In this document: positions 1 to 64,000 of the stretch, one piece after another | Layout: each line of letters opens with the position of its first letter | Position numbering within the stretch: position 1 is the first letter of the stretch | Made by a program: the position numbers and the translations under genes | Assembly (NCBI RefSeq): GCF_038719015.1 | Contig: NZ_CP152276.1 | Coordinates: forward strand, 2,671,001-2,735,000 | DNA length: 64,000 nt | Source: Nguyenibacter vanlangensis | Lineage (GTDB): Bacteria > Pseudomonadota > Alphaproteobacteria > Acetobacterales > Acetobacteraceae | Reading direction: 5' to 3' | Notes under the pieces: generated by a model | Databases searched by the model: none | Told to the model about the DNA's origin: nothing | Seen by the model: the letters and a program-made list of their open reading frames with translations, nothing else

Positions 1-241
1 TATAGGCGGCATGGGTTCGGGCATCATAGGTGATCGAGATGGAATCGACCGCGCCGACCCGGACCCCGCGGAATGTGACCGGGGCGCCGATGGTCAGGCC
101 CGAGGTCGAGCCCTGGAACACCACCATGGCCTGCCGGGTGGGCGAGAAGAGGTTGAAATTGCCGAAGAAGACCAGGGCCCCCATGCCCAGGGCCACACCC
201 CCGACGACAAAGGCGCCAACGATCGTTTCTCGATTTGCCAT
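1..241 (-). CDS. mlaD: MlaD-type MCE lipid-binding protein, N-terminal part (cut by window edge)
   Basis: The start ATG is at 241 and the gene runs off the left edge, so only about 80 residues are visible. They show a short cytoplasmic tail, one transmembrane helix (about residues 7-27) and the start of an MCE domain with the motif GLTIGAPVTFRGVRVG. In this family the protein is anchored in the inner membrane and forms the periplasmic substrate-binding ring of the Mla phospholipid transporter. It lies 3 bp downstream of the ATPase gene and is the third gene of an mlaE-mlaF-mlaD operon. The call rests on the MCE motif and the gene order. Confidence 0.9.
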   Translation of the reverse strand, partial: MANRETIVGAFVVGGVALGMGALVFFGNFNLFSPTRQAMVVFQGSTSGLTIGAPVTFRGVRVGAVDSISITYDARTHAAY

Positions 242-244
242 GGG

Positions 245-1060
245 TCAGTCGGTCCTCCCGGACTCGGTTTCGCGTTCGCGTTCGCGGTGCATGAAGGCGT
301 GGACTTGCGGTTCGTCGCAGTGATCGTGGAGCCAGGACGGCGCGCCGTGGGCGATCGGGGTCCTGGTCTTGGCGTCGAGGAAGATCCCGTCATCGGCGAT
401 CTTGAACAGGCTGGGCAGTTCGTGGCTGACGATGACGATGGTGGCCCCCAGACCGTCGCGCAGGTTCAGGATCAGATCGTCCAGCCGGGCCGACGTGATC
501 GGGTCCAGGCCGGCTGACGGCTCGTCGAAGAACAGGATATCCGGGTCTAGCGCCATCGCGCGTGCCAGCCCCGCGCGCTTCCTCATCCCGCCGCTGAGTT
601 CCGACGGATACTGGTCGATGGCGTGCAGCATGCCCACCAGCCCCAGCTTCAGCTCCACCTGGTCGCGCACGGTGGTCGGGTCCATCTTCGTGAGCATCTG
701 CATCGGCAGGGCGACATTTTCGCCGACCGTCAGCGAACTCCACAGCGCGGCGCTCTGGAACAGCACGCCGAAGCGCCGGCTGACCGCCTGCCGGTGGGCG
801 TCGTCGGCCGTCCAGTAGGCGTCGCCATCGACCAGGTACTGGCCGGCGGCGGGGCGCAGCAGGCCGATCATGCTCTTGAGGACGGTGCTCTTGCCGCAGC
901 CCGATCCGCCCATGACGGCGAAGATGCTGCCGCGCCGGATGTCGAAGGAAATATCCTTCTGGATCACTTTCAGCCCGAAGGCGAGCGTGACGCCCTGGAG
1001 GGACATCAGGATGTCGTCCCGCGTACCGCCCCGTCCGGGGGCCTGGGTGGGGGGTGCCAT
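245..1060 (-). CDS. mlaF: Mla ABC transporter ATP-binding subunit
   Basis: This 271-residue ABC ATPase has a Walker A motif (GGSGCGKST), a signature motif (LSGGM), a Walker B segment ending in FFDEPSAGLDP and an H-loop in IVSHE. The Mla subunit powers phospholipid movement between the outer and inner membranes. A longer reading to 1162 is open, but it overlaps the permease gene. The ATG at 1060 lies 1 bp after the permease stop codon, as expected for coupled translation. The gene sits between an MlaE permease and an MCE protein, which fixes its role. Confidence 0.93.
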   Translation of the reverse strand: MAPPTQAPGRGGTRDDILMSLQGVTLAFGLKVIQKDISFDIRRGSIFAVMGGSGCGKSTVLKSMIGLLRPAAGQYLVDGDAYWTADDAHRQAVSRRFGVLFQSAALWSSLTVGENVALPMQMLTKMDPTTVRDQVELKLGLVGMLHAIDQYPSELSGGMRKRAGLARAMALDPDILFFDEPSAGLDPITSARLDDLILNLRDGLGATIVIVSHELPSLFKIADDGIFLDAKTRTPIAHGAPSWLHDHCDEPQVHAFMHRERERETESGRTD

Positions 1061-1061
1061 G

Positions 1062-2198
1062 TCAGATTCCGATCGTCGTCGCGATGATGGCGAAGATCGC
1101 GTCCAGCGCGATGACGCCCACGATCCCGACCACCACCGCGCGGGTTGCGGCCACGCCGACATCGGCGGCGCTGCGGCCGGCCTGCAGGCCGATGCGGCAA
1201 CTGGTCAGCCCGATCAGGGTGGCGAAGAAGATGCTCTTGACGAAGCCGAACACGAACTGGTTCAGCGCCACGGCATTGAGCGTCTGGTGAAGATAGCCGG
1301 CCCCGGTGACCGACAGCATGCTGATCGCGACCGCGAAGCCGCCCAGCATGCCGACCAGGCTGCCGTACAGGTACAGGAACGGCATGGTGGCGGTCAGGCT
1401 GAGGATCGACGGCAGGATGATATAGCTCGAGACCGGAATGCCGAAGACCGTCAGGGCGTCGATTTCCTCGTTGCCCTGCATGGTGGCGATGCGCGCGGCA
1501 TAGGCGCCGCCGGTGCGTCCGGCCATGATGATCGCCGTCATCACCGCCGACATCTCGCGCACCATGGCGATGCCGACCAGGCTGGCGACATAGATATCGG
1601 CCGCGAATTTGCGCAGCTGCACCGCGCCGACGAAGGCCAGGATCGCGCCGACCAGGAAGTTCACGACGCTGACGATCAGCAGCGCCGACGGGCCGGCGTC
1701 TCGGATGTTCGACATCAGGTCGGTCAGGCGCATCCGGCCGCGGCCGGTCACGCTGGCCACGCCGCCGCGGGCGGTCTCGATGCCCAGCTCGGTCACGGTG
1801 CCGATTTCGGTCAGGCTGTCGATGGTGACGGTGCCGATCGTGGCCAGTGGGGCGAAGCGACGGCGAGGCAAGGGTGGAGCGGGCGCGGGACGGTCGGGCA
1901 GCAGATCGAGTAGCTTGCGCGCCGCGTCCGGCAGGGTCTCGGCGCGCATGTCGAGTTGGGCCTGTGCCGCGCCCTGCTTGAGGGCCCACAAGAAGCCGAT
2001 CAGCCCGGTATCCCAGCGCCCCAGCCCGTCGGTGCTGAAGGTCAGGGGCTGGTTCGGCCGGGCCTGGTGCAGCCCGTCGGACGGGAAGTCGGGGACATGA
2101 CCCTGCTGCGCGATCCAGTCGCCGGACAGGACGATCACGTTGGCATTGTCGCCGGCATGCAGGGACCATTCCGGTTGGCCGCGATCGGTACTGTTCAC
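1062..2198 (-). CDS. mlaE: Mla permease with N-terminal STAS-like region
   Basis: This 378-residue protein begins with GTG at 2198, preceded by a good ribosome site (GGAGAGG). Residues 1-110 form a soluble STAS-like region. Residues about 145-378 are an MlaE permease with several membrane helices and the family hallmark REMSAVMTAIIMAGRTGGAYAA. It is the first gene of the Mla operon and the inner-membrane channel part of the phospholipid transporter. Fused STAS-MlaE proteins are common in Alphaproteobacteria. Confidence 0.92.
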   Translation of the reverse strand: MNSTDRGQPEWSLHAGDNANVIVLSGDWIAQQGHVPDFPSDGLHQARPNQPLTFSTDGLGRWDTGLIGFLWALKQGAAQAQLDMRAETLPDAARKLLDLLPDRPAPAPPLPRRRFAPLATIGTVTIDSLTEIGTVTELGIETARGGVASVTGRGRMRLTDLMSNIRDAGPSALLIVSVVNFLVGAILAFVGAVQLRKFAADIYVASLVGIAMVREMSAVMTAIIMAGRTGGAYAARIATMQGNEEIDALTVFGIPVSSYIILPSILSLTATMPFLYLYGSLVGMLGGFAVAISMLSVTGAGYLHQTLNAVALNQFVFGFVKSIFFATLIGLTSCRIGLQAGRSAADVGVAATRAVVVGIVGVIALDAIFAIIATTIGI

Positions 2199-2253
2199 AG
2201 CCTCTCCATATCGCAGTGTGTTTCCCAGGGCTTATAAAGCCGTGGAGGACTTC

Positions 2254-2469
2254 TCAACATGGACCAGAAGTCCGAGAGAGTTCAGCATATGGAATACCGA
2301 TTGTCTGTATCAATTCCCCTTCCAACATACTGCGGGTCACGTCACCCTTGCCGGGCAGTTCGATCTTGAGCACCTCGGCTCCGAACCATGCAAGCATCTG
2401 TGTGCAAGACGGACCGGCCTGCACACCGGTAAAATCGATAACTTTGATGCCTTCGAGCGGAAGCGTCAT
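2254..2469 (-). pseudogene. Formyl-CoA:oxalate CoA-transferase N-terminal stump
   Basis: About 46 residues starting [20 protein letters not shown], through the [16 protein letters not shown] segment, match the conserved N-terminus of the CaiB/BaiF class III CoA-transferases, formyl-CoA transferase type. After about position 2332 the reading no longer resembles the family and it stops at 2254. The intact enzyme has roughly 420 residues, so nearly 90 percent is missing. No oxalyl-CoA decarboxylase partner remains nearby. Flanking IS remnants explain the truncation. Confidence 0.75.
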
Positions 2470-2637
2470 CGGAACCCCCAACGGTGCGGTGTTGCACAGA
2501 TGTCAAACCACACAAGCCGACAGACGGAGGTTGATACGCATCAATTCTATCTTGGAATTTATAAATATTCTGATGCGTACAATTATTTTACAATCAGATA
2601 TTTCGCATGCTAAAGGCATGCGTACCGGACCATGACT

Positions 2638-2949
2638 CCGTACGAAACGCATTTCCGGTTGGCGGGCCACGATCGCTTCCGCATCGGCGGCGTCATTCTT
2701 CTGACGCTTGACGAACGGACGGACATATTGCGGCGGGATCAGTTTTACCTCGTGCCCCGCATTCATTAGTTCGCGCACCCAGTAATGGGCGCTGCCACAC
2801 ACCTCACCACAAGTGCCGGTGGTTGGCTCACCATGAAGTGTAGAAACTGTGGGTGACGAATTTTCTTGCGGAACAGCAATTCGCTCGTCAGGGATGACGC
2901 GTGAGTCTGGAGGGCTGTCTTAGCCAGATCCACTCCAATCAACACGTTG
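2638..2949 (-). pseudogene. IS110-family transposase fragment, frameshifted
   Basis: Two frames together give the N-terminal third of an IS110-type (DEDD) transposase: NVLIGVDLAKTALQTHAS, a frame break near 2800, then CGSAHYWVRELMNAGHEV and the KNDAADAEAIV motif. The rest of the gene is absent. This is dead IS debris abutting the IS30 remnant on the right. Confidence 0.75.
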
Positions 2950-2959
2950 GCATATCGCG

Positions 2960-3199
2960 ATGCCGTTCGGGGAGAACGGCATCCACCTCATCTCACAACC
3001 TGACAATACCAACAGCTTGCCCCGCCAATACTCTCTCAAAGGTATCGATCTTAGCCAGCATTGCATCAAGGAACTGAGCGTTGTTGCCCATGCTCTCAGT
3101 ACAAGGCCACGAATAACACTCGAATGGCGAATGTCCGCGGAAGCGCTCGACCAACAACTCAAACAGGATATGATCGAAGGTGTTGCAACGACCGGTTGA
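2960..3199 (+). pseudogene. IS30-family transposase C-terminal fragment
   Basis: The plus-strand reading RQYSLKGIDLSQHCIKEL followed by ALSTRPRITLEWRMSAEALDQ is the C-terminal end of an IS30 transposase. The upstream four fifths of the gene, with the catalytic DDE core, is missing. The fragment is joined directly to IS110 debris on one side and IS3 debris on the other. Confidence 0.72.
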
Positions 3200-3207
3200 A
3201 TCCGCCC

Positions 3208-3501
3208 AGATCCCTCGATCCGATACTCCGAGAGACTGACCGAAGCTGAAAGCGCTACCTCGGTCGGCAGCATCGGCGATTCCTATAAAAATGCCATGGC
3301 TGAAAGCATCATTGGCCTTTTCAAGACCAATGTCATCAAGTTCCTTGCCCATGGAGGTCTGCGAGCAGGTCGAATGGGAGACTCCCAAATGGATCGACTA
3401 GTAACGACACACGCCGACACAACGCCTTTGGTTGCATCACGCCGATCGAAGCAGAGGAGACCTTCGACGCAAACTTGAACGCTCACGAAAAAGCAGCTTA
3501 A
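3208..3501 (+). pseudogene. IS3-family transposase (OrfB) C-terminal remnant, frameshifted
   Basis: The reading SIRYSERLTEAESATSVGS then GDSYKNAMAESIIGLFKT is the end of the rve integrase core of an IS3-family OrfB. After a frameshift near 3345 it continues as VEWETPKWID, meets an in-frame stop, and after another shift ends as HNAFGCITPIEAEETFDANL with a stop at 3501. At least two frameshifts and one stop make it non-functional. Confidence 0.75.
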
Positions 3502-3706
3502 TCATAGGACCAGAAACTCTTTGGAGCTTACCTCCCGCAAAGGGCAGAAGGGATGGAAACCGTCGGGGATTGCGACAACGATCAGTCATACTGACATTCG
3601 ACATCGGGCAATTTTTGCCGTACAAAGTGCTCGACAAGACACTCAGGCCGTCTCAATGTCCTGCCAAAACATGTTTCCTAGAATTTTCAACTCCGAACTT
3701 CACGTT

Positions 3707-4335
3707 TCAATGGACCGATTGGCCGGCCAGATAATGTGCATACAGCGAGCCGACTACGGCAGACACAAAGCGCGCTTGTACATTATCGGCGCGACTGGTC
3801 AAGAGCACCGGAACACGGACCCCCAACACGATCCCAGCCGAATCGGCTTCGGCCATAAAAATCAGATTTTTGCTGAACATATTGCCAGATTCAAGATCGG
3901 GTGCCACAAGGATCTGGGCCTGCCCTGCGACAGGGAAAACTATCCGTTTGATTCTTGCGGCCTCGGGATTGACGGCGTTATCCATCGCTAGTGGCCCGTC
4001 CAGAATACCGCCTGCTATCTGCCCGCGCTCGGACATTTTGCACAGAGATGCGGCGTCGATAGTAATTGGAATCTTCGCAGTAATTGTCTCCATGGCCGAT
4101 AGAATCGCGACATGGGGGGGGGCCTAGACCAAGTCCGATGTGCAGATCAATGGCGTTCTGAACAATGTCACGCTTGTCATCGAGAGATGGGGAAAATATT
4201 GATAGCACCATCTGTAACGAATATAATATTGTCGTAGCGGGGATCCGCAATCAAAAAAACATGGCTGACGCGGCGCGCTGTCCGAAGGCTCCCATCGCCT
4301 CCCACCACTGCATGCATCAGCACGTCAGTCTCCAG
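3707..4335 (-). pseudogene. Phosphate acetyl/butyryltransferase C-terminal half, multiply frameshifted
   Basis: Read from high to low coordinates, the pieces are DVLMHAVVGGDGSLRTARR (about 4330), SLDDKRDIVQNAIDLHIGL (about 4170) and then GGILDGPLAMDNAVNPEAARI through AGIVLGVRVPVLLTSRAD to the stop at 3707. These follow one another as in the Pta/Ptb phosphotransacylase domain, but each lies in a different frame. One break is at a run of 10 G residues near 4115-4124, another near 4195. The N-terminal part is missing next to the ISL3 element. In an intact form it would interconvert acyl-CoA and acyl phosphate; here it is dead. Confidence 0.8.
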
Positions 4336-4350
4336 GCTGTTAATTTCTGC

Positions 4351-6079
4351 TGAGATTTGGGTTCATCCGCACTTTGCGTGCAGGCTGGGATTGTACGGCG
4401 GCCGAAGATTTGGGAAAGGCTGAGGATCTACCACTGATCCGGATCCCGCGCCCTTGTCCGCCGTTCGAGCCCTTGATTTCCCTTCGTCCTTGTCCGCTGG
4501 TCGTCCGGTCATGGTGGCTGATCATTTGTGGGTGGAGACGAAATCCCGTTGTCATGGAGCAGCCTGTCCCGATTGTGGGACGGTGTCGCATCGACGTCAC
4601 AGCCATTATGTTCGCAAGCTTTCTGACATGCCGGCGCATGGACGCCGTGTTTCCCTGTCGATGACGGTGCGACGTTTTCGTTGCACCGACAAAGGATGTC
4701 AGCGCCGAACCTTCGTCGAACCATTGGGGGAATTCGCGGCTCCCTACGCGCGGCAGACGTGTCGGCTGGCGAACCTCCACACCTACGTAGCCCACGCGCT
4801 GGGCGGGAGTGCAGGTGCCCGTATGGCGGCGCGCCTGTGCTGTCCCATCAGCGCCGACACGCTGATACGGCGCATCGTCAGGATGGCAGCGGTCGCCGGC
4901 CGGCCTGAAACGCCCCGCGTGCTCGGTGTCGACGACTGGGCCTGGCGGCGTGGCCGACACTATGGCACCATTCTCGTGGACCTCGAACGAAACAGGGTGG
5001 TCGATCTTCTGGCCGACCGGCAGGGGGACACTCTCGCGGCGTGGCTCCGCGATCATCCCGGTATCGAGATTGTCGCCCGTGATCGCGCAGGGGCCTATGC
5101 CGACGGCATTCGGCAGGGCGCCCCGGCCGCCATTCAGGTCGCAGATCGCTGGCATCTGATCCGCAATCTTCATGATGCGTTCCTGACCGTCGTCGACCGG
5201 CACGCCGTTCTGGCCAGGCGCATCATGGCCGATATCACGAATGAGGTCTCCCCGGTCGGACAGCCGGTCGACGCAGGAATGGTGAGCGATCCGGGCGAGA
5301 CTGGGCCCGTTGCGTCCAGTCAGGCCCGTCAGGGACAGCGTGAAGAGCAATACCGGCAGGCGGCCGCCATGCGGGCGAAGGGACAGACGATCAGCCGTAT
5401 CGCACAGACAATTGGCGCGGAACGCAAGACCGTCCGGCGGTGGTTGCGACAGGGTCACCCCTCGACGTGGCAGCGTCGCATTTTTCGGCCCGGCATCATG
5501 ACCCCCTACGCCACCTTTCTCGATCGACGCCTGAAGGAAGGATGTCACAATGCCGCCCGTCTGCATCGTGAAATCACCGCCATGGGGTTCTCCGGTCGAT
5601 ATGGAAGCGTCCGGGACTGGGTCTTGTCGAGACGATCCACGGCAGGTGCATCTCATCCGGTGCCGATCAAACCCGTGCCCATGGGTAGAAACCTGGCTCG
5701 GATGCTCACGACCGAAACCAGCAACCGGTCAGATATGGACGTCCTGTTTATCCAGCGCCTGATGACGGCCGCGCCGGTGCTGGCGCAAGCCACGGTCTGG
5801 GTAAGAGACATGCAGGATCTCTTTACCAGAAAATCACAGGCATCCCTGGAAACCCTTCTCGAAGCGGGGGAAAGAACGCCTCTATCCCGTTTTGTAACTG
5901 GCCTGCGGCGAGACCTTTCCGCCGTTCAGGCCGCACTGCACCACCCCTGGACCACCAGTCCCGTCGAAGGGCAGATCAGCCGCCTCAAGATGATCAAGCG
6001 CACCATGTTCGGTAGGGCAGGCTTCAAACTCCTCCGCGCCCGTGTCATGCACGCAAAGTGCGGATGAACCCAATTCTCA
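4351..6079. mobile_element. Complete ISL3-family insertion sequence
   Basis: The element is about 1.73 kb with one transposase gene. Terminal inverted repeats match over 32 bp with one mismatch (4351-4382 against 6048-6079; core GGGTTCATCCGCACTTTGCG). The right repeat overlaps the end of the transposase gene. No target duplication is visible outside these ends, so either the true ends differ slightly or one flank was lost. It lies directly beside the phosphotransacetylase pseudogene. Confidence 0.85.
4454..6067 (+). CDS. ISL3-family transposase
   Basis: The 537-residue protein starts with a zinc-ribbon-like DNA-binding region (CHGAACPDCG, then RCTDKGC). An ISL3-type DDE domain follows, with GVDDWAWRRGRHYGTILVD holding the first catalytic aspartates and ADRWHLIRN the next. 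An HTH-like segment (MRAKGQTISRIAQTIGAERK) sits in the middle, and the end TSPVEGQISRLKMIKRTMFG carries the last catalytic glutamate region. The gene is full length with no frameshift, so the element may still be active. Other ATG codons near the start are possible. Confidence 0.9.
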   Translation: MSAVRALDFPSSLSAGRPVMVADHLWVETKSRCHGAACPDCGTVSHRRHSHYVRKLSDMPAHGRRVSLSMTVRRFRCTDKGCQRRTFVEPLGEFAAPYARQTCRLANLHTYVAHALGGSAGARMAARLCCPISADTLIRRIVRMAAVAGRPETPRVLGVDDWAWRRGRHYGTILVDLERNRVVDLLADRQGDTLAAWLRDHPGIEIVARDRAGAYADGIRQGAPAAIQVADRWHLIRNLHDAFLTVVDRHAVLARRIMADITNEVSPVGQPVDAGMVSDPGETGPVASSQARQGQREEQYRQAAAMRAKGQTISRIAQTIGAERKTVRRWLRQGHPSTWQRRIFRPGIMTPYATFLDRRLKEGCHNAARLHREITAMGFSGRYGSVRDWVLSRRSTAGASHPVPIKPVPMGRNLARMLTTETSNRSDMDVLFIQRLMTAAPVLAQATVWVRDMQDLFTRKSQASLETLLEAGERTPLSRFVTGLRRDLSAVQAALHHPWTTSPVEGQISRLKMIKRTMFGRAGFKLLRARVMHAKCG

Positions 6080-6170
6080 ATGAAAATTTCCGCCCCTACA
6101 GGGTCAGTTCTCGCTGGAAATCAACAACGTAATCTAGCAGACTCTAAGCGACTGACATAGGCAAGCTGCT

Positions 6171-7304
6171 TCAAGCTGGGAATTCTATGACCTGGCGCAC
6201 GGCTTCGGCCGCGCTCAGCCGGTCGAAGGCGGCATTGATGTCGTCGATGGCGATGCGGCTGCTCAACAACCTGTCCACCGGCAGGCGCCCGGTCCGATAT
6301 AGCGCCATGTAGCGCGGGATATCGCGCACTGGCACGCATGTTCCCATATAGCTTCCCGCGAGCGTCCGCTCCTCACCCACGAGACTGGCGATGTTCAGGG
6401 AAAGCGTGGCATCCTTCGGCGGCAGGCCGGCGGTCACCGTCATGCCGCCGGCACGACGGGTCATTGCCACCGCGCTTTCCAGGGCACGGATCGATCCCGC
6501 CATCTCGAAAGCATAATCGACGCCGCCGCCCGACAGCCGCCTCACCTGCGCGATCGCATCCATAGAGCCCGCGTTCACCGTCATGGTGGCCCCGATCTCG
6601 CGCGCAAGCGCCAGCTTGGTGTCCGAGAGATCGACCGCGATCACCTCCCCCGCCCCCGCCGCCCGCGCTCCCATGACGGCGGCGAGACCGACGCCGCCCA
6701 ACCCGACCACGGCGACGCTCGTGCCCATCGTGACTTTCGCGGTATTGACGACTGCACCCACCCCGGTCATGACCGCGCAGCCGAACAGCGCGGCTTCCGC
6801 GAACGGCACGTCCGGATCGATCCTAACCAGCGAGTCGGGCGACACCACGGCATGATCCGCGAAGCTCGAGACGCCGAGATGGTGATGGACCGGCTTTCCA
6901 TCCAAGCTCAGCCTGACGGCCCCGCCGATCAGCGTGCCAGCGGCATTCGCAACGCCACCGGGTTCGCACATCGCCGGACGGCCGCCGGCGCAGATCGGGC
7001 AATGACCGCAACTCGGGGTGAACGTCATCACCACATGGTCGCCAACCGCGAAGTCCGACACATCCTGCCCCACCTCCTGAATCACGCCCGCCGACTCGTG
7101 TCCAAGCACCATCGGCATGGGACGGGGCCGGCTGCCATTGATGACGGACAGATCCGAGTGGCACAGGCCCGTGGCCATGATCCGTACCAGAACCTCCGCT
7201 GGACCAGGAGCGGCCAGGTCGAGGGTCTCGATCGAAAGCGGGCAGCTTTGCGCATAAGGCGCCGGCCTCCCCATTTCATGCAGAACGGCAGCCCGGATTT
7301 TCAT
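6171..7304 (-). CDS. Zinc-dependent alcohol dehydrogenase (MDR family)
   Basis: This 377-residue medium-chain dehydrogenase has the catalytic zinc ligands in GLCHSD and GHES and a four-cysteine structural zinc loop (CGHCPICAGGRPAMC). Its NAD(P)-binding motif is VVGLGGVGLAAVMG. Such enzymes interconvert alcohols and aldehydes or ketones; the substrate cannot be read from sequence. It is the last of three minus-strand genes (AEC carrier, acetolactate-synthase-like enzyme, dehydrogenase) separated by 26-27 bp. This spacing suggests one transcript, and a diol or acetoin-like substrate is possible but unproven. Confidence 0.88.
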   Translation of the reverse strand: MKIRAAVLHEMGRPAPYAQSCPLSIETLDLAAPGPAEVLVRIMATGLCHSDLSVINGSRPRPMPMVLGHESAGVIQEVGQDVSDFAVGDHVVMTFTPSCGHCPICAGGRPAMCEPGGVANAAGTLIGGAVRLSLDGKPVHHHLGVSSFADHAVVSPDSLVRIDPDVPFAEAALFGCAVMTGVGAVVNTAKVTMGTSVAVVGLGGVGLAAVMGARAAGAGEVIAVDLSDTKLALAREIGATMTVNAGSMDAIAQVRRLSGGGVDYAFEMAGSIRALESAVAMTRRAGGMTVTAGLPPKDATLSLNIASLVGEERTLAGSYMGTCVPVRDIPRYMALYRTGRLPVDRLLSSRIAIDDINAAFDRLSAAEAVRQVIEFPA

Positions 7305-7331
7305 GATGCTGATCCTTCTTTTCCGTGACTG

Positions 7332-8993
7332 TCAAAGCGCGATCGTCAGTTCACCGAGGCGATCAGTCAATTTTATATTCTCGGAATAATCGACAGGGCA
7401 CGCAATGATCGACACGCCGTCACCCGCAAGCGCCGTGCGCAGGACCGGCAGCAGGTCAGTGGCGCGCTCGATCGCATAGCCATGCGCGCCGAAGCTCTCG
7501 GCATATTTGACGAAATCCGGATTACCGAAATCGACATCACGATGATGCTTCAGTTCCAGGTCCATCTTCCACTTGATCAGCCCATAGGCATTGTCCACCC
7601 ATACCAGAACGACCAGAGGGATTTTCTCGCGCACCGCGGTCTCGATCTCCTGCGAGTTCATCAGGAACGAGCCGTCTCCCATCACGGCGAGCACCTTGCG
7701 CCCTGGACATGCCAGCTTGGCTGCGATCGCTCCGGGCAGGGAGAAGGCCATCGTGGAGAGACCGTTGGAGATCAGGCAGGTCAGCGGCTTCTGCGCGGGA
7801 TAGAGCCGCGCCATCCACATCTTGATCGCTCCTGTGTCGGCAAGGACGATGTCGTCGTCATCCAGCGCGGCGCGGATGTCGGCGACGATGCGCTGCGGCA
7901 CCAGCGGAAAGGCATCGTTGGCCGCACCCGCCGAGCACTCCGCCTCCAGGATCGCGCGGATCTTCGCATCGGTGCTGAACGGACCGGCCGGCATGGCCTC
8001 GAACGTGGCGATCAACGCGTCCAGCGCGGCATCGATATCGGCCTCGACCGCGACTGCGACCGGGTAGGCGGCATCGATGTCCTCGGCGAAGCGGTGAACG
8101 TGGATGATGGTCTTGTCCCGCGCGGGATTGATGCGCGACGGCGCGAATTCCTGCAATTCGTAGCCGACCGAGAGAATGACGTCGGCGGCGTCGAAGGCGA
8201 AATTCTCATAGTCATGGCGCATGAAGCCGATGACGCCCAGCGAATTGGGATGTCGCGCGGGCAGCACGCCTTTGGCCATGAAGGTCGTCGCCACGGGAAT
8301 GTTGAGCATCTCCGACAGCTTTCGCAGCTTGTCCGAGGCGCGTGCGCGCGCGACCCCGTGGCCCGCCAGGATGACCGGCCGCCGCGCCGCGCGCAGGATA
8401 TCCGCCGCTGCCGCCACGCGGCCCGCGTCGGGCGCGGTCGCGTGCGACGGACGGCAGCAGAGCGGGGCGAGCCCGGCGGGTGCCGCCGTCGCTTCCAGAT
8501 CCTCGGGGATCGCCAGATAGACCGCGCCAGGCCGCTCGCGCTGGGCGAGGTCGAACGCCTTGCGCACCATCTCCGGCACGGCGAGCGCCGTCGTCATGGT
8601 CGCGGCCCATTTGGTCACGGGGCGGAACATGCTTTCGAGATCCACGTATTGATGCGACTCCTTGTAGATCCGGTTGAGCCCCACCTGCGCCGTGATCGCG
8701 ACCAGCGGCGTGCTGTCGGTATTGGCGTCCGCCACGCCCAACAGCAGATTGATCGCCCCGGGGCCGAGCGTCGCGGTGCAGACGGCGGCGCGGCCCGTCA
8801 GGCGGCCGTAGATATCGGCCATGAAGGAGGCTGCTTGCTCGTGCCGGACCAGCACGAAACGGATGGAGGAGCCCTCGGTCGCATCGACGAGACGGATGTT
8901 TTCCTCGCCCGGTATGCCGAACATGTAGCGCACGCCCTCGGCTTCGAGGCAGTGGACGACCAGTTGGGCCACAGTCGTTGACGGATCGGACAT
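7332..8993 (-). CDS. Acetolactate-synthase-like thiamine diphosphate enzyme
   Basis: The 553-residue protein starts at 8993 behind a ribosome site (GAGAGGA). It has the three-domain ThDP fold: FGIPGEENI and RHEQAASFMADIYGRLTG with the catalytic glutamate, a central domain, and the cofactor motif GDGSFLMNSQEIETAV ending in DNAYG. The closest named family is the large subunit of acetolactate synthase, which joins two pyruvates and releases CO2. No small regulatory subunit gene is adjacent, as is usual for catabolic forms. Another ThDP carboligase or decarboxylase activity remains possible. The nearby citrate lyase operon makes pyruvate use plausible. Confidence 0.78.
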   Translation of the reverse strand: MSDPSTTVAQLVVHCLEAEGVRYMFGIPGEENIRLVDATEGSSIRFVLVRHEQAASFMADIYGRLTGRAAVCTATLGPGAINLLLGVADANTDSTPLVAITAQVGLNRIYKESHQYVDLESMFRPVTKWAATMTTALAVPEMVRKAFDLAQRERPGAVYLAIPEDLEATAAPAGLAPLCCRPSHATAPDAGRVAAAADILRAARRPVILAGHGVARARASDKLRKLSEMLNIPVATTFMAKGVLPARHPNSLGVIGFMRHDYENFAFDAADVILSVGYELQEFAPSRINPARDKTIIHVHRFAEDIDAAYPVAVAVEADIDAALDALIATFEAMPAGPFSTDAKIRAILEAECSAGAANDAFPLVPQRIVADIRAALDDDDIVLADTGAIKMWMARLYPAQKPLTCLISNGLSTMAFSLPGAIAAKLACPGRKVLAVMGDGSFLMNSQEIETAVREKIPLVVLVWVDNAYGLIKWKMDLELKHHRDVDFGNPDFVKYAESFGAHGYAIERATDLLPVLRTALAGDGVSIIACPVDYSENIKLTDRLGELTIAL

Positions 8994-9019
8994 AGCGATA
9001 TTCCTCTCTTGGGAGGCGC

Positions 9020-9973
9020 CTACAGGCTGGTCAGCCAGATGAAGGCGCCCATGGTAAGCACGGACAGCATGGTGGTGAAGAATAGCACGGAGGCCATCTC
9101 CCGCTCGGCCACGCGATATTGCACGGCCAGCATCACCGCGATCGAGGCGGTCGGGATGGCCATGGTGACGACGCTCTCCTGCCGCAGCGCGGGCGACAGC
9201 CCCAGGACGAGGGCCGTCCCCCAGGTGATCGCCGGCATCAGCACGTTCTTGGCGAAGACGGCGCGGAACACCTGTCCGTCCCACATCACCTGGCGCGAGA
9301 ACAGGATGATGCCCGATGCGAACAGAGCGACGCCGCCGGTGGATTGGCCCAGCAGCGTCAGCGAGCCACGAAGCGCGTGCGGCAGCGAGAGCCCGCACAA
9401 CACCAGCAGCAGGGCCGCGAGCGGCGCCCACACGACCGGCTCCTTGCACGCATGGACCCCATAGTCGACGAAATTGCCGCCCTTGGGCGCATTCGCGGCC
9501 GTGTCGTCCGTCGCCTGGGCACCGGCGACCAGGAAGATGAGGGTCAGCGGCACCTGCACGAGATTCATCAACAGGCTCGCGATCGCGATCGGCACTGCGC
9601 TCGCGGGTCCGAAGATATGGCCCAGCACCGGCACGCCGACGAAAGGAACGGCCGGCCCGCTGATGGCCAGTGCCTCCAGCGCAGCCACGCCGATGGGGCG
9701 ATGGAACAGATAGCGGGCGAAGCCCAGCACGACGCCGTAGCTGCCGACCATCCCGAGCGTGATGACGAAGAGCAAGGGTCCTGCGGAGAGAACCTGATCG
9801 CGCGGCGTCGCCATGATGCCGGCGAACAGATTCAGCGGCAGAGCGTAGAGCATCACCATCCGGTTGAGGATGGCCGCCTGATCGCCACTGAAATTCCGAT
9901 CCCATCCCGCGAGATAGCCCAGAAGAAGCGTCACGACGATCGGCAGCAGGGCTTCTACGATGGTCGAACTCAT
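9020..9973 (-). CDS. AEC-family transporter (malonate/auxin-efflux-carrier type)
   Basis: The 317-residue protein starts at the ATG at 9973 (MSSTIVEALLP). It has about ten hydrophobic helices arranged in two halves around a charged cytoplasmic loop, as in the auxin efflux carrier family that includes malonate carriers. The LNRMVMLYALPLNLFAGI and AISGPAVPFVGVPVLG segments are typical. It is the first gene ahead of the ThDP enzyme and the dehydrogenase. A related carrier (10603-11574) belongs to the citrate lyase operon, so a carboxylate substrate is a reasonable guess. Confidence 0.85.
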   Translation of the reverse strand: MSSTIVEALLPIVVTLLLGYLAGWDRNFSGDQAAILNRMVMLYALPLNLFAGIMATPRDQVLSAGPLLFVITLGMVGSYGVVLGFARYLFHRPIGVAALEALAISGPAVPFVGVPVLGHIFGPASAVPIAIASLLMNLVQVPLTLIFLVAGAQATDDTAANAPKGGNFVDYGVHACKEPVVWAPLAALLLVLCGLSLPHALRGSLTLLGQSTGGVALFASGIILFSRQVMWDGQVFRAVFAKNVLMPAITWGTALVLGLSPALRQESVVTMAIPTASIAVMLAVQYRVAEREMASVLFFTTMLSVLTMGAFIWLTSL

Positions 9974-10028
9974 GGATGCGGCGGCCTTTCGAGCACGGAA
10001 CGGAGAGGTGGGCGGCACGCGGGACTCG

Positions 10029-10415
10029 TCATAGCAGGGCCGTCGCCTTGAAGCCGATCACGCTCGCGTTGCGGATATGGGTCGAGCCGCCTGGATGAAC
10101 GACATATTCGTATTCCGGCTGAAACAGCATGCCCCGCCACACCGCCGCGCCATAATAGACTTCCATGATTCCCTCATCGGATTGCGGTCCCATCAGGCCG
10201 GCACCGGGGCTGAGGCCGGCGGCTTCGCGTAGTTCCTCGCCCCGACGCAGAGCGAAGCTGAACGTGTAATGCGAGAATACGATGCCTAACCGGTCATGAT
10301 CCCGACCCGGCACGACGCTCGGCGCCGTGAGGCCGATGAATTCCTGCTCATGAAACACGCTGATCGACGCGTTATTATAAATAAAACCGCCGAACAGGAT
10401 GCCGCCGCTCGTCAT
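10029..10415 (-). pseudogene. OprB-type porin, C-terminal fragment
   Basis: The 128 residues match the last quarter of the complete porin at 19354-20940, including RRGEE, GLSPG, GPQSD, the EYEYVVHPGGS segment and the final VIGFK strand. There is no signal peptide and the first 400 residues are missing. The reading starts abruptly near 10415 without a clear ribosome site. It is a broken paralogue left behind the citrate lyase operon. Confidence 0.8.
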
Positions 10416-10602
10416 CGAGCTCTATATCTACCTGATGGGCCTCGCGGTCCATAACGAACCCCTCTTCTATTAGATACTGCGCGCGGGTGATTTCAGTCGA
10501 GCCATCGTGATCTCATTAGGTTCTCGCAAACCCATGAATCATAACCAAGTGAAATCACACAACTTATTTTCGGTGAGACACTCAATTAACAAGAGCAACC
10601 CA

Positions 10603-11574
10603 TCAATGTGTCAGTGCGATGAATGCGCCTACGGTTAATGGCGACATAATTGTGCTTATCAGGAGAATCGACGGGGCGGATTCCTCGGCCACACCATATT
10701 CCAGCGCCAACATCACGATGATTGGCATGGCGGGGATAGCCATGGTGATTACAGCCTGAGAAATGATGCCGCGATCTATGCCGAGCCAGAAAAGGCAACC
10801 AAAAACCAATCCCGGCTGTACAATGTTCTTGAGAAAAACAAAAAGCAAAGTGTATAGATCGATTTTGACCTTGTAGGCAGCCAGCACAATACCCGCCGCA
10901 AAAAGCGCAACACCCGCAGAGGACCCTCCCAGAAGAAGAAGCGACTTCCCGACGAGAGGCGGCACGGGGATGCCGACCACCACGATGATCGTACCGAGAA
11001 AGGGCGCCCAAACCAGCGGTTTTTTGCACGTTTCCTTGATTTGCGCCACGAGTATTTCCCTGGGTCTGCCTGGAACGCTCTGGCGAGATCCTTCGGGTAG
11101 GTTAATGGCTTTCTCGCCCTTACCTAGTGTCAGGAGAAAAATTGTGAGCGGCACGACCGTCACATTGATGACAATGCTGGCGACAGCGATCGGAATAGCG
11201 CTGCTAGACCCGAAGACGCCGCCAAGGATAGCGGGACCGAAAAACGGTACCGCAGGGCCCGCCGCGGTTACCGCGCCCAAAGCACTCGTGCTCACCGTCA
11301 AGCGAAAGGCTAGACGACACAACATATACACCAATGCATACATGCCGATGATGCCAATCAGAATAGCGATAACGAGTGGAACGCTCTTGAGCAGATAGGC
11401 CCGCGATGTGCTGATTGTCCCGGCAAATATAGAAAGCGGAACGGCGTAAGTGATCACCATGCGGTTCAGAGTGCCGGCTTCCTTGCCGGTGAAGTCATGA
11501 TGCCACGCAGCCACAAAACCCAGGCACAGCGTCACGACGATAGGAATCGTCGTGCTCAAAATCGTCAGTATCAT
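10603..11574 (-). CDS. AEC-family transporter of the citrate lyase operon
   Basis: The 323-residue membrane protein has about ten helices and is related to the carrier at 9020-9973 (shared LNRMV, AVPLSIFAG, AAGPAVPFFGPAILG and VITMAIPAMPIIVML segments). It is the last gene of the citrate lyase operon, 61 bp after citG. Citrate lyase operons elsewhere usually carry CitT, CitS or CitM-type carriers. Here an AEC carrier occupies that position, so citrate or a related di- or tricarboxylate is the likely substrate. Direction and coupling cannot be read from sequence. Confidence 0.85.
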   Translation of the reverse strand: MILTILSTTIPIVVTLCLGFVAAWHHDFTGKEAGTLNRMVITYAVPLSIFAGTISTSRAYLLKSVPLVIAILIGIIGMYALVYMLCRLAFRLTVSTSALGAVTAAGPAVPFFGPAILGGVFGSSSAIPIAVASIVINVTVVPLTIFLLTLGKGEKAINLPEGSRQSVPGRPREILVAQIKETCKKPLVWAPFLGTIIVVVGIPVPPLVGKSLLLLGGSSAGVALFAAGIVLAAYKVKIDLYTLLFVFLKNIVQPGLVFGCLFWLGIDRGIISQAVITMAIPAMPIIVMLALEYGVAEESAPSILLISTIMSPLTVGAFIALTH

Positions 11575-11635
11575 GAGAAATCATCGCCTTTCTTATGGAT
11601 TCAAAGCCCATCTGTTAACTTTTTCGGCAATTTGC

Positions 11636-12562
11636 CTAGGTATTTACAATTCTATTCATTTTTTTACAAAAATGTCGATCGACGCATTCAAGAGTCCAAA
11701 TTTTTGATGCCGGAAGTTGCGCAAGAAACCAGGTTACCGCAAGTAGATCAGCACTCCCTCCTGGACTTAGATTGCGGGCTATGAGGGCATCGTCAAAGAG
11801 ACAGAGCTTATCCAGAAGATCGGATGCAGGTTTCGGGTTCTGTAAAAGCAGGTTCGACGCGTAGTCCCTAACGAACGTAAGGCCGTCAACACCGCCCCGA
11901 GATACAAGGTTGGTATCCGCATTGAAGGCGAGCAACTCCAGGAGTACTCGCATGAGTGCGTGATTTTCACAGTCGCCTTGCTGGAGTAGATCATCATAAA
12001 TCGGGAGTGCGAGTCTACGGACCGTCGCAAAGCCCGACTCTGCCTCACCACGTGCGCCGGAAAGACCGTAGCGTCTGTAAACCCGCTCGCCCGCTGTCCG
12101 GGTGCGTCCGGCGTTCCCCAGCTCACGCCCCACGATACCGTGACAGAAGTCGGCAACCATGAAACACAGGTTTTCTCGTGTAATGTCGATCCTAAGAGCC
12201 TCGGCACGCCCCGCGGCGACCGAAAGCAACCCCAAGGCGAAAATCGCTCCCTTGTGGGTATTGATCCCACCTGTCGCCGCGAACATGGCCGTCTCGCACT
12301 CAAAACCAATGGGCCGAATAAGCGCCAGACATTCACCTGGCGCTATTGTTGCATTCGACGCTCCCCACTCGAAAAATCGCAGGAACCAAGGAGAAATAGC
12401 GTTGATGCTTCTGATGAAGGTTTGAAGTGTCATATCGTTATGAGCGCCGCTATTGCGCCGATCCACTAATCCGGGTTTCGGTGTTAAAAACAGTTCAGTC
12501 AGAAGTGCGCGTTCCGCGTTGCAACGAATCCTCACTGCCAATTTTTCGTTACTGTGGGACAT
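11636..12562 (-). CDS. citG: Triphosphoribosyl-dephospho-CoA synthase
   Basis: The 308-residue protein carries the CitG/MdcB hallmark LTPKPGLVDRRNSGAHNDM near the N-terminus and HKGAIFALGLL further on. The enzyme makes the precursor of the citrate lyase prosthetic group from ATP and dephospho-CoA. I prefer the ATG at 12562. A TTG at 12583 in the same frame would overlap the citX stop by 4 bp and is possible. It sits between citX and a carrier gene in the cit operon. Confidence 0.9.
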   Translation of the reverse strand: MSHSNEKLAVRIRCNAERALLTELFLTPKPGLVDRRNSGAHNDMTLQTFIRSINAISPWFLRFFEWGASNATIAPGECLALIRPIGFECETAMFAATGGINTHKGAIFALGLLSVAAGRAEALRIDITRENLCFMVADFCHGIVGRELGNAGRTRTAGERVYRRYGLSGARGEAESGFATVRRLALPIYDDLLQQGDCENHALMRVLLELLAFNADTNLVSRGGVDGLTFVRDYASNLLLQNPKPASDLLDKLCLFDDALIARNLSPGGSADLLAVTWFLAQLPASKIWTLECVDRHFCKKMNRIVNT

Positions 12563-12579
12563 CGTACCGAGTCTTTCTA

Positions 12580-13134
12580 TCAAAGGATAACGACATCGGC
12601 GTTATCGATGATCCGCTTTACGGCGTTTGTTAATGATACCAATGAATGTTTGCGCGAACGCCCACATTCAAAAGCGGGTGCATTGCAGACAAGACACTTC
12701 CTTCCGTCGAATCCTGACTCCTTACGTGACAGAGATTGTCCATCCGCCCCTATAACGTCGAGATCCCATAGTCTTCCCAGTGGCATGGTGTTCTCCAGGA
12801 AGACAAGATGCGATTTCAGGGCGCGGATATCGGCGTCGAATACGTATAATGCTTCAGGTCCGGTTTCCAGAAAGGTGACGGCACGATAACGACACGGCCA
12901 TCCATATTGTTTTTGGGCGGCTTCGACCGCGGCAATTGCTCCTTGGAAAACCGTCCTCAATCGCGAACTGTCCTTCACTGGTCCGGGGGCGACAAGCGTT
13001 ATAGACACAACCGCCTTGCCAAAGCGCGCTCGCACCTGAGCCTGCCGGATCGCCCTTTGCTCACGTGCGTCAAGAATTTGCTCAAGACTTACCCTGTTAT
13101 CGGCCGCCCCCATGATCAAATCGCACTCAATCAA
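12580..13134 (-). CDS. citX: Holo-citrate lyase synthase (prosthetic group transferase)
   Basis: The 184-residue protein has the CitX signature GRLWDLDV and the C-terminal RKCLVCNAPAFECGRSRKHS segment. The enzyme attaches the triphosphoribosyl-dephospho-CoA-derived group to the serine of CitD. The start overlaps the citF stop by 4 bp, indicating translational coupling. Gene order citC-D-E-F-X-G is that of enterobacterial citrate lyase operons. Confidence 0.9.
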   Translation of the reverse strand: MIECDLIMGAADNRVSLEQILDAREQRAIRQAQVRARFGKAVVSITLVAPGPVKDSSRLRTVFQGAIAAVEAAQKQYGWPCRYRAVTFLETGPEALYVFDADIRALKSHLVFLENTMPLGRLWDLDVIGADGQSLSRKESGFDGRKCLVCNAPAFECGRSRKHSLVSLTNAVKRIIDNADVVIL

Positions 13135-14651
13135 CAGGCGATTTTTCGAACAACATCAATGACTGTGCCGTCACGGAAGCGAACGATACCGACAATTTTA
13201 TCCGAAAATTCAAGTGGCTCGGGAATACCGGTAAGCGCTATCCCCTTTTCGTACAGTTGCTGGATTGTATAGACTGGCAACCCAGCATCTTTCAGTCTCT
13301 GGGCTACGTCAGCGCGCGCCGGGTTGACCGCAATACCTTGATCCGTGACCAGAACATCAATGCATTCGCCGGGAGTAACAAGCGTCGTGACTTTCTGAAT
13401 GATCGTCGGAATTCGGCTGCGCACCAACGGGGCGACGACGATTGTCAGATTGGCACCGGCGGCGACATCGCAATGGCCGCCGGACGCTCCGCGCATCACG
13501 CCATCTCCGCCCGTCAGAACATTAACATTGAATTCCAGATCGATTTCGAGCGCGCTCAGAACGACAACGTCTACATGATCGACATACGCGGCCTTCGATG
13601 TCGGATTGGCATATTCGCTGGCCGAGATTTCGACATGTGTGGGAGAAGTTCGCAACGATTCGGCGGCGTCCGCGTCGAACGACTGCACATCGACTAGAAC
13701 CTTGACGAGGCCCTTCTTATGCAGATCGACAATTTCTCCGGTAATTCCCCCCAAGGCAAAACTTGCTTTTATCCCACTTTCCTGCATCTTCGCTTCAAGG
13801 CAGCGTGTCGTCGCCGTCGAGGCCCCTCCAGACCCGGTTTGCAAGGAAAATCCGTCCTTGAAATAGCCGGAGTGTTCGATAACGTCTGCGGCGTATCTCG
13901 CAATAAGAAGATCCCGCGGGTTTCGTGTGATCCGCGCGGCACCGACGCTGATCAGCTCTGGATCACCTACCTGCTTTACCTTTACGACAGCATCAACGTG
14001 AACTTGCGACAAGCTCGCGGGACAATTTGGAAATTCGACAATTTCCTCGGTCATTACGACAACATAGCGCGCGAACTCCGCGTCAACTTTTGCATAACCG
14101 AGTGAGCCGCAATTGAGCTTGCCATGTGCCCCATTTGCATTCCCAAATTCGTCCGCGCAGGCCACGCCCAGGAACGCCACGTCTATCTTCAACTCGCCGG
14201 TCTGAATCAGATGCGCGCGACCGCCATGCGAATGGATCTGCACAGGATGCGCCATCAGGCCGCTAGATATCGCCTCGGCGAGCTCACCACGAAGGCCGGA
14301 CGTGAAAATCCGAGTGATGACACCACTTTTTATGTGCGCGATTAGCGGATCATGGCAGTTCAACAAAGAGCTGGACGCAAGAGTGAGATTACTAAATCCC
14401 ATTTTCGCTAGGGTATCCACCACTTGGAGAACAATCTTGTCGCCCTCGCGGAACGCGTGATGGAACGAAATCGTCATTCCGTCCTTCAGTCCCGATCTCT
14501 TAATGGCATCTTCCAAGCTCCCACAGATCTTGCGGTGAAGTTTTTGTTCACTGTCATCCAGATACGGGGTGACGGCGGTAGCACCTGCGTATTCCCGAAA
14601 GGCGGGTCCATCTGGAATCTGAACCGCCAATGCCTCGATTATACCAACCAT
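13131..14651 (-). CDS. citF: Citrate lyase alpha subunit (citrate:ACP transferase)
   Basis: The 506-residue protein is full length for CitF. It carries SFHHAFREGDKIVLQVVD, HSHGGRAHLIQTGE, the glycine-rich TGSGGASTATTRCLEA and the ending GIAVNPARADV. The alpha subunit swaps acetyl for citryl on the acyl carrier subunit. I place the start at 14651 because a strong ribosome site (AAAGGAGCAGGAA) lies just ahead; an open extension to 14696 would overlap citE. It follows citE by 28 bp. Confidence 0.95.
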   Translation of the reverse strand: MVGIIEALAVQIPDGPAFREYAGATAVTPYLDDSEQKLHRKICGSLEDAIKRSGLKDGMTISFHHAFREGDKIVLQVVDTLAKMGFSNLTLASSSLLNCHDPLIAHIKSGVITRIFTSGLRGELAEAISSGLMAHPVQIHSHGGRAHLIQTGELKIDVAFLGVACADEFGNANGAHGKLNCGSLGYAKVDAEFARYVVVMTEEIVEFPNCPASLSQVHVDAVVKVKQVGDPELISVGAARITRNPRDLLIARYAADVIEHSGYFKDGFSLQTGSGGASTATTRCLEAKMQESGIKASFALGGITGEIVDLHKKGLVKVLVDVQSFDADAAESLRTSPTHVEISASEYANPTSKAAYVDHVDVVVLSALEIDLEFNVNVLTGGDGVMRGASGGHCDVAAGANLTIVVAPLVRSRIPTIIQKVTTLVTPGECIDVLVTDQGIAVNPARADVAQRLKDAGLPVYTIQQLYEKGIALTGIPEPLEFSDKIVGIVRFRDGTVIDVVRKIAC

Positions 14652-14679
14652 TTCCTGCTCCTTTGTCCTTACACCGAAC

Positions 14680-15546
14680 TCAGACAGCCACCGCACGTTG
14701 AAGAACGGCTTCGGCCTCGTGAATCACCGGCGGATCAATCATCTTGCCATCGAGCGAAACGACTCCCAGCCCCCTTGCCTGCGCCTGCGATGCCGCGGCG
14801 AGAACGCGCTTCGCATAGTCAAGCTCCGCCACCGTGGGTGCATACGCCTTGTGCAAGAGAGCGATCTGTCGAGGATGGATCAGTGACTTGCCATTGAATC
14901 CCAGCTGCTTGGCAATCATTACCTCGCGCAGAAATCCCTCATCATCATCCACATTTCCGTAAGCGACATCATACGCGGCTATGTGAGCGGCGCGAGCCGC
15001 GTGAAGGACAGCGGCTCTCGCGTAAAAGAGCTCGGGTTCCGAACCGCCACTCCGCTTCGTCTGCATATCGACAAGATAATCGAACCCGGCAATCGCAATC
15101 GCCATCATCCGGGGAGACGCGGTCGCGATGCTTACCGCGTTGACGACGCCGGAGGCCGACTCGATCGCGGCCATCAGCTTCGTTTCACCGAGAGGCCGCC
15201 CGGCCGCCTTTTCGATCGCCGCGACATGGGATTCTATCTCGCGAATGTTATCCGCACTTTCCGTCTTGGGAAGGCGGATAACGTCGGCGCGACCGCGAAC
15301 CGCCGCTTCGAGGTCTTCTCGCCAGAACGCTGTATCCAAACCGTTGATTCGGACTACTCTCTCAATGTCACGGTAAGCTGGATGCAGCAATGTCTGAAAA
15401 ACGAGTAGTCTTGCTGTGTCCTTTTCCCCTATGGCAACGGCGTCCTCAAGATCGAACATCACCGAATCCGGCTTGTAAATAAAAGACGTGCTCAGCATAC
15501 TGGCATTAGAGCCCGGCACGAACATCATGCTCCGTCGAAGTTTCAT
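14680..15546 (-). CDS. citE: Citrate lyase beta subunit (citryl-ACP lyase)
   Basis: The 288-residue HpcH/HpaI-fold lyase begins [18 protein letters not shown] and contains [28 protein letters not shown], and [17 protein letters not shown] with the metal-binding glutamate. It cleaves citryl-ACP to oxaloacetate and acetyl-ACP using Mg2+. The start overlaps the end of citD by 4 bp. Confidence 0.95.
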
Positions 15547-15839
15547 GACAGCTTCTCCATCGGAACTTCTGGGGCTTCAGCGCCACGAAGGATAGCCGCC
15601 TGTACACGTGCCTTAATGACACAATCAAGTGCGCCCTTATCTTCGATTTCGATGGATACCGAACTCACTAAGAACGTCTCCAGTGTTTTAGAAACGGTCT
15701 CGCGGATTTGCTTTCCAAATCGCTTTTCCACAGCGCTGCGAATCACGATGTCTATCACCGATCCATCACCAGGTGAAACTTTGACGAGCAAGTCACTTGA
15801 TTCCAGTGTCCCCGCCACTGCGGGCTTGACAATTTTCAT
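15543..15839 (-). CDS. citD: Citrate lyase acyl carrier protein (gamma subunit)
   Basis: The 98-residue protein matches CitD in length and sequence ([16 protein letters not shown] at the N-terminus). Ser14 is the expected site for the covalently bound prosthetic group. It overlaps citC by 4 bp on one side and citE by 4 bp on the other, so the three genes should be translated together. Confidence 0.94.
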
Positions 15840-16900
15840 TTCACCACCTCTTTCGTTGACGCAACGTCATGCGCGCGTCCGTATTTCTGCCTGAGAAATT
15901 CGAGAGTCGTATTCGGGACCATGCGCGCAATTCTGGCAAAATTGCCGCTATGTATCAGCTCCCTGACTTCGCTGGCCGAAATCGCCTCGCCATCGACCGA
16001 TATCCTCGGAATCTCAACGACATCAATGTCGGGCCCCAAACCAGCATCGCCCTGCAACCACATCCGCATCTGGGTATTGTAATGCCGGGTGGTCGCATCA
16101 AACGGCTCCGTGCCGACGAAGCGATGAGTAATACCCAAGGCGGGTCCGATATATTCCCGAAATAGAAGAAGATCTACCGCCGCCCATCCCCGATCGACCT
16201 GCGCTTTGTCCTTCAGGAAATATCCGGGAAAGGTCGCCCGAGAAACGATATAGTTGGAGCCTTCCTGTATAGTAACATTTTTAATGTCCGCCAGCCCCGC
16301 GACAACAAGCATATGGCGTTCGGCATAGGAGAACATCGACGCCTCTTCCCGCACAAGAAATACGTGAAGCCAATCACATTTCTTAGCGGCCTGTATAGCC
16401 AAGCTGCGATGACCAAGCGTAAACGGATTGGCGTTCATGACAATCGCCCCGATTGTCTTTCCTGGTCGTCGGTCCCGGCACACCTTGCGGCAATAATTCC
16501 CAATCGCCACCGAGCTGTTTTCCATGAGCATGACCATGTCAGGGACTTCAACCAATGGGTAGAATCCCCATCCACGAAAGAAAAGACGGTTCTTCGGCGA
16601 GGAATAAAGAAACAGATCAAACACCCCGCGTGACGCCGCAACCTCTATGATCCGACTTCCTAGCGTCAAGCTAATCTTTTCTCCACGCAATCCAGAGTCG
16701 ATAGCCACGCATTTGATCGTCGCATGATCCAAGCCTGCACATGCGACCAAGCCGCTCTGGTTTTCACGTCGACCGACAACGAATACTTCAACCTGATCAT
16801 CCATATCAAGATCATTGTCGTTGAGAAATCGACGAATTTCGTCGATTTCTTCAGTATCGACGTCGTTATACACGCAATAGAATGCAACATTCTCAATCAC
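15836..16900 (-). CDS. citC: [Citrate (pro-3S)-lyase] ligase
   Basis: The 354-residue enzyme activates citrate lyase by acetylating its prosthetic thiol with ATP and acetate. An N-terminal GNAT-like region precedes a nucleotidyltransferase domain with MNANPFTLGHRSLA, whose TLGH motif is the adenylyl-transfer site. It is the first of the six classical cit genes and lies 78 bp after the extra HpcH/HpaI lyase gene. Confidence 0.94.
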   Translation of the reverse strand: MIENVAFYCVYNDVDTEEIDEIRRFLNDNDLDMDDQVEVFVVGRRENQSGLVACAGLDHATIKCVAIDSGLRGEKISLTLGSRIIEVAASRGVFDLFLYSSPKNRLFFRGWGFYPLVEVPDMVMLMENSSVAIGNYCRKVCRDRRPGKTIGAIVMNANPFTLGHRSLAIQAAKKCDWLHVFLVREEASMFSYAERHMLVVAGLADIKNVTIQEGSNYIVSRATFPGYFLKDKAQVDRGWAAVDLLLFREYIGPALGITHRFVGTEPFDATTRHYNTQMRMWLQGDAGLGPDIDVVEIPRISVDGEAISASEVRELIHSGNFARIARMVPNTTLEFLRQKYGRAHDVASTKEVVK

Positions 16901-16978
16901 ATTTCACTCCACCCGTGAAAACGAGAAATAAATTCAGGACTGCAATCTGTACATCTACGATACCCAAGCGATAGCAAG

Positions 16979-17722
16979 CTATTCAGCGGCAAAGATTGCA
17001 TTGACGGTGGCAATCTGCTCGACATGTAACGCAGCCTTTGCAGTCATGCCTAGCTTGCGACTTCCGGCTGCTTCCGTCGCCAGCCCAGCCTCGTCGGATT
17101 TAAAATACGGCACGTCGATCGCCGCGATGGAACGCGTCGCCGCCGCCGCGACGATGCACGAGCGGGCGCAAAGCAGGCTCTCCCACGAGCCATCGGCATG
17201 CAGGTCCCGCGCCAGATCGCCCCCCCCGAGGAAGAGTGCGCTGACACGCTCATGGGAGTTGGCGATCCGTTCGGCCGCGAACAGGGCTCGCGCCAACTCC
17301 ACCATGGGAATGATGCCGATCGTTGAAAGCGGCCCATCAAGAATATCGGCGACGACGCCTACCTCATCCGGTGTCCTGCATAAGGGAATAATGATGGCAT
17401 CAGGCTTATACTCAGCCCCATGAAGCGCAATCAGATCCTTTAAGCCGATAACTGATCTTGGGCTGTTGATCCGGACGATTCGAACTGGATTTCCCTCGAC
17501 AGAGCGAGCGAGCCAAGCTATGGCGGCGCGGCGAGCCTTATCCTTGTCGGCCAGCGGAACGGTCGACTCCAGATCAAGAATGACACCATCGCCGAGATAG
17601 CCGGTCTCGTAGCGCTCCGGATGCGAGGCAGGGGTCAACAAAAAGCTCCGGCAGGCTCGCAACCGAGCCTGTAACGATACCACCTCGCTGCTTTGCGGAC
17701 GGCAAGGAACACTTGAATTCAT
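16979..17722 (-). CDS. HpcH/HpaI aldolase/citrate lyase family protein
   Basis: The 247-residue protein is a second CitE-fold lyase with LDLESTVPLADKDKARRA, RIVRINSPRS and IIPMVELARALFAAERIA. The start at 17722 has GGAG nine bases ahead; an upstream TTG at 17737 is less likely. It leads the citrate lyase operon. It is too divergent from citE to be a recent copy and may act on another acyl-CoA or acyl-ACP such as citramalyl- or malyl-CoA. I cannot assign its substrate. Confidence 0.82.
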   Translation of the reverse strand: MNSSVPCRPQSSEVVSLQARLRACRSFLLTPASHPERYETGYLGDGVILDLESTVPLADKDKARRAAIAWLARSVEGNPVRIVRINSPRSVIGLKDLIALHGAEYKPDAIIIPLCRTPDEVGVVADILDGPLSTIGIIPMVELARALFAAERIANSHERVSALFLGGGDLARDLHADGSWESLLCARSCIVAAAATRSIAAIDVPYFKSDEAGLATEAAGSRKLGMTAKAALHVEQIATVNAIFAAE

Positions 17723-18141
17723 CGCAAACAACTCCAAAATATAATAATAGCGCGAGAATTACCGTACATCGTCCAAAGACAAAACTATATGGCACTGATG
17801 TCAGCATAAAATCGCTGTATAAGCCGATGGCATTAACATGGCGAGCCCCTAAGATAAGGCGCTAAGGAAGCGCCATTGAACGCATGAACTGAACGCCGAT
17901 CCCATCTGCCGGAAAATTCTCTCGCTCCGATCTCGTTCCATACCTTCCATTTAATTCCCGCCGTGTCATTGACGGGCGTCACGCGCCGTAAAAATTATGG
18001 CAGGTTGCCGCTTGTCCCCGCCCGGTGAGCTGGAACTCGGTTTTCCGCGATATCACAGACCGTTGGATTACGTCCAAATGAACCCTCTCGATAGCGTCGC
18101 ACAGTCCGGCATCGCGCCGCTCGCGGGGCGGCAATCGCTAT
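17723..18141. other. Intergenic stretch upstream of the citrate lyase operon
   Basis: No convincing gene is seen in these 419 bases. The part nearest 17722 is AT-rich and should hold the operon promoter. The farther part contains the palindrome-like TGACGGGCGTCA (17970-17981), a near match of which recurs at 18882-18893. Confidence 0.5.
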
Positions 18142-18207
18142 GGGTCGCCAGCACGCACGGCATGCTCATACCAGGTCGACGGGGCATACCGTGCGTGCTG
18201 GCGACCC
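18142..18207. repeat. Long inverted repeat (24-bp arms, one mismatch)
   Basis: The left arm 18142-18165 and right arm 18184-18207 pair over 24 bases with one mismatch around an 18-base loop; the arm core is GGGTCGCCAGCACGCACGG. There is no T tract on either strand, so a rho-independent terminator is unlikely. It may be the end of a lost mobile element. Confidence 0.75.
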
Positions 18208-18240
18208 CATACTTCCGGCGGTGCTGGTACATGAAGGCGA

Positions 18241-18572
18241 TCATGGCTTGTGTCGACGCCCGCACTCCACCATCGCAAAATAAGCCGACGCCTTGCGCGC
18301 GATCTCATTGGCATGCCGCAGTTCGCGGACCTCGCGCTTAAGGGCCTTGATCCGCTCGATCTCTGCCATGCTCGGACCAGGCCGCACTCCGCTGTCGTGC
18401 TCGGCCTTATGCGCCCAATTCCACAGCGTCTCCCCGAGCAGCCGATCTTGGCCGCAACCCAGTTGATTGCTCCCTATTGCGTCGCATGCTCGTCCTGCTG
18501 CTCCAGCACCGGACACACCGCACGTTCGCTGACTTCTCGTGGCAATGGTCAATTCGTCTTTCTCGTCATGAC
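18241..18572 (-). pseudogene. IS3-family OrfA remnant
   Basis: The reading from MTRKTN (18567, soon hitting a stop) through WAHKAEHDSGVRPGPSMAE and IERIKALKREVRELRHANEI to RKASAYFAM is an IS3 OrfA with leucine zipper. At least two frameshifts and a stop in the N-terminal half destroy it. OrfB is absent. It is fused to the IS110 fragment on its right. Confidence 0.78.
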
Positions 18573-18614
18573 CTCACTCTCTCAAGAGTTGAGGTCTCCA
18601 CCAATCCCGGCGCG

Positions 18615-18750
18615 GTTCACCTGAAAAAACCGGAGAACCTCGTTGCGTCGCAAGCGACGTCGAACAAGGATGTTTCCCTCGCTGTCGATCCCACGTAACT
18701 GGAAAACACTCTTGGCCAGATCCAGTCCAATCGTCGAAATTGTTCCCATA
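18615..18750 (-). pseudogene. IS110-family transposase N-terminal fragment
   Basis: The reading MGTISTIGLDLAKSVFQLRG with EGNILVRRRLRRNEVLRFF is the N-terminus of an IS110-type transposase, holding the first DEDD aspartate. It is cut after about 43 residues, where the IS3 remnant begins. It differs in sequence from the IS110 fragment at 2638-2949. Confidence 0.78.
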
Positions 18751-18816
18751 AGGGCCTCCCGGCGTTGTAGACGGCGGCGCTTTTATCCTCGCACGTTCCC
18801 CGCCGGAGCCGTCCAC

Positions 18817-19353
18817 AACATCACTTCAATCGTCACGCGCTTTCACTTCAAACTCTATTTGTGCGTCTCCGGACGCATCGTTGACGCCCGTCAATGTCAC
18901 AACCGAAAAATTATGCTCTGGATAGCATGAGTAGATACGGACAGAAGCTGATAGTTGGGACGAGGGTCATGGGAAAAAAAAGCAGGCCCTTGTCGCAAGA
19001 GGTCGTCGATATCTCAACCAGAATCCCAGTACTTTCCTGCAATGCGTTTTTATTTGTCTTATTTATTTGTCTTACGGAAAAAAAATCTGAGAAGATACGA
19101 AATCATGAAGGGCGGACTCGGGCGCTGGACCATAGAGATGAAAGATCAAGATCTTTCCCTCATGTTGAAGGAATGGCGCATTGTCTGGCGTATACAGCGC
19201 ACGGCTATCGCCTCATGGGGCTATTGGCCGTGCCGTTCTACCAATTAATCGGAAACAGAACTCTTCGAGCAAAATTAACTCCATATTCGCCGTGTCCGGG
19301 GCTGTGGTCTTTTAACGAGATCGTTCCAATATTAACGTGTGAGATTGACGCTC
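18817..19353. other. Intergenic stretch upstream of the porin gene
   Basis: These 537 bases are AT-richer than the surroundings and show no reading with coding character. They hold the second TGACGCCCGTCA palindrome (18882-18893) followed by ACCGAAAAATTATG, and they must contain the porin promoter. No terminator or RNA gene is evident. Confidence 0.45.
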
Positions 19354-20940
19354 ATGAACAAAAATCTTTCTCTTAAAAGTTTTCTGCTTATTTTTAAGGG
19401 TGCGTTGTTGAGCTCTGTTACAATCAACGTTTTTGTAGCGCAAAATGTACAAGCGGCCGAGGTTGGCGCGTCTGAATACCCACTTAATCCCGCGAATCCC
19501 GTGCCGACCGCGGAAAAAACATCCAAAGTGCCGAGACTAAAATCGATGCTCCCCGTGAATCTGTATTCTAGCACAAATGGTGAGCTGGCGGCTCTTGATG
19601 ATGACGCGTACTTCCGTCATTTTCCGGCACTGGACGTCCTCCCTGGATACTACGGCCAGGATCGAAACTCTATTATTGTGCGCGATTTCGGCGCGACCCC
19701 TTCTCCACCCCAGCATCTGTTGCCCGAAAGTATGGCACCGATACGCCGCTTTCTTCTGTCACACGGCATCAATGTTCAATTGACCTACGTGTCGGAGCCG
19801 ATGTGGAATGTGGCGGGAGGCCGCGAACGGGGCGGAGATTATGCTGCGCAGTTATCGCTTCAGCTTGATACCGACCTCAAACGATTGACGCATCTGGCAT
19901 TTTTAGATGGCTTCACGACACACATGATGATTCTTCAGCGCTCCGGCCGAAGCCTGACGAATGACAGGGTAGGCGACCACGATCTCAATCTCGTCGGCGT
20001 TTATGGCGTGGGTAACAATGTCATTGCGAAGCTTGGTTATTTTTACATCGAAAAAGACATTCTTGATCATCGAATAAATCTAGCCGTCGGACGAATGGCG
20101 GTTGCAATGGACTTCGCCACGTCCCCTGTCTATTCGTCATTTTTGTCGATCGGCCTGGCGCCCATCGCCCTGAAAACTGCCGCTGGGTTCGAAGCAACTC
20201 CCAACTCAGTCTGGGGAGGACGCGCTCGCCTTCGACCATTTCTCGACAATTATCTCTCTTTCGGCGCCTATCAGGTGAGCCCCAATTATGGCGGCATTTC
20301 AGGGTGGAGTTGGTTCGAGCCGGGCTCCCAGGGCGTTATCCTTCCCGTCGAGGATGCGTGGACTCCTTACATCGGCCGGCAAGGTCTGGTTGGACACTAC
20401 CGGGTAGGCTTTGCTTATAATAGCGTTCGTTATCCGAGCCTAGCAGGCACCATTCCCGCCCAAAGCATTACCGAGATTCATATGGGTGGCCCTCGTCATC
20501 GTGATAGTTTCTGGGTGCTGGGCGATCAGATGCTGTTCCGGACAGGTCATACTGAATATAGCGGAGTTATCGCGTTCGGAGGATATGTCCATAATACTCA
20601 GAGTATTACGACGTTTCAGGATCAGATATTCGGTGGGCTACTGACTCCCAGCCCGATACCGGGACGAAAGGATGACCAGTTCGGTTTTCTTTTTTCATAT
20701 TATCATTACAGTACAACTCTTCGCAGGGGCGAGGAGATTCGGATCTCAGATGGGCTTTCCCCCGGAAAGAATATTTATGGTCCGCAGTCCGATTCCAATT
20801 CCATCGAGGTATTCTATAATATACCCGTATTTCGCGGTATTCGTTTTTCGCCGGATTATGAGTACTTCGTCCGTCCGGGCGGGTCCAGCTATCTGCGAAG
20901 TGCCAGCTTCGTAGGGTTCAAAACATCTATTCTGCTGTGA
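19354..20940 (+). CDS. OprB-type carbohydrate-selective porin
   Basis: The 528-residue protein starts at 19354 with a signal peptide (MNKNLSLKSFLLIF, then a hydrophobic run ending AQNVQA). The remainder alternates like a beta barrel and ends in an aromatic-rich strand (FVGFKTSILL). RRGEE, GPQSD and YEYFVRPGGSSYL are typical of OprB porins, which pass sugars and small solutes across the outer membrane. A broken paralogue lies at 10029-10415. It precedes pdc on the same strand by 366 bp. AT-rich codon use differs somewhat from pdc. Confidence 0.88.
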   Translation: MNKNLSLKSFLLIFKGALLSSVTINVFVAQNVQAAEVGASEYPLNPANPVPTAEKTSKVPRLKSMLPVNLYSSTNGELAALDDDAYFRHFPALDVLPGYYGQDRNSIIVRDFGATPSPPQHLLPESMAPIRRFLLSHGINVQLTYVSEPMWNVAGGRERGGDYAAQLSLQLDTDLKRLTHLAFLDGFTTHMMILQRSGRSLTNDRVGDHDLNLVGVYGVGNNVIAKLGYFYIEKDILDHRINLAVGRMAVAMDFATSPVYSSFLSIGLAPIALKTAAGFEATPNSVWGGRARLRPFLDNYLSFGAYQVSPNYGGISGWSWFEPGSQGVILPVEDAWTPYIGRQGLVGHYRVGFAYNSVRYPSLAGTIPAQSITEIHMGGPRHRDSFWVLGDQMLFRTGHTEYSGVIAFGGYVHNTQSITTFQDQIFGGLLTPSPIPGRKDDQFGFLFSYYHYSTTLRRGEEIRISDGLSPGKNIYGPQSDSNSIEVFYNIPVFRGIRFSPDYEYFVRPGGSSYLRSASFVGFKTSILL

Positions 20941-21306
20941 AAAAATAGCACCGTGTTCATCGCCATCGATCGTTGCGGCGGTTTATACATTGGCGTCCAG
21001 CCGCCCTGTCGTCCGGCAGGACACTGCGGGCGGCTGTGATGTCGAATTCGGCACCTGCAACGCCCGGACGCGCACGCTTGCCGCGTTCACGACCGGCAAC
21101 TGGTGGCATTTTCTGGAAGGTCACTGCGGTAGTCTCATGGGCGGCGCGCAATACATCCATATCCAGATATTTGCCTTCTACGGCAACGATGGTGAGGAAA
21201 ACAGCGTCTACCCGCAGACGAGTGTCAACACCGTTTGCGTGACCATCCGATATTTCCATTTCCAGCAATGACCGAAGATTTCTTCGTTCACTCAAGGATT
21301 ACGCAC
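20941..21306. other. Gap between porin gene and pdc
   Basis: The gap is GC-rich with open readings on both strands, none resembling a known protein or having a ribosome site. It probably holds the pdc promoter and leader. No clear Fnr/Crp palindrome was found. Confidence 0.4.
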
Positions 21307-23031
21307 ATGTCCTATACAGTCGGCACCTACCTTGCCGAGCGCCTGTCCCAGATCGGCCTCAAGCATCACTTCGCGGTCGCAGGCGACTACAACCTCGCCT
21401 TACTCGATGAGCTCTTGAAAAACCCTACTTTTGAACAGGTTTATTGCTGCAATGAACTAAACTGCGGCTTCGCGGCCGAAGGTTATGCGCGCGCCAACGG
21501 AGCCGCCGCAGCAGTCGTTACCTTCAATGTCGGTGCCTTCTCGGCCCTGAACGCGATCGGCGGCGCGAACGCCGAAAACCTGCCCGTCATCCTGATTTCC
21601 GGTTCTCCCAACTCCAACGATTATGGAAGCGGGCATATCCTGCACCACACGATCGGCTTTCCGGATTACAATTATCAGCTCGAAATCGCGGAAAAGCTCA
21701 CCTGTGCTGCCGTCTCGATCACGTCGGCCCACGATGCGCCGGAAAAGATCGACCATGTGATCCGCACGGCCCTGCGCGAGAAAAAGCCAGGTTATATCGA
21801 AATTTCCTGCAACGTTTCGGGTCAGCCTTGTACGACGCCCGGCCCGATCAGTGCGGTCATCGGCCATGTGCCGAGCGATCGCGCAACGCTGCAGGCAGCG
21901 ATCAAGTCGGTTGCAGCTTTCGTGGACGCTCACGAAAAGCCTGCCCTGCTGATCGGCAGCAAGACGCGGGCCGCCGGAGCGGAAGAGGTATCCGTCAAGC
22001 TTGCCGATGCATTGGGCTGTGTTGTGGCGACCATGGGGGCTGCGAAAAGCTTCTTCCCCGAGGATCATCCGAACTATGTCGGCACGTTCTGGGGAAGTGC
22101 GAGCTCGGCGGGCGTGCGCGAGATCTTCGACTGGAGCGACAGCATCATTGCTATCGCCCCGATCTTCAACGACTACTCGACCGAAGGATGGACGGCCTGG
22201 CCGAAAGGCCCAAACGTGGTGCTCCTCGACAAGAACGTCGTGAAAGTAGGCGATCAGAGCTTCAACAATATCGCGTTGGCCGATCTACTCGAAGGACTTG
22301 CCGCCTACTATGCCGAGAAGCCTAAAAAAAATGCGACGCTTGTCGAGTTCGATAGGATCCACGGCGCATCCGGCATGGCCGACGCCCCTGTTGCCCAGAA
22401 GAAATCTGAAATCACCCGGACGACCGTCGAAACGAAACTGACCCGCGCTGACATTCAGTCCGCGGTGCAGGGCCTCGTGACGCCCGAGACGACTATTTTC
22501 GCCGAGACCGGCGACAGCTGGTTCAACGTCATGCGCATGAAGCTGCCGCGCGGAGCGCGCGTCGAACTTGAAATGCAGTGGGGCCATATCGGCTGGTCAG
22601 TGCCGTCCATGTTCGGTTACGCCGTGGGCAGCCCGGAGCGTCGTCACATCCTGATGGTGGGCGACGGCTCGTTCCAGCTCACCGCGCAGGAAGTCGCCCA
22701 GATGACGCGCCGCAAGCTGCCGGTCATCATCTTCCTCATCAACAATGGGGGCTACACGATCGAAGTCGAGATCCAGGACGGTCCTTACAACAACATCAAG
22801 AACTGGGACTACGCGGCCGTCATCGAAGGCTTCAATGCGCAAGACGGGAAGGGGCGCGGCCTGCGCGCGACTACCCCGGCCGAGCTTGAGGCGGCAGTGA
22901 AGACGGCGCTCGGCAATACCGAGGGACCGACACTGATCGAATGCGTCATTCCGCGTGACGACTGCACGAGCGAGCTGATTTCCTGGGGTCGCCATGTTGC
23001 GGCCGCGAACGCACGACCGCCCGCGCAATAA
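21307..23031 (+). CDS. pdc: Pyruvate decarboxylase
   Basis: The 574-residue ThDP enzyme decarboxylates pyruvate to acetaldehyde. It shows VAGDYN with the conserved aspartate, [15 protein letters not shown] with the cofactor-activating glutamate, the His-His pair in HILHHTIG, the cofactor motif [15 protein letters not shown] ending INNGGYTIE with the catalytic glutamate, and a C-terminal helix. All five Pdc residues are present, so it is a true decarboxylase and not an acetolactate synthase. The start at 21307 ([13 protein letters not shown]) aligns with the family. Bacterial Pdc is rare and typical of acetic acid bacteria and Zymomonas. Confidence 0.96.
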
Positions 23032-23163
23032 GCTGCAGCCGCGGCCATGCGGGCGAGCCGCATGGCCGCGGCGCCACCCCGAACTGAGCGGAGCCACCAT
23101 GTCGGCCTCGAATACCAATGTCAGTCCGATGCGACAGACGACCCAGGCCACGCCCAGGCCTCA

Positions 23164-23937
23164 CTAGAGCAGATCATTCCCGGTCGATGTGGCTGCGGCG
23201 ATTTTCTTCAGATTCGGAAGGTCGATTCTAAATGTGTTGTCGTCTATCCGGATTATGAGCCTCTTTTTGGTCAGGTCGGTAAGGTTTCGGCTGATGCTCT
23301 CGCGCGTTGTTCCTATGTAGTCAGCAATGTCGATGCGATCCATCGGCAGTTTCAGGATCGACGTGTCCGGATTGAAATAAGGCCTGTCGTGATTGCAGAG
23401 CTCTACCAGAAAGCTGGAAAGTCTTTCAATTCCCTTGCAATGGCTCATGACAATCAGGCGCCTTTGCATCAGCCGAATTTCGGCTGTGGCTTTCACAAGA
23501 AGGGGCGTCTGCAGAGAGGGCTGTGCGTGTACCAGTCCATTTGGGCCGGATATCCTATAACGGATTGCCTGAACGTCGGTCAGGGCATCGGCCCGATTGA
23601 CATATTTTCCATCGACGGAAAGTCCGATGAAATCACCGAACCAGTGGAATGCCAGGACCTGACGCTTGCCATTTGCCAGATCATGTGAAATCCGGACCAG
23701 ACCGGATTCGACAAGATAGATGTAATCCGACCTTTCGTTTTGTCCAAAGACGCATTCGCCAGAACGAAAGGCAAGCGGCTGTCCGATCCGTTTCAATACA
23801 TCTTCATCTTCCGGACTAAGCGCAAGGTCCTGGGGGCCGTTTTTCGGATTGAGCAGGTCGGACGGGGCGTTGATATGGATTCGATCTTTGGGCAGGGCCA
23901 TCTTGTGTGTCTCGGTAATGGAGAGGGACTGGTTCAT
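23164..23937 (-). CDS. Crp/Fnr-family transcriptional regulator
   Basis: The 257-residue protein has a cyclic-nucleotide-binding-like domain (about residues 40-160; SGECVFGQNERSDYIYLVESGLVR) and a C-terminal winged helix (about 180-250) with recognition segment IADYIGTTRESISRNLTDL. The N-terminal cysteine cluster of oxygen-sensing Fnr is absent, so an iron-sulfur switch is unlikely. The start at 23937 is chosen over an open extension to 23973; an internal ATG (MALPKD) is possible. It is convergent with pdc and next to a channel-like gene. Confidence 0.85.
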   Translation of the reverse strand: MNQSLSITETHKMALPKDRIHINAPSDLLNPKNGPQDLALSPEDEDVLKRIGQPLAFRSGECVFGQNERSDYIYLVESGLVRISHDLANGKRQVLAFHWFGDFIGLSVDGKYVNRADALTDVQAIRYRISGPNGLVHAQPSLQTPLLVKATAEIRLMQRRLIVMSHCKGIERLSSFLVELCNHDRPYFNPDTSILKLPMDRIDIADYIGTTRESISRNLTDLTKKRLIIRIDDNTFRIDLPNLKKIAAATSTGNDLL

Positions 23938-23969
23938 AGATGATATCTGGCGGTGTCCAGGTTGCCGGA

Positions 23970-24500
23970 TCACTGTGGAACGCCATTCTGTCCATCCTTT
24001 CTAGCCGGATGAAGCCAGGATATTTCGGGGGAACGGTCATTCGTTCCCGACAGGTGATGGCGTGAACGCCATGTGCTTCTGCCCAGTCGTTGAAAGATTC
24101 CGAAAAGGAATGCCGTCGACATCCCGACGAGGAGCATGCCCGAACAGGCTTCGACGGCACCCAGGACGCGCCATTGCCGATCAAGGACGATTCCGCTGAC
24201 ACCCCTTGTTGACATCGTGTCAAAAGAATAGAAAAGCGCGTCACTGCAATTTCGTATGGCTCCAAGATATACGAAAAGAACCGCCCATGATATCGATTCA
24301 AGCATATGCAGGAAGCCAAGGCACACACAGATCACCGTAATGAGGAACGTCTGCTTGGTTATACGTTTCCAGTGCCTGCTGAAGTCAAAATTTAGGGCGA
24401 AATAGGGACTGTCGACCAGCATCTCGAGACTGCCCATACCGATGGCATGCAACAGGGTGCAGCCTATGCTGACTAGAAGGCCTATCAACCACGGCGCCAT
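23970..24500 (-). CDS. Two-TM ion-channel-like membrane protein with altered filter
   Basis: The 176-residue protein has hydrophobic helices at about residues 4-25, 48-75 and a last one around 110-140. Between the last two is a pore-loop-like segment (ALFYSFDTMSTRGVSGIVLD, then QWRVLGAVEACSGMLLVGMS) resembling Ion_trans_2 proteins. The potassium filter TxGYG is replaced by STRGV, so potassium selectivity is doubtful. The start at 24500 has AAGG ahead of it. It ends 32 bp before the Crp/Fnr gene start and may share its transcript. Confidence 0.65.
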   Translation of the reverse strand: MAPWLIGLLVSIGCTLLHAIGMGSLEMLVDSPYFALNFDFSRHWKRITKQTFLITVICVCLGFLHMLESISWAVLFVYLGAIRNCSDALFYSFDTMSTRGVSGIVLDRQWRVLGAVEACSGMLLVGMSTAFLFGIFQRLGRSTWRSRHHLSGTNDRSPEISWLHPARKDGQNGVPQ

Positions 24501-24641
24501 GAATGTACCCTTCGTTGGTGCAAATGTCTTTTCCATACGACATGCAGGGCCGGTCTCTCGGCGAAACCTGTCGTCAGCCAGGCCCGGCGGGAACATTGCC
24601 GTGATCGGTCCAGTGATATCCTGTGACCGGAGCGTCCGAGC

Positions 24642-26021
24642 CTATTTTCCCCCCGTCGCCTGATACAGTGTCGCGATTTCGCCTAGGCGGGCGGCTCGGA
24701 TCTGCACCCTTTGCAAAGTCGTTTCCAGAATATCATATTCCGAGTTCGCGACATCGAAGTAATTGACATACCCGGTGCGCAATTCCTTTCGAGCATCCGC
24801 CAGCGTGTGCTGCCTGTCATAGAGTGCGCGTTGCACCTGCTCTTCTTCTTCAGCCAGGTGCGTCAATCCGGCGAGAGCATCCTCGACCTCGCGAAAGGCT
24901 TCGATGGCGGCCTTGCGGTACGCCCAGGCGGCCTGATTGCGGCGGGATCGGGCAATACGCTCATTGGCCTGCAATTCGCCTCCTTCGAAGATGGGAGCCA
25001 GGATGCTGCCCCCAAGGGCCCAGGCTGTTCCGGTGAACGGATTGCTGCCGCCGATCGTGCCGATCCCAGGGTTGATGACGATATCGGGCAGGAAGGCTGC
25101 CCGTGCGGATTGGAGGGAATGATCGGCGGCTATGATGGTGTCGCCTGCCTCCACCAGATCCGGCCGGTTGGCCAGTACGCGTGCCGGAACGGGTTCGATC
25201 ACGGGCGGAAAGCGAATATTGTCGAGTTGCGGGCCGTCTGTTGCAATCGAATCGATATCATTCGGCATATCCCCCAGCAGCACCGCCAGGGCATCTTCCT
25301 GTCGTGCGATCTGAAGTTTCGTGGCTGCGATCTGTGCCTGCGCATTGCTGACCAGGGCATCTGCCTGATCGGCAGAGCTGCGCTTCTCGTAGCCCGCAGT
25401 GACCTCATGGGCGATCCGGATGCGTTCGGCTTCACGCACGTCACGTGTATGTTCCAGAATCGTCAGGGCCTCACGGGACGACTGAAGCGCGACATAGGCC
25501 CGTACGGTATCGCCAATCAGGGCCAGTTCCACTGCGTCCCGATCGGCGGCACTGGCCAGCATCCGGGCCTTTGCAGCCCGTGTCTGCTCACGCAGACGTC
25601 CGAACAGGTCGGTATCGAACTTCAGGCCGCCACCCAGAATATACTGGCTGAATTCCATCGTACTGAAGCGACCGTTCCCGATGCCAATGCCGCTGCCCTC
25701 GACATGCGGTAGTTCGGCACTGAATGAGAGGCGCATCTGCGCGCGGGCTTCCATCACGCGCTCCGCGGCGATCGCCATGTCGGGATTATTGTGGACGGCG
25801 CGGGCAACAAGGCTGGTCAGCACAGGATCGCCGAAGCGGTTCCACCACTGTTCCGGTACAGATGCGGTCAGGGCCTGTCCGTTCGGTCCCGGACGCCAGG
25901 AGGATGAAGGAATGACTGCCGAACCCGATGGCAGGATTTCGTCATGGGCGCTACAGGCGGCGAGCGTACATGATGCAAGCAGCAATGCCGGCAGATACCA
26001 TGAATGGCGGGCTTTCTTCAC
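24642..26021 (-). CDS. Efflux outer-membrane factor lipoprotein (NodT/OprM type)
   Basis: The 459-residue protein has a lipoprotein signal with lipobox LAAC (cysteine about residue 23) and two repeats of the TolC-like outer membrane efflux domain, including RPDLVEA and FREVEDALAGL. It forms the outer-membrane duct of a tripartite pump. Its start overlaps the membrane-fusion gene stop by 4 bp, so it is the third gene of the emrB-emrA-like operon. Confidence 0.92.
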   Translation of the reverse strand: MKKARHSWYLPALLLASCTLAACSAHDEILPSGSAVIPSSSWRPGPNGQALTASVPEQWWNRFGDPVLTSLVARAVHNNPDMAIAAERVMEARAQMRLSFSAELPHVEGSGIGIGNGRFSTMEFSQYILGGGLKFDTDLFGRLREQTRAAKARMLASAADRDAVELALIGDTVRAYVALQSSREALTILEHTRDVREAERIRIAHEVTAGYEKRSSADQADALVSNAQAQIAATKLQIARQEDALAVLLGDMPNDIDSIATDGPQLDNIRFPPVIEPVPARVLANRPDLVEAGDTIIAADHSLQSARAAFLPDIVINPGIGTIGGSNPFTGTAWALGGSILAPIFEGGELQANERIARSRRNQAAWAYRKAAIEAFREVEDALAGLTHLAEEEEQVQRALYDRQHTLADARKELRTGYVNYFDVANSEYDILETTLQRVQIRAARLGEIATLYQATGGK

Positions 26022-27178
26022 GGTCTGGTACCATCAGCCCACGTGTCGGGTATGTGTGCGGTCGTGTCAGACGGTGTAGCGACAAAGACTTCCACCGACA
26101 TGCCTGGGGCAAGTCGTTCCGCCAGCTTCTGACCAGGGTCGATGGCGATGTAGATACCGATACGTTGTGGTACTTTAACGAAATTTCCGGTTGCATTGTC
26201 AGGTTTGACTAGCGCGAATTCAGATCCCGTTGCCGGTGCGACGCGCGTGATATGTCCGCTGAATTGCTCCCCGGCCAAGGCATCCACAGTGAAGGTTGCA
26301 TGCTGACCGACGCGCATACGGCTGGTCTGCGCTTCCTTGTAATCGGCGATCACCCAGCGTTCGTCGGGGACAAGCGAAAACAGGGCCGTACCGGCACCGA
26401 CATAGGCACCGACATGGGTGCCGCCGGTCCGGCCGATAACCCCGTCGCTTTCGGCACGGATATGGGTGCGATCCAGATCGATCAGGGCGGAATTCAGGGC
26501 TGCCTTCGCCTGCCTTACGATCGCGCGAAGCACCTGCTCTTCCACGTTCGCTGCCGTTACAGCGGTCTCGGCGGCCCTGAGGTCCGCGCGTGCCTGCCGA
26601 ACAGCGGCTTCGTCCGAGCGCAGTGTGGCAAGCCCCGCATCATAGTCCCGGCGGGAAACCGTCTGATCGGCGACCAGCAGTTCCTGCCGATGATGGTCCG
26701 CGGAACTCTGTGCCAGGTGGGCAAGGGCAGTTTGCAGGGCGGCATCGCGCTGTTCCAGCCCCGCACGGGCCGATGCCTGGTTCTGGCGGTTATTGGCCAG
26801 GGTGGCCTCGCGGCTGGCCACATCCGCCTGTGCCTGTGCGACACGGGCATCATAGGAACTTTCGTCGATCTGAACGAGAACCTGTCCCTTGCGGACGTGG
26901 GCATAGTCGTCGACCAGAACCTGTCTGATATAGCCGGGTACCTGTGGGGCGACGACGGTGACGTGACCCTGCACATAGGCATCGTCCGTCCGTACCCCGT
27001 CAAAGCCGAATGGAGGGAGTTCGAACGCGGACAGCGTGCATGCCACCGCGATGGCTGCGAGCATCAGCGTTATCGTAATGACGATCGCGTTCCGCCGTGG
27101 GGGATGCCATTCAACGGTCGGAGACGGCGGGTTTCCCATGTCCTGACTGCCGCTCGCCGATCCGTCTTGCTGTGTCAT
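26018..27178 (-). CDS. HlyD/EmrA-type membrane fusion protein
   Basis: The 386-residue protein has one membrane helix (about residues 35-55), the VRTDDAYVQGHVTVVAPQVPGY start of the lipoyl domain, a long alpha hairpin rich in Ala/Gln (about 100-210) and a second lipoyl half. It bridges the inner-membrane exporter and the outer-membrane factor. Starts at 27178 with a 4-bp overlap to the MFS gene; an open extension to 27217 would lie inside that gene. Confidence 0.92.
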   Translation of the reverse strand: MTQQDGSASGSQDMGNPPSPTVEWHPPRRNAIVITITLMLAAIAVACTLSAFELPPFGFDGVRTDDAYVQGHVTVVAPQVPGYIRQVLVDDYAHVRKGQVLVQIDESSYDARVAQAQADVASREATLANNRQNQASARAGLEQRDAALQTALAHLAQSSADHHRQELLVADQTVSRRDYDAGLATLRSDEAAVRQARADLRAAETAVTAANVEEQVLRAIVRQAKAALNSALIDLDRTHIRAESDGVIGRTGGTHVGAYVGAGTALFSLVPDERWVIADYKEAQTSRMRVGQHATFTVDALAGEQFSGHITRVAPATGSEFALVKPDNATGNFVKVPQRIGIYIAIDPGQKLAERLAPGMSVEVFVATPSDTTAHIPDTWADGTRP

Positions 27179-28737
27179 GACGGACGCCCCGCGGCATGGC
27201 TGGTAACCCGCATCCACAGGAATGACAGTGCAAGCAGGGCTGCGACGCCGAAGGCAAGATCGCGGACGAAGCCGAAGACATTGATATAGCCAAGAACGGC
27301 GGACTGGTCGGAAAGGTTGCTGATCAAGGAAGATGCACCACGGTTAAGGACGTCCAGCGAAGTGGAGGCCGAGCCGGCGAGACGGTTGGAGAGGCCCGTC
27401 AGCGCGTAACGTTGATAGTGATATTGCAGGCTGCCCAGCACGGCGGATCCGATGACACTTCCAAGGCTTTGTGAAATCGCAAACACGTAAATGGCCGAGA
27501 TGAAATTGCTGGTATCGGATCTGAATACGAGAATGATGTCATACAGAAGGGCGGGCCCCACGAACAACGTCGTGCCGAAACCCAGAAGGGCCTGCGAAAA
27601 ATACATATCGACCGGGCGGCTCTGGGCATTGCTGCCTGTGTCAAGGGCGGCCGCAACAGCGATGACGACGAGTGCCGCGATACACTGAAACGGTATGGTC
27701 CCGGGGGACAGGGTCAACGCCATGGTGGCGATACCACACACCATACCGAGGATGACCCACAGATAAAGCGTATGGAACTGATCATTGAGCAGGCCCGCAT
27801 GCGTGAACAGCCCGATGACACCGGTATCCTGTTCCGATAGGAGCAGTCGCTCCATGATGGCGACTACGACGAACTTCACAAGTGTCGATGTCGACAGCCA
27901 TCCCATTTCCAGCAGAGGCCGGGTACGGCACAGTTCGACGGCGACGGCCGGCGCAAGAAACAGGATCATCGTGACGAGAAGCCAGCCGATCCATGGCGTG
28001 TCCGTCCACCACAGGGTGCGGCCGAGCGTCAGTACAGCAACAAGGGTCACCGATACGATGCTCAACAGCGTGGCCGGAAGCAGGTCGACCGCACCGATCA
28101 CCGGGCCGGTATAGGTCTTCGGCAAGGGTAGAAGCAACACCGCCAGCAGTTGCAGCGATGCGAATGTCGTGGACAGGCAGGCAAAACCCTTATTGCCGGA
28201 ATGGGTCAGCATCTCCACGGGAAACAGGGCCGCGATCGGATTGGCCAGTTGGAGGCTGGCGATGGCCAGCGCGATGGCGAGCACTCTCCGGGATTTTGGA
28301 AGGGCCTGTATGAAATAGTATACGCCGGCCGCGACACTGGTGGAGACCTGCAGGCCATTGGTCACGCGATTGACGACCATGCCGATGAAACCATGGGCCA
28401 GAAGCATAACGAGGCCGCTGGCGACATTGGCCACGAGCAGCCAGTGAAGGATACGCATGATTCCGAATTGCTGTCGGCCCTTGATGACGACCAAATTGGC
28501 GTACGCCGCGGCCGCCACGAAGGCGACGATCAGCCATTCACTTTCGGCTATAGTCAGCCCGGCTTCCCCCGCAACACTGCCAAGATTGCCGGACAGCAGT
28601 GCGTTCTGTGTCGATGCGATGATCGGCATGAGGAAGCCCATGCCGATATAGGCCACACGGCGCGCCATCGGGTGATGCGCGATATAGGGCGCGCCCAGCA
28701 GCGGGGGGCGTTCAAGATCCGAAGGTACTTCAGACAT
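27175..28737 (-). CDS. MFS drug efflux transporter, EmrB/DHA2 type
   Basis: The 520-residue protein has about 14 hydrophobic helices as in the DHA2 family of drug:proton antiporters. Early in the sequence are ISTQNALLSGNLG-like and EWLIVAFVAAAAYANLVVI segments. With the fusion protein and outer-membrane factor it forms an EmrAB-TolC-like pump. It lies 84 bp after the marR gene on the same strand. The exported compound is unknown. Confidence 0.9.
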   Translation of the reverse strand: MSEVPSDLERPPLLGAPYIAHHPMARRVAYIGMGFLMPIIASTQNALLSGNLGSVAGEAGLTIAESEWLIVAFVAAAAYANLVVIKGRQQFGIMRILHWLLVANVASGLVMLLAHGFIGMVVNRVTNGLQVSTSVAAGVYYFIQALPKSRRVLAIALAIASLQLANPIAALFPVEMLTHSGNKGFACLSTTFASLQLLAVLLLPLPKTYTGPVIGAVDLLPATLLSIVSVTLVAVLTLGRTLWWTDTPWIGWLLVTMILFLAPAVAVELCRTRPLLEMGWLSTSTLVKFVVVAIMERLLLSEQDTGVIGLFTHAGLLNDQFHTLYLWVILGMVCGIATMALTLSPGTIPFQCIAALVVIAVAAALDTGSNAQSRPVDMYFSQALLGFGTTLFVGPALLYDIILVFRSDTSNFISAIYVFAISQSLGSVIGSAVLGSLQYHYQRYALTGLSNRLAGSASTSLDVLNRGASSLISNLSDQSAVLGYINVFGFVRDLAFGVAALLALSFLWMRVTSHAAGRPS

Positions 28738-28821
28738 TGACCTGGCTTTTCAGCGACGTTTTTTCCGGATTTCAAATAAACGAATCACGAAAGAAACGAA
28801 GATGTTTAGATTGAAGAAGGT

Positions 28822-29268
28822 TTACAGCTTCATCCTGACGATGATATCGAGAATTTCGCCAAATATCTCTTTTGCTACCGATCCATGACTTCCGAGTTTT
28901 TCGATAACTTCCTCTTCGATTCCGGACGCGGCCTGCAGTACGGTTTCGATGCGTTCATGACCGGTTCCGGTCAGGACGATGCAATAGGCCCTGCCGTCCC
29001 TTGCATCGGGAATTCGGGTGATGAGGTCAAGCGCTTCCAGAGCCCGCAATGTCCGTACCACCGATGATTTGTCCAGAAGCAGTGCGTCGGCGATTTCCTG
29101 CTGACTCATGGGACGGTTCTGCCGACTCAACTCAAGCAGGGGCTGCCATGTCGCATCTGTCAAACCGTATGGAAGCAGGCGTGTGTTCAGGATATGGCGC
29201 CAGCGCCGGGCAATCTGGGCAAGCATGCGGCCAAGAGTGATGGCCGTATCGTCGCCGCCGTTCTGCAT
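28822..29268 (-). CDS. MarR-family transcriptional regulator
   Basis: The 148-residue protein is a winged-helix MarR regulator (NRPMSQQEIADALLLDKSSVVRTLRALEALDLITR, with the wing in PDARDGRAYCIVLT). It is the first gene of an efflux operon on the same strand and most likely represses it, being released by a small aromatic ligand. Autoregulation is usual for this arrangement. Confidence 0.9.
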   Translation of the reverse strand: MQNGGDDTAITLGRMLAQIARRWRHILNTRLLPYGLTDATWQPLLELSRQNRPMSQQEIADALLLDKSSVVRTLRALEALDLITRIPDARDGRAYCIVLTGTGHERIETVLQAASGIEEEVIEKLGSHGSVAKEIFGEILDIIVRMKL

Positions 29269-29531
29269 CAGTCTGTGTAATCCGTTTCGTTCGATGGCCC
29301 CGCTATGAAGAGAAGCCGGCTAATGAGATGGCGCATACAGATGGGCTTCGCGCCTGCGCGCGCAGTCGATCTGAGAATGAGGATCGTGAAGTGGTCCCCA
29401 TGCCGGGACCGCTTCATCAGGCAAAAAAGTTTGTATGTCAACCAGTATATTTCTGATGACGACATGGTCCGTTTTTCCTTCTGGGGGTCAATCAGCGAAA
29501 GGAGCGAGACTCCACCTCTAACTGATAACAA

Positions 29532-29717
29532 TCAGGGGATTACATAAACACGAGCCCATGTGGCAGCAGCGAGTCCCGAAACCATGGCGACACCGAGTCC
29601 GGCCACCACCAGAGAGGCAATCACACTGCCCGCCCCGGCGATCCAGCCGGCCTGCATGAAGATATGCGGCGCATAGCATGACGCTGCGCCAGTCAGGAAC
29701 CACGATAGCTTTGCCAT
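29532..29717 (-). CDS. Small two-helix membrane protein
   Basis: The 61-residue protein starting MAKLSWFLTGAASCYAPHIF consists of a short tail and a long hydrophobic stretch rich in Ala, Gly and Val. It starts 1 bp after the relaxase stop, so translation is likely coupled. Small membrane proteins of this kind accompany relaxase genes in mobile elements. I cannot name a family. It marks the left limit of the mobile region in this window. Confidence 0.6.
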   Translation of the reverse strand: MAKLSWFLTGAASCYAPHIFMQAGWIAGAGSVIASLVVAGLGVAMVSGLAAATWARVYVIP

Positions 29718-29718
29718 C

Positions 29719-31488
29719 TTACAGCCCGATCCCCATGTCCCGCTTCCGGCCGAAGGACCAGTCCACCCCGCCATCGCCGCGCGCGATCCCGGAGACCTGC
29801 CGGCCAAGCTGTTTCTCCAGGGACGGCGTCCAGGGCACCAGTTGGAACCCCAGCCCGTCATCGATCATGGCCATACGCCCCGAGGCCAGGGCAAAGCGCT
29901 GGCGATAGGTGCCCGTCACATATTCACCCTGGGCCGAGGGCTGATGCGGCAGTCCGCTCTGCTGCTCCAGACGCCTGACCAGGTCAGCGACCTCGCGCTC
30001 CCGCAGTGCCACGATCATGCCATGCGGATAGCGCACCTGCTCTCCATCGCGCTGGGCAATGCCCTGCGCGACCAGATGCTCCGACCGCCGGGTCAAAGCA
30101 TCCCGCACCTCGGCGCCGTATCCCCCCTCCCCCAGCGCCACCGGCTCACGCGCGATGAGTTGCCGGTCGAGCCAGGTCGCGCCCCGCGCCGTCACCTGCT
30201 CCGCGACCGACAGGTCCGAGCGCACCGCCAACGCCACACGGCGACGGCCATTGGCGTCCTCGAATTTCCGTACCTCCACCACTGACCTGGACGGACTGTC
30301 GCCGGTCGCCTCCAGCGTCGGCAGATGGACGTGATGGGTACGTCCATCCACCCCGTCGATCACGGCATAGGCCGTGCCCTTCAGTTCGTCGTCGAGGCCG
30401 CGCGCCACCAGTCGCCCGATTACCGGTTCGGCCAGTTCTTCCCCGGCCAGCACCCAGGCTGACGCGGCGCGCTCGATGCCCTGTTCGCTCAGGCCGCGAT
30501 GGATGCGCTTGATGATATCCCCACGCTGGCCCATCTCGCGCAGGGTCGGTTCCGCCGCCTCGTCCAGCCGCCATCGTCCGTCCCCGACCTGGTGCGCCAA
30601 TCCCATCCGCTCCAGGCGCCGCAACCGTCCCACCTTCAGCACCGCGAAGAGATCCGGCCGGCGATCCGGATGCGGGGCTAGGTTGAGAATTCCCCGCTCA
30701 TCGGCATCCTGCTGCAATTGCCGGTCGAGCTGGGTCCAGCGCTCGGCCTCGACCTGCCGTTCCACGGATTTGCGGATCTCGTTCTCAGTGCGGAGACCGA
30801 GTTCCAGCGTGACCAGGTTCTGGGCGCGGGCGCGCAGGCCCTCGCTGATATAGTCGCGGGCGATCACCAGATCCTCGCCCTCCTGGTCCTTGCCACGCAC
30901 GATGATATGGATATGCGGATTATCGGTGTTCCAATGCGACACCGCCACCCAGTCCAGCGTCGTGCCGAGATCCTGCTCGGCCTGGGTCATCAATTCGCGC
31001 GTGAAGGATCTAAGGTCCGCCAGCGCCGGCGCATCCTCCGGCCCGATGATGAAGCGGAAATGATGCCGATCATCCGCGCACCGCTCGGCGAATTCGGACG
31101 CCGGCACCGCGTCGCGCTCGGCGCCGAACAGCTTCGCCTTCTCGCCGTCCTTCGTCACCCCTTCACGCTGGAGGTAGGACAGGTGGGCACGCAGCGAGGC
31201 CCGGCCGCCATGGCGCACGACACGGGCCTTGACCACAGCAAGCCGGGTGCGCCGCGACAGGATGCGGTTGGCGCGCAACGTGGCGCCCCTACCCCGCCCA
31301 AAGGTCGACGGACCCGTCCCGCCTCGTCCTGAACCCGGACGCGCCATGCCGCCGGCCCGGTTGGTCGCGGCGAGAACCTTGCCGATAAAGGACCGCCCCT
31401 GACCCGCGCGGGTCGCGCGGATGCGGCCGGGTCTGACCCGGAATTCGTCATCCTGCACCACGGAAACCCTGACCTTGCTGGAGATCAT
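29719..31488 (-). CDS. Relaxase/mobilization nuclease with DUF3363 domain
   Basis: The 589-residue protein has a basic N-terminus, then a relaxase core with SHWNTDNPHIHIIVRG, whose histidine cluster binds the metal for nicking. A DUF3363 region follows (residues about 250-580). Relaxases of this type nick the transfer origin of Tn4371-like and related proteobacterial integrative elements and plasmids. TraG and the Trb secretion genes, which usually follow, are absent in this window, so the element is probably not self-transmissible. Confidence 0.9.
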   Translation of the reverse strand: MISSKVRVSVVQDDEFRVRPGRIRATRAGQGRSFIGKVLAATNRAGGMARPGSGRGGTGPSTFGRGRGATLRANRILSRRTRLAVVKARVVRHGGRASLRAHLSYLQREGVTKDGEKAKLFGAERDAVPASEFAERCADDRHHFRFIIGPEDAPALADLRSFTRELMTQAEQDLGTTLDWVAVSHWNTDNPHIHIIVRGKDQEGEDLVIARDYISEGLRARAQNLVTLELGLRTENEIRKSVERQVEAERWTQLDRQLQQDADERGILNLAPHPDRRPDLFAVLKVGRLRRLERMGLAHQVGDGRWRLDEAAEPTLREMGQRGDIIKRIHRGLSEQGIERAASAWVLAGEELAEPVIGRLVARGLDDELKGTAYAVIDGVDGRTHHVHLPTLEATGDSPSRSVVEVRKFEDANGRRRVALAVRSDLSVAEQVTARGATWLDRQLIAREPVALGEGGYGAEVRDALTRRSEHLVAQGIAQRDGEQVRYPHGMIVALREREVADLVRRLEQQSGLPHQPSAQGEYVTGTYRQRFALASGRMAMIDDGLGFQLVPWTPSLEKQLGRQVSGIARGDGGVDWSFGRKRDMGIGL

Positions 31489-31689
31489 TGAAAAGATATC
31501 GAATTCTTTGGGCGAAACCTTTGGACGGCAAAATGACCTTGCAGAAACACGAGAAAATCCGCCATCCCCAACCGAGACGCACCTTGCGGCTTTTATCTTG
31601 CCTTAAGCCAAAATGGCCCACTCCCCGATAAAACTGCCGACTCCACCGCCGATTTCCGAGGGAGAACATCAGCCCGCCGTGTCGATCCC

Positions 31690-32337
31690 TCATGGTTCGG
31701 CGCTCCCCGAACGGCGGATGAACAGCGTCAATGATGCTGCAGACGGACTGCTGACAGGATGCGACGAACCGGCGGACGACATACCCACGAAATGCGCGGC
31801 GAACAGCATCGCCAGCCGCCAATCGGTCGCGGCGAACCGCTCGCGGACGTGCGCTGGCGATGCATCGCCAGTGCTCCGGCGCAGCAGACGAACGACCGAG
31901 GCGACGTAATCGCGCGTCTCGGCGGGCAGCGGACGCCCGGTTGCCAGATGATCGTCATAACGCCCCGGCCCGGCATTATAGGCGGCCAGGAAGCCGGCAT
32001 CGCCATAGCGATCATGCAGCAGCCGAAGATAAGCAGTCCCGGCGACGATATTGTCATGGGGGTCGAACGGATCTGCGCCGAGATTGAGATCCTGGCGCAA
32101 TTCCCGCCATGTGTTGGGCATGATCTGCATCAGCCCCATCGCGCCCTTCGCCGAAATGGCGTGCGGATCGCCGCCGCTCTCGATGCGCAACACCGCGCGG
32201 ACCCAGTCCTGCGGAATGGATGCCTGCCGCGCGGCCTGCTGCACGAAATCGTCGATGCCCTGCGCACGGGAAGGACCAGGCGAGAGCAGCAGCGCGAGCC
32301 CGAGCGCGCCGCCCGCGATCAACGCGCCCCGCCTCAT
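31690..32337 (-). CDS. Lytic transglycosylase of the transfer module
   Basis: The 215-residue protein starts at 32337 and has a signal peptide ending SRAQ. Its SLT domain carries the catalytic glutamate (about residue 53) in RIESGGDPHAISAKGAMGLM and the GTAYLRLLHDRYGD and AAYNAGPGRYD motifs. It opens the peptidoglycan for a transfer apparatus. The start overlaps the upstream DUF736 gene stop by 4 bp. Confidence 0.92.
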   Translation of the reverse strand: MRRGALIAGGALGLALLLSPGPSRAQGIDDFVQQAARQASIPQDWVRAVLRIESGGDPHAISAKGAMGLMQIMPNTWRELRQDLNLGADPFDPHDNIVAGTAYLRLLHDRYGDAGFLAAYNAGPGRYDDHLATGRPLPAETRDYVASVVRLLRRSTGDASPAHVRERFAATDWRLAMLFAAHFVGMSSAGSSHPVSSPSAASLTLFIRRSGSAEP

Positions 32338-32675
32338 TCGCGTGCGCCCTGCCGCTTCGCGGATCGGTTCCACACCAATTGCCAGGCGCGCCCGCCGCGA
32401 CCGGCCTGGAACAGGGTGGCGCGGATCGGCTGGGTCAGCGACGGATCATCGAGCAGCACCGAGACATACTCACCGGCGCGCTCTCCGGTGCGGGTCCAGC
32501 CTGCACCGATCTCCAACGTCTCTGCGCTATCACCGAGATGGATACGGTAGTCGGGCGCGTTCTCGGCGTCCGATCCCTCGACCCGCGCGAAGGTCAGTTC
32601 GGCGTCGAGGGCGAGCGTGCGCAGCCGCCCGGCAAAACCGGTGGCGGTGCGGGTGAACAGACCGATCTGGGTCAT
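32334..32675 (-). CDS. DUF736 family protein (copy 1)
   Basis: This 113-residue protein begins MTQIGLFTRTATGFAG and has the DUF736 core with LDAELTFARVEGSDAENAPDY, EIGAGWTR and YVSVLLDDPSL. The family is widespread in alphaproteobacterial conjugative elements and has no established activity. It sits between the TraF peptidase and the transglycosylase, as is usual. A second copy lies at 40896-41222. Confidence 0.9.
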   Translation of the reverse strand: MTQIGLFTRTATGFAGRLRTLALDAELTFARVEGSDAENAPDYRIHLGDSAETLEIGAGWTRTGERAGEYVSVLLDDPSLTQPIRATLFQAGRGGRAWQLVWNRSAKRQGARE

Positions 32676-32676
32676 G

Positions 32677-33234
32677 TCAGGGTGCTTTCATGGTGGGGGG
32701 TGAAGACAAGGGCGCCGCGTGTCGGGTCGCAGGCGGCAGCCAGAGCGGCGTCGCGCGGCCGATCACGTCGGCAGCAGGAAGGGAGCCGAAATAGCGGCCA
32801 TCGAGACTGCGCGGCTCGGCCGGGTTCATGACGAAAATCTGCCCGGCGGAGAGACGACGGCAGCCGTGCCAGACCGGCAGCGAGCGGCCGCGATGATCGA
32901 CGGTCCGCGCATCGCCGACGACCACGCCGTCGATGGTGATACGCAGCGCAATGCGACAGACACTCTGCCCGGCGACCGCCGCCACGGGCTTCAACAACGG
33001 CACGCCCAAGGGCAGATAGCCGCGCGCCGCCAGCAGGCTGGCCTGCGTGTCCGGCAACCGCAGCGCGACGACATCGCCGATACGCGGGCTGGGATCTGGA
33101 TGCAGCCGGTAGAGCCCGACCGGGACGCTGGCGGTGGCGTTCCAGAGCAGGCGCGGGACCGGATGGACCGCCAGCGCGGCGCCGATGCCGAGCACGGCGA
33201 CATAAGTGGTGAAGAACCAGCCGCGCCGGGTCAT
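32677..33234 (-). CDS. traF: S26-family signal peptidase, TraF type
   Basis: The 185-residue protein has one N-terminal membrane helix (MTRRGWFFTTYVAVLG on). The catalytic serine lies in TASVPVGLYRL, the lysine in LLKPVAAVAGQSVC, and the FVMNPAEPRSLDGRYFG box follows. TraF-type peptidases process pilin subunits for conjugation. The start at 33234 overlaps the DUF2840 stop by 4 bp; longer open readings in this frame are antisense-like and rejected. Confidence 0.88.
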   Translation of the reverse strand: MTRRGWFFTTYVAVLGIGAALAVHPVPRLLWNATASVPVGLYRLHPDPSPRIGDVVALRLPDTQASLLAARGYLPLGVPLLKPVAAVAGQSVCRIALRITIDGVVVGDARTVDHRGRSLPVWHGCRRLSAGQIFVMNPAEPRSLDGRYFGSLPAADVIGRATPLWLPPATRHAAPLSSPPTMKAP

Positions 33235-33707
33235 GATGTCGCACTCCGCGCCTGCCAGGCATGATGCCGCGACGGCGCATAGGCGTGGATTGCCGCGCCG
33301 ACGCGCAGACGTTCGGCCACCTCCCGCCAATATGCCGGGTCGATCCGCGCGGGATCGATGCGCTGGCGCTCGATGCGGTCGATGGCCTCCAGCACCATCC
33401 GCACCTGCGGCCAGCCCGTCCCATGCAACAGACGTTCGCCGCCGGTCGGCACGAACGGCAGGCAGTCGCGCGGCTCGCCGAGCAGCGGCGCGCGGACGAT
33501 GTCGATGCAGCAGGTCGCCGCACCGCAATCGGCCTGGGTCCAGCGCAGCAGCGCGAAGACGGCGCCGGGCGCGAAGCACAGGCGGCGGCGATAGCGGTCG
33601 ATGGGATGCGTGTCGACAACAGGACCGAAGCGCAGCCATTGTTCGATGCGCTTCTCCAGCCAGGTGAGTTCGAGATGCGTCAGCATCTCGCGATGAGCAT
33701 GGCTCAT
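33231..33707 (-). CDS. DUF2840 family protein
   Basis: The 158-residue protein (LTHLELTWLEKRIEQWLRFG near the start, RRLCFAPGAVFALLRW in the middle) matches DUF2840, which regularly precedes the TraF peptidase in integrative elements of Proteobacteria. Function is unknown. It overlaps both neighbours by 4 bp. Confidence 0.88.
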   Translation of the reverse strand: MSHAHREMLTHLELTWLEKRIEQWLRFGPVVDTHPIDRYRRRLCFAPGAVFALLRWTQADCGAATCCIDIVRAPLLGEPRDCLPFVPTGGERLLHGTGWPQVRMVLEAIDRIERQRIDPARIDPAYWREVAERLRVGAAIHAYAPSRHHAWQARSATS

Positions 33708-34459
33708 GCGCTGTCTCCGACGGGAAAGGGAAGGATGGCGGCGAGACGATCCCGGGCGCGTTGCGCCATCGCGGGATCGATCCCGCAGCCGACAGAACGG
33801 CGGCCGGCCAACCGGCGGGCGACGCCGGCGGCGCCTGAACCGGCGAACCAGTCTCCGACCACACCGCCCGGCGGGCAGCTGACGCGGATCAGCAGATCCA
33901 GCAGGGCGACGGGCTTTTCGGTGGGATGGATGGCGCGGCCATGGACGTTGCGGAAGCGCTGCACCGAGCGGGCCAGGCGTGGTCCGCCATCTTCGCTGCG
34001 ATACGACGCTGCGCCGATGTCACCGGTATGGGTCGGTCGGCGCTTGCGGCGGACCACCCGTGCCCGGGCGTCATCCGTCGTGGCCACGGCGTTGTAGATC
34101 GCCTGCCAGCGCGCGGATTCGGGATAGAACTGCACCAGCACTTCATGGACGCGGCGGAAGCGATCGGCATGAAAGACGCTACCGTTCTGCTTTTCCCAGA
34201 CGATCTCCTGCGCGTGCCGCAACCCGGCGGTGTGGAAAGCGTCGGCGGTCGCCATGAAGCTGCGCAGGGAGCCGCAGACCCAGAGCGAGCCATGAGGCTT
34301 CAATGCCCTTGCCGCCAGTTGCAGCCAGCCCGACACGCGCCGGTCCCAGGCCAGCGACGTTTCGCCATAGGGCGGGTCGGCGAGGATCAGGTCGTAGGGA
34401 CCATGACCGGGCATGAGATCCCGGCAATCGCCCGTCAACAGCAGGAAGGGGCCGGTCAT
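33704..34459 (-). CDS. DNA adenine methyltransferase, beta-type motif order
   Basis: The 251-residue protein has motif IV DPPY at residues 28-31 (ADPPYGETSLAWD) and the AdoMet motif DWFAGSGAAG near the C-terminus, with HPTEKPVALL before it. This IV-to-I order is that of beta-class N6-adenine or N4-cytosine methyltransferases. No restriction enzyme gene is adjacent, so it is an orphan. In related elements a parA gene often sits between repA and DUF2840; here the methyltransferase occupies that position. Confidence 0.88.
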   Translation of the reverse strand: MTGPFLLLTGDCRDLMPGHGPYDLILADPPYGETSLAWDRRVSGWLQLAARALKPHGSLWVCGSLRSFMATADAFHTAGLRHAQEIVWEKQNGSVFHADRFRRVHEVLVQFYPESARWQAIYNAVATTDDARARVVRRKRRPTHTGDIGAASYRSEDGGPRLARSVQRFRNVHGRAIHPTEKPVALLDLLIRVSCPPGGVVGDWFAGSGAAGVARRLAGRRSVGCGIDPAMAQRARDRLAAILPFPVGDSA

Positions 34460-34521
34460 GGCCCGTCTCCCGCAGCGTCACGGCTCCGAAGGCAGGTCCA
34501 CACTGTGAGGACAACCGAGCG

Positions 34522-34555
34522 TGACGGCCGGAGCGTAGAATTGTCGGAAATTGTC
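34522..34555 (-). promoter_or_regulatory. Shared promoter block, copy 1 (upstream of the methyltransferase)
   Basis: TGACGGCCGGAGCGTAG (34522-34538) is followed after 4 bases by GTCGGAAATTGTC (34543-34555). The same two words recur at 35831-35874 in front of the AlpA-like gene with 14 bases between them. Both copies lie shortly upstream of a minus-strand gene, which suggests common regulation. Confidence 0.55.
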
Positions 34556-34611
34556 AGTCTATAGCAGCGTGTTTTCGTGGTAGTCGAAGACTCACGCGCA
34601 CGCGCCGGCGC

Positions 34612-34645
34612 GGTGTACAAGTACTGAATAGGTGTACTTAGTACC
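34612..34645. repeat. Direct repeat pair GGTGTAC-GTAC
   Basis: GGTGTACAAGTAC (34612-34624) and GGTGTACTTAGTACC (34631-34645) are spaced 19 bases start to start, close to two helical turns. They lie in the 283-bp gap between repA and the methyltransferase gene, which holds no gene. A dimeric repressor or replication protein could bind here. Confidence 0.4.
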
Positions 34646-34742
34646 TTTAGAGGGCGACGATTTCCGATTTTTAAACAATGACTTATCGAAAAACCCCGTT
34701 CCTGTTCGGCCGGAGATTCGATTCCTGAAAGGACGGGGGCCA

Positions 34743-35549
34743 TCACACATCCCCCACAGGGTTATCCACAGATGGCTGTGGATAAGAGTCGGCGGCGGTA
34801 TCGGGCGCGAAATGCAGGACCGGCGTGCCGTTGGGATCGATCTCCAGCCACAACCGGTAGCCGGGCAGGCTCTGGGCCTCGACCAGGCGACGGATCTCGA
34901 AGACGAAGCGCGGATAAGGCGACAGCGCGGCCGACTTCTCATGGAGATGCTTGAGATCGAAGGACCAGCCATCACGCTGCCGGCCGGCATGACGGCGGAC
35001 CAGCAGATAGAGCCAGCGCACAAAACCGCCGGTCAGCGCGAAATAGCGGGAGTCGAGGTCGAGTATGGCGCGGCCTTTGACCGCGTCGCACAGCCAGGGC
35101 GGCAGGATCAGGTCGAGTTCGCCGCGCCGTTCCTGCCAGGCGACCAGCCAGGAGAAGCCGGACGCGCCATCGCTTGTCTGGCGCAGCGAGGTGGTGACCT
35201 GAGTATCGGTCAGGCGGTCGAGGGCGGCGCGCAGCCGGACATAGCGGCTGGCGGAATCCCCGCGCCCGAGAAAGCGCAGGATATCGCGGGTCGAGCCGCG
35301 CACATGGGACGAAACGAGTTGCCGCTGCCGGCGCGCCGCGATCAGGGTGGAGACCGCCCATATCAGGATATCGGCGTCCCAGATCGTCGCCATCGGGCTG
35401 GCATCGCGGCCGGCCACCGTCATGCTGACGCGCCCCATGCGAAAATCGACCGGGACATGGCGTGGTGACTTGGCGAGGGAGAAGAATGGCCACGACATCA
35501 GGTCGATCAGCAGGCAGGGGGTCAGCGCCCGGGGCGCGCGGGCGGTCAT
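34743..35549 (-). CDS. repA: Replication initiator protein A (RepA-like)
   Basis: The 268-residue protein (LTPCLLIDLMSWPFFSLAKS at the N-terminus, MTVAGRDASPMATIWDADIL following, RYFALTGGFVRWLYLLVRRH later) matches the replication initiator A family of alphaproteobacterial plasmids and integrative elements. These elements use it for limited autonomous replication. Its start overlaps the AlpA-like gene stop by 4 bp. Inverted DnaA boxes lie within its 3' end. No parA gene is adjacent. Confidence 0.85.
   Translation of the reverse strand: MTARAPRALTPCLLIDLMSWPFFSLAKSPRHVPVDFRMGRVSMTVAGRDASPMATIWDADILIWAVSTLIAARRQRQLVSSHVRGSTRDILRFLGRGDSASRYVRLRAALDRLTDTQVTTSLRQTSDGASGFSWLVAWQERRGELDLILPPWLCDAVKGRAILDLDSRYFALTGGFVRWLYLLVRRHAGRQRDGWSFDLKHLHEKSAALSPYPRFVFEIRRLVEAQSLPGYRLWLEIDPNGTPVLHFAPDTAADSYPQPSVDNPVGDV
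34762..34785. promoter_or_regulatory. Inverted pair of consensus DnaA boxes
   Basis: TTATCCACA (34762-34770) and TGTGGATAA (34777-34785) are both exact consensus DnaA boxes. They form a 10-bp inverted repeat with a 4-base centre, inside the 3' end of repA. Together with the repeats at 34612-34645 they mark a plausible replication origin. Confidence 0.6.
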
Positions 35550-35821
35550 CGCCGCCGGCTCCGGCCGAGGCTGCCGATCCGGCGCGCCGTGTCGTAGATC
35601 TCTTCCGAGGTGGAATGGCAGGCGACGCGCTCGATCCAGACGCGCACGTCGTCGACATGATAGAGGACGCGGCCGCCCATCTTGCGGAAGACCGGGCCGA
35701 CACCCCGGCAGCGATAGCGTTCGAGGGTGCGGGGTGACAGGCCGAGCTTGTCGGCGGCCTGCGGCGTGGTCAGCAACTGCGCGTGCAGGAAATGCCCGGG
35801 CGGCGGATCATAGGGCGACAT
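35546..35821 (-). CDS. AlpA/excisionase-like helix-turn-helix protein
   Basis: The 91-residue protein carries an HTH_17-type winged helix (LLTTPQAADKLGLSPRTLERYRCRG, then GPVFRKMGGRVLYHVDDV). Such proteins are found just upstream of repA in these elements and may control replication or excision. The shared promoter block copy 2 lies directly upstream. Confidence 0.85.
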   Translation of the reverse strand: MSPYDPPPGHFLHAQLLTTPQAADKLGLSPRTLERYRCRGVGPVFRKMGGRVLYHVDDVRVWIERVACHSTSEEIYDTARRIGSLGRSRRR

Positions 35822-35830
35822 GGCGGCCTC

Positions 35831-35874
35831 TGACGGTTGGAGCGTAGCGAGGCCAAGCGTGGTCGGAAATTGTC
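35831..35874 (-). promoter_or_regulatory. Shared promoter block, copy 2 (upstream of the AlpA-like gene)
   Basis: TGACGGTTGGAGCGTAG (35831-35847) and GTCGGAAATTGTC (35862-35874) repeat the words seen at 34522-34555. The block ends 10 bp from the AlpA-like start codon side, so it may include the operator and leader. Confidence 0.55.
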
Positions 35875-35928
35875 GGTGGCGGGACGCACGAAAACGGGGA
35901 TAGGCTTATGGAGCGACCGTGCGGCGCG

Positions 35929-36739
35929 TCAGACGCGAACCGTAAAACGCGGGGGCCGGAGCAGGGTCAGGTAGCCGCGACGCTCGGTCAGGCCATGCGC
36001 GGTGCGCAGCAGCCGGGCGATGCGCGAACGCTGCGGCGACGAATCCCACTGCCGCGCATTCATGGCGCGCACCGCCGGATCGAGGACGCAGCCGATGTCG
36101 CGCTGCGAGGCGCCGGCAAGACGCCCGGCATAGGCGCACAGCACGTCGGCCAGCCGCCAGGCTCGATAGGGCGGCAAGCGCAGGGCGCGCGGCAGCGCCG
36201 CAACGGGCTGCCTGGCGATCCGTTTGAGCAGGCGGCGCAGTTCGCCGACCCGGAGATCCTCGCCACCGTCGAGCGGAATCAGCGCCGCCGGACGGGCGCG
36301 GGCGGCGGGGCCGAACAGATGCAGCCGATGCTCGCCGGTGGCGTCGGGAACGACGATCGCGATCACGCCCGGCGCGGATCGTGTCGTGCCGCCGCTGGCG
36401 AACAGGTCGTCAGGAAGCGACCGGACCCGGAACAGTGCGGGCGCGGTAACGAAGACCGTCACTCCCGGATAGGCATCGGGGCTCCACAGGGCCGGCGCGA
36501 TCCAGGCCGGTTTCTCCGGGTCAACAGGGAAAGGACAACCCCCATTGAATGGCGAAACCGACGATCAGGTCGTAGCGCCGATGGAGATCCGTCAGCGCTT
36601 CCAGCTGACGGCACAGAGCGCGATAGCCGGCGACATAAGCGGGGATGCGGCGCAATGTCTCCTGCGCCAGCGCCGGCCTGTCCAGGGTCCGCAGGGTCTC
36701 GCGGAACCGCGCATCGTGCCAGTCGTGCTGATCGGTCAT
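35929..36739 (-). pseudogene. DUF2285 family protein, split by one frameshift
   Basis: The N-terminal part starts at 36739 with a clear ribosome site (GGGAGGAG) and reads MTDQHDWHDARFRETLRTLD to FAIQWGLSFPC, then stops near 36521. One base out of frame the protein continues as VDPEKPAWIAPALWSPDAYPG and on through the DUF2285 domain (LRVGELRRLLKRIARQPVAA) to 35929. Joined, they give about 270 residues, normal for these element-borne regulators. The break is at CCC-TGT-TGA. A single-base insertion is likely; programmed +1 shifting is possible. Confidence 0.78.
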
Positions 36740-37051
36740 GAACGGACTCCTCCCATTACGGACGACCGTTACCAATCTGGCGAGGCGGGGGCATAGCGTC
36801 CGCGATCGTGGCATCACCGCAGCGGAATGATGCACAGGTGCAATGACGATCGTAAAAGCGTCGTCCCGAACGACGCATAATTGAAGACCACTGTCAGGCG
36901 AAGTGAGAAAGTGACCCCCTGTCGCAATGAGGAACTGACCCCCCTTCGTTTTTGAAAGGGGCACCGATGACGGAAGAAAAGAGCATGATTTCCGCATTGT
37001 CTGGAACGATGCGGGGAACGGGGATGCTGCAACCCGAGCGAGGTTGCCGCG

Positions 37052-38260
37052 ATGATGCGGCTGCACGGGCTTGGCTGGGGAGCCAAGCGGCTGGCGCGGG
37101 AGTTTGGCTGTTCGCGGAACACGGCGCGACGATATGTCCGTGCTGGCGGGGCGATCGCGTATCGGCAGCCTGAGCGGCGGTCGGCGTTCGATGGTCTGGA
37201 CGATTGGCTTCGGGAGCGGTTCTTCCGGCACGACGGCAATGCCGACGTGATCCGCCAGGAACTGGCGAGCGAGCATGGGATCGTCATTGGGCTTCGCTCG
37301 GTCGAGTTGAAGGTCCGGCCGTGGCGGCGGGAGTTATTGGCCCGGAAGCGGGCGACGGTTCGCTTCGAGACGCCGCCTGGGCGGCAGTTGCAGATCGATT
37401 TCGGCGAGACGCGGGTGTGGATCGGCGATGAGCGGCTGCGGGTGTATCTGTTCGTGGCGACGCTCGGCTATTCGCGCCGCCTGCATATCCGCGCGTCGCT
37501 GAGGCAGGGACAGGCGGACTGGTTCGCGGGCATGGAGGGCGCATTCCTGCGGTTCGGCGGGGTTCCGGCGGAGATCCTGCTCGATAATGCCAAAGCTCTG
37601 GTCGAGCATCACGACGCGACGACGCGGGAGGTTCGTTTCAATGGGCGGCTGCACGCCTTTGCGCGGTATTGGGGCTTTGCGCCGCGTGCCTGCGCGCCGT
37701 ATCGCGCCCGGACCAAGGGCAAGGACGAGCGCGGGGTCGGCTACGTCAAGAAGAACGCGGTCGCGGGACGGCGTTTCGCGAACTGGGCGATGTTCGAGGC
37801 GCATCTTGACCAATGGACGCGCGAGATTGCCGACCGGCGCGTGCATGGCACGACGGGCGTTGCACCGTCGGAGCGTTTCGCCGGCGAGGCCGAGGCCCTG
37901 CGCCTGCTCGGTGGACGCGCGCCGTTCGGCCAGTTGCGCGATCTGGTGCGCAAGGTTCAGGCCGATTGCGCGATCGACCTGGACACCAACAGCTACTCCG
38001 TGCCGTGGCGGCTGATCGGCGAGAGCGTCCAGATTGTGGTGCTGGGCGGACGCGTCGTCGTGCGTCATGCCGGGCAGGTCGTGGCGGATCATCCGCTTTG
38101 CGCGGGACGCCGGCAGCGGATCGTCGATCGCTCCCATCTCGCCGGCGTGGTCGGCGGACCGGCCGCGAACGGCCCATCACTTGCCGGGCTACCGACCCTG
38201 CTGCTCGACCTGCTCCGGCCGCTGGCCGAATATGAGGCTGTCGCGGGAGGGGCCTGGTGA
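37052..38260 (+). CDS. istA: IS21 transposase IstA
   Basis: The 402-residue protein has an N-terminal HTH (LAREFGCSRNTARRYVRAGG) and a DDE integrase core with QLQIDFGETRVWIGD, EILLDNAKALVEHHD and a later glutamate in TKGKDERGVGYVKKN. A C-terminal beta domain follows (YSVPWRLIGESVQIV). IstA cuts and joins the element ends. The stop overlaps the istB start region. Confidence 0.92.
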   Translation: MMRLHGLGWGAKRLAREFGCSRNTARRYVRAGGAIAYRQPERRSAFDGLDDWLRERFFRHDGNADVIRQELASEHGIVIGLRSVELKVRPWRRELLARKRATVRFETPPGRQLQIDFGETRVWIGDERLRVYLFVATLGYSRRLHIRASLRQGQADWFAGMEGAFLRFGGVPAEILLDNAKALVEHHDATTREVRFNGRLHAFARYWGFAPRACAPYRARTKGKDERGVGYVKKNAVAGRRFANWAMFEAHLDQWTREIADRRVHGTTGVAPSERFAGEAEALRLLGGRAPFGQLRDLVRKVQADCAIDLDTNSYSVPWRLIGESVQIVVLGGRVVVRHAGQVVADHPLCAGRRQRIVDRSHLAGVVGGPAANGPSLAGLPTLLLDLLRPLAEYEAVAGGAW

Positions 38261-39060
38261 TGGCGGGCGTGGACCATGCGGCATTGGTCGGGATGCTGGA
38301 CCGGCTCAAGCTGACGGCGATCCGCGACCAGCTGGACACGCTGCTCGACGAGGCGGCGCGCTCGGACATGACGTTACGCGAGGCACTGGCATTCCTGGTC
38401 GGGCGCGAGATCGCGCGACGCGACGAGCGCCGCATCGCCATGGCGAGCAAGATGGCGCAGTTCCCGTTCGTGCGGGAACTCGACGGCTTCGAGTTCGACG
38501 CCCAGCCGTCCCTCGATCCCCGGCAGGTCCGCGATCTGGCCGAGTGCCGCTGGGTCGCGCACGGCGATACGATCCTGCTGCTGGGGCCGCCGGGAACGGG
38601 GAAGACGCATCTGGCCGTGGCGCTCGGGCGCGAGGCGATCCGGCGAAACTACAGCGTGCAGTTCGTCACCGCCGCGACATTGGTCGCCATGCTGGCCAAG
38701 GCGCATGCGGACGGCGCGCTGGACAAGCAACTGGCGCTCCTATCGCGACCGAAGCTGCTGATCATCGACGAACTGGGCTATCTGCCGTTCGAAGCCAACG
38801 CCGCGCATCTGTTTTTCCAGCTCGTCTCAAGGCGCTACGAGCGCGGCTCGATCCTGCTGACCTCCAATCGCTCGGTCGGAGAATGGGGCGAGGTCTTCGG
38901 CGACCCGGTGGTGGCCACCGCCATCCTGGACCGCCTGCTGCACCATTCCACCGTGATCACCATCCGCGGCGACAGCTACCGTCTGCGGGAGAAACGACGC
39001 TCCGGCCTTCTGCAGAAGGCCGGAGCGTCCATCAGAGAAGCCGAGACAACCACTTCATGA
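38260..39060 (+). CDS. istB: IS21 helper ATPase IstB
   Basis: The 266-residue AAA+ ATPase has Walker A GPPGTGKTH, Walker B LLIIDELGYLPF and the ILLTSNRSVGEWGEVFGD box typical of IstB. It selects and remodels target DNA for IstA. An in-frame GTG at 38257 is an alternative start overlapping istA. Confidence 0.93.
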   Translation: MAGVDHAALVGMLDRLKLTAIRDQLDTLLDEAARSDMTLREALAFLVGREIARRDERRIAMASKMAQFPFVRELDGFEFDAQPSLDPRQVRDLAECRWVAHGDTILLLGPPGTGKTHLAVALGREAIRRNYSVQFVTAATLVAMLAKAHADGALDKQLALLSRPKLLIIDELGYLPFEANAAHLFFQLVSRRYERGSILLTSNRSVGEWGEVFGDPVVATAILDRLLHHSTVITIRGDSYRLREKRRSGLLQKAGASIREAETTTS

Positions 39061-39236
39061 CGGGGTCAGTTCCTCGCTTCGCCAAAGGGGTCAGTTCTTC
39101 AATTCGTTTGACAACCACAGCGGAAAGGATACCAACTGGACCGGCAGAAACCACCGGACCGCGCGAATGACGACAGTGCCTCACGCCAATGATGCACTGC
39201 ATCACATGGGCGAGGCACGATCACCCGTACGTGACA

Positions 39237-39261
39237 AACCCGGCGCCCTGGGCGCCGGGTT
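39237..39261 (-). terminator. Perfect 11-bp hairpin downstream of the membrane-protein gene
   Basis: AACCCGGCGCC (39237-39247) and GGCGCCGGGTT (39251-39261) pair perfectly around a 3-base loop. On the minus strand it is followed by a short T-containing tract (TTTGT). It lies 40 bp beyond the stop of the gene at 39301-39708, a sensible place for a terminator, though the T run is weak. Confidence 0.45.
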
Positions 39262-39300
39262 GTATCCGGATATCGCGCATCAGGACACGCCCCCTTACGG

Positions 39301-39708
39301 TCAGGACGATCCGATCGCCGAGAGACGAACCCAAGCCGTACCGCCGGCGACCGTGGCACCGATCACGGCCAGCAGGTGGGACAGGAGAAAGCTGCCGGTG
39401 CCCATCTGCGCAAACCCGAGCGTCATGCAGTAGCCCATCGCCATGGCGGGCACGGCGAAGACGAACACAACCACGGCACGCAGGGCCGGTTCGGCGCTGG
39501 TCGCGAGCATAAAGCGGCCGATCGCCGCCGTAGCGATGCCCGTCAATGCGCCGAGCGCCAGCGCACCCGCGCCGGAACCGGCGTGGTCGCCATGGGCGAA
39601 GACCATGGCGCCGACGAAGACGGGCAAAGCCCAGACCGCCGCCATGAACAGCAGCCAGCAGAAAAAACCCAGCCCGCACAGGCTGAGGGCGAGAGTGAGG
39701 ACCAGCAT
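39301..39708 (-). CDS. Hypothetical membrane protein, four to five helices
   Basis: The 135-residue protein is almost entirely hydrophobic (LGFFCWLLFMAAVWALPVFV, then ALALGALTGIATAAIGRF, LRAVVVFVFAVPAMAMGY and a C-terminal helix). No family is recognised. It lies 31 bp after a 56-residue gene on the same strand, and both belong to the mobile region. An immunity-like, entry-exclusion or transfer role is possible but unsupported. Confidence 0.65.
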   Translation of the reverse strand: MLVLTLALSLCGLGFFCWLLFMAAVWALPVFVGAMVFAHGDHAGSGAGALALGALTGIATAAIGRFMLATSAEPALRAVVVFVFAVPAMAMGYCMTLGFAQMGTGSFLLSHLLAVIGATVAGGTAWVRLSAIGSS

Positions 39709-39739
39709 GTCAGGCGCTCCTTGCAGGGACTCTCCCGCA

Positions 39740-39910
39740 TCAGGCGGGAGACGCTCGCGGGAAGCGGCCCTCGACCTCCTCCGCCGTCGCGGCCTGCGCG
39801 GCCACGGCGCTGGCCAGTTCGCGTTCGATTTGCGCCCGCTCGCGGCGGCTGAGGTGAACGCTGGTCAGTTCGGCGCGCAGCATCTGGATCGTGTCGTGCA
39901 GATTGGTCAT
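39740..39910 (-). CDS. Small hypothetical protein (56 residues)
   Basis: A short gene starts at 39910 behind a strong ribosome site (GACAGGAGCAGG) and reads MTNLHDTIQMLRAELTSVHL, then a helical Arg/Glu/Ala-rich segment (SRRERAQIERELASAVAAQA), stopping at 39740. The heptad-like pattern suggests a coiled coil. It precedes the membrane-protein gene by 31 bp, so the two are probably co-transcribed. Function unknown. Confidence 0.6.
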   Translation of the reverse strand: MTNLHDTIQMLRAELTSVHLSRRERAQIERELASAVAAQAATAEEVEGRFPRASPA

Positions 39911-40271
39911 CGTCCTGCTCCTGTCGTTTGTCGAAGACAGGACGCCGCCTCATGCTCACGGGAACCGGGTCAATGATCGCCGAAGGCGACCGCGCCAGCG
40001 GCGCGCGGGGGAGCCGATTTTTTCGGTGCGTCCGCAGGGCGTGCCGGAAAAATTGGGGGGACCGCGCGTCTTGAGGCGGTTTCCGTGGGCATGGTACGAT
40101 GGGAGGACTGAGGGAAAAGTCTCTTCTTCCCCGTGGGACGGAGACTGCCGGGCGACAGGGACGACCGCCGCCTCATCCGATCGACGGTTCGTGGCTGCGT
40201 TCCACCCGGTGGTCCGGTAGGCTCGCGATGGGTCGATCAGACCCTGTCGCCGCAACGGAGTGGGTGGCTAT
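39911..40271. other. Gene-poor stretch of 361 bases
   Basis: A 40-residue minus-strand reading starting at 40092 (MPTETASRRAVPPIFP) has coding-like composition but no good ribosome site. I do not call it a gene. Otherwise nothing is recognised here. Confidence 0.4.
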
Positions 40272-40496
40272 TCATTGAAGTCGCTCACCTTTTCTGCGTG
40301 CAACGCGCGTGAGCGACTCAACGTGGTCCCTGACTCTCACCCAGAACTCTGCCTCGTCGGCGAGATTCTGTTCGACGCAACGGGCGATATGCCGACGGAC
40401 GGCGAGGTAGGCGTCCGCCCCGAAGCCTCTGATGAGGCACGCCGCAACGTCATAGGCCGACATGCCCAACGCCCTGCTTTCGTCCCGATCCGCCAT
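40272..40496 (-). CDS. Small hypothetical protein (74 residues)
   Basis: The reading MADRDESRALGMSAYDVAAC through AYLAVRRHIARCVEQNLADE to a basic end looks like a small all-helical protein. Its composition is coding-like on the same strand as neighbouring genes. I chose the ATG at 40496 over an upstream extension to 40610. No family is recognised. Confidence 0.5.
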   Translation of the reverse strand: MADRDESRALGMSAYDVAACLIRGFGADAYLAVRRHIARCVEQNLADEAEFWVRVRDHVESLTRVARRKGERLQ

Positions 40497-40593
40497 TCCG
40501 ACCTCGTGCGCTACCGACGGCGTTCGACGCCGGCAGGACGAAACAAAGGCGAATCCAGGTACGCATCGTCCCGCCCTTCCTGGCGTCGGGCGG

Positions 40594-40746
40594 GTGATAA
40601 CGTGTTTCAAAAGGGCAAAAGCACGCCCTGCCTATTCCCCAGACGGCACGCAACCGCGGTTACGCACCGCTGGACCATAGGTCCGGGTGTTGTATTCGGC
40701 AGGCCACCCGACATAGGAGGCCGCCCTTTTGAAAAGGCGTTATCAC
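40594..40746. repeat. Imperfect inverted repeat with 23/24-base arms
   Basis: The left arm 40594-40616 (GTGATAACG then TTTCAAAAGGGC) pairs with the right arm 40723-40746, with a few mismatches and one bulge. The 106-base interior has no gene. The 399-base gap from 40497 to 40895 contains nothing else I can identify. It could be a small decayed element or a transfer-origin-like structure. Confidence 0.5.
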
Positions 40747-40895
40747 GCGCCATCTTCATATTAGCATGGTATAAGCGCTCCCGTCACCTGCTCACGGGGC
40801 GGCGTTGCGATGTGCCGTAAACCGCGATTTCCCAGGAAGATGCCGGTTGCGCCGAAGCCCCGCCCGGCGAACCGGGCGGGGGCCTGATGGGGCGC

Positions 40896-41222
40896 TCAGT
40901 CCCCGTTGCGTCCGGTGCGGGGGCGGGTCCAGATCAGGGTGTGGCCCTCGCCATCGTCGTCGGCGAACAGATTGGCGAAGATCGGAGCGGCGAAGGACGG
41001 ATCGTCCAGCTTCAGGCTCAGATAGTTCCGTCCTTCGGTGGAGCGCTTGGCCCAGGCCGCCCCTAATTCGATTCTCCCAACATAGACGCGATAGTTCGGG
41101 GCATTGTCGTTGGTCCGGTTGGTTTCGGGCACCAGGCGGACATTGCGGGTCTGGAGCGCCAGGGTGACGATCTCGCCTTCGAAGCCGTCGCCCGTCTTCT
41201 TGAAGGAACCGATGTTAGCCAT
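40896..41222 (-). CDS. DUF736 family protein (copy 2)
   Basis: The 108-residue protein starts at 41222 (MANIGSFKKTGDGFEGEIVT) and has the DUF736 core (NAPNYRVYVGRIELGAAWAK, then YLSLKLDDPSFAAPIFANLF). It shares only moderate identity with copy 1 at 32334-32675, so the two are not a recent duplication. Its role is unknown. It stands alone between two gene-poor stretches. Confidence 0.9.
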   Translation of the reverse strand: MANIGSFKKTGDGFEGEIVTLALQTRNVRLVPETNRTNDNAPNYRVYVGRIELGAAWAKRSTEGRNYLSLKLDDPSFAAPIFANLFADDDGEGHTLIWTRPRTGRNGD

Positions 41223-42517
41223 TGTCCTATCTCCTTGCTGGATCGGGCCGCGACCACCGTGGCCTCGATGGCGATCGTCCAGCCGGAGGCGAGCGGCCAA
41301 GCGCCTGCTTGCAGGCCGAAGCGCAGCGAAGGGCGGCAGGATCGGAACTTTCTTGTCCCGCGAGGAATGACGGCGCAGCCGGCAGGGGAAGAAAGTTGCG
41401 GAACGCCGTCGCGACAGCCGGGCGAGGCGCAGCCGATCTTCGGCTAGATCAGCCATCTGACAGAGGCCATGGTGTACGGCACCCTCAGCCTCAGGAGAGA
41501 CATGGCGACCGCACACGGTCCGAAGACCGGGCGGGAACCGAGAACCGGAGATCTTGCCACTGACGCAAAACCCGACCGTTCATGTTCCGGTGCCCGACAG
41601 GGGCGAACCGGGTGCACACCACCCCCTGCCCGACGCCTCCTGTCGGACAGACCGATGCCAGGGTGGTCAGATCCTGCATTCTGATCAACGAAGGCCGGAC
41701 ATGACCGGGCCTCGGGATAATCGGTCCCTCCGCGTGACCATGGCAGCCCTGTTCCTGCCGACGCGATCAGCGCGGGCAGCCTTCCGGCACGACACGCCAG
41801 ACGGCCCAACGGATATGCGTCCCGGGTCACCTCCCGGTTCGCCGGGTGGAGCTTTGGTGCAGGTTCGACCGCCGAAAGCGACTACAATGGGGGATTCCGG
41901 TCTGTCCGGTTCCGGCCCAGAACTCAAAATATCGGACATCTATTCGGGCTACCAGCAGCTTTCGACTGTTACCAGGGGAACAATTCCTGTAAAAGTTTAG
42001 ACCACAACTGCCAGATTGGTGGTTTTTATTTATTCCCACTCAATTTGTTGCAGCATCATAAAAGAAATATTTATCATTATGTTATAAAACCATAAATCAA
42101 TAATGCCATAGTTGATACCATACTTTGAGCTAACGACCCAGAGACGCTCCCTATTGCCGTCCAACAACGACTCGCCACGACTAAAGGCAGAAGTTGTAAA
42201 TATGGCCTGACCTTGGGGACAAACCCGCCGTTCGCGATCATATGGGGAGCGGCAGGTTTCGGTTAAAGCCGACGTTGGAGTTTTGCCGCAACCGCCCCCG
42301 GAATGAGCAGCCCTGGCCGTTGGCGGACTGGCAGGTCTTGATCTATGAGTGCGGGAAAGCTGCCACTCACCGAGCTTCGGGCGAAACGTCACATCCGGAG
42401 CCGACGGCGGTCTGGCGGGTTTGGGGTTCACGGAACCCCGGGTCAGCCCGGTTTCATTCGGTTCGGATCATTTATCCATATCGACAATCTGGACCTGTGA
42501 TCCTTGATCAGCACCCG
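41223..42517. other. Gene-poor stretch of about 1.3 kb
   Basis: I see no gene with credible coding character. The part 41223-41990 is GC-rich with only antisense-like open readings. The part 42000-42130 is strongly AT-rich. This abrupt change next to herA fits the edge of an acquired defence cargo. Confidence 0.45.
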
Positions 42518-44257
42518 TCACTCTCGCCAGTTATCGGCACGCTTTTTGAAGTCGATATTCTTCCACTCCGCTTTCCAGAGCGTGAGATATTTCACGTCAC
42601 TGGACGAGGGTTCGGGGTCGCATTTCTCCACATACACGACACACGGCATGATGACGGCGTCCCCGATCAGAAGCGCCTCCCCTTGCTCAAGCGCGGGCAT
42701 TCCCTCGGTCAAATTGCCAAGCGTATCCGGCAGTAGTCGGCGGACATAACTTTGGTCATCGGGATTAGTAAGACGCATCGCCAAGAAGTTGGAGCATTGC
42801 GAAAAAATAGTTTCTGAAATTTCAGACGGTCGCTGGCTCGAAATCAGTAGGCTGATGCCGTATTTTCGGCCTTCTTTGGCTATGCGTTCGATAGCAGCCA
42901 GTGAAGCCTTATAGCGGGCAAGACCGCTCTTCGGCGCATATTTGTGCGCTTCCTCATAGACCATCAGGAATGGCTGTTCGGTTTTGCTTTCAACGCGCCG
43001 GGCATAGTAGCAAAAATCGAACATTAGACGGGAGATGAGCGAAACGGTGATGCTGAGCAGTTCAAAAGGGATGCCGCTAAGGTCGATGATGGTGACATTC
43101 GACTCACCTCCCGCGTTGTAGCCAGTGAACTGTCTAAGCACATCCTCCAAAGACGCCTTCTTAGCCTTTTCACCGAAAATAAACCCTAGGCGCGTGTTCG
43201 CGATTTTTGATCTGACCCGTCGTTCGAACTTGTCGATTGTCCCGTCGGCATACGGCCCTTTATTAATCTCACTACGTTTTGTCAGCGCAAATTCGCGCAA
43301 TTCCATACAATAGTGTTCGATCTGGGCATCGACGTCAGGGAAATCGATTTCCGTGTTGTCCTTGAATTTGATCAGCAAAGAATTGTCAGCGTTCTTTGTC
43401 TCTCTGGTGAGATTTCTGAACGCATTCACGACATGATTGATCTCGTATGGAAGTGGGCTGTCAAAATTGACCTTCTCTACATCAGTATTACTGATCTTTT
43501 TTGCGATGGTAACAATCTGCCGCAGCAATGCCTCCTGATTGTAATTGTTGTTGTCCCCTGACTCCAGAAACATGTCCTCCATCTCGTCTTCGTTTAGCAA
43601 CCAATATGGCAGGACGAGATCATCGACGGTAATGACATTTGCTTTCGGAAACGCTGCGGCATATTCGGAATGAAGATCAAATATCAGGATATGGGAGTTG
43701 TTGAGACCCTGGTATTCGCCGGCTTTGGCTGATATGGCTCTTTGCAAAACAGACGACACACTCGACGATTTTCCAGATCCCGAAGCACCGACAACAGCAA
43801 TATGTTTGTTGAAGAACCGGTCGCCATGAACAGGTACAACGATATCACGTTGCCTGGTCAATGACGAAAAGCAAAAGCGGTCTTCAGCCGCATAGCAGTC
43901 TGCATAGATGGCTGCGATTTCCGCTTTCGTCGCCGGCACGACCTTCTTTGGCGGAATGGCGAGTTCGTCACCGCCGCGATTGAACTTTCCGTCTTTAAGG
44001 GTCCCGAGAGGATACGCATCAATCATATAGACGCGCTTGTAGTCACTGCTACCGTCGCCTTCCACCTCTTTCATCTCGATTGAAAAGCTTTCGATGATGC
44101 AGATGAGAGAAACGTTGTCATTGTCCGAGACCTTGAGAAAGGATCCAACACGAAGAGACTCTCCAGCCGCCTGGAAGTTCAAAAGATCATCGACGGCCAC
44201 TCGGACTTTGTTGGGATAAACGGCGACAACCTCAGCATTGGCGATTTCCTCACTCAT
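42518..44257 (-). CDS. herA: HerA-family ATPase, probable anti-phage defence component
   Basis: The 579-residue protein has an N-terminal HAS-barrel-like region (about 1-110), Walker A GASGSGKSSS at 157-166, a Walker-B-like LMVYEEAHKYAP, and ISSQRPSEISETIFSQCSNF with the sensor and arginine-finger region. HerA forms hexameric DNA-translocating rings. In mobile elements, HerA paired with a nuclease or Sir2 protein acts in phage defence. Here the paired gene lies 9 bp upstream on the same strand and encodes a DUF4297/Cap4-like protein, now split by an IS4 element. The gene is AT-richer than its surroundings. Confidence 0.85.
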   Translation of the reverse strand: MSEEIANAEVVAVYPNKVRVAVDDLLNFQAAGESLRVGSFLKVSDNDNVSLICIIESFSIEMKEVEGDGSSDYKRVYMIDAYPLGTLKDGKFNRGGDELAIPPKKVVPATKAEIAAIYADCYAAEDRFCFSSLTRQRDIVVPVHGDRFFNKHIAVVGASGSGKSSSVSSVLQRAISAKAGEYQGLNNSHILIFDLHSEYAAAFPKANVITVDDLVLPYWLLNEDEMEDMFLESGDNNNYNQEALLRQIVTIAKKISNTDVEKVNFDSPLPYEINHVVNAFRNLTRETKNADNSLLIKFKDNTEIDFPDVDAQIEHYCMELREFALTKRSEINKGPYADGTIDKFERRVRSKIANTRLGFIFGEKAKKASLEDVLRQFTGYNAGGESNVTIIDLSGIPFELLSITVSLISRLMFDFCYYARRVESKTEQPFLMVYEEAHKYAPKSGLARYKASLAAIERIAKEGRKYGISLLISSQRPSEISETIFSQCSNFLAMRLTNPDDQSYVRRLLPDTLGNLTEGMPALEQGEALLIGDAVIMPCVVYVEKCDPEPSSSDVKYLTLWKAEWKNIDFKKRADNWRE

Positions 44258-44266
44258 TGTTTGTCC

Positions 44267-44544
44267 TCAGATAATTTTCGTGATTGTGGAGATGCTACTG
44301 ATGGGGATCGAATACATCCGAATCTTTGGACCCGGCAGCGCCATGGTTGCAGGGCGTTCAAGGAAGAAGTCGTATATATGGCACAACTTCCGCCCCGGCC
44401 CATCGAGGACCTCCAGCAACTGGTCAACGTCGTCAACAAGACGAATTTCGATCTGGTGCTCTTGGGTCTGCGGGCTGTGAACGTGATCGATGCGAAATGG
44501 CGATCCGCGATATGGCTCGCCACCCATCAGTTTTTATGGGGTCT
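44267..44544 (-). pseudogene. C-terminal piece of the HerA-partner nuclease gene
   Basis: The minus-strand reading KLMGGEPYRGSPFRIDHVHS, then EIRLVDDVDQLLEVLDG and ATMALPGPKIRMYSIPI, ends at 44267, 9 bp before the herA start. It has no start codon of its own with a ribosome site and begins at the IS4 boundary. I take it as the 3' end of the gene whose 5' part is at 45585-46720. The plus strand of this stretch is also open and cannot be fully excluded. Confidence 0.6.
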
Positions 44545-45584
44545 GGATTGACGTGCTGAATCTGGCTGTGATTCAAGGATTCTGCCCTTGTGAGGAGCGG
44601 ATTTGGCATGACCCCGGCTATTGTGGAAATGGCGGCTGGCATTGCGGCGGATTTGCAGCGTCGGTTGCCTGGGCAGCGCAAGACCCAGCGTGACAAACTC
44701 GCGCTGCTTGTCGCCACCATGCTGGACGCTCGCAGCGCCAATCTGATGGTGTTGGCGGCTTCGTTGCCGCGCGCGGCAGAGCGAGCGGACATGCGTTACC
44801 AGTGGATCGCTCGGTTCATCGACAACCCCCTCGTGGTCTGTGATGAAGTCATGGAACCGTTTGCGCGCGAGGTGCTCACCAAGGCCGCCGAAGACGGGCG
44901 TGTGGTGCTGATCATGGACCAGACCAAGGCCAATGACCGCCATCAGATCCTGATGCTCTCGCTGCGTTTTGGCGAGCGCGCGTTGCCGCTGGCCTGGCGG
45001 GTCGAGGCGACGGAAGGGGCGATCGGGTTCGCTGTTCAGAAGGACCTGCTCCAAGCGGTTGCCGGCTGGTTGCCTTCCCAGGCCGAGATTTGCCTGATGG
45101 CGGATCGGTTCTACGGCACGCCGGATCTGATCGCGTTCGCCATCGCCCGAGGCTGGGGTTATCGGCTGCGCGTGAGGTCCAATCTGCGGGTCGCCGCGGG
45201 CGGCCACAAAACCTCCCTGGCCGAACATGTCACTGACAAGCGTCCCTATCTGACCGACGTCGCGCTCACCCATCGGCGTATTGTCACCAATATCGGCATC
45301 ATCAACGCGCCCGGCCATGCCGAGCCGTGGATCATTGCGATGTCCGACACCCCCAGCTACCTGACAACACTGGATTACAGCGCACGATGGGGCATCGAGC
45401 CCATGTTCTCCGACTTCAAATCGCGCGGCTTCGGTCTCGAACACAGTCAGTTGCGTTCCCCCGAACGTCTCGGCCGGTTGGTGCTGGTGATGAGTATCGC
45501 TTTGTATTTCGCCGTCTCCACCGGCCTGTGCGACGCACAAACCAATCCATCAGCGGACGAAAAAAAAGCCCCAGACGTCAACCC
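44545..45584. mobile_element. IS4-family insertion sequence (approximate ends)
   Basis: A transposase gene sits between short inverted ends, GGATTGACGT (44545-44554) and ACGTCAACCC (45575-45584), which match in 9 of 10 positions. No target duplication is evident, so the true ends may lie a few bases away. The element splits the partner gene of herA. Confidence 0.6.
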
Positions 45585-45594
45585 GCGAACATGA
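44608..45594 (+). CDS. IS4-family transposase
   Basis: The 328-residue protein has a DDE core: first aspartate in LIMDQTKANDRHQIL, second in CLMADRFYGTPDLI, and glutamate in YSARWGIEPMFSDFKSRGFG (the YxxRWxIE-type signature of the family). The start at 44608 is an ATG with GAGGAG ahead. It appears intact. Confidence 0.88.
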   Translation: MTPAIVEMAAGIAADLQRRLPGQRKTQRDKLALLVATMLDARSANLMVLAASLPRAAERADMRYQWIARFIDNPLVVCDEVMEPFAREVLTKAAEDGRVVLIMDQTKANDRHQILMLSLRFGERALPLAWRVEATEGAIGFAVQKDLLQAVAGWLPSQAEICLMADRFYGTPDLIAFAIARGWGYRLRVRSNLRVAAGGHKTSLAEHVTDKRPYLTDVALTHRRIVTNIGIINAPGHAEPWIIAMSDTPSYLTTLDYSARWGIEPMFSDFKSRGFGLEHSQLRSPERLGRLVLVMSIALYFAVSTGLCDAQTNPSADEKKAPDVNPRT

Positions 45595-46720
45595 GCCGCA
45601 GCAGGCTCTCCTGGTTCACGCGCGGCGTCCGGCGCATTGTCAGGCTCCTCCAGTTCCGCAAACCAATGCCGCCATTATGGGCATCCGGATGAAACTGATG
45701 GGTGGTGAGGCGATATGGGAAACCGTCTACGAAAACTGTTCCAGTATCGAAAAGCTGGTTCTTCACTTGCAAGATGAATTTTTCATCCGCGCCGCGTAAC
45801 AGGATGAATGGCGCGTAGCGCTCGGAATTCTGGATGCGGCGCTTCTTAGCCGAACTCCAGTTGTTGCCGATTGCTCTGAGTTGGTCGCAGACAACCGAAC
45901 CGTCGGCTGCCGCACTGCAATCAATGATGAAAGCACGGACGATTCCTGCGCCGTTCGTGGGCGAGAAGTACAGGCGTTTCATATGCTTCGCGTAATCGCT
46001 TGCATCCTTCTCCCGGAGAAGCCAACGATTATGGATAGCTTGAGTACCTTTGAGCAGTTCCTGCAGGTCACGACGGGTGACCTTGCGGTCGTTGTGATCT
46101 TTTTTCGTGGCGAGTGTGGCGATGTAGTCGAAGGCCATTGGATAGTGAAAGCCTTCGGCCTCAAACCCGGAGACGTTTTGATTTTTCCGTATTGCCTCGA
46201 TGACGAGATTGCGATGTTCAGAAAATTCCGTCGAGATTTGTATGCTGAAGCTCTTGCAGAACGCCTCAATTAGCCCATCTGGCGCGGCCATGCCGTCGAG
46301 CAAAGACTTCTTTTCATAGGATTTTGTACCGCCAGCGGCCTTCAGTTCCTTTCGGTATTCCATCACCGATTTGAAGCGCTCGACGGAAAGCTCACCAATA
46401 TCGATCTTAACTTCTGAAAAGTGCCCGTACAGCAGGTATTTTCGGCCTGCCCGTTGTGCTTCTTCGAGCCCATGGAAGTGAACAAAGAGCTTATGCAGGG
46501 GATCACGCAGTACCGAGTCTGTCAGGTTCTGCTCCGCGTAGTATTTTACCTGACCGTAAATGACGCCTTCATCGGTGTAGCGGTCGAAGTCTTCAATGCC
46601 CTCGATGACAACGCTCTCGTCCAGGCCCGCGTTCAGGATTTCGAGTAACGCTGCATCGAGCTGGTAGAAATAGCCCCTAATTGAAGCTGTTGCTTCGCGT
46701 TTTTTGTCGACTTCCAGCAT
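45585..46720 (-). pseudogene. DUF4297/Cap4-like nuclease (HerA partner), N-terminal part
   Basis: About 378 residues starting at 46720 (MLEVDKKREATASIRGYFYQ). The N-terminal domain has VVIEGIEDFDRYTDEG and YGQVKYYAE, the E/D-then-QxK pattern of PD-(D/E)xK nucleases of the DUF4297/Cap4 group. A middle helical domain and SLTMRRTPRVNQESLLRLMF follow. The reading then enters the IS4 element and stops. Joined with the 3' piece next to herA it would make about 465 residues. The intact pair would be a two-gene nuclease-HerA defence system. Confidence 0.7.
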
Positions 46721-46928
46721 CCCACCCCCGAATCAATCACCGATTGACATTATAGGCGAGAGGAAGCGAAGAGTGCGAGTGAGAATATTTGCGCCGACGG
46801 GACTGGCCTGAATGTCGTGAAGGCGTCTGTTTTGTTCCCCCCTAACAATGTCAGCTTTCAGACAACCAGCATAACCGCTTGGAGGTCTGACATGAGGGCG
46901 AAAGCCGACGAAACAGCTGGAGTGACGC

Positions 46929-47860
46929 TTACGCGCCGCCTCCGTATCGCAGAACCGGGATACCGAGTTTCCTGGCCTTGTCGGCCAGGTTCTCCTGGAT
47001 GCCGGTGCCGGGGAAGACGATGACGCCGATCGGCAGGACGTCCAGCATGGCATCGTTGCGCCGGAAGGGCGCCGCCTTGCGGTGCTTGGTCCAGTCCGGC
47101 TTGAAGGCGATCTGCACGATTTCGCGGTGATCGGCCCAGCGCGAGGCGATGAACTCGGCACCCTTGGGCGAGCCGCCATGCAGCAGCACCATGTCGGGAT
47201 GCTTGGCCCGGACCTTGTCGAGCCGGTCCCAGATCAGGACATGGTCGTCGAAGTCCAGCCCGCCGGTCACGACCACCTTGGGACCGGGCGGCACCAGCAA
47301 TTCGCCCTCGGCTTTTCGGCGGGCATTGAGGAAGTCGCGACTGTCGATCATCGACGCCGTCATGGTGCGACGGGAGACCAGCGAGCCGGTCTTCGGCCGC
47401 CAAGCGGACAGGGTCAGGCGTTCGAACTGCTCCTGGGCGGTATATCGCGGAAGATCTCGTAGGCGTTCCGACGCTCGATCAGGGTCAGCCCCTGCGCGAT
47501 CAGGCGCTCCAGTTCCACCGAGCGGATCTCGCTGCCGTCCTGTTCCTGCTGCCCGCGCTTCTGCGCCTGCTCGTTGCGGTCGAGTTCGCGCTCGACCTGC
47601 CCGACCATGCGGTGGAAGACGTTGGTCGCCGACCAGAGAAGCTCTTCGAGGTCGGGCTCCAACCGGGTTTCGGTGAGGGTGGCGGCAATGGCGTCGAAGA
47701 TATCGGCCACCGCGCCGCCGATGCGCTCTGCCTCGGGCAGCGGCCTCGGGTCCGGCTCGTCCTCGAAGGGACGGTAGCCATACATCTGGAGTTCCGCCAG
47801 CACATGGGCGGTCGGGGATGCGGCATGGTCGGGTTCGAAATCGTCTGTCAGGTGGGTCAT
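46929..47860 (-). pseudogene. DUF2493 family protein, split by one frameshift
   Basis: The 5' part starts at 47860 with a strong ribosome site (GGAGGACAGAG) and reads MTHLTDDFEPDHAASPTAHV through LTLIERRNAYEIFRD. In another frame the protein continues as TAQEQFERLTLSAWRPKTGS, then TASMIDSRDFLNARRKAEGE and the DUF2493 Rossmann-like domain (VVVTGGLDFDDH, LLHGGSPKGAE) to 46929. Intact relatives in conjugative elements are one protein of about 310 residues. The frame break is near 47440. An ATG after the break could still yield a 144-residue DUF2493 domain. Confidence 0.78.
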
Positions 47861-48220
47861 GGCTCTGTCCTCCGGGATACCGGCCGCGCCCATCGCGGCC
47901 TTTCCGGGGGCGGACAGCGGCAGACCAGAGCCGGGCCGGAACCGCGCGGCACGCGCGGCCGAAGCGCAGCGCAGGATGGCAGGGCGGCGGCTATTTTGCC
48001 TCGCGATGCAAAGCGCGCCCTATCCCGGGGTCCCCACGCGGCCTGCCGCGTGGGGTGGGGGCGCGCGGCGGAAAATAGCCGGCGCCCGCCATTGCAGGCC
48101 CGGCCCGGCTGACGCCCGCTCCCCTCCTGAAAGGCCGTGGGCGCGACCAGGCCGCCGGGGCGAAGCTCCTGGCCCCGCTTCGGCGGACACGAAACCCGCC
48201 CGTCCCCTTCCCGGCCCGCT
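47861..48220. other. Gap of 360 bases, GC-rich
   Basis: No gene is supported. A strong short hairpin, GGCCGCG with CGCGGCC, lies near 47881-47899 in the leader of the DUF2493 gene. The rest has no recognised signal. Confidence 0.4.
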
Positions 48221-49285
48221 TCAGGCGTGTGCCGTCTCCAGAATCCGCGCCACGTCCTGCGGGGCAAGCTGGGGATGCAGGATCGCCCGCAGCGCGGCGG
48301 GACCGAGATGGCGGAGATCATCGTTGAAATCCGCCAGCCGTGGCGACAGGGCAATCAGGTCGATCCCGGCGTCGCGGGCGCGCCCGGCGAGCGCCTCCAA
48401 CGCATGGTCGCCGGCCGGATCGTCGTCCCGCACGACGTAGAGACGGCGCAACAGCGGCGGAAAGACCATGGCGGCGAGATGGCCTGCGGAGAGACAGGCG
48501 GCCAGCGGCAGATCGGGCAGCACCTGCCGGAGCGAGAGGACCGTCTCGATCCCTTCGCCGGCGGCCAGCACGTCGGCGGCCACACCGAAGCGCACGGCAT
48601 GACCGAGCAGGTCGCCCAGCGCCCGGCGCGGCACCTCGACCGGCGCCTTGCCCCGCCCGTCCGGGGCCAGCCAGGTGCGATGCACACCGGTCAGGGTGCC
48701 ATCGAGATCGGTTACGGCGGCGATCAGCGCCGGCCAGGTCTCCGTGGGGCCGTCATCGTCTGGGTGATAGTAGCAGCGCGGGTGAAAGCGCAGCGCCGTG
48801 ACGCCGGTGAGTTGTTTCAGGTCGCGATGCCGCAGATAGGTCGCCGCGAGGGTACCGGCCAGCGGATAGGTCATCGACCACAGGCGTCGTGCGGCTTCCG
48901 TATAACCGGCCGAACCGCGCCCGTCCGCCGGATGATCAGTATGCGATACCGGCCTGGGTTCCGGATGCGGCAGGCAGAGGAACGCCCGCGCCTCCTCGGC
49001 GACGTCGCGGAAATCGAGCAGGCCGCAGCTTTCGCGGATGACATCCAGCAGGTCGCCATATTCACCCGATTGCGCATCCGTCCATCGCCCGGCCGCACCA
49101 CGACCCTCCGACGGGCCATGCAGGCGCACATACATCGAGCGACCCGGCATATTGCGCACATCGCCGACCAGCCAGTACTTGCCATATCGCCGCCCGGCCG
49201 AGAGATAATGGCGGCAGACCGCCTCGACCTGCTCCGCCAGACGGCGGGCCAGATCGCCGGCGCCCGCTCTGTCAAATCCGGTCAT
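48221..49285 (-). CDS. Toprim-domain primase-like protein (DUF7146 type)
   Basis: The 354-residue protein has an N-terminal region resembling the zinc-less CHC2-like fold (YGKYWLVGDVRNMPGRSMYV), and a C-terminal Toprim domain with AAGEGIETVLSLRQVLPD and YVVRDDDPAGDHALEALAGR, giving the catalytic glutamate and the DxD pair. Such proteins are common in plasmid and integrative-element backbones and may prime replication or transferred DNA. It is divergent from the HU gene. Confidence 0.85.
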   Translation of the reverse strand: MTGFDRAGAGDLARRLAEQVEAVCRHYLSAGRRYGKYWLVGDVRNMPGRSMYVRLHGPSEGRGAAGRWTDAQSGEYGDLLDVIRESCGLLDFRDVAEEARAFLCLPHPEPRPVSHTDHPADGRGSAGYTEAARRLWSMTYPLAGTLAATYLRHRDLKQLTGVTALRFHPRCYYHPDDDGPTETWPALIAAVTDLDGTLTGVHRTWLAPDGRGKAPVEVPRRALGDLLGHAVRFGVAADVLAAGEGIETVLSLRQVLPDLPLAACLSAGHLAAMVFPPLLRRLYVVRDDDPAGDHALEALAGRARDAGIDLIALSPRLADFNDDLRHLGPAALRAILHPQLAPQDVARILETAHA

Positions 49286-49374
49286 TGCGCCCTCCCGGCA
49301 GGCTTGATGCCGCCATGATCTGCCGCTAACGGCGGTGCGGACGGGCCACAGCCCGCATCGAAAAGGAACCGTAG

Positions 49375-49650
49375 ATGAAGATTACCGAACTGGTCGATCA
49401 TATCGCCAGCGCCGCCGACCTTACCAAGACCGACGCGCGCAAAGCCGTCGACGCCCTGGTCGCGGCGGTGACCGATGCCGCGAAAGCCGGCGACGAGGTG
49501 ACCCTTCCCGATCTCGGCAAGTTCAAGGTCAAGGACGTTCCCGCCCGCGAAGGCCGCAACCCCGCCACCGGCGCCACGATCACCATCGCCGCGTCGCGCA
49601 AGCTGACCTTCACGCCCGCCAAGGCGCTCAGGGACAGCCTGAACGGCTGA
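49375..49650 (+). CDS. HU-family DNA-binding protein
   Basis: The 91-residue protein (MKITELVDHIASAADLTKTD, then LPDLGKFKVKDVPAREGRNP and the TFTPAKALRDSLN end) is a typical HU/IHF-like histone-like protein. The R-x-G-R-N-P arm that intercalates in the minor groove is present. A nearby ribosome site (AAAAGGAACCGTAG) precedes it. Element-borne HU may assist replication, recombination or silencing. Confidence 0.93.
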   Translation: MKITELVDHIASAADLTKTDARKAVDALVAAVTDAAKAGDEVTLPDLGKFKVKDVPAREGRNPATGATITIAASRKLTFTPAKALRDSLNG

Positions 49651-49727
49651 ATGCCGGACAGACAAAAGGCGGCGGACTTGCGCCGCCGCCCCCTGACAGA
49701 CCGACCTTACTCTTGTCGCCCTGCCGC

Positions 49728-50918
49728 TCATCCGACCGCCTCCATCAGCTTGCGGGCCTTGCCTTCGAGATCGAGCCGGACGTCCTGATTGGCCTTGGTG
49801 CGGGCCAGCGCCGTGATCCCCTGCACGAAATCATAGATCGTCTCGGGTTTCCTCTGCTCCTCGCGCAGCACCGTCTCGATGATCGTTGCCGTCTCCGGCT
49901 TGGAGAAGCCGCGTTTCCGCAGAAAGCTCTCGCGAGCGTCGTCATCGCGTGCGACGATCGCCTTGCGCGCCGCCTGGATGCCGGAAACAAAAGAAGCCGG
50001 ACTGGCATTGGCGAAACTGCGCAACGCCGGAGCGGCCTGATGAACGAAGCGCGACGGCGCGAATTTGCTATGCCGGATCGTGATCTGTTCGAAATTTTGT
50101 TGGCCCCACAGCATCCGATTCTGGCACACGCCCCGCAGATAGAACGAAGCGATCCCCAGGCTCTTGCTGCCGACTTCCGAGTTCCACGCGTAAAAACCGC
50201 GAAAATACAGATCGGGCTCTCCGTTCGGTAACCGGCCGGCCTCGATCGGATGCGTGTCGTCAACGAGAAATACGAAGACATCCCTGTCCGAAGCATACAG
50301 CGTCGTCGTCTCTTTGGTGACATCGACATAAGGATTGTGGGTCAGGGTCGACCAGTCGATGACACCGGGCACCTTCCAATTGGTGTCGCCCGTGCCGTCG
50401 CCCGCGATCTTCCGGACGGCGCCGACCAGTTCATGGTCGAATACGCGCCCATAATCGGGGCCGGTCACGGCGCGCAGTTCGACGCGTCCGTCGTCGGTTT
50501 CCAGCGTTTTCACCAATTCGGCCCGGTGCGACAGCAGGCCGTGCTGGAGATTGATCGCCGCCAGCGGCGCCGGCAGATTGCGCAGATAGGAAGACGGTGC
50601 GCCGACCAGGCTGGACAACTGGCCGAACGACCAGTGCGTCGGCGCGACGGGCTCGGCCTGCCCCGGCAGCGCCAGGGTCAGGCGCGCGGCATTGTCGCGG
50701 CTGGCCTCGACGCGGATAGCCCGGCTCTCGATGGTTCGGGCGGTCGCGCGCTCGGCGCGGGCCAGCGTGGCCGCATGCAGATCGGCCAGCGACAGGTAGC
50801 GTTCATCGTCGGGGCGGGAAAACCATTCCGAGGACACACGGGCGTCACGCCGCCCCCGCGACGGGTCGATGCGGAATCCCGCGGGGCGGGCGGACGGCAG
50901 GATGGTGGTAGCGGACAT
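49728..50918 (-). CDS. DUF932 family protein
   Basis: The 396-residue protein starts at 50918 with AGGAG ahead. It has the DUF932 core (WSFGQLSSLVGAPSSYLRNL, RAVTGPDYGRVFDHELVGAV, FRGFYAWNSEVGSKSLGIAS, RGVCQNRMLWGQQNF). The family is frequent in phages, plasmids and integrative elements and is related to the LF-82 prophage type proteins; the activity is not established. An extension to 51032 is open but has no ribosome site. Confidence 0.88.
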   Translation of the reverse strand: MSATTILPSARPAGFRIDPSRGRRDARVSSEWFSRPDDERYLSLADLHAATLARAERATARTIESRAIRVEASRDNAARLTLALPGQAEPVAPTHWSFGQLSSLVGAPSSYLRNLPAPLAAINLQHGLLSHRAELVKTLETDDGRVELRAVTGPDYGRVFDHELVGAVRKIAGDGTGDTNWKVPGVIDWSTLTHNPYVDVTKETTTLYASDRDVFVFLVDDTHPIEAGRLPNGEPDLYFRGFYAWNSEVGSKSLGIASFYLRGVCQNRMLWGQQNFEQITIRHSKFAPSRFVHQAAPALRSFANASPASFVSGIQAARKAIVARDDDARESFLRKRGFSKPETATIIETVLREEQRKPETIYDFVQGITALARTKANQDVRLDLEGKARKLMEAVG

Positions 50919-50997
50919 GGACACTCTCCTCTTGGGCCGGATATTCGGCATCCGAGGCAAAGCCGCCCTCGCTCTCCCTTGCAGGCCAGCTCGACAT

Positions 50998-51029
50998 AAA
51001 AAAAGCGGCTTCCGGGAACCGGAAGCCGC
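50998..51029 (-). terminator. Rho-independent terminator after the 145-residue membrane protein gene
   Basis: GCGGCTTCCGG (51005-51015) pairs perfectly with CCGGAAGCCGC (51019-51029), a 3-base loop. On the minus strand the stem is followed by seven T residues. It lies 27 bp after the stop of the gene at 51056. Confidence 0.88.
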
Positions 51030-51055
51030 CAAGGATCATTCGCGTCAATTGGCTC

Positions 51056-51493
51056 TCAATGAGCAAAATGGAGCATGGCCCTGACGGCCGTAACCAACGG
51101 AGGCACCAATGTTCTCGCCTCATACTGAGAGAGCACATACGTGCCTATCGTCATCACGATGAAATGAGTCAAATAAAATTTCCATTTTTTACTTTCACAC
51201 CACCTTTTTTCGATAGATTTAAGCAGTGTCTCTTCAAAAGATAGAAGAATAACGGTCAAGGCACCGCTCCAGGAAACGATCAATATGATTGAGATCACCC
51301 AAAGAGTCGGATTGGAAAGCGCCTTCGCAGCTTCGCTGACCGTAACAATCAACAAAAACCATCCAAAAAGTTTGAATGGTATTTCACAGATTTTCAGCCA
51401 TCGTTCGATACTATCTGCCTTCGTGAACCAACCGAGAAACTGAACGCCCATGATTCGATTTCGAACCGAGCAATATACATTATACATGTTCAT
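51056..51493 (-). CDS. Hypothetical membrane protein, AT-rich
   Basis: The 145-residue protein (MNMYNVYCSVRNRIMGVQFL at the start) has three hydrophobic helices, at about 40-60, 66-88 and 113-130, with a charged loop between the second and third. It has its own terminator and is clearly AT-richer than both flanking genes, suggesting separate acquisition. An AAGG ribosome site precedes 51493. No family is recognised. Confidence 0.65.
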   Translation of the reverse strand: MNMYNVYCSVRNRIMGVQFLGWFTKADSIERWLKICEIPFKLFGWFLLIVTVSEAAKALSNPTLWVISIILIVSWSGALTVILLSFEETLLKSIEKRWCESKKWKFYLTHFIVMTIGTYVLSQYEARTLVPPLVTAVRAMLHFAH

Positions 51494-51612
51494 GCTGGAC
51501 CTTTTCCGCAATACTCGACGAGTAGCGCTTTCTATTCACGGTCATCGTCGAGAAACGCACAAGCCACGATACACGCACACCGTGTGCCGCAAACGCCAGA
51601 AAATGAGAAAAG

Positions 51613-53694
51613 CTATTCTGCTGCGACATGCGTCTCCGCGAAGGAGGCCTCCGCAGCATTATCGCCTCTGACGTTATCTGACTGATTGGCCAAAGATGGT
51701 GAGCCTGTCCGCAATGCCTCCGGCAGCCAGCCGGAACCGTCCAGCAACCGCTCGGCCTCGCGGGCCATGTCGGGCTTCTTGAGATGGGCGATCATCTGCG
51801 CGGTCTGCTCACCGCGCCCCTCGCGCACCGCCTGCAGAATGCGGGCCTTGGTCACCCGGCCGAGGTAATTGTCGACCGTCGGTGTCCAGCCCGCCTCCAC
51901 GGGATCAAGATGCAACGCTGCCGCCAGCCGGTCGGCCCGGACGATCCGCCGCTCGATCGTCCGCGGCGAGACGGCCCCGTAGGGATGGACCTTCTCGTGG
52001 AGCGCATTGACGCCATGGGAGAGGCAGTGCGCCAGCAGGGCCAGACGGCTGTCGTTGTCCAGACGATCGAGCCAGATCCAGAGCGCGTCCTCACCGGTGG
52101 GCAGGTCGGCTTTCCACGCTTCGTCGCGCGCCTGCACCTGATGCGCCGGGACGCTGCCGGCGAGATCCGGTCCCTGGACGGGGAACGACACCGTGCGGAC
52201 ACCCGCCTGAAGGCACGCGCCGTCATAGGTATCATGGAACAGCACCAGGCAGAGCGTGTGCAGGAACTCGGTGAGCGCGACATGCGGGTTGCCGGCGAAG
52301 GCGTCGCGCAGGGCCAGCGTCCGCCAGGCCGTCAGTTCGGTAACGAGCCGGTCGGGCAGCGGCTTCAGCCCATCCTCGTCCTCGGGCTCGTCGTCCTCCG
52401 TGACCACCTGACTGGATACGGCATCAGCCCCGGTATCCTCGGGATCAGCATCATCCGCTCCCTCCCCCCCTGCGTCGGTTGAAACGGCGTCGTCGTCGGG
52501 GTCGGTCGGCATGTCTTCGGGGCGGACGAAACCGCGCGCGACCAGCAGCGTGCCGTCGCTGTCGAGGCTGACGAAGGTCCCGGCGCGCGCCATCTCGGCC
52601 GGATCATAGATGACGGGGCGCGTTTCCAGAGATTCGATGGCCTGCTCAATCTCGCCCAGCCGGGCGTCGATTTCATCGGGGTACTCGTCGGCCTGAGCGT
52701 ACTCCGCCTCGATTTCCTCCTGCTCCACGCGCAGGGCCTCGAGCCGGGCCAGGTCGTCCTCGGTGATGGCGACCGGCCGGCCTTCGATTTCGTCGAACGT
52801 CCGCGTGTGCCCCCAGGGGAAGGACAGCGCGGTTTCGACCCACTTCCAGCCTTCGGCGCGGATTTCGGCGGCCGCAGATTCCAGTTTGTCCATGACCAGC
52901 CGGTCGAGCAGGGCGGGATCGTTCAGCCAGCCGCCATCGTCGGCCTCGAACAGGTCGCGCATGACATGACCGCCGGAAGCGACATAGGCAGCGAGCCCGA
53001 CGAAACGGATGCGGGCATCGGAAGCCCGCACCGTCTTCTCGGTCAGCATCCGGCGGATCAGATAGGGCTCGCGGTTATGGCTGCCCGACAGGATCTCCCA
53101 GATTTGCTCCTGGCGCGCGTGGTCGTCGCTGATCGAAAACGCGATCACCTGGTCGAGCCGCATGCCGTCTTCCGCGTAGACGGCGAGAAGCTTTTCCGAG
53201 ACGGTCATCAGGCGCAGGCGCTGCCTGACGACCGTGACCGGGACGAAGAACGCGGCGGCGATTTCCTCCTCCGACAGGCCCTTTTCCAACAGGGTCCGGA
53301 AGGCACGGAACTGGTCCAGCGGATGCAGGGAGACCCGCTGCACGTTCTCGGCCAGGGAATCGTCCTCGGCGAGGATCGGCGATCCGGCCTCACGCACGAC
53401 GCAGGGGACAGGCGCCGTCTTGTTCAGCTTCTTCTGCCTGACCAGCAGTTCCAGGGCGTGGAAACGACGGCCGCCCGCCGGCACTTCGAACGTGCCGGTT
53501 TCCGCGCCGTCCGCGTCGAGGACCCGTCGCACGTTCAGGCTCTGCAACAGCCCGCGCCGCGCGATGTCGGCGGCCAGTTCGGCGATCGACTGGCCGGCCT
53601 TGACGCGGCGGACGTTGGCCTGCGACAGCACCAGCCTGTTGAAGGGAATGTCACGGGATGAACTGAGGGTGATTTTCTGGATGGCGCTTGCCAT
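51613..53694 (-). CDS. ParB-like nuclease-domain protein, large element-borne type
   Basis: The 693-residue protein starts at 53694 (MASAIQKITLSSSRDIPFNR). A ParB/RepB N-terminal domain (about 15-120) carries IAELAADIARRGLLQSLNVR, AGGRRFHALELLVRQ and SLAENVQRVSLHPLDQFRAF. An HTH region (about 135-200) follows. The long C-terminal half is acidic and coiled, with a second conserved region (LDNDSRLALLAHCLSHGVNA). ParB proteins of this size are typical of conjugative elements, usually without a parA partner. The leader contains the hairpin described separately. Confidence 0.88.
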   Translation of the reverse strand: MASAIQKITLSSSRDIPFNRLVLSQANVRRVKAGQSIAELAADIARRGLLQSLNVRRVLDADGAETGTFEVPAGGRRFHALELLVRQKKLNKTAPVPCVVREAGSPILAEDDSLAENVQRVSLHPLDQFRAFRTLLEKGLSEEEIAAAFFVPVTVVRQRLRLMTVSEKLLAVYAEDGMRLDQVIAFSISDDHARQEQIWEILSGSHNREPYLIRRMLTEKTVRASDARIRFVGLAAYVASGGHVMRDLFEADDGGWLNDPALLDRLVMDKLESAAAEIRAEGWKWVETALSFPWGHTRTFDEIEGRPVAITEDDLARLEALRVEQEEIEAEYAQADEYPDEIDARLGEIEQAIESLETRPVIYDPAEMARAGTFVSLDSDGTLLVARGFVRPEDMPTDPDDDAVSTDAGGEGADDADPEDTGADAVSSQVVTEDDEPEDEDGLKPLPDRLVTELTAWRTLALRDAFAGNPHVALTEFLHTLCLVLFHDTYDGACLQAGVRTVSFPVQGPDLAGSVPAHQVQARDEAWKADLPTGEDALWIWLDRLDNDSRLALLAHCLSHGVNALHEKVHPYGAVSPRTIERRIVRADRLAAALHLDPVEAGWTPTVDNYLGRVTKARILQAVREGRGEQTAQMIAHLKKPDMAREAERLLDGSGWLPEALRTGSPSLANQSDNVRGDNAAEASFAETHVAAE

Positions 53695-53754
53695 GGCGAA
53701 AAACTCCGCGACGGACGGCCGGAAGCCCCTCTCCCAGCCTCGAAATCCGTCGCG
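53695..53754 (-). promoter_or_regulatory. Hairpin leader over the ribosome site, copy 1 (parB-like gene)
   Basis: On the minus strand CGCGACGG (53747-53754) can pair with CCGTCGCG (53707-53714). The 3' arm runs into GGAG, the only Shine-Dalgarno candidate ahead of the ATG at 53694. Between the arms is GGGAGAGGGGCTT. A very similar leader precedes the PAPS-reductase-like gene. Confidence 0.6.
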
Positions 53755-53787
53755 AAATCTCCCCATCCCTCTTCCTCTGCCCCGGCC

Positions 53788-54654
53788 TCATACCCCGCAC
53801 ATCCCGTCACACTCATTGAGGAACAAATCCGCCTGCCCGGTCTTCTCGGTGTCGGTCAGCGGGACCATTGCCAATGGGGTCGCCGAACGATGCAGGAAGA
53901 CCTCACCGTGAATACCGCGCAGACCACGACGCAGGGCACGATCGACCTCGACGACGTCCGCCCACTCTTCCGGATCGTCATCCCGTATCGCGCGCCACCC
54001 CGCATCGGAATGAAATGGGCAACCGAGACAGGCGCTTTTCGGCGGAAGCGGATAACCGCGCCGTTCCAGCCAGCGCAGGTAGTCGCGACGGGTCATACCC
54101 CGCTCGATCAGCGGCCAGCGATTGATCTGCCAAGCGTCCGACGAATATTTCACACGGGTCAGTTCGTCGAAACTGATCCCGATCCACTGTTCCACAACCG
54201 GGTGGCGCGGCGCGCGCTTGCGGGTGAGCCCAACCAATGCCCGCATCTTCCGGCGAATGGGCCGGATCTTGTATTCGGTGGTGCTTTGGCGGGTGATCAT
54301 GCCGACGATCTCACCTGCCGGCGTCTGGGTGCGCGTATAGGCGGGAATCGACGCCCAACGCCGTCCGCTTGCGGCGGCAAGGATGTCGTCCCGGATATTC
54401 CCCGCGGACACGATATGCACCGGAAAGGGCAGGACGTCCGGCGAACGCAGCCAGGCCAGATGGTCATAAACGGCCTGCGGCTCCCAGCCCGTATCCGCGA
54501 AGATGGCGCAATCGGGCATGGGACCGATCTCGCCTTGGACGGCCATCAGGGCCAGGGTGGTCGATTGCACGCCGGCACCGAGACTGAGCGCGCGCAAGCG
54601 GATGGCCTCGGGCGGACGCCAGGGACCGCCGAGCGGGTTGGACGGCACCAGCAT
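53788..54654 (-). CDS. PAPS-reductase-like ATP-pyrophosphatase family protein
   Basis: The 288-residue protein has a degenerate PP-loop (LSLGAGVQSTTLALMA), IFADTGWEPQAVYDHLAWLR with the nucleotide-binding aspartate, and a cysteine pair in KSACLGCPFHSDAGW plus CDGMC at the end. Relatives are annotated as phosphoadenosine phosphosulfate reductases but occur in phages and mobile elements, where sulfate assimilation is unlikely. A nucleic-acid thiolation or modification role is conceivable. It precedes the parB-like gene by 93 bp on the same strand and shares its leader hairpin. Confidence 0.8.
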   Translation of the reverse strand: MLVPSNPLGGPWRPPEAIRLRALSLGAGVQSTTLALMAVQGEIGPMPDCAIFADTGWEPQAVYDHLAWLRSPDVLPFPVHIVSAGNIRDDILAAASGRRWASIPAYTRTQTPAGEIVGMITRQSTTEYKIRPIRRKMRALVGLTRKRAPRHPVVEQWIGISFDELTRVKYSSDAWQINRWPLIERGMTRRDYLRWLERRGYPLPPKSACLGCPFHSDAGWRAIRDDDPEEWADVVEVDRALRRGLRGIHGEVFLHRSATPLAMVPLTDTEKTGQADLFLNECDGMCGV

Positions 54655-54713
54655 GGGAAAGCTCCGCGACGGGAGCCGCGAGCCTCTCTCGCGATCAGGA
54701 AACCCCGTCGCGG
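54655..54713 (-). promoter_or_regulatory. Hairpin leader over the ribosome site, copy 2 (PAPS-reductase-like gene)
   Basis: CCGCGACGG (minus-strand reading of 54705-54713) pairs with CCGTCGCGG (54664-54672), nine perfect pairs. The 3' arm overlaps GCGGAG, the only ribosome-site candidate for the ATG at 54654. A GAGAGAGGCT word between the arms matches copy 1. Confidence 0.6.
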
Positions 54714-54796
54714 CACGCCAGGCCGGTCTCTTGCTTTACCGAACCGTAACGGCTTGGGATACAAAAACGAAAGCTGCCGACGAAAAAGGAACGAGA

Positions 54797-55555
54797 ATGA
54801 CCACTCGATTGCCACGCCGGACCATGCTGCTGACGGCCCTGTCCTGCATTGCGCTGTCGATCATGCCTGCCCATGCGGCGCGCATGACATTGAGCGGCAC
54901 GGTCAGCTATCGGGAACGGCTCGCCCTGCCCCCTGCCGTCGTCGAGGTTCGTCTGATCGACGCCTCGCTGGCGGACGCACCGTCCACGACGATCGCCAGC
55001 ACGACCATCAAGACCGATCGGCAGGTACCGATCCCCTACCGCCTGCGCTTCGATCGCAAGGCCATCCAGCCGGGACATCGCTACGCGCTCCAGGCGACGA
55101 TCTCGGTCGAGGGCCGAATGTGGTTCACCACCACCACGACCTATCCGGTCCTGGCGGGCGGACGGGACGAAACCGATCTGGTCCTCGAACGCGTCCAGGC
55201 TCCACCCACCACAGCCGCCCTCCCCGCCGGCGACTGGCGGGCCTTGACGATCCAGGGCCAGGACATCACGGGCGATCCGCAAGCGACCCTGGAGATCGCC
55301 GCGGACGGCGCGGTGTCCGGCACTGGCGGCTGCAACCGCATCGCCGGCAAGGTCACCGTGACCGGCGACAGGATCACGTTCGGCCAGATGGCCGTGACGG
55401 ACATGGCCTGCATGCCGGCGAGCACGATGGAACAGGAACGCCGCTTCCTGAAAGCGCTCGACGCCGCCGTCTCATGGCATGTCGGTCCGCGCGGCGACCG
55501 GATGGCGCTTCTGGATGCCGCCGGCAAGCCGCTGCTCATCCTGAAGCGGATGTAA
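54797..55555 (+). CDS. Secreted protein with YbaY-like and META domains
   Basis: The 252-residue protein starts at 54797 after AAAGGA. A twin-arginine-like or Sec signal peptide (PRRTMLLTALSCIALSIMPAHA) is followed by a YbaY-like beta domain (SGTVSYRERLALPPAVVEV, about 30-130). A META/HslJ domain (about 145-250) has GTGGCNRIAGKVTVTGD, MAVTDMACM and EQERRFLKAL. META proteins are linked to stress and novobiocin tolerance in other bacteria. It is a periplasmic or surface protein of unknown detail, transcribed away from the mobile genes. Confidence 0.85.
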   Translation: MTTRLPRRTMLLTALSCIALSIMPAHAARMTLSGTVSYRERLALPPAVVEVRLIDASLADAPSTTIASTTIKTDRQVPIPYRLRFDRKAIQPGHRYALQATISVEGRMWFTTTTTYPVLAGGRDETDLVLERVQAPPTTAALPAGDWRALTIQGQDITGDPQATLEIAADGAVSGTGGCNRIAGKVTVTGDRITFGQMAVTDMACMPASTMEQERRFLKALDAAVSWHVGPRGDRMALLDAAGKPLLILKRM

Positions 55556-55682
55556 GCCGTCGGGACGGCGGAACACCCCTCACGCGAATGTGACAACCGT
55601 AAGCGTGAGCTGATCCCCACATAGCATTTGTTCGGTTGCTGGGCGGATGATGCTGTCGATTTCCGCAGGGTGGGCGACGGTC

Positions 55683-56171
55683 ATGACACACGATGATTTT
55701 GGCAACGACGGTTTCGAGCCAGATATTTCAACTACCACTGGTATTATTGATAGTCATATGACGGGTCGTAATGACGGTCATATGACCAGTTCTTACGGGG
55801 CTGGACCGCGCGAGGAAATTGAAATCCGGCGCCGCGTCATCCGTCGTCGTCGCTGGAGCGATCAGGAAAAGGTTCGCATCCTCGAAGAGGCCTTTGCGCC
55901 GGGAGCAAGCCGCAGGGCTGTCGCGGAACAGTATGGGATCGCGCAAGCCCAGCTTTATATATGGCGCAAGCAGTTGATGATGTTTCCTGCCGCCGAGGGA
56001 TTTATGCCGGTTCATGTCGGGGGCTTGGCGATGACGGCACGGCAGCCGGGCGCGTCGTCGCCTGTGGCGGCTGTCGAGATTGTTCTGCCGAACGGCATCA
56101 GCATCCGGACGGGCACGACGTTTGATCCCGACGCGGTGTGTCGGCTGGTTCTTGGCCTGGGACGGCCATGA
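55683..56171 (+). CDS. tnpA: IS66 accessory protein TnpA (copy 1)
   Basis: The roughly 162-residue protein has an HTH of the IS66 Orf1 type (RRRRWSDQEKVRILEEAFAP, then SRRAVAEQYGIAQAQLYIWR). It is required with TnpB for IS66 transposition, likely for DNA binding. An ATG at 55647 is an alternative start. It overlaps tnpB by 4 bp (ATGA). Confidence 0.85.
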   Translation: MTHDDFGNDGFEPDISTTTGIIDSHMTGRNDGHMTSSYGAGPREEIEIRRRVIRRRRWSDQEKVRILEEAFAPGASRRAVAEQYGIAQAQLYIWRKQLMMFPAAEGFMPVHVGGLAMTARQPGASSPVAAVEIVLPNGISIRTGTTFDPDAVCRLVLGLGRP

Positions 56172-56515
56172 TCTGGCCATCGGGAGAGGTCAGGATCTGG
56201 CTGGCCTGCGGGGTGACAGACATGAGACGCGGGATCAACTCCCTGGCGTTGCAGGTGCAGACTACATTGGGCCGGGATCCTCACGATGGATCGATCTACA
56301 TTTTCCGTGGGCGCAAAGGCGACACGATAAAAGTTTTGTTTTGGGATCGGCAGGGCATGTGCCTTGCGATGAAACGCCTTGAATCCGGGAAGTTCGTGTG
56401 GCCCCAGGCCAAAGATGGCTCGGTGTCCCTGACGACGGGTCAGATGGCGATGCTCGTTGAAGCCATCGACTGGCGCGCCACGGCCTGGACGGCAAGGCCG
56501 CAAGTGGTGGGGTGA
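56168..56515 (+). CDS. tnpB: IS66 accessory protein TnpB (copy 1)
   Basis: The 115-residue protein matches the IS66 Orf2/TnpB family (MRRGINSLALQVQTTLGRDP, IYIFRGRKGDTIKVLFWDRQ, LESGKFVWP). It starts within the tnpA stop. Its biochemical role is not established. Confidence 0.93.
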   Translation: MIWPSGEVRIWLACGVTDMRRGINSLALQVQTTLGRDPHDGSIYIFRGRKGDTIKVLFWDRQGMCLAMKRLESGKFVWPQAKDGSVSLTTGQMAMLVEAIDWRATAWTARPQVVG

Positions 56516-56563
56516 TGATGCGGTTTTTCTGTATTGATCCCTTGCCTCCCTTACGATCGGGTC

Positions 56564-58159
56564 ATGTCCGACCCCACGACAGATCCTGCTGAGGAATTGG
56601 CTGCGTTACGTGCCGAACTTGCGGCGACCCGTGAGGCTCTGGCCCGCGCGGAGGACAAATGCACGGCCCTGCAGTTACAGATCGAGCGCACACGGGAGCA
56701 GCTGGCCCTGATGCGGCGGCAGAAATACGGGCAGAAATCCGAGCGTCACCAGAAGGAGATGGACCAGCTCGAACTGGTGCTCGACGAATTCGAGGAGACG
56801 CTGGCCGAGGCCAGTGCCGAACGGGCGGCCCGGGAACGCGAAAAGGGCGAGACATCCACGCCACGCCGCAAGGCCATCCGCCGCCCGCTGCCCGAGCACC
56901 TGCCGCGCGAAGTGATCGAACTGGCGCCGGCGGTCGTGTGCGACTGTAGACGATGCGACCCCGAGCGCCTGGTGCGCATCGGCGAGGACGTGACGGAAGT
57001 GCTGGAGAAGATCACGGCGCCGCTGAAGGTTTTGCGCTATGTCCGCCCCCGCGTGGCCTGCCGCTCGTGCGAAAAGATTTTCCAGGCGCCTGTGCCGGAT
57101 TTACCGATCGAGAAAGGGCGCGCCTCCGCCAGCCTGATTGCAAGCGTGATTGTCGCGAAATACTGGGACGGCCTGCCGTTGCATCGTCAGTCGGCGATCC
57201 TCGCACGCGACGGCGTGGAGATCGATCGCAGCACGCTCGCCGACTGGATCGGACACGGCGCGTGGTGGCTGGAACCGCTGCGGGATCGCATCCAGGCCTA
57301 CGTCATGAACCGCGATGTCCTGTGGACGGACGACACCCCCATCAAGGTGCTGGCGCCGGGGCGCGGAAAGACGAAAGAAGCGCGGATCTGGTGCTATGGC
57401 CACGATCCCGCCACCTGGGGAAGCAACGAGCCGCCGGCGATGTTGTATTGTTACAGCGCCGACCGCAAAGGTGAGCGGCCTCGAACCCATCTTGAGCATT
57501 ATGCCGGCTGGCTGCACTCGGACGCCTATGTGGGATACGAAAAACTGTTTGGCAACAAGGGCGGCAAGCCGTCACCGATCCGGCCGGTGGCCTGCATGGC
57601 CCATGCGCGCCGCTACTTTTTCGATGTCTACGCCACACAGCCGGCCCCCTTGGCCGAAGAGGCTGTGGCCCGGATCGGTCTGCTCTATGACATCGAACGT
57701 GAGATCGGAGGACTGCCGCCGGAACAGCGCCTGGCCGTCCGGCAGGCCCGGGCAGTTCCCATCCTGAAGGATTTCCATACCTGGGCAACGGCCCAGAAAG
57801 CACGGGTCTCCGGCAAATATGCTCTGGGCAAGGCGTTCCGTTACGCTCTGACGCGCTGGGATCGCCTGTGCGCCTATACGCTCGACGGCCGCCTCTCCAT
57901 CGACAATAATTTCTCCGAACGTTGTCTCAGAAATATTGCGGTGACACGGAAGAATTTTCTGTTTCTGGGATCGGACCGGGGTGGAGAGCGAGCCGCGATC
58001 TTCTATACTCTCCTGACCACGGCAGCCCTCAACGGGCTGAATCCGGAACGCTGGATGGCTGATGTAATCGACCGCCTCGCGCGTGGGCATCCGATCAACC
58101 GGATCGACGAACTTTTACCCTGGAACTGGTCGCCACAGGCAAAGCAGAAACCCGCCTGA
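56564..58159 (+). CDS. tnpC: IS66 transposase TnpC (copy 1)
   Basis: The 531-residue protein has an N-terminal coiled coil (residues 5-60), a basic region, a zinc-finger-like [11 protein letters not shown] and CRSCEKIF, and a DDE domain with [27 protein letters not shown] and [17 protein letters not shown] containing the last acidic residue. It is intact. The identical protein is encoded by copy 2. Confidence 0.94.
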   Translation: MSDPTTDPAEELAALRAELAATREALARAEDKCTALQLQIERTREQLALMRRQKYGQKSERHQKEMDQLELVLDEFEETLAEASAERAAREREKGETSTPRRKAIRRPLPEHLPREVIELAPAVVCDCRRCDPERLVRIGEDVTEVLEKITAPLKVLRYVRPRVACRSCEKIFQAPVPDLPIEKGRASASLIASVIVAKYWDGLPLHRQSAILARDGVEIDRSTLADWIGHGAWWLEPLRDRIQAYVMNRDVLWTDDTPIKVLAPGRGKTKEARIWCYGHDPATWGSNEPPAMLYCYSADRKGERPRTHLEHYAGWLHSDAYVGYEKLFGNKGGKPSPIRPVACMAHARRYFFDVYATQPAPLAEEAVARIGLLYDIEREIGGLPPEQRLAVRQARAVPILKDFHTWATAQKARVSGKYALGKAFRYALTRWDRLCAYTLDGRLSIDNNFSERCLRNIAVTRKNFLFLGSDRGGERAAIFYTLLTTAALNGLNPERWMADVIDRLARGHPINRIDELLPWNWSPQAKQKPA

Positions 58160-58204
58160 AAAGGCTTGATCCTGGCTGCCGGGAATGCTGCGCTACTACG
58201 CAGC

Positions 58205-58391
58205 ATGCCGCCACAGACAAGACTCCCTCCCTATCTGCGTCAACTCGAACGCGTCCTCGCACGGCTCGAGACAGCCATGCTGTTGAGCGAACTGGACGGG
58301 TTCCTCGCCGGCGTCATCGTCTGTCCTGAGATGATCCTGCCCTCCGAATGGCTGCCCGTGGCGCTCGATCCCGACGAGGAGGGGGATCCTG
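58205..58391 (+). pseudogene. SEC-C passenger gene of IS66 copy 1, truncated by copy 2
   Basis: The reading [20 protein letters not shown] to DPDEEGDP equals the N-terminus of the passenger gene in copy 2. It is cut at 58391, where the end of copy 2 begins; the open frame runs on into copy 2 to 58564 with unrelated residues. Confidence 0.85.
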
Positions 58392-58447
58392 GTAAGCGTG
58401 AGCTGATCCCCACGCTTGCATTCCATCATTCTATGGGCTGGATTGGC

Positions 58448-59035
58448 TCAGTTCATGCCGCAGCATTTCTTGTATTTTTTGCCGGAGCCACAGGGGCAGG
58501 GCTCGTTTCTGCCGACCTTTGTCGACAGGGCTGGTGCGTTCGAGAAGTGGTCCATGGAATTTGACAGGCGCTCGGCATGGAGTGTCTGCACCCAGTCGGG
58601 GATGAGATCCGGCGCGGTCTCCGTCAGCAGGGCGCCGAGTTCATCGCTGCTGTCGGCTGGGGCATCGGTCATGGCGACGAGCTTGCGTAGACCGACAAGG
58701 GCCCGGAGCACCGCCTCGTCGGGATCGAGCAAAAAGCTGTCCCACGCTTCAGGCCGCAGCGTCATGGCGCGCTCGAACCCCTCGATCCACAGTTCCCAGA
58801 GTATTTCGTCATGCCTTGTGTCGATATCGAACAGAGGCGCATAACGCCCGCGATCGAGATCCCTTAGCACGGCGTTGTAATGGCGCAGGATCAACCGAGC
58901 ATCGTTCTCGTGTTCGAGAACAGGATCCCCCTCCTCGTCGGGATCGAGCGCCACGGGCAGCCATTCGGAGGGCAGGATCATCTCAGGACAGACGATGACG
59001 CCGGCGAGGAACCCGTCCAGTTCGCTCAACAGCAT
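58448..59035 (-). CDS. YecA/UPF0149-like protein with SEC-C motif, IS66 passenger
   Basis: The 195-residue reading from the ATG at 59035 ([20 protein letters not shown]) has a UPF0149/YecA-like helical domain and a C-terminal SEC-C zinc motif ([19 protein letters not shown]). In copy 1 the gene starts 72 bases earlier (MPPQTRL). In copy 2 that extension is broken by one missing base near 59088, so the internal ATG would have to be used. The role in transposition is unknown. SEC-C motifs bind zinc and often mediate protein or nucleic-acid contacts. Confidence 0.78.
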
Positions 59036-59151
59036 GGCTGTCTCGAGCCGTGCGAGGACGCGTTCGAGTTGACGCAGATAGGGAGGAGTCTTGTCTGTGG
59101 CGGCATGCTGCGTAGTAGCGCAGCATTCCCGGCAGCCAGGATCAAGCCTTT

Positions 59152-60747
59152 TCAGGCGGGTTTCTGCTTTGCCTGTGGCGACCAGTTCCAGGGTAAAAGT
59201 TCGTCGATCCGGTTGATCGGATGCCCACGCGCGAGGCGGTCGATTACATCAGCCATCCAGCGTTCCGGATTCAGCCCGTTGAGGGCTGCCGTGGTCAGGA
59301 GAGTATAGAAGATCGCGGCTCGCTCTCCACCCCGGTCCGATCCCAGAAACAGAAAATTCTTCCGTGTCACCGCAATATTTCTGAGACAACGTTCGGAGAA
59401 ATTATTGTCGATGGAGAGGCGGCCGTCGAGCGTATAGGCGCACAGGCGATCCCAGCGCGTCAGAGCGTAACGGAACGCCTTGCCCAGAGCATATTTGCCG
59501 GAGACCCGTGCTTTCTGGGCCGTTGCCCAGGTATGGAAATCCTTCAGGATGGGAACTGCCCGGGCCTGCCGGACGGCCAGGCGCTGTTCCGGCGGCAGTC
59601 CTCCGATCTCACGTTCGATGTCATAGAGCAGACCGATCCGGGCCACAGCCTCTTCGGCCAAGGGGGCCGGCTGTGTGGCGTAGACATCGAAAAAGTAGCG
59701 GCGCGCATGGGCCATGCAGGCCACCGGCCGGATCGGTGACGGCTTGCCGCCCTTGTTGCCAAACAGTTTTTCGTATCCCACATAGGCGTCCGAGTGCAGC
59801 CAGCCGGCATAATGCTCAAGATGGGTTCGAGGCCGCTCACCTTTGCGGTCGGCGCTGTAACAATACAACATCGCCGGCGGCTCGTTGCTTCCCCAGGTGG
59901 CGGGATCGTGGCCATAGCACCAGATCCGCGCTTCTTTCGTCTTTCCGCGCCCCGGCGCCAGCACCTTGATGGGGGTGTCGTCCGTCCACAGGACATCGCG
60001 GTTCATGACGTAGGCCTGGATGCGATCCCGCAGCGGTTCCAGCCACCACGCGCCGTGTCCGATCCAGTCGGCGAGCGTGCTGCGATCGATCTCCACGCCG
60101 TCGCGTGCGAGGATCGCCGACTGACGATGCAACGGCAGGCCGTCCCAGTATTTCGCGACAATCACGCTTGCAATCAGGCTGGCGGAGGCGCGCCCTTTCT
60201 CGATCGGTAAATCCGGCACAGGCGCCTGGAAAATCTTTTCGCACGAGCGGCAGGCCACGCGGGGGCGGACATAGCGCAAAACCTTCAGCGGCGCCGTGAT
60301 CTTCTCCAGCACTTCCGTCACGTCCTCGCCGATGCGCACCAGGCGCTCGGGGTCGCATCGTCTACAGTCGCACACGACCGCCGGCGCCAGTTCGATCACT
60401 TCGCGCGGCAGGTGCTCGGGCAGCGGGCGGCGGATGGCCTTGCGGCGTGGCGTGGATGTCTCGCCCTTTTCGCGTTCCCGGGCCGCCCGTTCGGCACTGG
60501 CCTCGGCCAGCGTCTCCTCGAATTCGTCGAGCACCAGTTCGAGCTGGTCCATCTCCTTCTGGTGACGCTCGGATTTCTGCCCGTATTTCTGCCGCCGCAT
60601 CAGGGCCAGCTGCTCCCGTGTGCGCTCGATCTGTAACTGCAGGGCCGTGCATTTGTCCTCCGCGCGGGCCAGAGCCTCACGGGTCGCCGCAAGTTCGGCA
60701 CGTAACGCAGCCAATTCCTCAGCAGGATCTGTCGTGGGGTCGGACAT
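59152..60747 (-). CDS. tnpC: IS66 transposase TnpC (copy 2)
   Basis: This is the same 531-residue transposase as at 56564-58159, with intact coiled coil, CxxC motifs and DDE residues. The upstream leader differs from copy 1 by one inserted base and one substitution near 60778-60785, outside the coding region. Confidence 0.94.
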
Positions 60748-60796
60748 GACCCGATCGTAAGGGAGGCAAGGGATCAGTACAAGAAAAACCGCATCA

Positions 60797-61144
60797 TCAC
60801 CCCACCACTTGCGGCCTTGCCGTCCAGGCCGTGGCGCGCCAGTCGATGGCTTCAACGAGCATCGCCATCTGACCCGTCGTCAGGGACACCGAGCCATCTT
60901 TGGCCTGGGGCCACACGAACTTCCCGGATTCAAGGCGTTTCATCGCAAGGCACATGCCCTGCCGATCCCAAAACAAAACTTTTATCGTGTCGCCTTTGCG
61001 CCCACGGAAAATGTAGATCGATCCATCGTGAGGATCCCGGCCCAATGTAGTCTGCACCTGCAACGCCAGGGAGTTGATCCCGCGTCTCATGTCTGTCACC
61101 CCGCAGGCCAGCCAGATCCTGACCTCTCCCGATGGCCAGATCAT
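60797..61144 (-). CDS. tnpB: IS66 accessory protein TnpB (copy 2)
   Basis: Its 115 residues are identical to copy 1 (56168-56515). The start lies within the tnpA stop on the minus strand. Confidence 0.93.
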   Translation of the reverse strand: MIWPSGEVRIWLACGVTDMRRGINSLALQVQTTLGRDPHDGSIYIFRGRKGDTIKVLFWDRQGMCLAMKRLESGKFVWPQAKDGSVSLTTGQMAMLVEAIDWRATAWTARPQVVG

Positions 61145-61629
61145 GGCCGTCCCAGGCCAAGAACCAGCCGACACACCGCGTCGGGATCAAACGTCGTGCC
61201 CGTCCGGATGCTGATGCCGTTCGGCAGAACAATCTCGACAGCCGCCACAGGCGACGACGCGCCCGGCTGCCGTGCCGTCATCGCCAAGCCCCCGACATGA
61301 ACCGGCATAAATCCCTCGGCGGCAGGAAACATCATCAACTGCTTGCGCCATATATAAAGCTGGGCTTGCGCGATCCCATACTGTTCCGCGACAGCCCTGC
61401 GGCTTGCTCCCGGCGCAAAGGCCTCTTCGAGGATGCGAACCTTTTCCTGATCGCTCCAGCGACGACGACGGATGACGCGGCGCCGGATTTCAATTTCCTC
61501 GCGCGGTCCAGCCCCGTAAGAACTGGTCATATGACCGTCATTACGACCCGTCATATGACTATCAATAATACCAGTGGTAGTTGAAATATCTGGCTCGAAA
61601 CCGTCGTTGCCAAAATCATCGTGTGTCAT
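61141..61629 (-). CDS. tnpA: IS66 accessory protein TnpA (copy 2)
   Basis: Identical to copy 1 (55683-56171), with the HTH segment RRRRWSDQEKVRILEEAFAP. It is the first gene of the element, 63 bases from the end. Confidence 0.85.
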   Translation of the reverse strand: MTHDDFGNDGFEPDISTTTGIIDSHMTGRNDGHMTSSYGAGPREEIEIRRRVIRRRRWSDQEKVRILEEAFAPGASRRAVAEQYGIAQAQLYIWRKQLMMFPAAEGFMPVHVGGLAMTARQPGASSPVAAVEIVLPNGISIRTGTTFDPDAVCRLVLGLGRP

Positions 61630-61713
61630 GACCGTCGCCCACCCTGCGGAAATCGACAGCATCATCCGCCCAGCAACCGAACAAATGCTATGTGGGGATC
61701 AGCTCACGCTTAC

Positions 61714-62186
61714 CGTTCGTCTTCATTCCGCCGGTTTCGGCCAAGCTGGCCCTGCAGAGCGGCGCCGTCGACGCCTGGGCCACCTGGGGGCCCTATATCT
61801 CGGACGCGAAGATCGCCGATGGCGCGCGCGAGATCGTCAATGGTGGCAAGCTGATGAGTGGCCTCAGCTACGTCGTGGCAACCGAAGCGGCGCTACGGAA
61901 CAGACGGGACGACCTGACGGCGTATCTTCGCCGCTTCCGCGCCGCGCATCGGTGGATGCTGACGCATCAGGACGCCTATGCCGAGGTCTGGGGCCGCGAT
62001 GTCGGCCTGCCCCTTCCCGTCGCCCGTGATGTCGTCAGAGGCCTGGTCGGTACCGTGGTGCCCCTTACCCCCGACATCATCGCCAAACAGCAGCAGGTCT
62101 CCGATTTCATGGCCGAGACCCGCATGGTCCCGCGCCGGCTCGATACCGCCGGCATCGTCGATTCCAGTTTCACCTTCCAACCCTGA
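61714..62186 (+). pseudogene. SsuA-type sulfonate ABC transporter substrate-binding protein, C-terminal part
   Basis: The reading enters from the IS66 end as FVFIPPVSAKLALQSGAVDA, with WATWGPYISDAKIADGAREI and GLSYVVATEAAL following, and ends at 62186. This is the second half of an aliphatic-sulfonate or nitrate/taurine-type periplasmic binding protein. The signal peptide and first half are missing. It is followed 14 bp later by a flavin-dependent monooxygenase start, the usual partner in sulfur-scavenging operons. Confidence 0.8.
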
Positions 62187-62200
62187 ACGGCATCCGCCCA

Positions 62201-62640
62201 ATGTCTCCTCCCGGAGGCTCCTTCGTCCTCGGCGCCTATCTGACCGGCTCTGCCACCAACGGGGATGCGTGGCGCGCACCGGGCGAGGATATCGACGCGG
62301 ATATCGACTTCGCACGCTACCGCTCGTATGCCGATCTTCTGGAACAGGGTCGATTCGACAGCCTTTTCCTCTACGACAACGTCCTGCCGGTGCCTGGTCC
62401 CTCAGCCGTGGCCAACAGCCCGGGCCTGCCGCGCTGGGATACATTCACGCTTCTGACGGCGCTGGCCGTCACGTCGCGTCATATCGGCCAGATCGGCACG
62501 GCCAGCACGACCTTCAACGAGCCCTACAACCTTGCCCGGCGTATCGCCTCTCTGGACCGACTGAGCGGTGGGCGCGCGGGCTGGAACGTGGTGACCGCGA
62601 CCGGCGGCGGCGAGAATTTCAACCTACCTTGCCATGTCGA
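62201..62640 (+). pseudogene. LLM-class flavin-dependent monooxygenase, N-terminal part
   Basis: About 145 residues (MSPPGGSFVLGAYLTGSATN, YADLLEQGRFDSLFLYDNVL, STTFNEPYNLARRIASLDRL, GRAGWNVVTA) match the N-terminal third of NtaA/SnaA/DszA monooxygenases, FMNH2-dependent. After about 62640 the reading loses all similarity and runs into the rrn terminator region. The rest of the gene, about 300 residues, is absent, so a DNA junction lies here. Confidence 0.82.
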
Positions 62641-62701
62641 CCATGCAGGGATCAGCCTTTTCGTTTGTTTTTTATGTGTTTCCTGCGTGGGATTTCAGGC
62701 A

Positions 62702-62727
62702 ACAAAAAACCCGCCGGTGAGGGCGGA
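62702..62727 (-). terminator. Terminator of the rrn operon
   Basis: On the minus strand CCGCC (62722-62726 side) pairs with GGCGG (62711-62715 side) and is followed by GTTTTTT. It lies 32 bases after the 3' end of tRNA-fMet, where rrn transcription should end. Confidence 0.8.
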
Positions 62728-62758
62728 TTTTCCTGTGCGATATCAGTCGCTTAATTCA

Positions 62759-62835
<77 letters not shown>

Positions 62836-62856
62836 GTGGTGTAGGTGGATTGGAAG

Positions 62857-62973
62857 ACCTGGCGGCGACCGACTTTCCCGCGTCTTGAGACGCAGTATCA
62901 TAGGCGCTGGGGCATTTCACGGCCGAGTTCGGGATGGGATCGGGTGGAGCTATCCCCGCCATGGCCACCAGGT
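62857..62973 (-). rRNA. rrf: 5S ribosomal RNA
   Basis: On the minus strand the gene starts near CCTGGTGGCCATGGCGGGG and includes CCCGATCCCATCCCGAACTC and the closing GGTCGCCGCCAGG, the conserved 5S features. The ends are placed by pairing of the terminal helix and may be off by a few bases. Confidence 0.93.
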
Positions 62974-63089
62974 CGTCCAGTCCACCCTGATGGGGTGTAG
63001 TGGGCGTGAGAGGTTGGTGCTGAGGAGTGTGTATTGAGTGTTGAGTGGATGATTGCTGTGCATGTGTGTTGCCTGCGTTTAAGCGGGCT

Positions 63090-64000
<911 letters not shown>

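What the first reader, a model, noticed from the sequence alone, without database searches (positions are those of the whole stretch)
42518..46720. HerA plus DUF4297/Cap4-like nuclease pair, disrupted by an IS4 element
A HerA hexameric ATPase gene is preceded by a nuclease-like gene on the same strand, ending 9 bp before the herA start. The nuclease N-terminal domain shows IEGIEDFD and YGQVKYY, a PD-(D/E)xK-like pattern. HerA paired with DUF4297 or Sir2 proteins is an established type of anti-phage defence. Here an IS4 copy separates about 378 N-terminal from about 85 C-terminal residues. The C-terminal sequence is unfamiliar to me, so this may be a subtype. Loss of the nuclease but retention of HerA suggests that the effector was costly.
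Basis: partly seen in the sequence, partly recalled or inferred. Interest (0 to 1): 0.7.

Follow-up and report, generated by a model that had tools for sequence, protein, structure and literature searches.

The report
Anti-phage nuclease gene broken by transposon
A known two-gene bacterial defence against viruses (a DNA pump, HerA, and its DNA-cutting partner) has very probably been switched off here by a jumping gene that landed in the cutter; the event is ordinary, but close relatives show that one whole domain of the pump has been exchanged between otherwise near-identical copies, which may hint at how the system is triggered.

Summary
The finding is real. An intact 579-aa HerA gene (42518-44257, minus strand) follows a DUF4297-type nuclease gene split by a 1,194-bp DDE (IS4-like) insertion sequence at 44516-45709, with 9-bp target duplications and six near-identical copies in the genome, this one included. 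The two nuclease pieces match adjoining parts of one profile (PADLOC 2-328 and 323-404 of 404), and in ten close relatives they form one open 416-codon gene ending 9 bp before herA. This is the established DUF4297-HerA defence, not a new subtype. The insertion cuts off the last 79 of about 178 residues of the C-terminal domain, which builds the DUF4297 layers and contacts HerA, so the system is predicted to be off although the catalytic residues tested survive. Nothing I measured supports "the effector was costly". Unexpected: among HerA proteins about 96% identical elsewhere, the helical domain (residues about 243-375, which contains the DNA-entry insertion subdomain) exists as discrete old types, 73% identical between types with saturated synonymous sites, at odds with the history of the flanks. 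Its role is unknown; I propose it sets triggering or DNA entry.

The parts
42518..44257 (-). herA: anti-phage-associated HerA DNA-translocating ATPase, 579 aa, intact; residues K163, S164, E435, E436, R464, K465 match the E. coli Walker and arginine-finger residues
43109..43531 (-). herA codons 243-383: exchanged helical domain, type A (fixed A/B differences span codons 243-375)
45710..46720 (-). native N-terminal piece of the DUF4297 nuclease gene, 337 codons: Cap4-like nuclease domain (E40, D44, Q57, K59) and the first part of the C-terminal domain
45578..45709 (-). 43 codons and stop read out of the insertion sequence: foreign tail of the 380-aa truncated product
44516..45709 (+). IS4-like (DDE) insertion sequence, 1,194 bp, inverted ends 44516-44533 and 45692-45709 (17 of 18 matching)
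44590..45594 (+). transposase of the insertion sequence (DDE_Tnp_1), opposite strand to the defence genes
44507..44515 (.). target-site duplication GCGATATGG, left copy
45710..45718 (.). target-site duplication GCGATATGG, right copy
44267..44506 (-). native C-terminal piece of the nuclease gene, 79 codons and stop; ends 9 bp before herA
44267..44527 (-). 86-aa ORF that starts with ATG inside the insertion end and reads in frame into the C piece (expression not shown)

Best explanation
A DUF4297-HerA anti-phage operon carried on mobile-element-type DNA and inactivated, apparently not long ago, by an IS4-like insertion. In the intact system, as published for E. coli, twelve DUF4297 subunits stack in two layers on a HerA hexamer through their C-terminal domains; assembly makes HerA planar and active and pairs the nuclease domains, so that DNA drawn through HerA is degraded. 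Shown here: both genes, their family, the insertion with its target duplication, intact relatives, conserved catalytic residues, and that the insertion lies inside the C-terminal domain. Inferred: the 380-aa product keeps the nuclease domain but loses the last 79 residues of the C-terminal domain (in the model of the intact relative, three strands and four short helices after residue 337) and gains a 43-residue foreign tail; it should fail to assemble on HerA, leaving an unassembled, almost inactive nuclease and a HerA hexamer with very low ATPase activity, so the cell has no working system.
For: Families: PADLOC and NCBIfam, both pieces and HerA; HerA to 8XAU, E 2.8e-180; nuclease N piece to 8XAV, E 1e-35 and 3e-35. 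One gene in relatives: 10 of 10 close loci with a 416-aa open nuclease and a 9-bp gap. Insertion. Catalytic residues: E40, D44, Q57, K59 invariant in the 26 relatives aligned and present here; Q57/K59 align with E. coli Q53/K55, the residues replaced in PDB 8XAY. Domain map: E. coli G224, the published start of the C-terminal domain, aligns with residue 239; the cut is after 337 of 416; model of intact relative L007 mean pLDDT 88, best PDB match E. coli DUF4297 8ZGI, E 6e-23. Mechanism from PMC11291478 (abstract, introduction, Results parts 1 and 2 of 3, discussion, passages) and PMC12198126 (part 1 of 2).
Against: Loss of function is predicted, not measured. Two curated cut-offs are only just met (HerA 854.1/850; N piece 302.8/300), and Pfam's Cap4_nuclease is below its cut-off (13.5/26.2 bits). 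The nuclease pieces show no extra stops or frameshifts; dN/dS against L007 is 0.23 (N) and 0.34 (C), inside the range of intact pairs (up to 0.24 and 0.44), so the sequence does not show relaxed constraint; herA itself, 0.145, lies above its range (up to 0.098), which I take for a close-pair effect.
Confidence: 0.9

Rival explanations
1. The nuclease still works as two chains: the 380-aa N piece and a separately translated C piece that starts at an ATG in the insertion end (44527) fold together on HerA.
For: An 86-aa in-frame ORF from inside the insertion end covers the whole C piece; neither piece shows decay.
Against: No sigma-70-like promoter match in 44200-46950 on either strand (0 found, 1.1 expected by chance; other promoter types are not covered); I saw no clear ribosome-binding site before that ATG by eye; the N piece carries a 43-residue foreign tail; published changes at the C-terminal-domain dimer interface gave no soluble protein (PMC11291478).
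Confidence: 0.06
2. The insertion was selected because the effector is costly, and HerA was kept for a use of its own.
For: HerA is intact with all six checked ATPase residues; the complex is reported toxic when active (PMC11291478 discussion).
Against: In the 28 of 30 fetched relatives with room upstream, a nuclease-like gene precedes herA in 28, open in 27; HerA alone is reported nearly inactive; six copies of the element in the genome make a chance insertion sufficient; the event looks too recent for selection on HerA alone to be visible.
Confidence: 0.08
3. The element is polymorphic or reversible in the population, so that the break acts as a switch.
For: The duplication is perfect and the nuclease frame is otherwise open.
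Against: No strain series or reads are held; this copy differs from four of the other five at 6 of 1,194 positions (the fifth is one base shorter), so it is not a fresh copy of the others.
Confidence: 0.05

Closest known systems
E. coli DUF4297-HerA (PDB 8XAU/8XAV; An et al. 2024, PMC11291478)
   Same: Gene order, both families, catalytic residues of both enzymes, fold (Foldseek: HerA model to 8XAV_A, E 8e-60, 49% identity; nuclease of relative L007 to 8ZGI_A, E 6e-23). HerA 289 of 561 aligned residues identical, nuclease of L007 113 of 387, to E. coli strain H1.
   Different: Here the nuclease is broken by an insertion; HerA residues aligned with the DNA-contacting R284/K287 are T287/A290, with R285 and K288 two places off.
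Other solved DUF4297-HerA complexes (PDB 8ZIQ, 9C1M)
   Same: Same two families by sequence and fold.
   Different: More distant: HerA E 2.7e-120 and 1.8e-115 against 2.8e-180 for 8XAU.
Sir2-HerA (Nezha; PDB 8J4U, 8SUB, 8WLD)
   Same: HerA-type ATPase with an upstream effector.
   Different: Effector is Sir2, not a Cap4-type nuclease; HerA much more distant.
Lamassu LmuA / CBASS Cap4 nucleases
   Same: Same nuclease superfamily: LmuA profile E 1.5e-12 on the N piece; Foldseek matches to LmuA and Cap4 at E 2e-6 to 1e-3.
   Different: Partner is HerA, not the LmuB/LmuC proteins or a cyclase; DUF4297 profiles score far higher.

Membership tests
DUF4297-HerA defence system | HerA of the anti-phage family above the curated cut-off | tested here: met
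   NF042944 854.1 bits, cut-off 850; PADLOC PDLC02188 803 bits
DUF4297-HerA defence system | DUF4297-family gene directly upstream on the same strand | tested here: met
   N piece NF042945 302.8 bits, cut-off 300; C piece 47.5 bits on positions 319-400; 9-bp gap to herA
DUF4297-HerA defence system | Nuclease residues of the PD-(D/E)xK-type site | tested here: met
   E40, D44, Q57, K59 present and invariant in the 26 aligned relatives
DUF4297-HerA defence system | HerA Walker and arginine-finger residues | tested here: met
   K163, S164, E435, E436, R464, K465 aligned with E. coli residues
DUF4297-HerA defence system | Complete C-terminal domain in one polypeptide, needed to build the complex | tested here: not met
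   79 of about 178 residues lie beyond the insertion: a broken member, not a working one
DUF4297-HerA defence system | Protection against phage | not testable with these tools
   needs an experiment
Sir2-HerA (Nezha) | Sir2 partner gene | tested here: not met
   Upstream gene matches DUF4297, not Sir2, in Pfam, PADLOC and NCBIfam scans
Lamassu | LmuB partner beside LmuA | tested here: not met
   The neighbouring partner is HerA; LmuA profile score 46.5 bits against 215.4 for DUF4297
IS4 family insertion sequence | Transposase above NCBIfam's IS4 cut-off | tested here: not met
   NF033591 141.6 bits, cut-off 152; Pfam DDE_Tnp_1 40 bits, cut-off 23, is met; called IS4-like only
IS4 family insertion sequence | Terminal inverted repeats and short direct target duplication | tested here: met
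   17 of 18 matching ends; 9-bp duplication here, 9 bp (10 in one) at the other five copies

The most novel reading that the evidence does not exclude
The helical domain of HerA in this clade, which holds the insertion subdomain that closes and contacts DNA at the hexamer's entry, is an exchangeable cassette kept in discrete old types. It is the part of DUF4297-HerA that meets the invader or its trigger, so types differ in what sets the system off or what DNA is let in, independently of the nuclease partner.
Probability: 0.25. Interest if true: 0.65.

Novelty: new member of a known kind. Interest (0 to 1): 0.35.

Why it matters
The broken locus itself is one more case of a defence system lost by transposition. 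What could matter is the comparison it led to. An et al. 2024 state that how phage infection triggers DUF4297-HerA awaits investigation. A domain that changes as a block between near-identical HerA proteins, is under purifying selection within each type, sits at the DNA entry and does not track the nuclease is a concrete candidate for that missing part, and pairs of natural HerA proteins that differ almost only there already exist.

Tried and rejected
Rejected: a new subtype because of the C-terminus (it matches the ordinary family). Rejected: Sir2-HerA or Lamassu membership. Not supported: the cost argument (one search shows no decay or other sign either way).

Looked for and not found: sigma-70-like promoters in 44200-46950 (0 found); further defence genes among nine other window proteins by PADLOC (0 of 9 hit at 1e-3; most window genes were not scanned); relatives of this HerA in viral contigs (none by tblastn); the element in PLSDB plasmids by megablast (no match). 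No second case of the domain exchange: in E. coli, herA close to L050 occurs in 11 of 5,426 genomes as two groups (2 at 100%, 9 at 93%), and the two I compared (L050, L051) differ evenly along the gene.

Led nowhere: the class-wide search with a RecQ-like protein to find a Rhizobiaceae centre (best hits only 51-53% identical); class-wide search for close HerA (own genome only, 1 of 385).

Tree tests that weaken the exchange claim: with both flanks pooled, the five type-A rows as one clade are not rejected (p-AU 0.264), and for the upstream flank alone p is 0.055. They are rejected by the downstream flank (p 0.006), and type B with L017 is rejected by both flanks (p 0.0016 and 0.0005). Module distances also correlate with pooled flank distances (r 0.44). 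Hence at least one replacement is well supported; frequent exchange is not shown.
Full report
1. What is there. On the minus strand, a nuclease gene is followed by herA. The HerA ORF is intact (42518-44257, 579 aa). The nuclease reading frame begins at 46720, runs 337 native codons to 45710, enters an insertion sequence and stops there after 43 foreign codons (ORF 45578-46720, 380 aa). Beyond the insertion, 79 native codons (44506-44270) complete the gene, which stops 9 bp before herA. The insertion is 44516-45709, 1,194 bp, ends matching at 17 of 18 positions, with GCGATATGG repeated on both sides. The genome (one contig, 4.75 Mb) holds six copies including this one, the other five also flanked by 9-bp (one by 10-bp) duplications. 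This copy differs from four of them at 6 of 1,194 positions; the fifth is one base shorter. The transposase carries DDE_Tnp_1 (40 bits, cut-off 23), but NCBIfam's IS4 model scores 141.6 against a cut-off of 152, so I write IS4-like.

2. One gene in relatives. A scan of genome contigs with HerA gave 30 loci (a pattern-based scan, not exhaustive). In the ten closest (L007-L016; HerA 89-98% identical) the two nuclease pieces lie in one open frame of 416 codons with a 9-bp gap to herA, 10 of 10. Over all 30 loci, two begin too close to the contig end to judge (L024, L027). Of the other 28, a nuclease-like gene precedes herA in 28; it is open in 27 and broken in one (L035, a metagenome assembly, reading stops at 276 aa). 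Within this sample the window is the only one broken by an insertion sequence.

3. Family. PADLOC: HerA PDLC02188 803 bits; nuclease PDLC02187 on the N piece (positions 2-328 of 404, E 3e-64) and on the C piece (323-404, E 2e-9). NCBIfam: HerA NF042944 854.1 bits (cut-off 850), N piece NF042945 302.8 (cut-off 300), C piece 47.5 (positions 319-400 of 400), intact L007 358. Pfam's Cap4_nuclease is only a sub-threshold hit on the N piece (E 0.083). Closest solved structures: HerA 8XAU (E 2.8e-180), nuclease 8XAV (E 1e-35). A model of the intact relative L007 (pLDDT 88, pTM 0.63) matches E. coli DUF4297 8ZGI (E 6e-23); a model of the window's HerA (pLDDT 79, pTM 0.78) matches 8XAV_A (E 8e-60).

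4. Consequence of the break. In the E. coli complex (PMC11291478: abstract, introduction, two of three parts of Results, discussion and passages read; PMC12198126: first of two parts read) the C-terminal domain of DUF4297 makes the layer contacts, the tail-to-tail dimer and the contact with HerA; interface mutants lost assembly and defence; each protein alone is nearly inactive. E. coli G224, the published boundary, aligns with residue 239; the insertion falls after residue 337 of 416, so 79 of about 178 residues of that domain are cut off. Nuclease residues E40, D44, Q57, K59 are kept (invariant in the 26 relatives aligned; Q57/K59 are E. coli Q53/K55), and so are HerA's K163, S164, E435, E436, R464, K465. 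Hence the prediction: a nuclease with an intact active site that cannot be built into the active machine, and an idle HerA. This is inference; nothing here measures activity.

5. Age and selection. Neither piece has a stop or frameshift. dN/dS to L007 is 0.23 for the N piece and 0.34 for the C piece, within the spread of 45 intact pairs (N up to 0.236, C up to 0.442); herA at 0.145 is above its spread (up to 0.098), probably because the pair is so close. So the break looks recent, and relaxed constraint cannot be seen. Nothing here speaks for or against cost as the cause.

6. Setting. The neighbourhood has mobile-element genes: a DUF3363/RlxS-like relaxase (29719-31488; RlxS model 603.5 bits, below its cut-off of 850), DUF736, DUF2493, Toprim, HU, DUF932 and ParB-type genes, and several transposases. 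In Acetobacter tropicalis (L007) the pair lies next to homologues of ParB (70%), DUF932 (81%), HU (75%) and Toprim (71%, partial), but in front of ParB rather than behind DUF2493: the same kind of element, another slot. In the other nine close loci those genes were not found within the stretch held. HerA is 98% identical between an acetic acid bacterium and the betaproteobacterium Achromobacter, and the 6 other genomes of the window's genus that were drawn lack it at E 1e-40 (9 of 299 family genomes hit, this genome the only close one). The pair travels horizontally.

7. A domain exchange in HerA. Comparing the 11 closest HerA genes (window, L007-L016), one stretch stands apart. Outside residues 242-383 the proteins are 96-97% identical whichever pair is taken; inside, they fall into type A (window, L007-L010) and type B (L011-L016), 93.5% and 95.1% identical within and 73.4% between types; DNA 92%, 90.5% and 69%. 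All 28 fixed A/B amino-acid differences lie in 243-375. Between types 82% of synonymous sites differ in the module against 33% and 39% in the two flanks, while within types dN/dS is 0.09 and 0.04: old, constrained types, not a fast-evolving loop. Two-group contrast in 399-nt blocks peaks at 0.21 there; it is at most 0.06 in herA blocks that do not overlap the module and in the nuclease N piece. A more diverged HerA, L017, has a type-B module (91.5% to B, 73% to A) on flanks equally far from both, and L048 has a third type (75% to A, 77% to B). Trees: the module separates A and B with full support; the flanks reject B plus L017 (p 0.0016 upstream, 0.0005 downstream) and A (downstream p 0.006; upstream 0.055; pooled 0.264, not rejected). 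At least one replacement of the block is therefore well supported; how often it happens is not.

8. What the block is. In the model it runs from the helix at 241-256 to the helix at 370-378, between the strands of the ATPase core: a whole domain. It aligns with E. coli HerA 236-363, which includes R284 and K287 of the insertion subdomain, reported to contact DNA, in the part reported to close the hexamer base where DNA enters. It does not track the nuclease (distance correlation r -0.06). My reading: this domain meets what comes in, and its type may set trigger or DNA entry. Against: module and pooled flanks correlate (r 0.44); the domain is also the least conserved part of HerA in distant relatives (for example 57% against 73-75% in L019), so looser constraint contributes; E. 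coli shows no such contrast in the two of 11 genes that I compared; no function was tested. In five literature searches (listings seen, open-licence papers only) I saw no report of it.

9. Verdict.

Noticed in passing
43109-43531 (herA codons 243-383); L007-L017, L048: The helical domain of HerA occurs as discrete old types on near-identical backbones (see full report, sections 7 and 8).
   Followed up: yes
L049 (Sinorhizobium medicae plasmid) 3001-3711; plasmid record NZ_CP069303 2075938-2076336: Unannotated remnants of very similar herA genes (residues 342-578, 94%; 446-578, 97%); in L049 an ISRm3-family transposase gene lies nearby. Loss of this system may be common.
   Followed up: partly
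L035: In a Lachnospiraceae metagenome assembly the nuclease reading stops early although the match goes on, as with a frameshift or an assembly error.
   Followed up: no
55647-58159 and 59152-61665: Two IS66-type transposase gene sets in opposite orientation with ORFs of matching size (174 and 125 aa) flank a UPF0149/SEC-C gene, like a composite element.
   Followed up: no
13131-17737: Citrate lyase genes (CitF, CitE-type, citrate lyase ligase) in a stretch of about 53-55% GC, below much of the rest of the window, with a membrane transporter and an OprB porin nearby.
   Followed up: no
7332-9905: 857-aa ORF of a thiamine-pyrophosphate enzyme whose first domain starts only at residue 311; the start may be called too early or there is an N-terminal extension.
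   Followed up: no
27175-28737: 520-aa ORF without a Pfam match beside HlyD- and outer-membrane-efflux-type genes.
   Followed up: no
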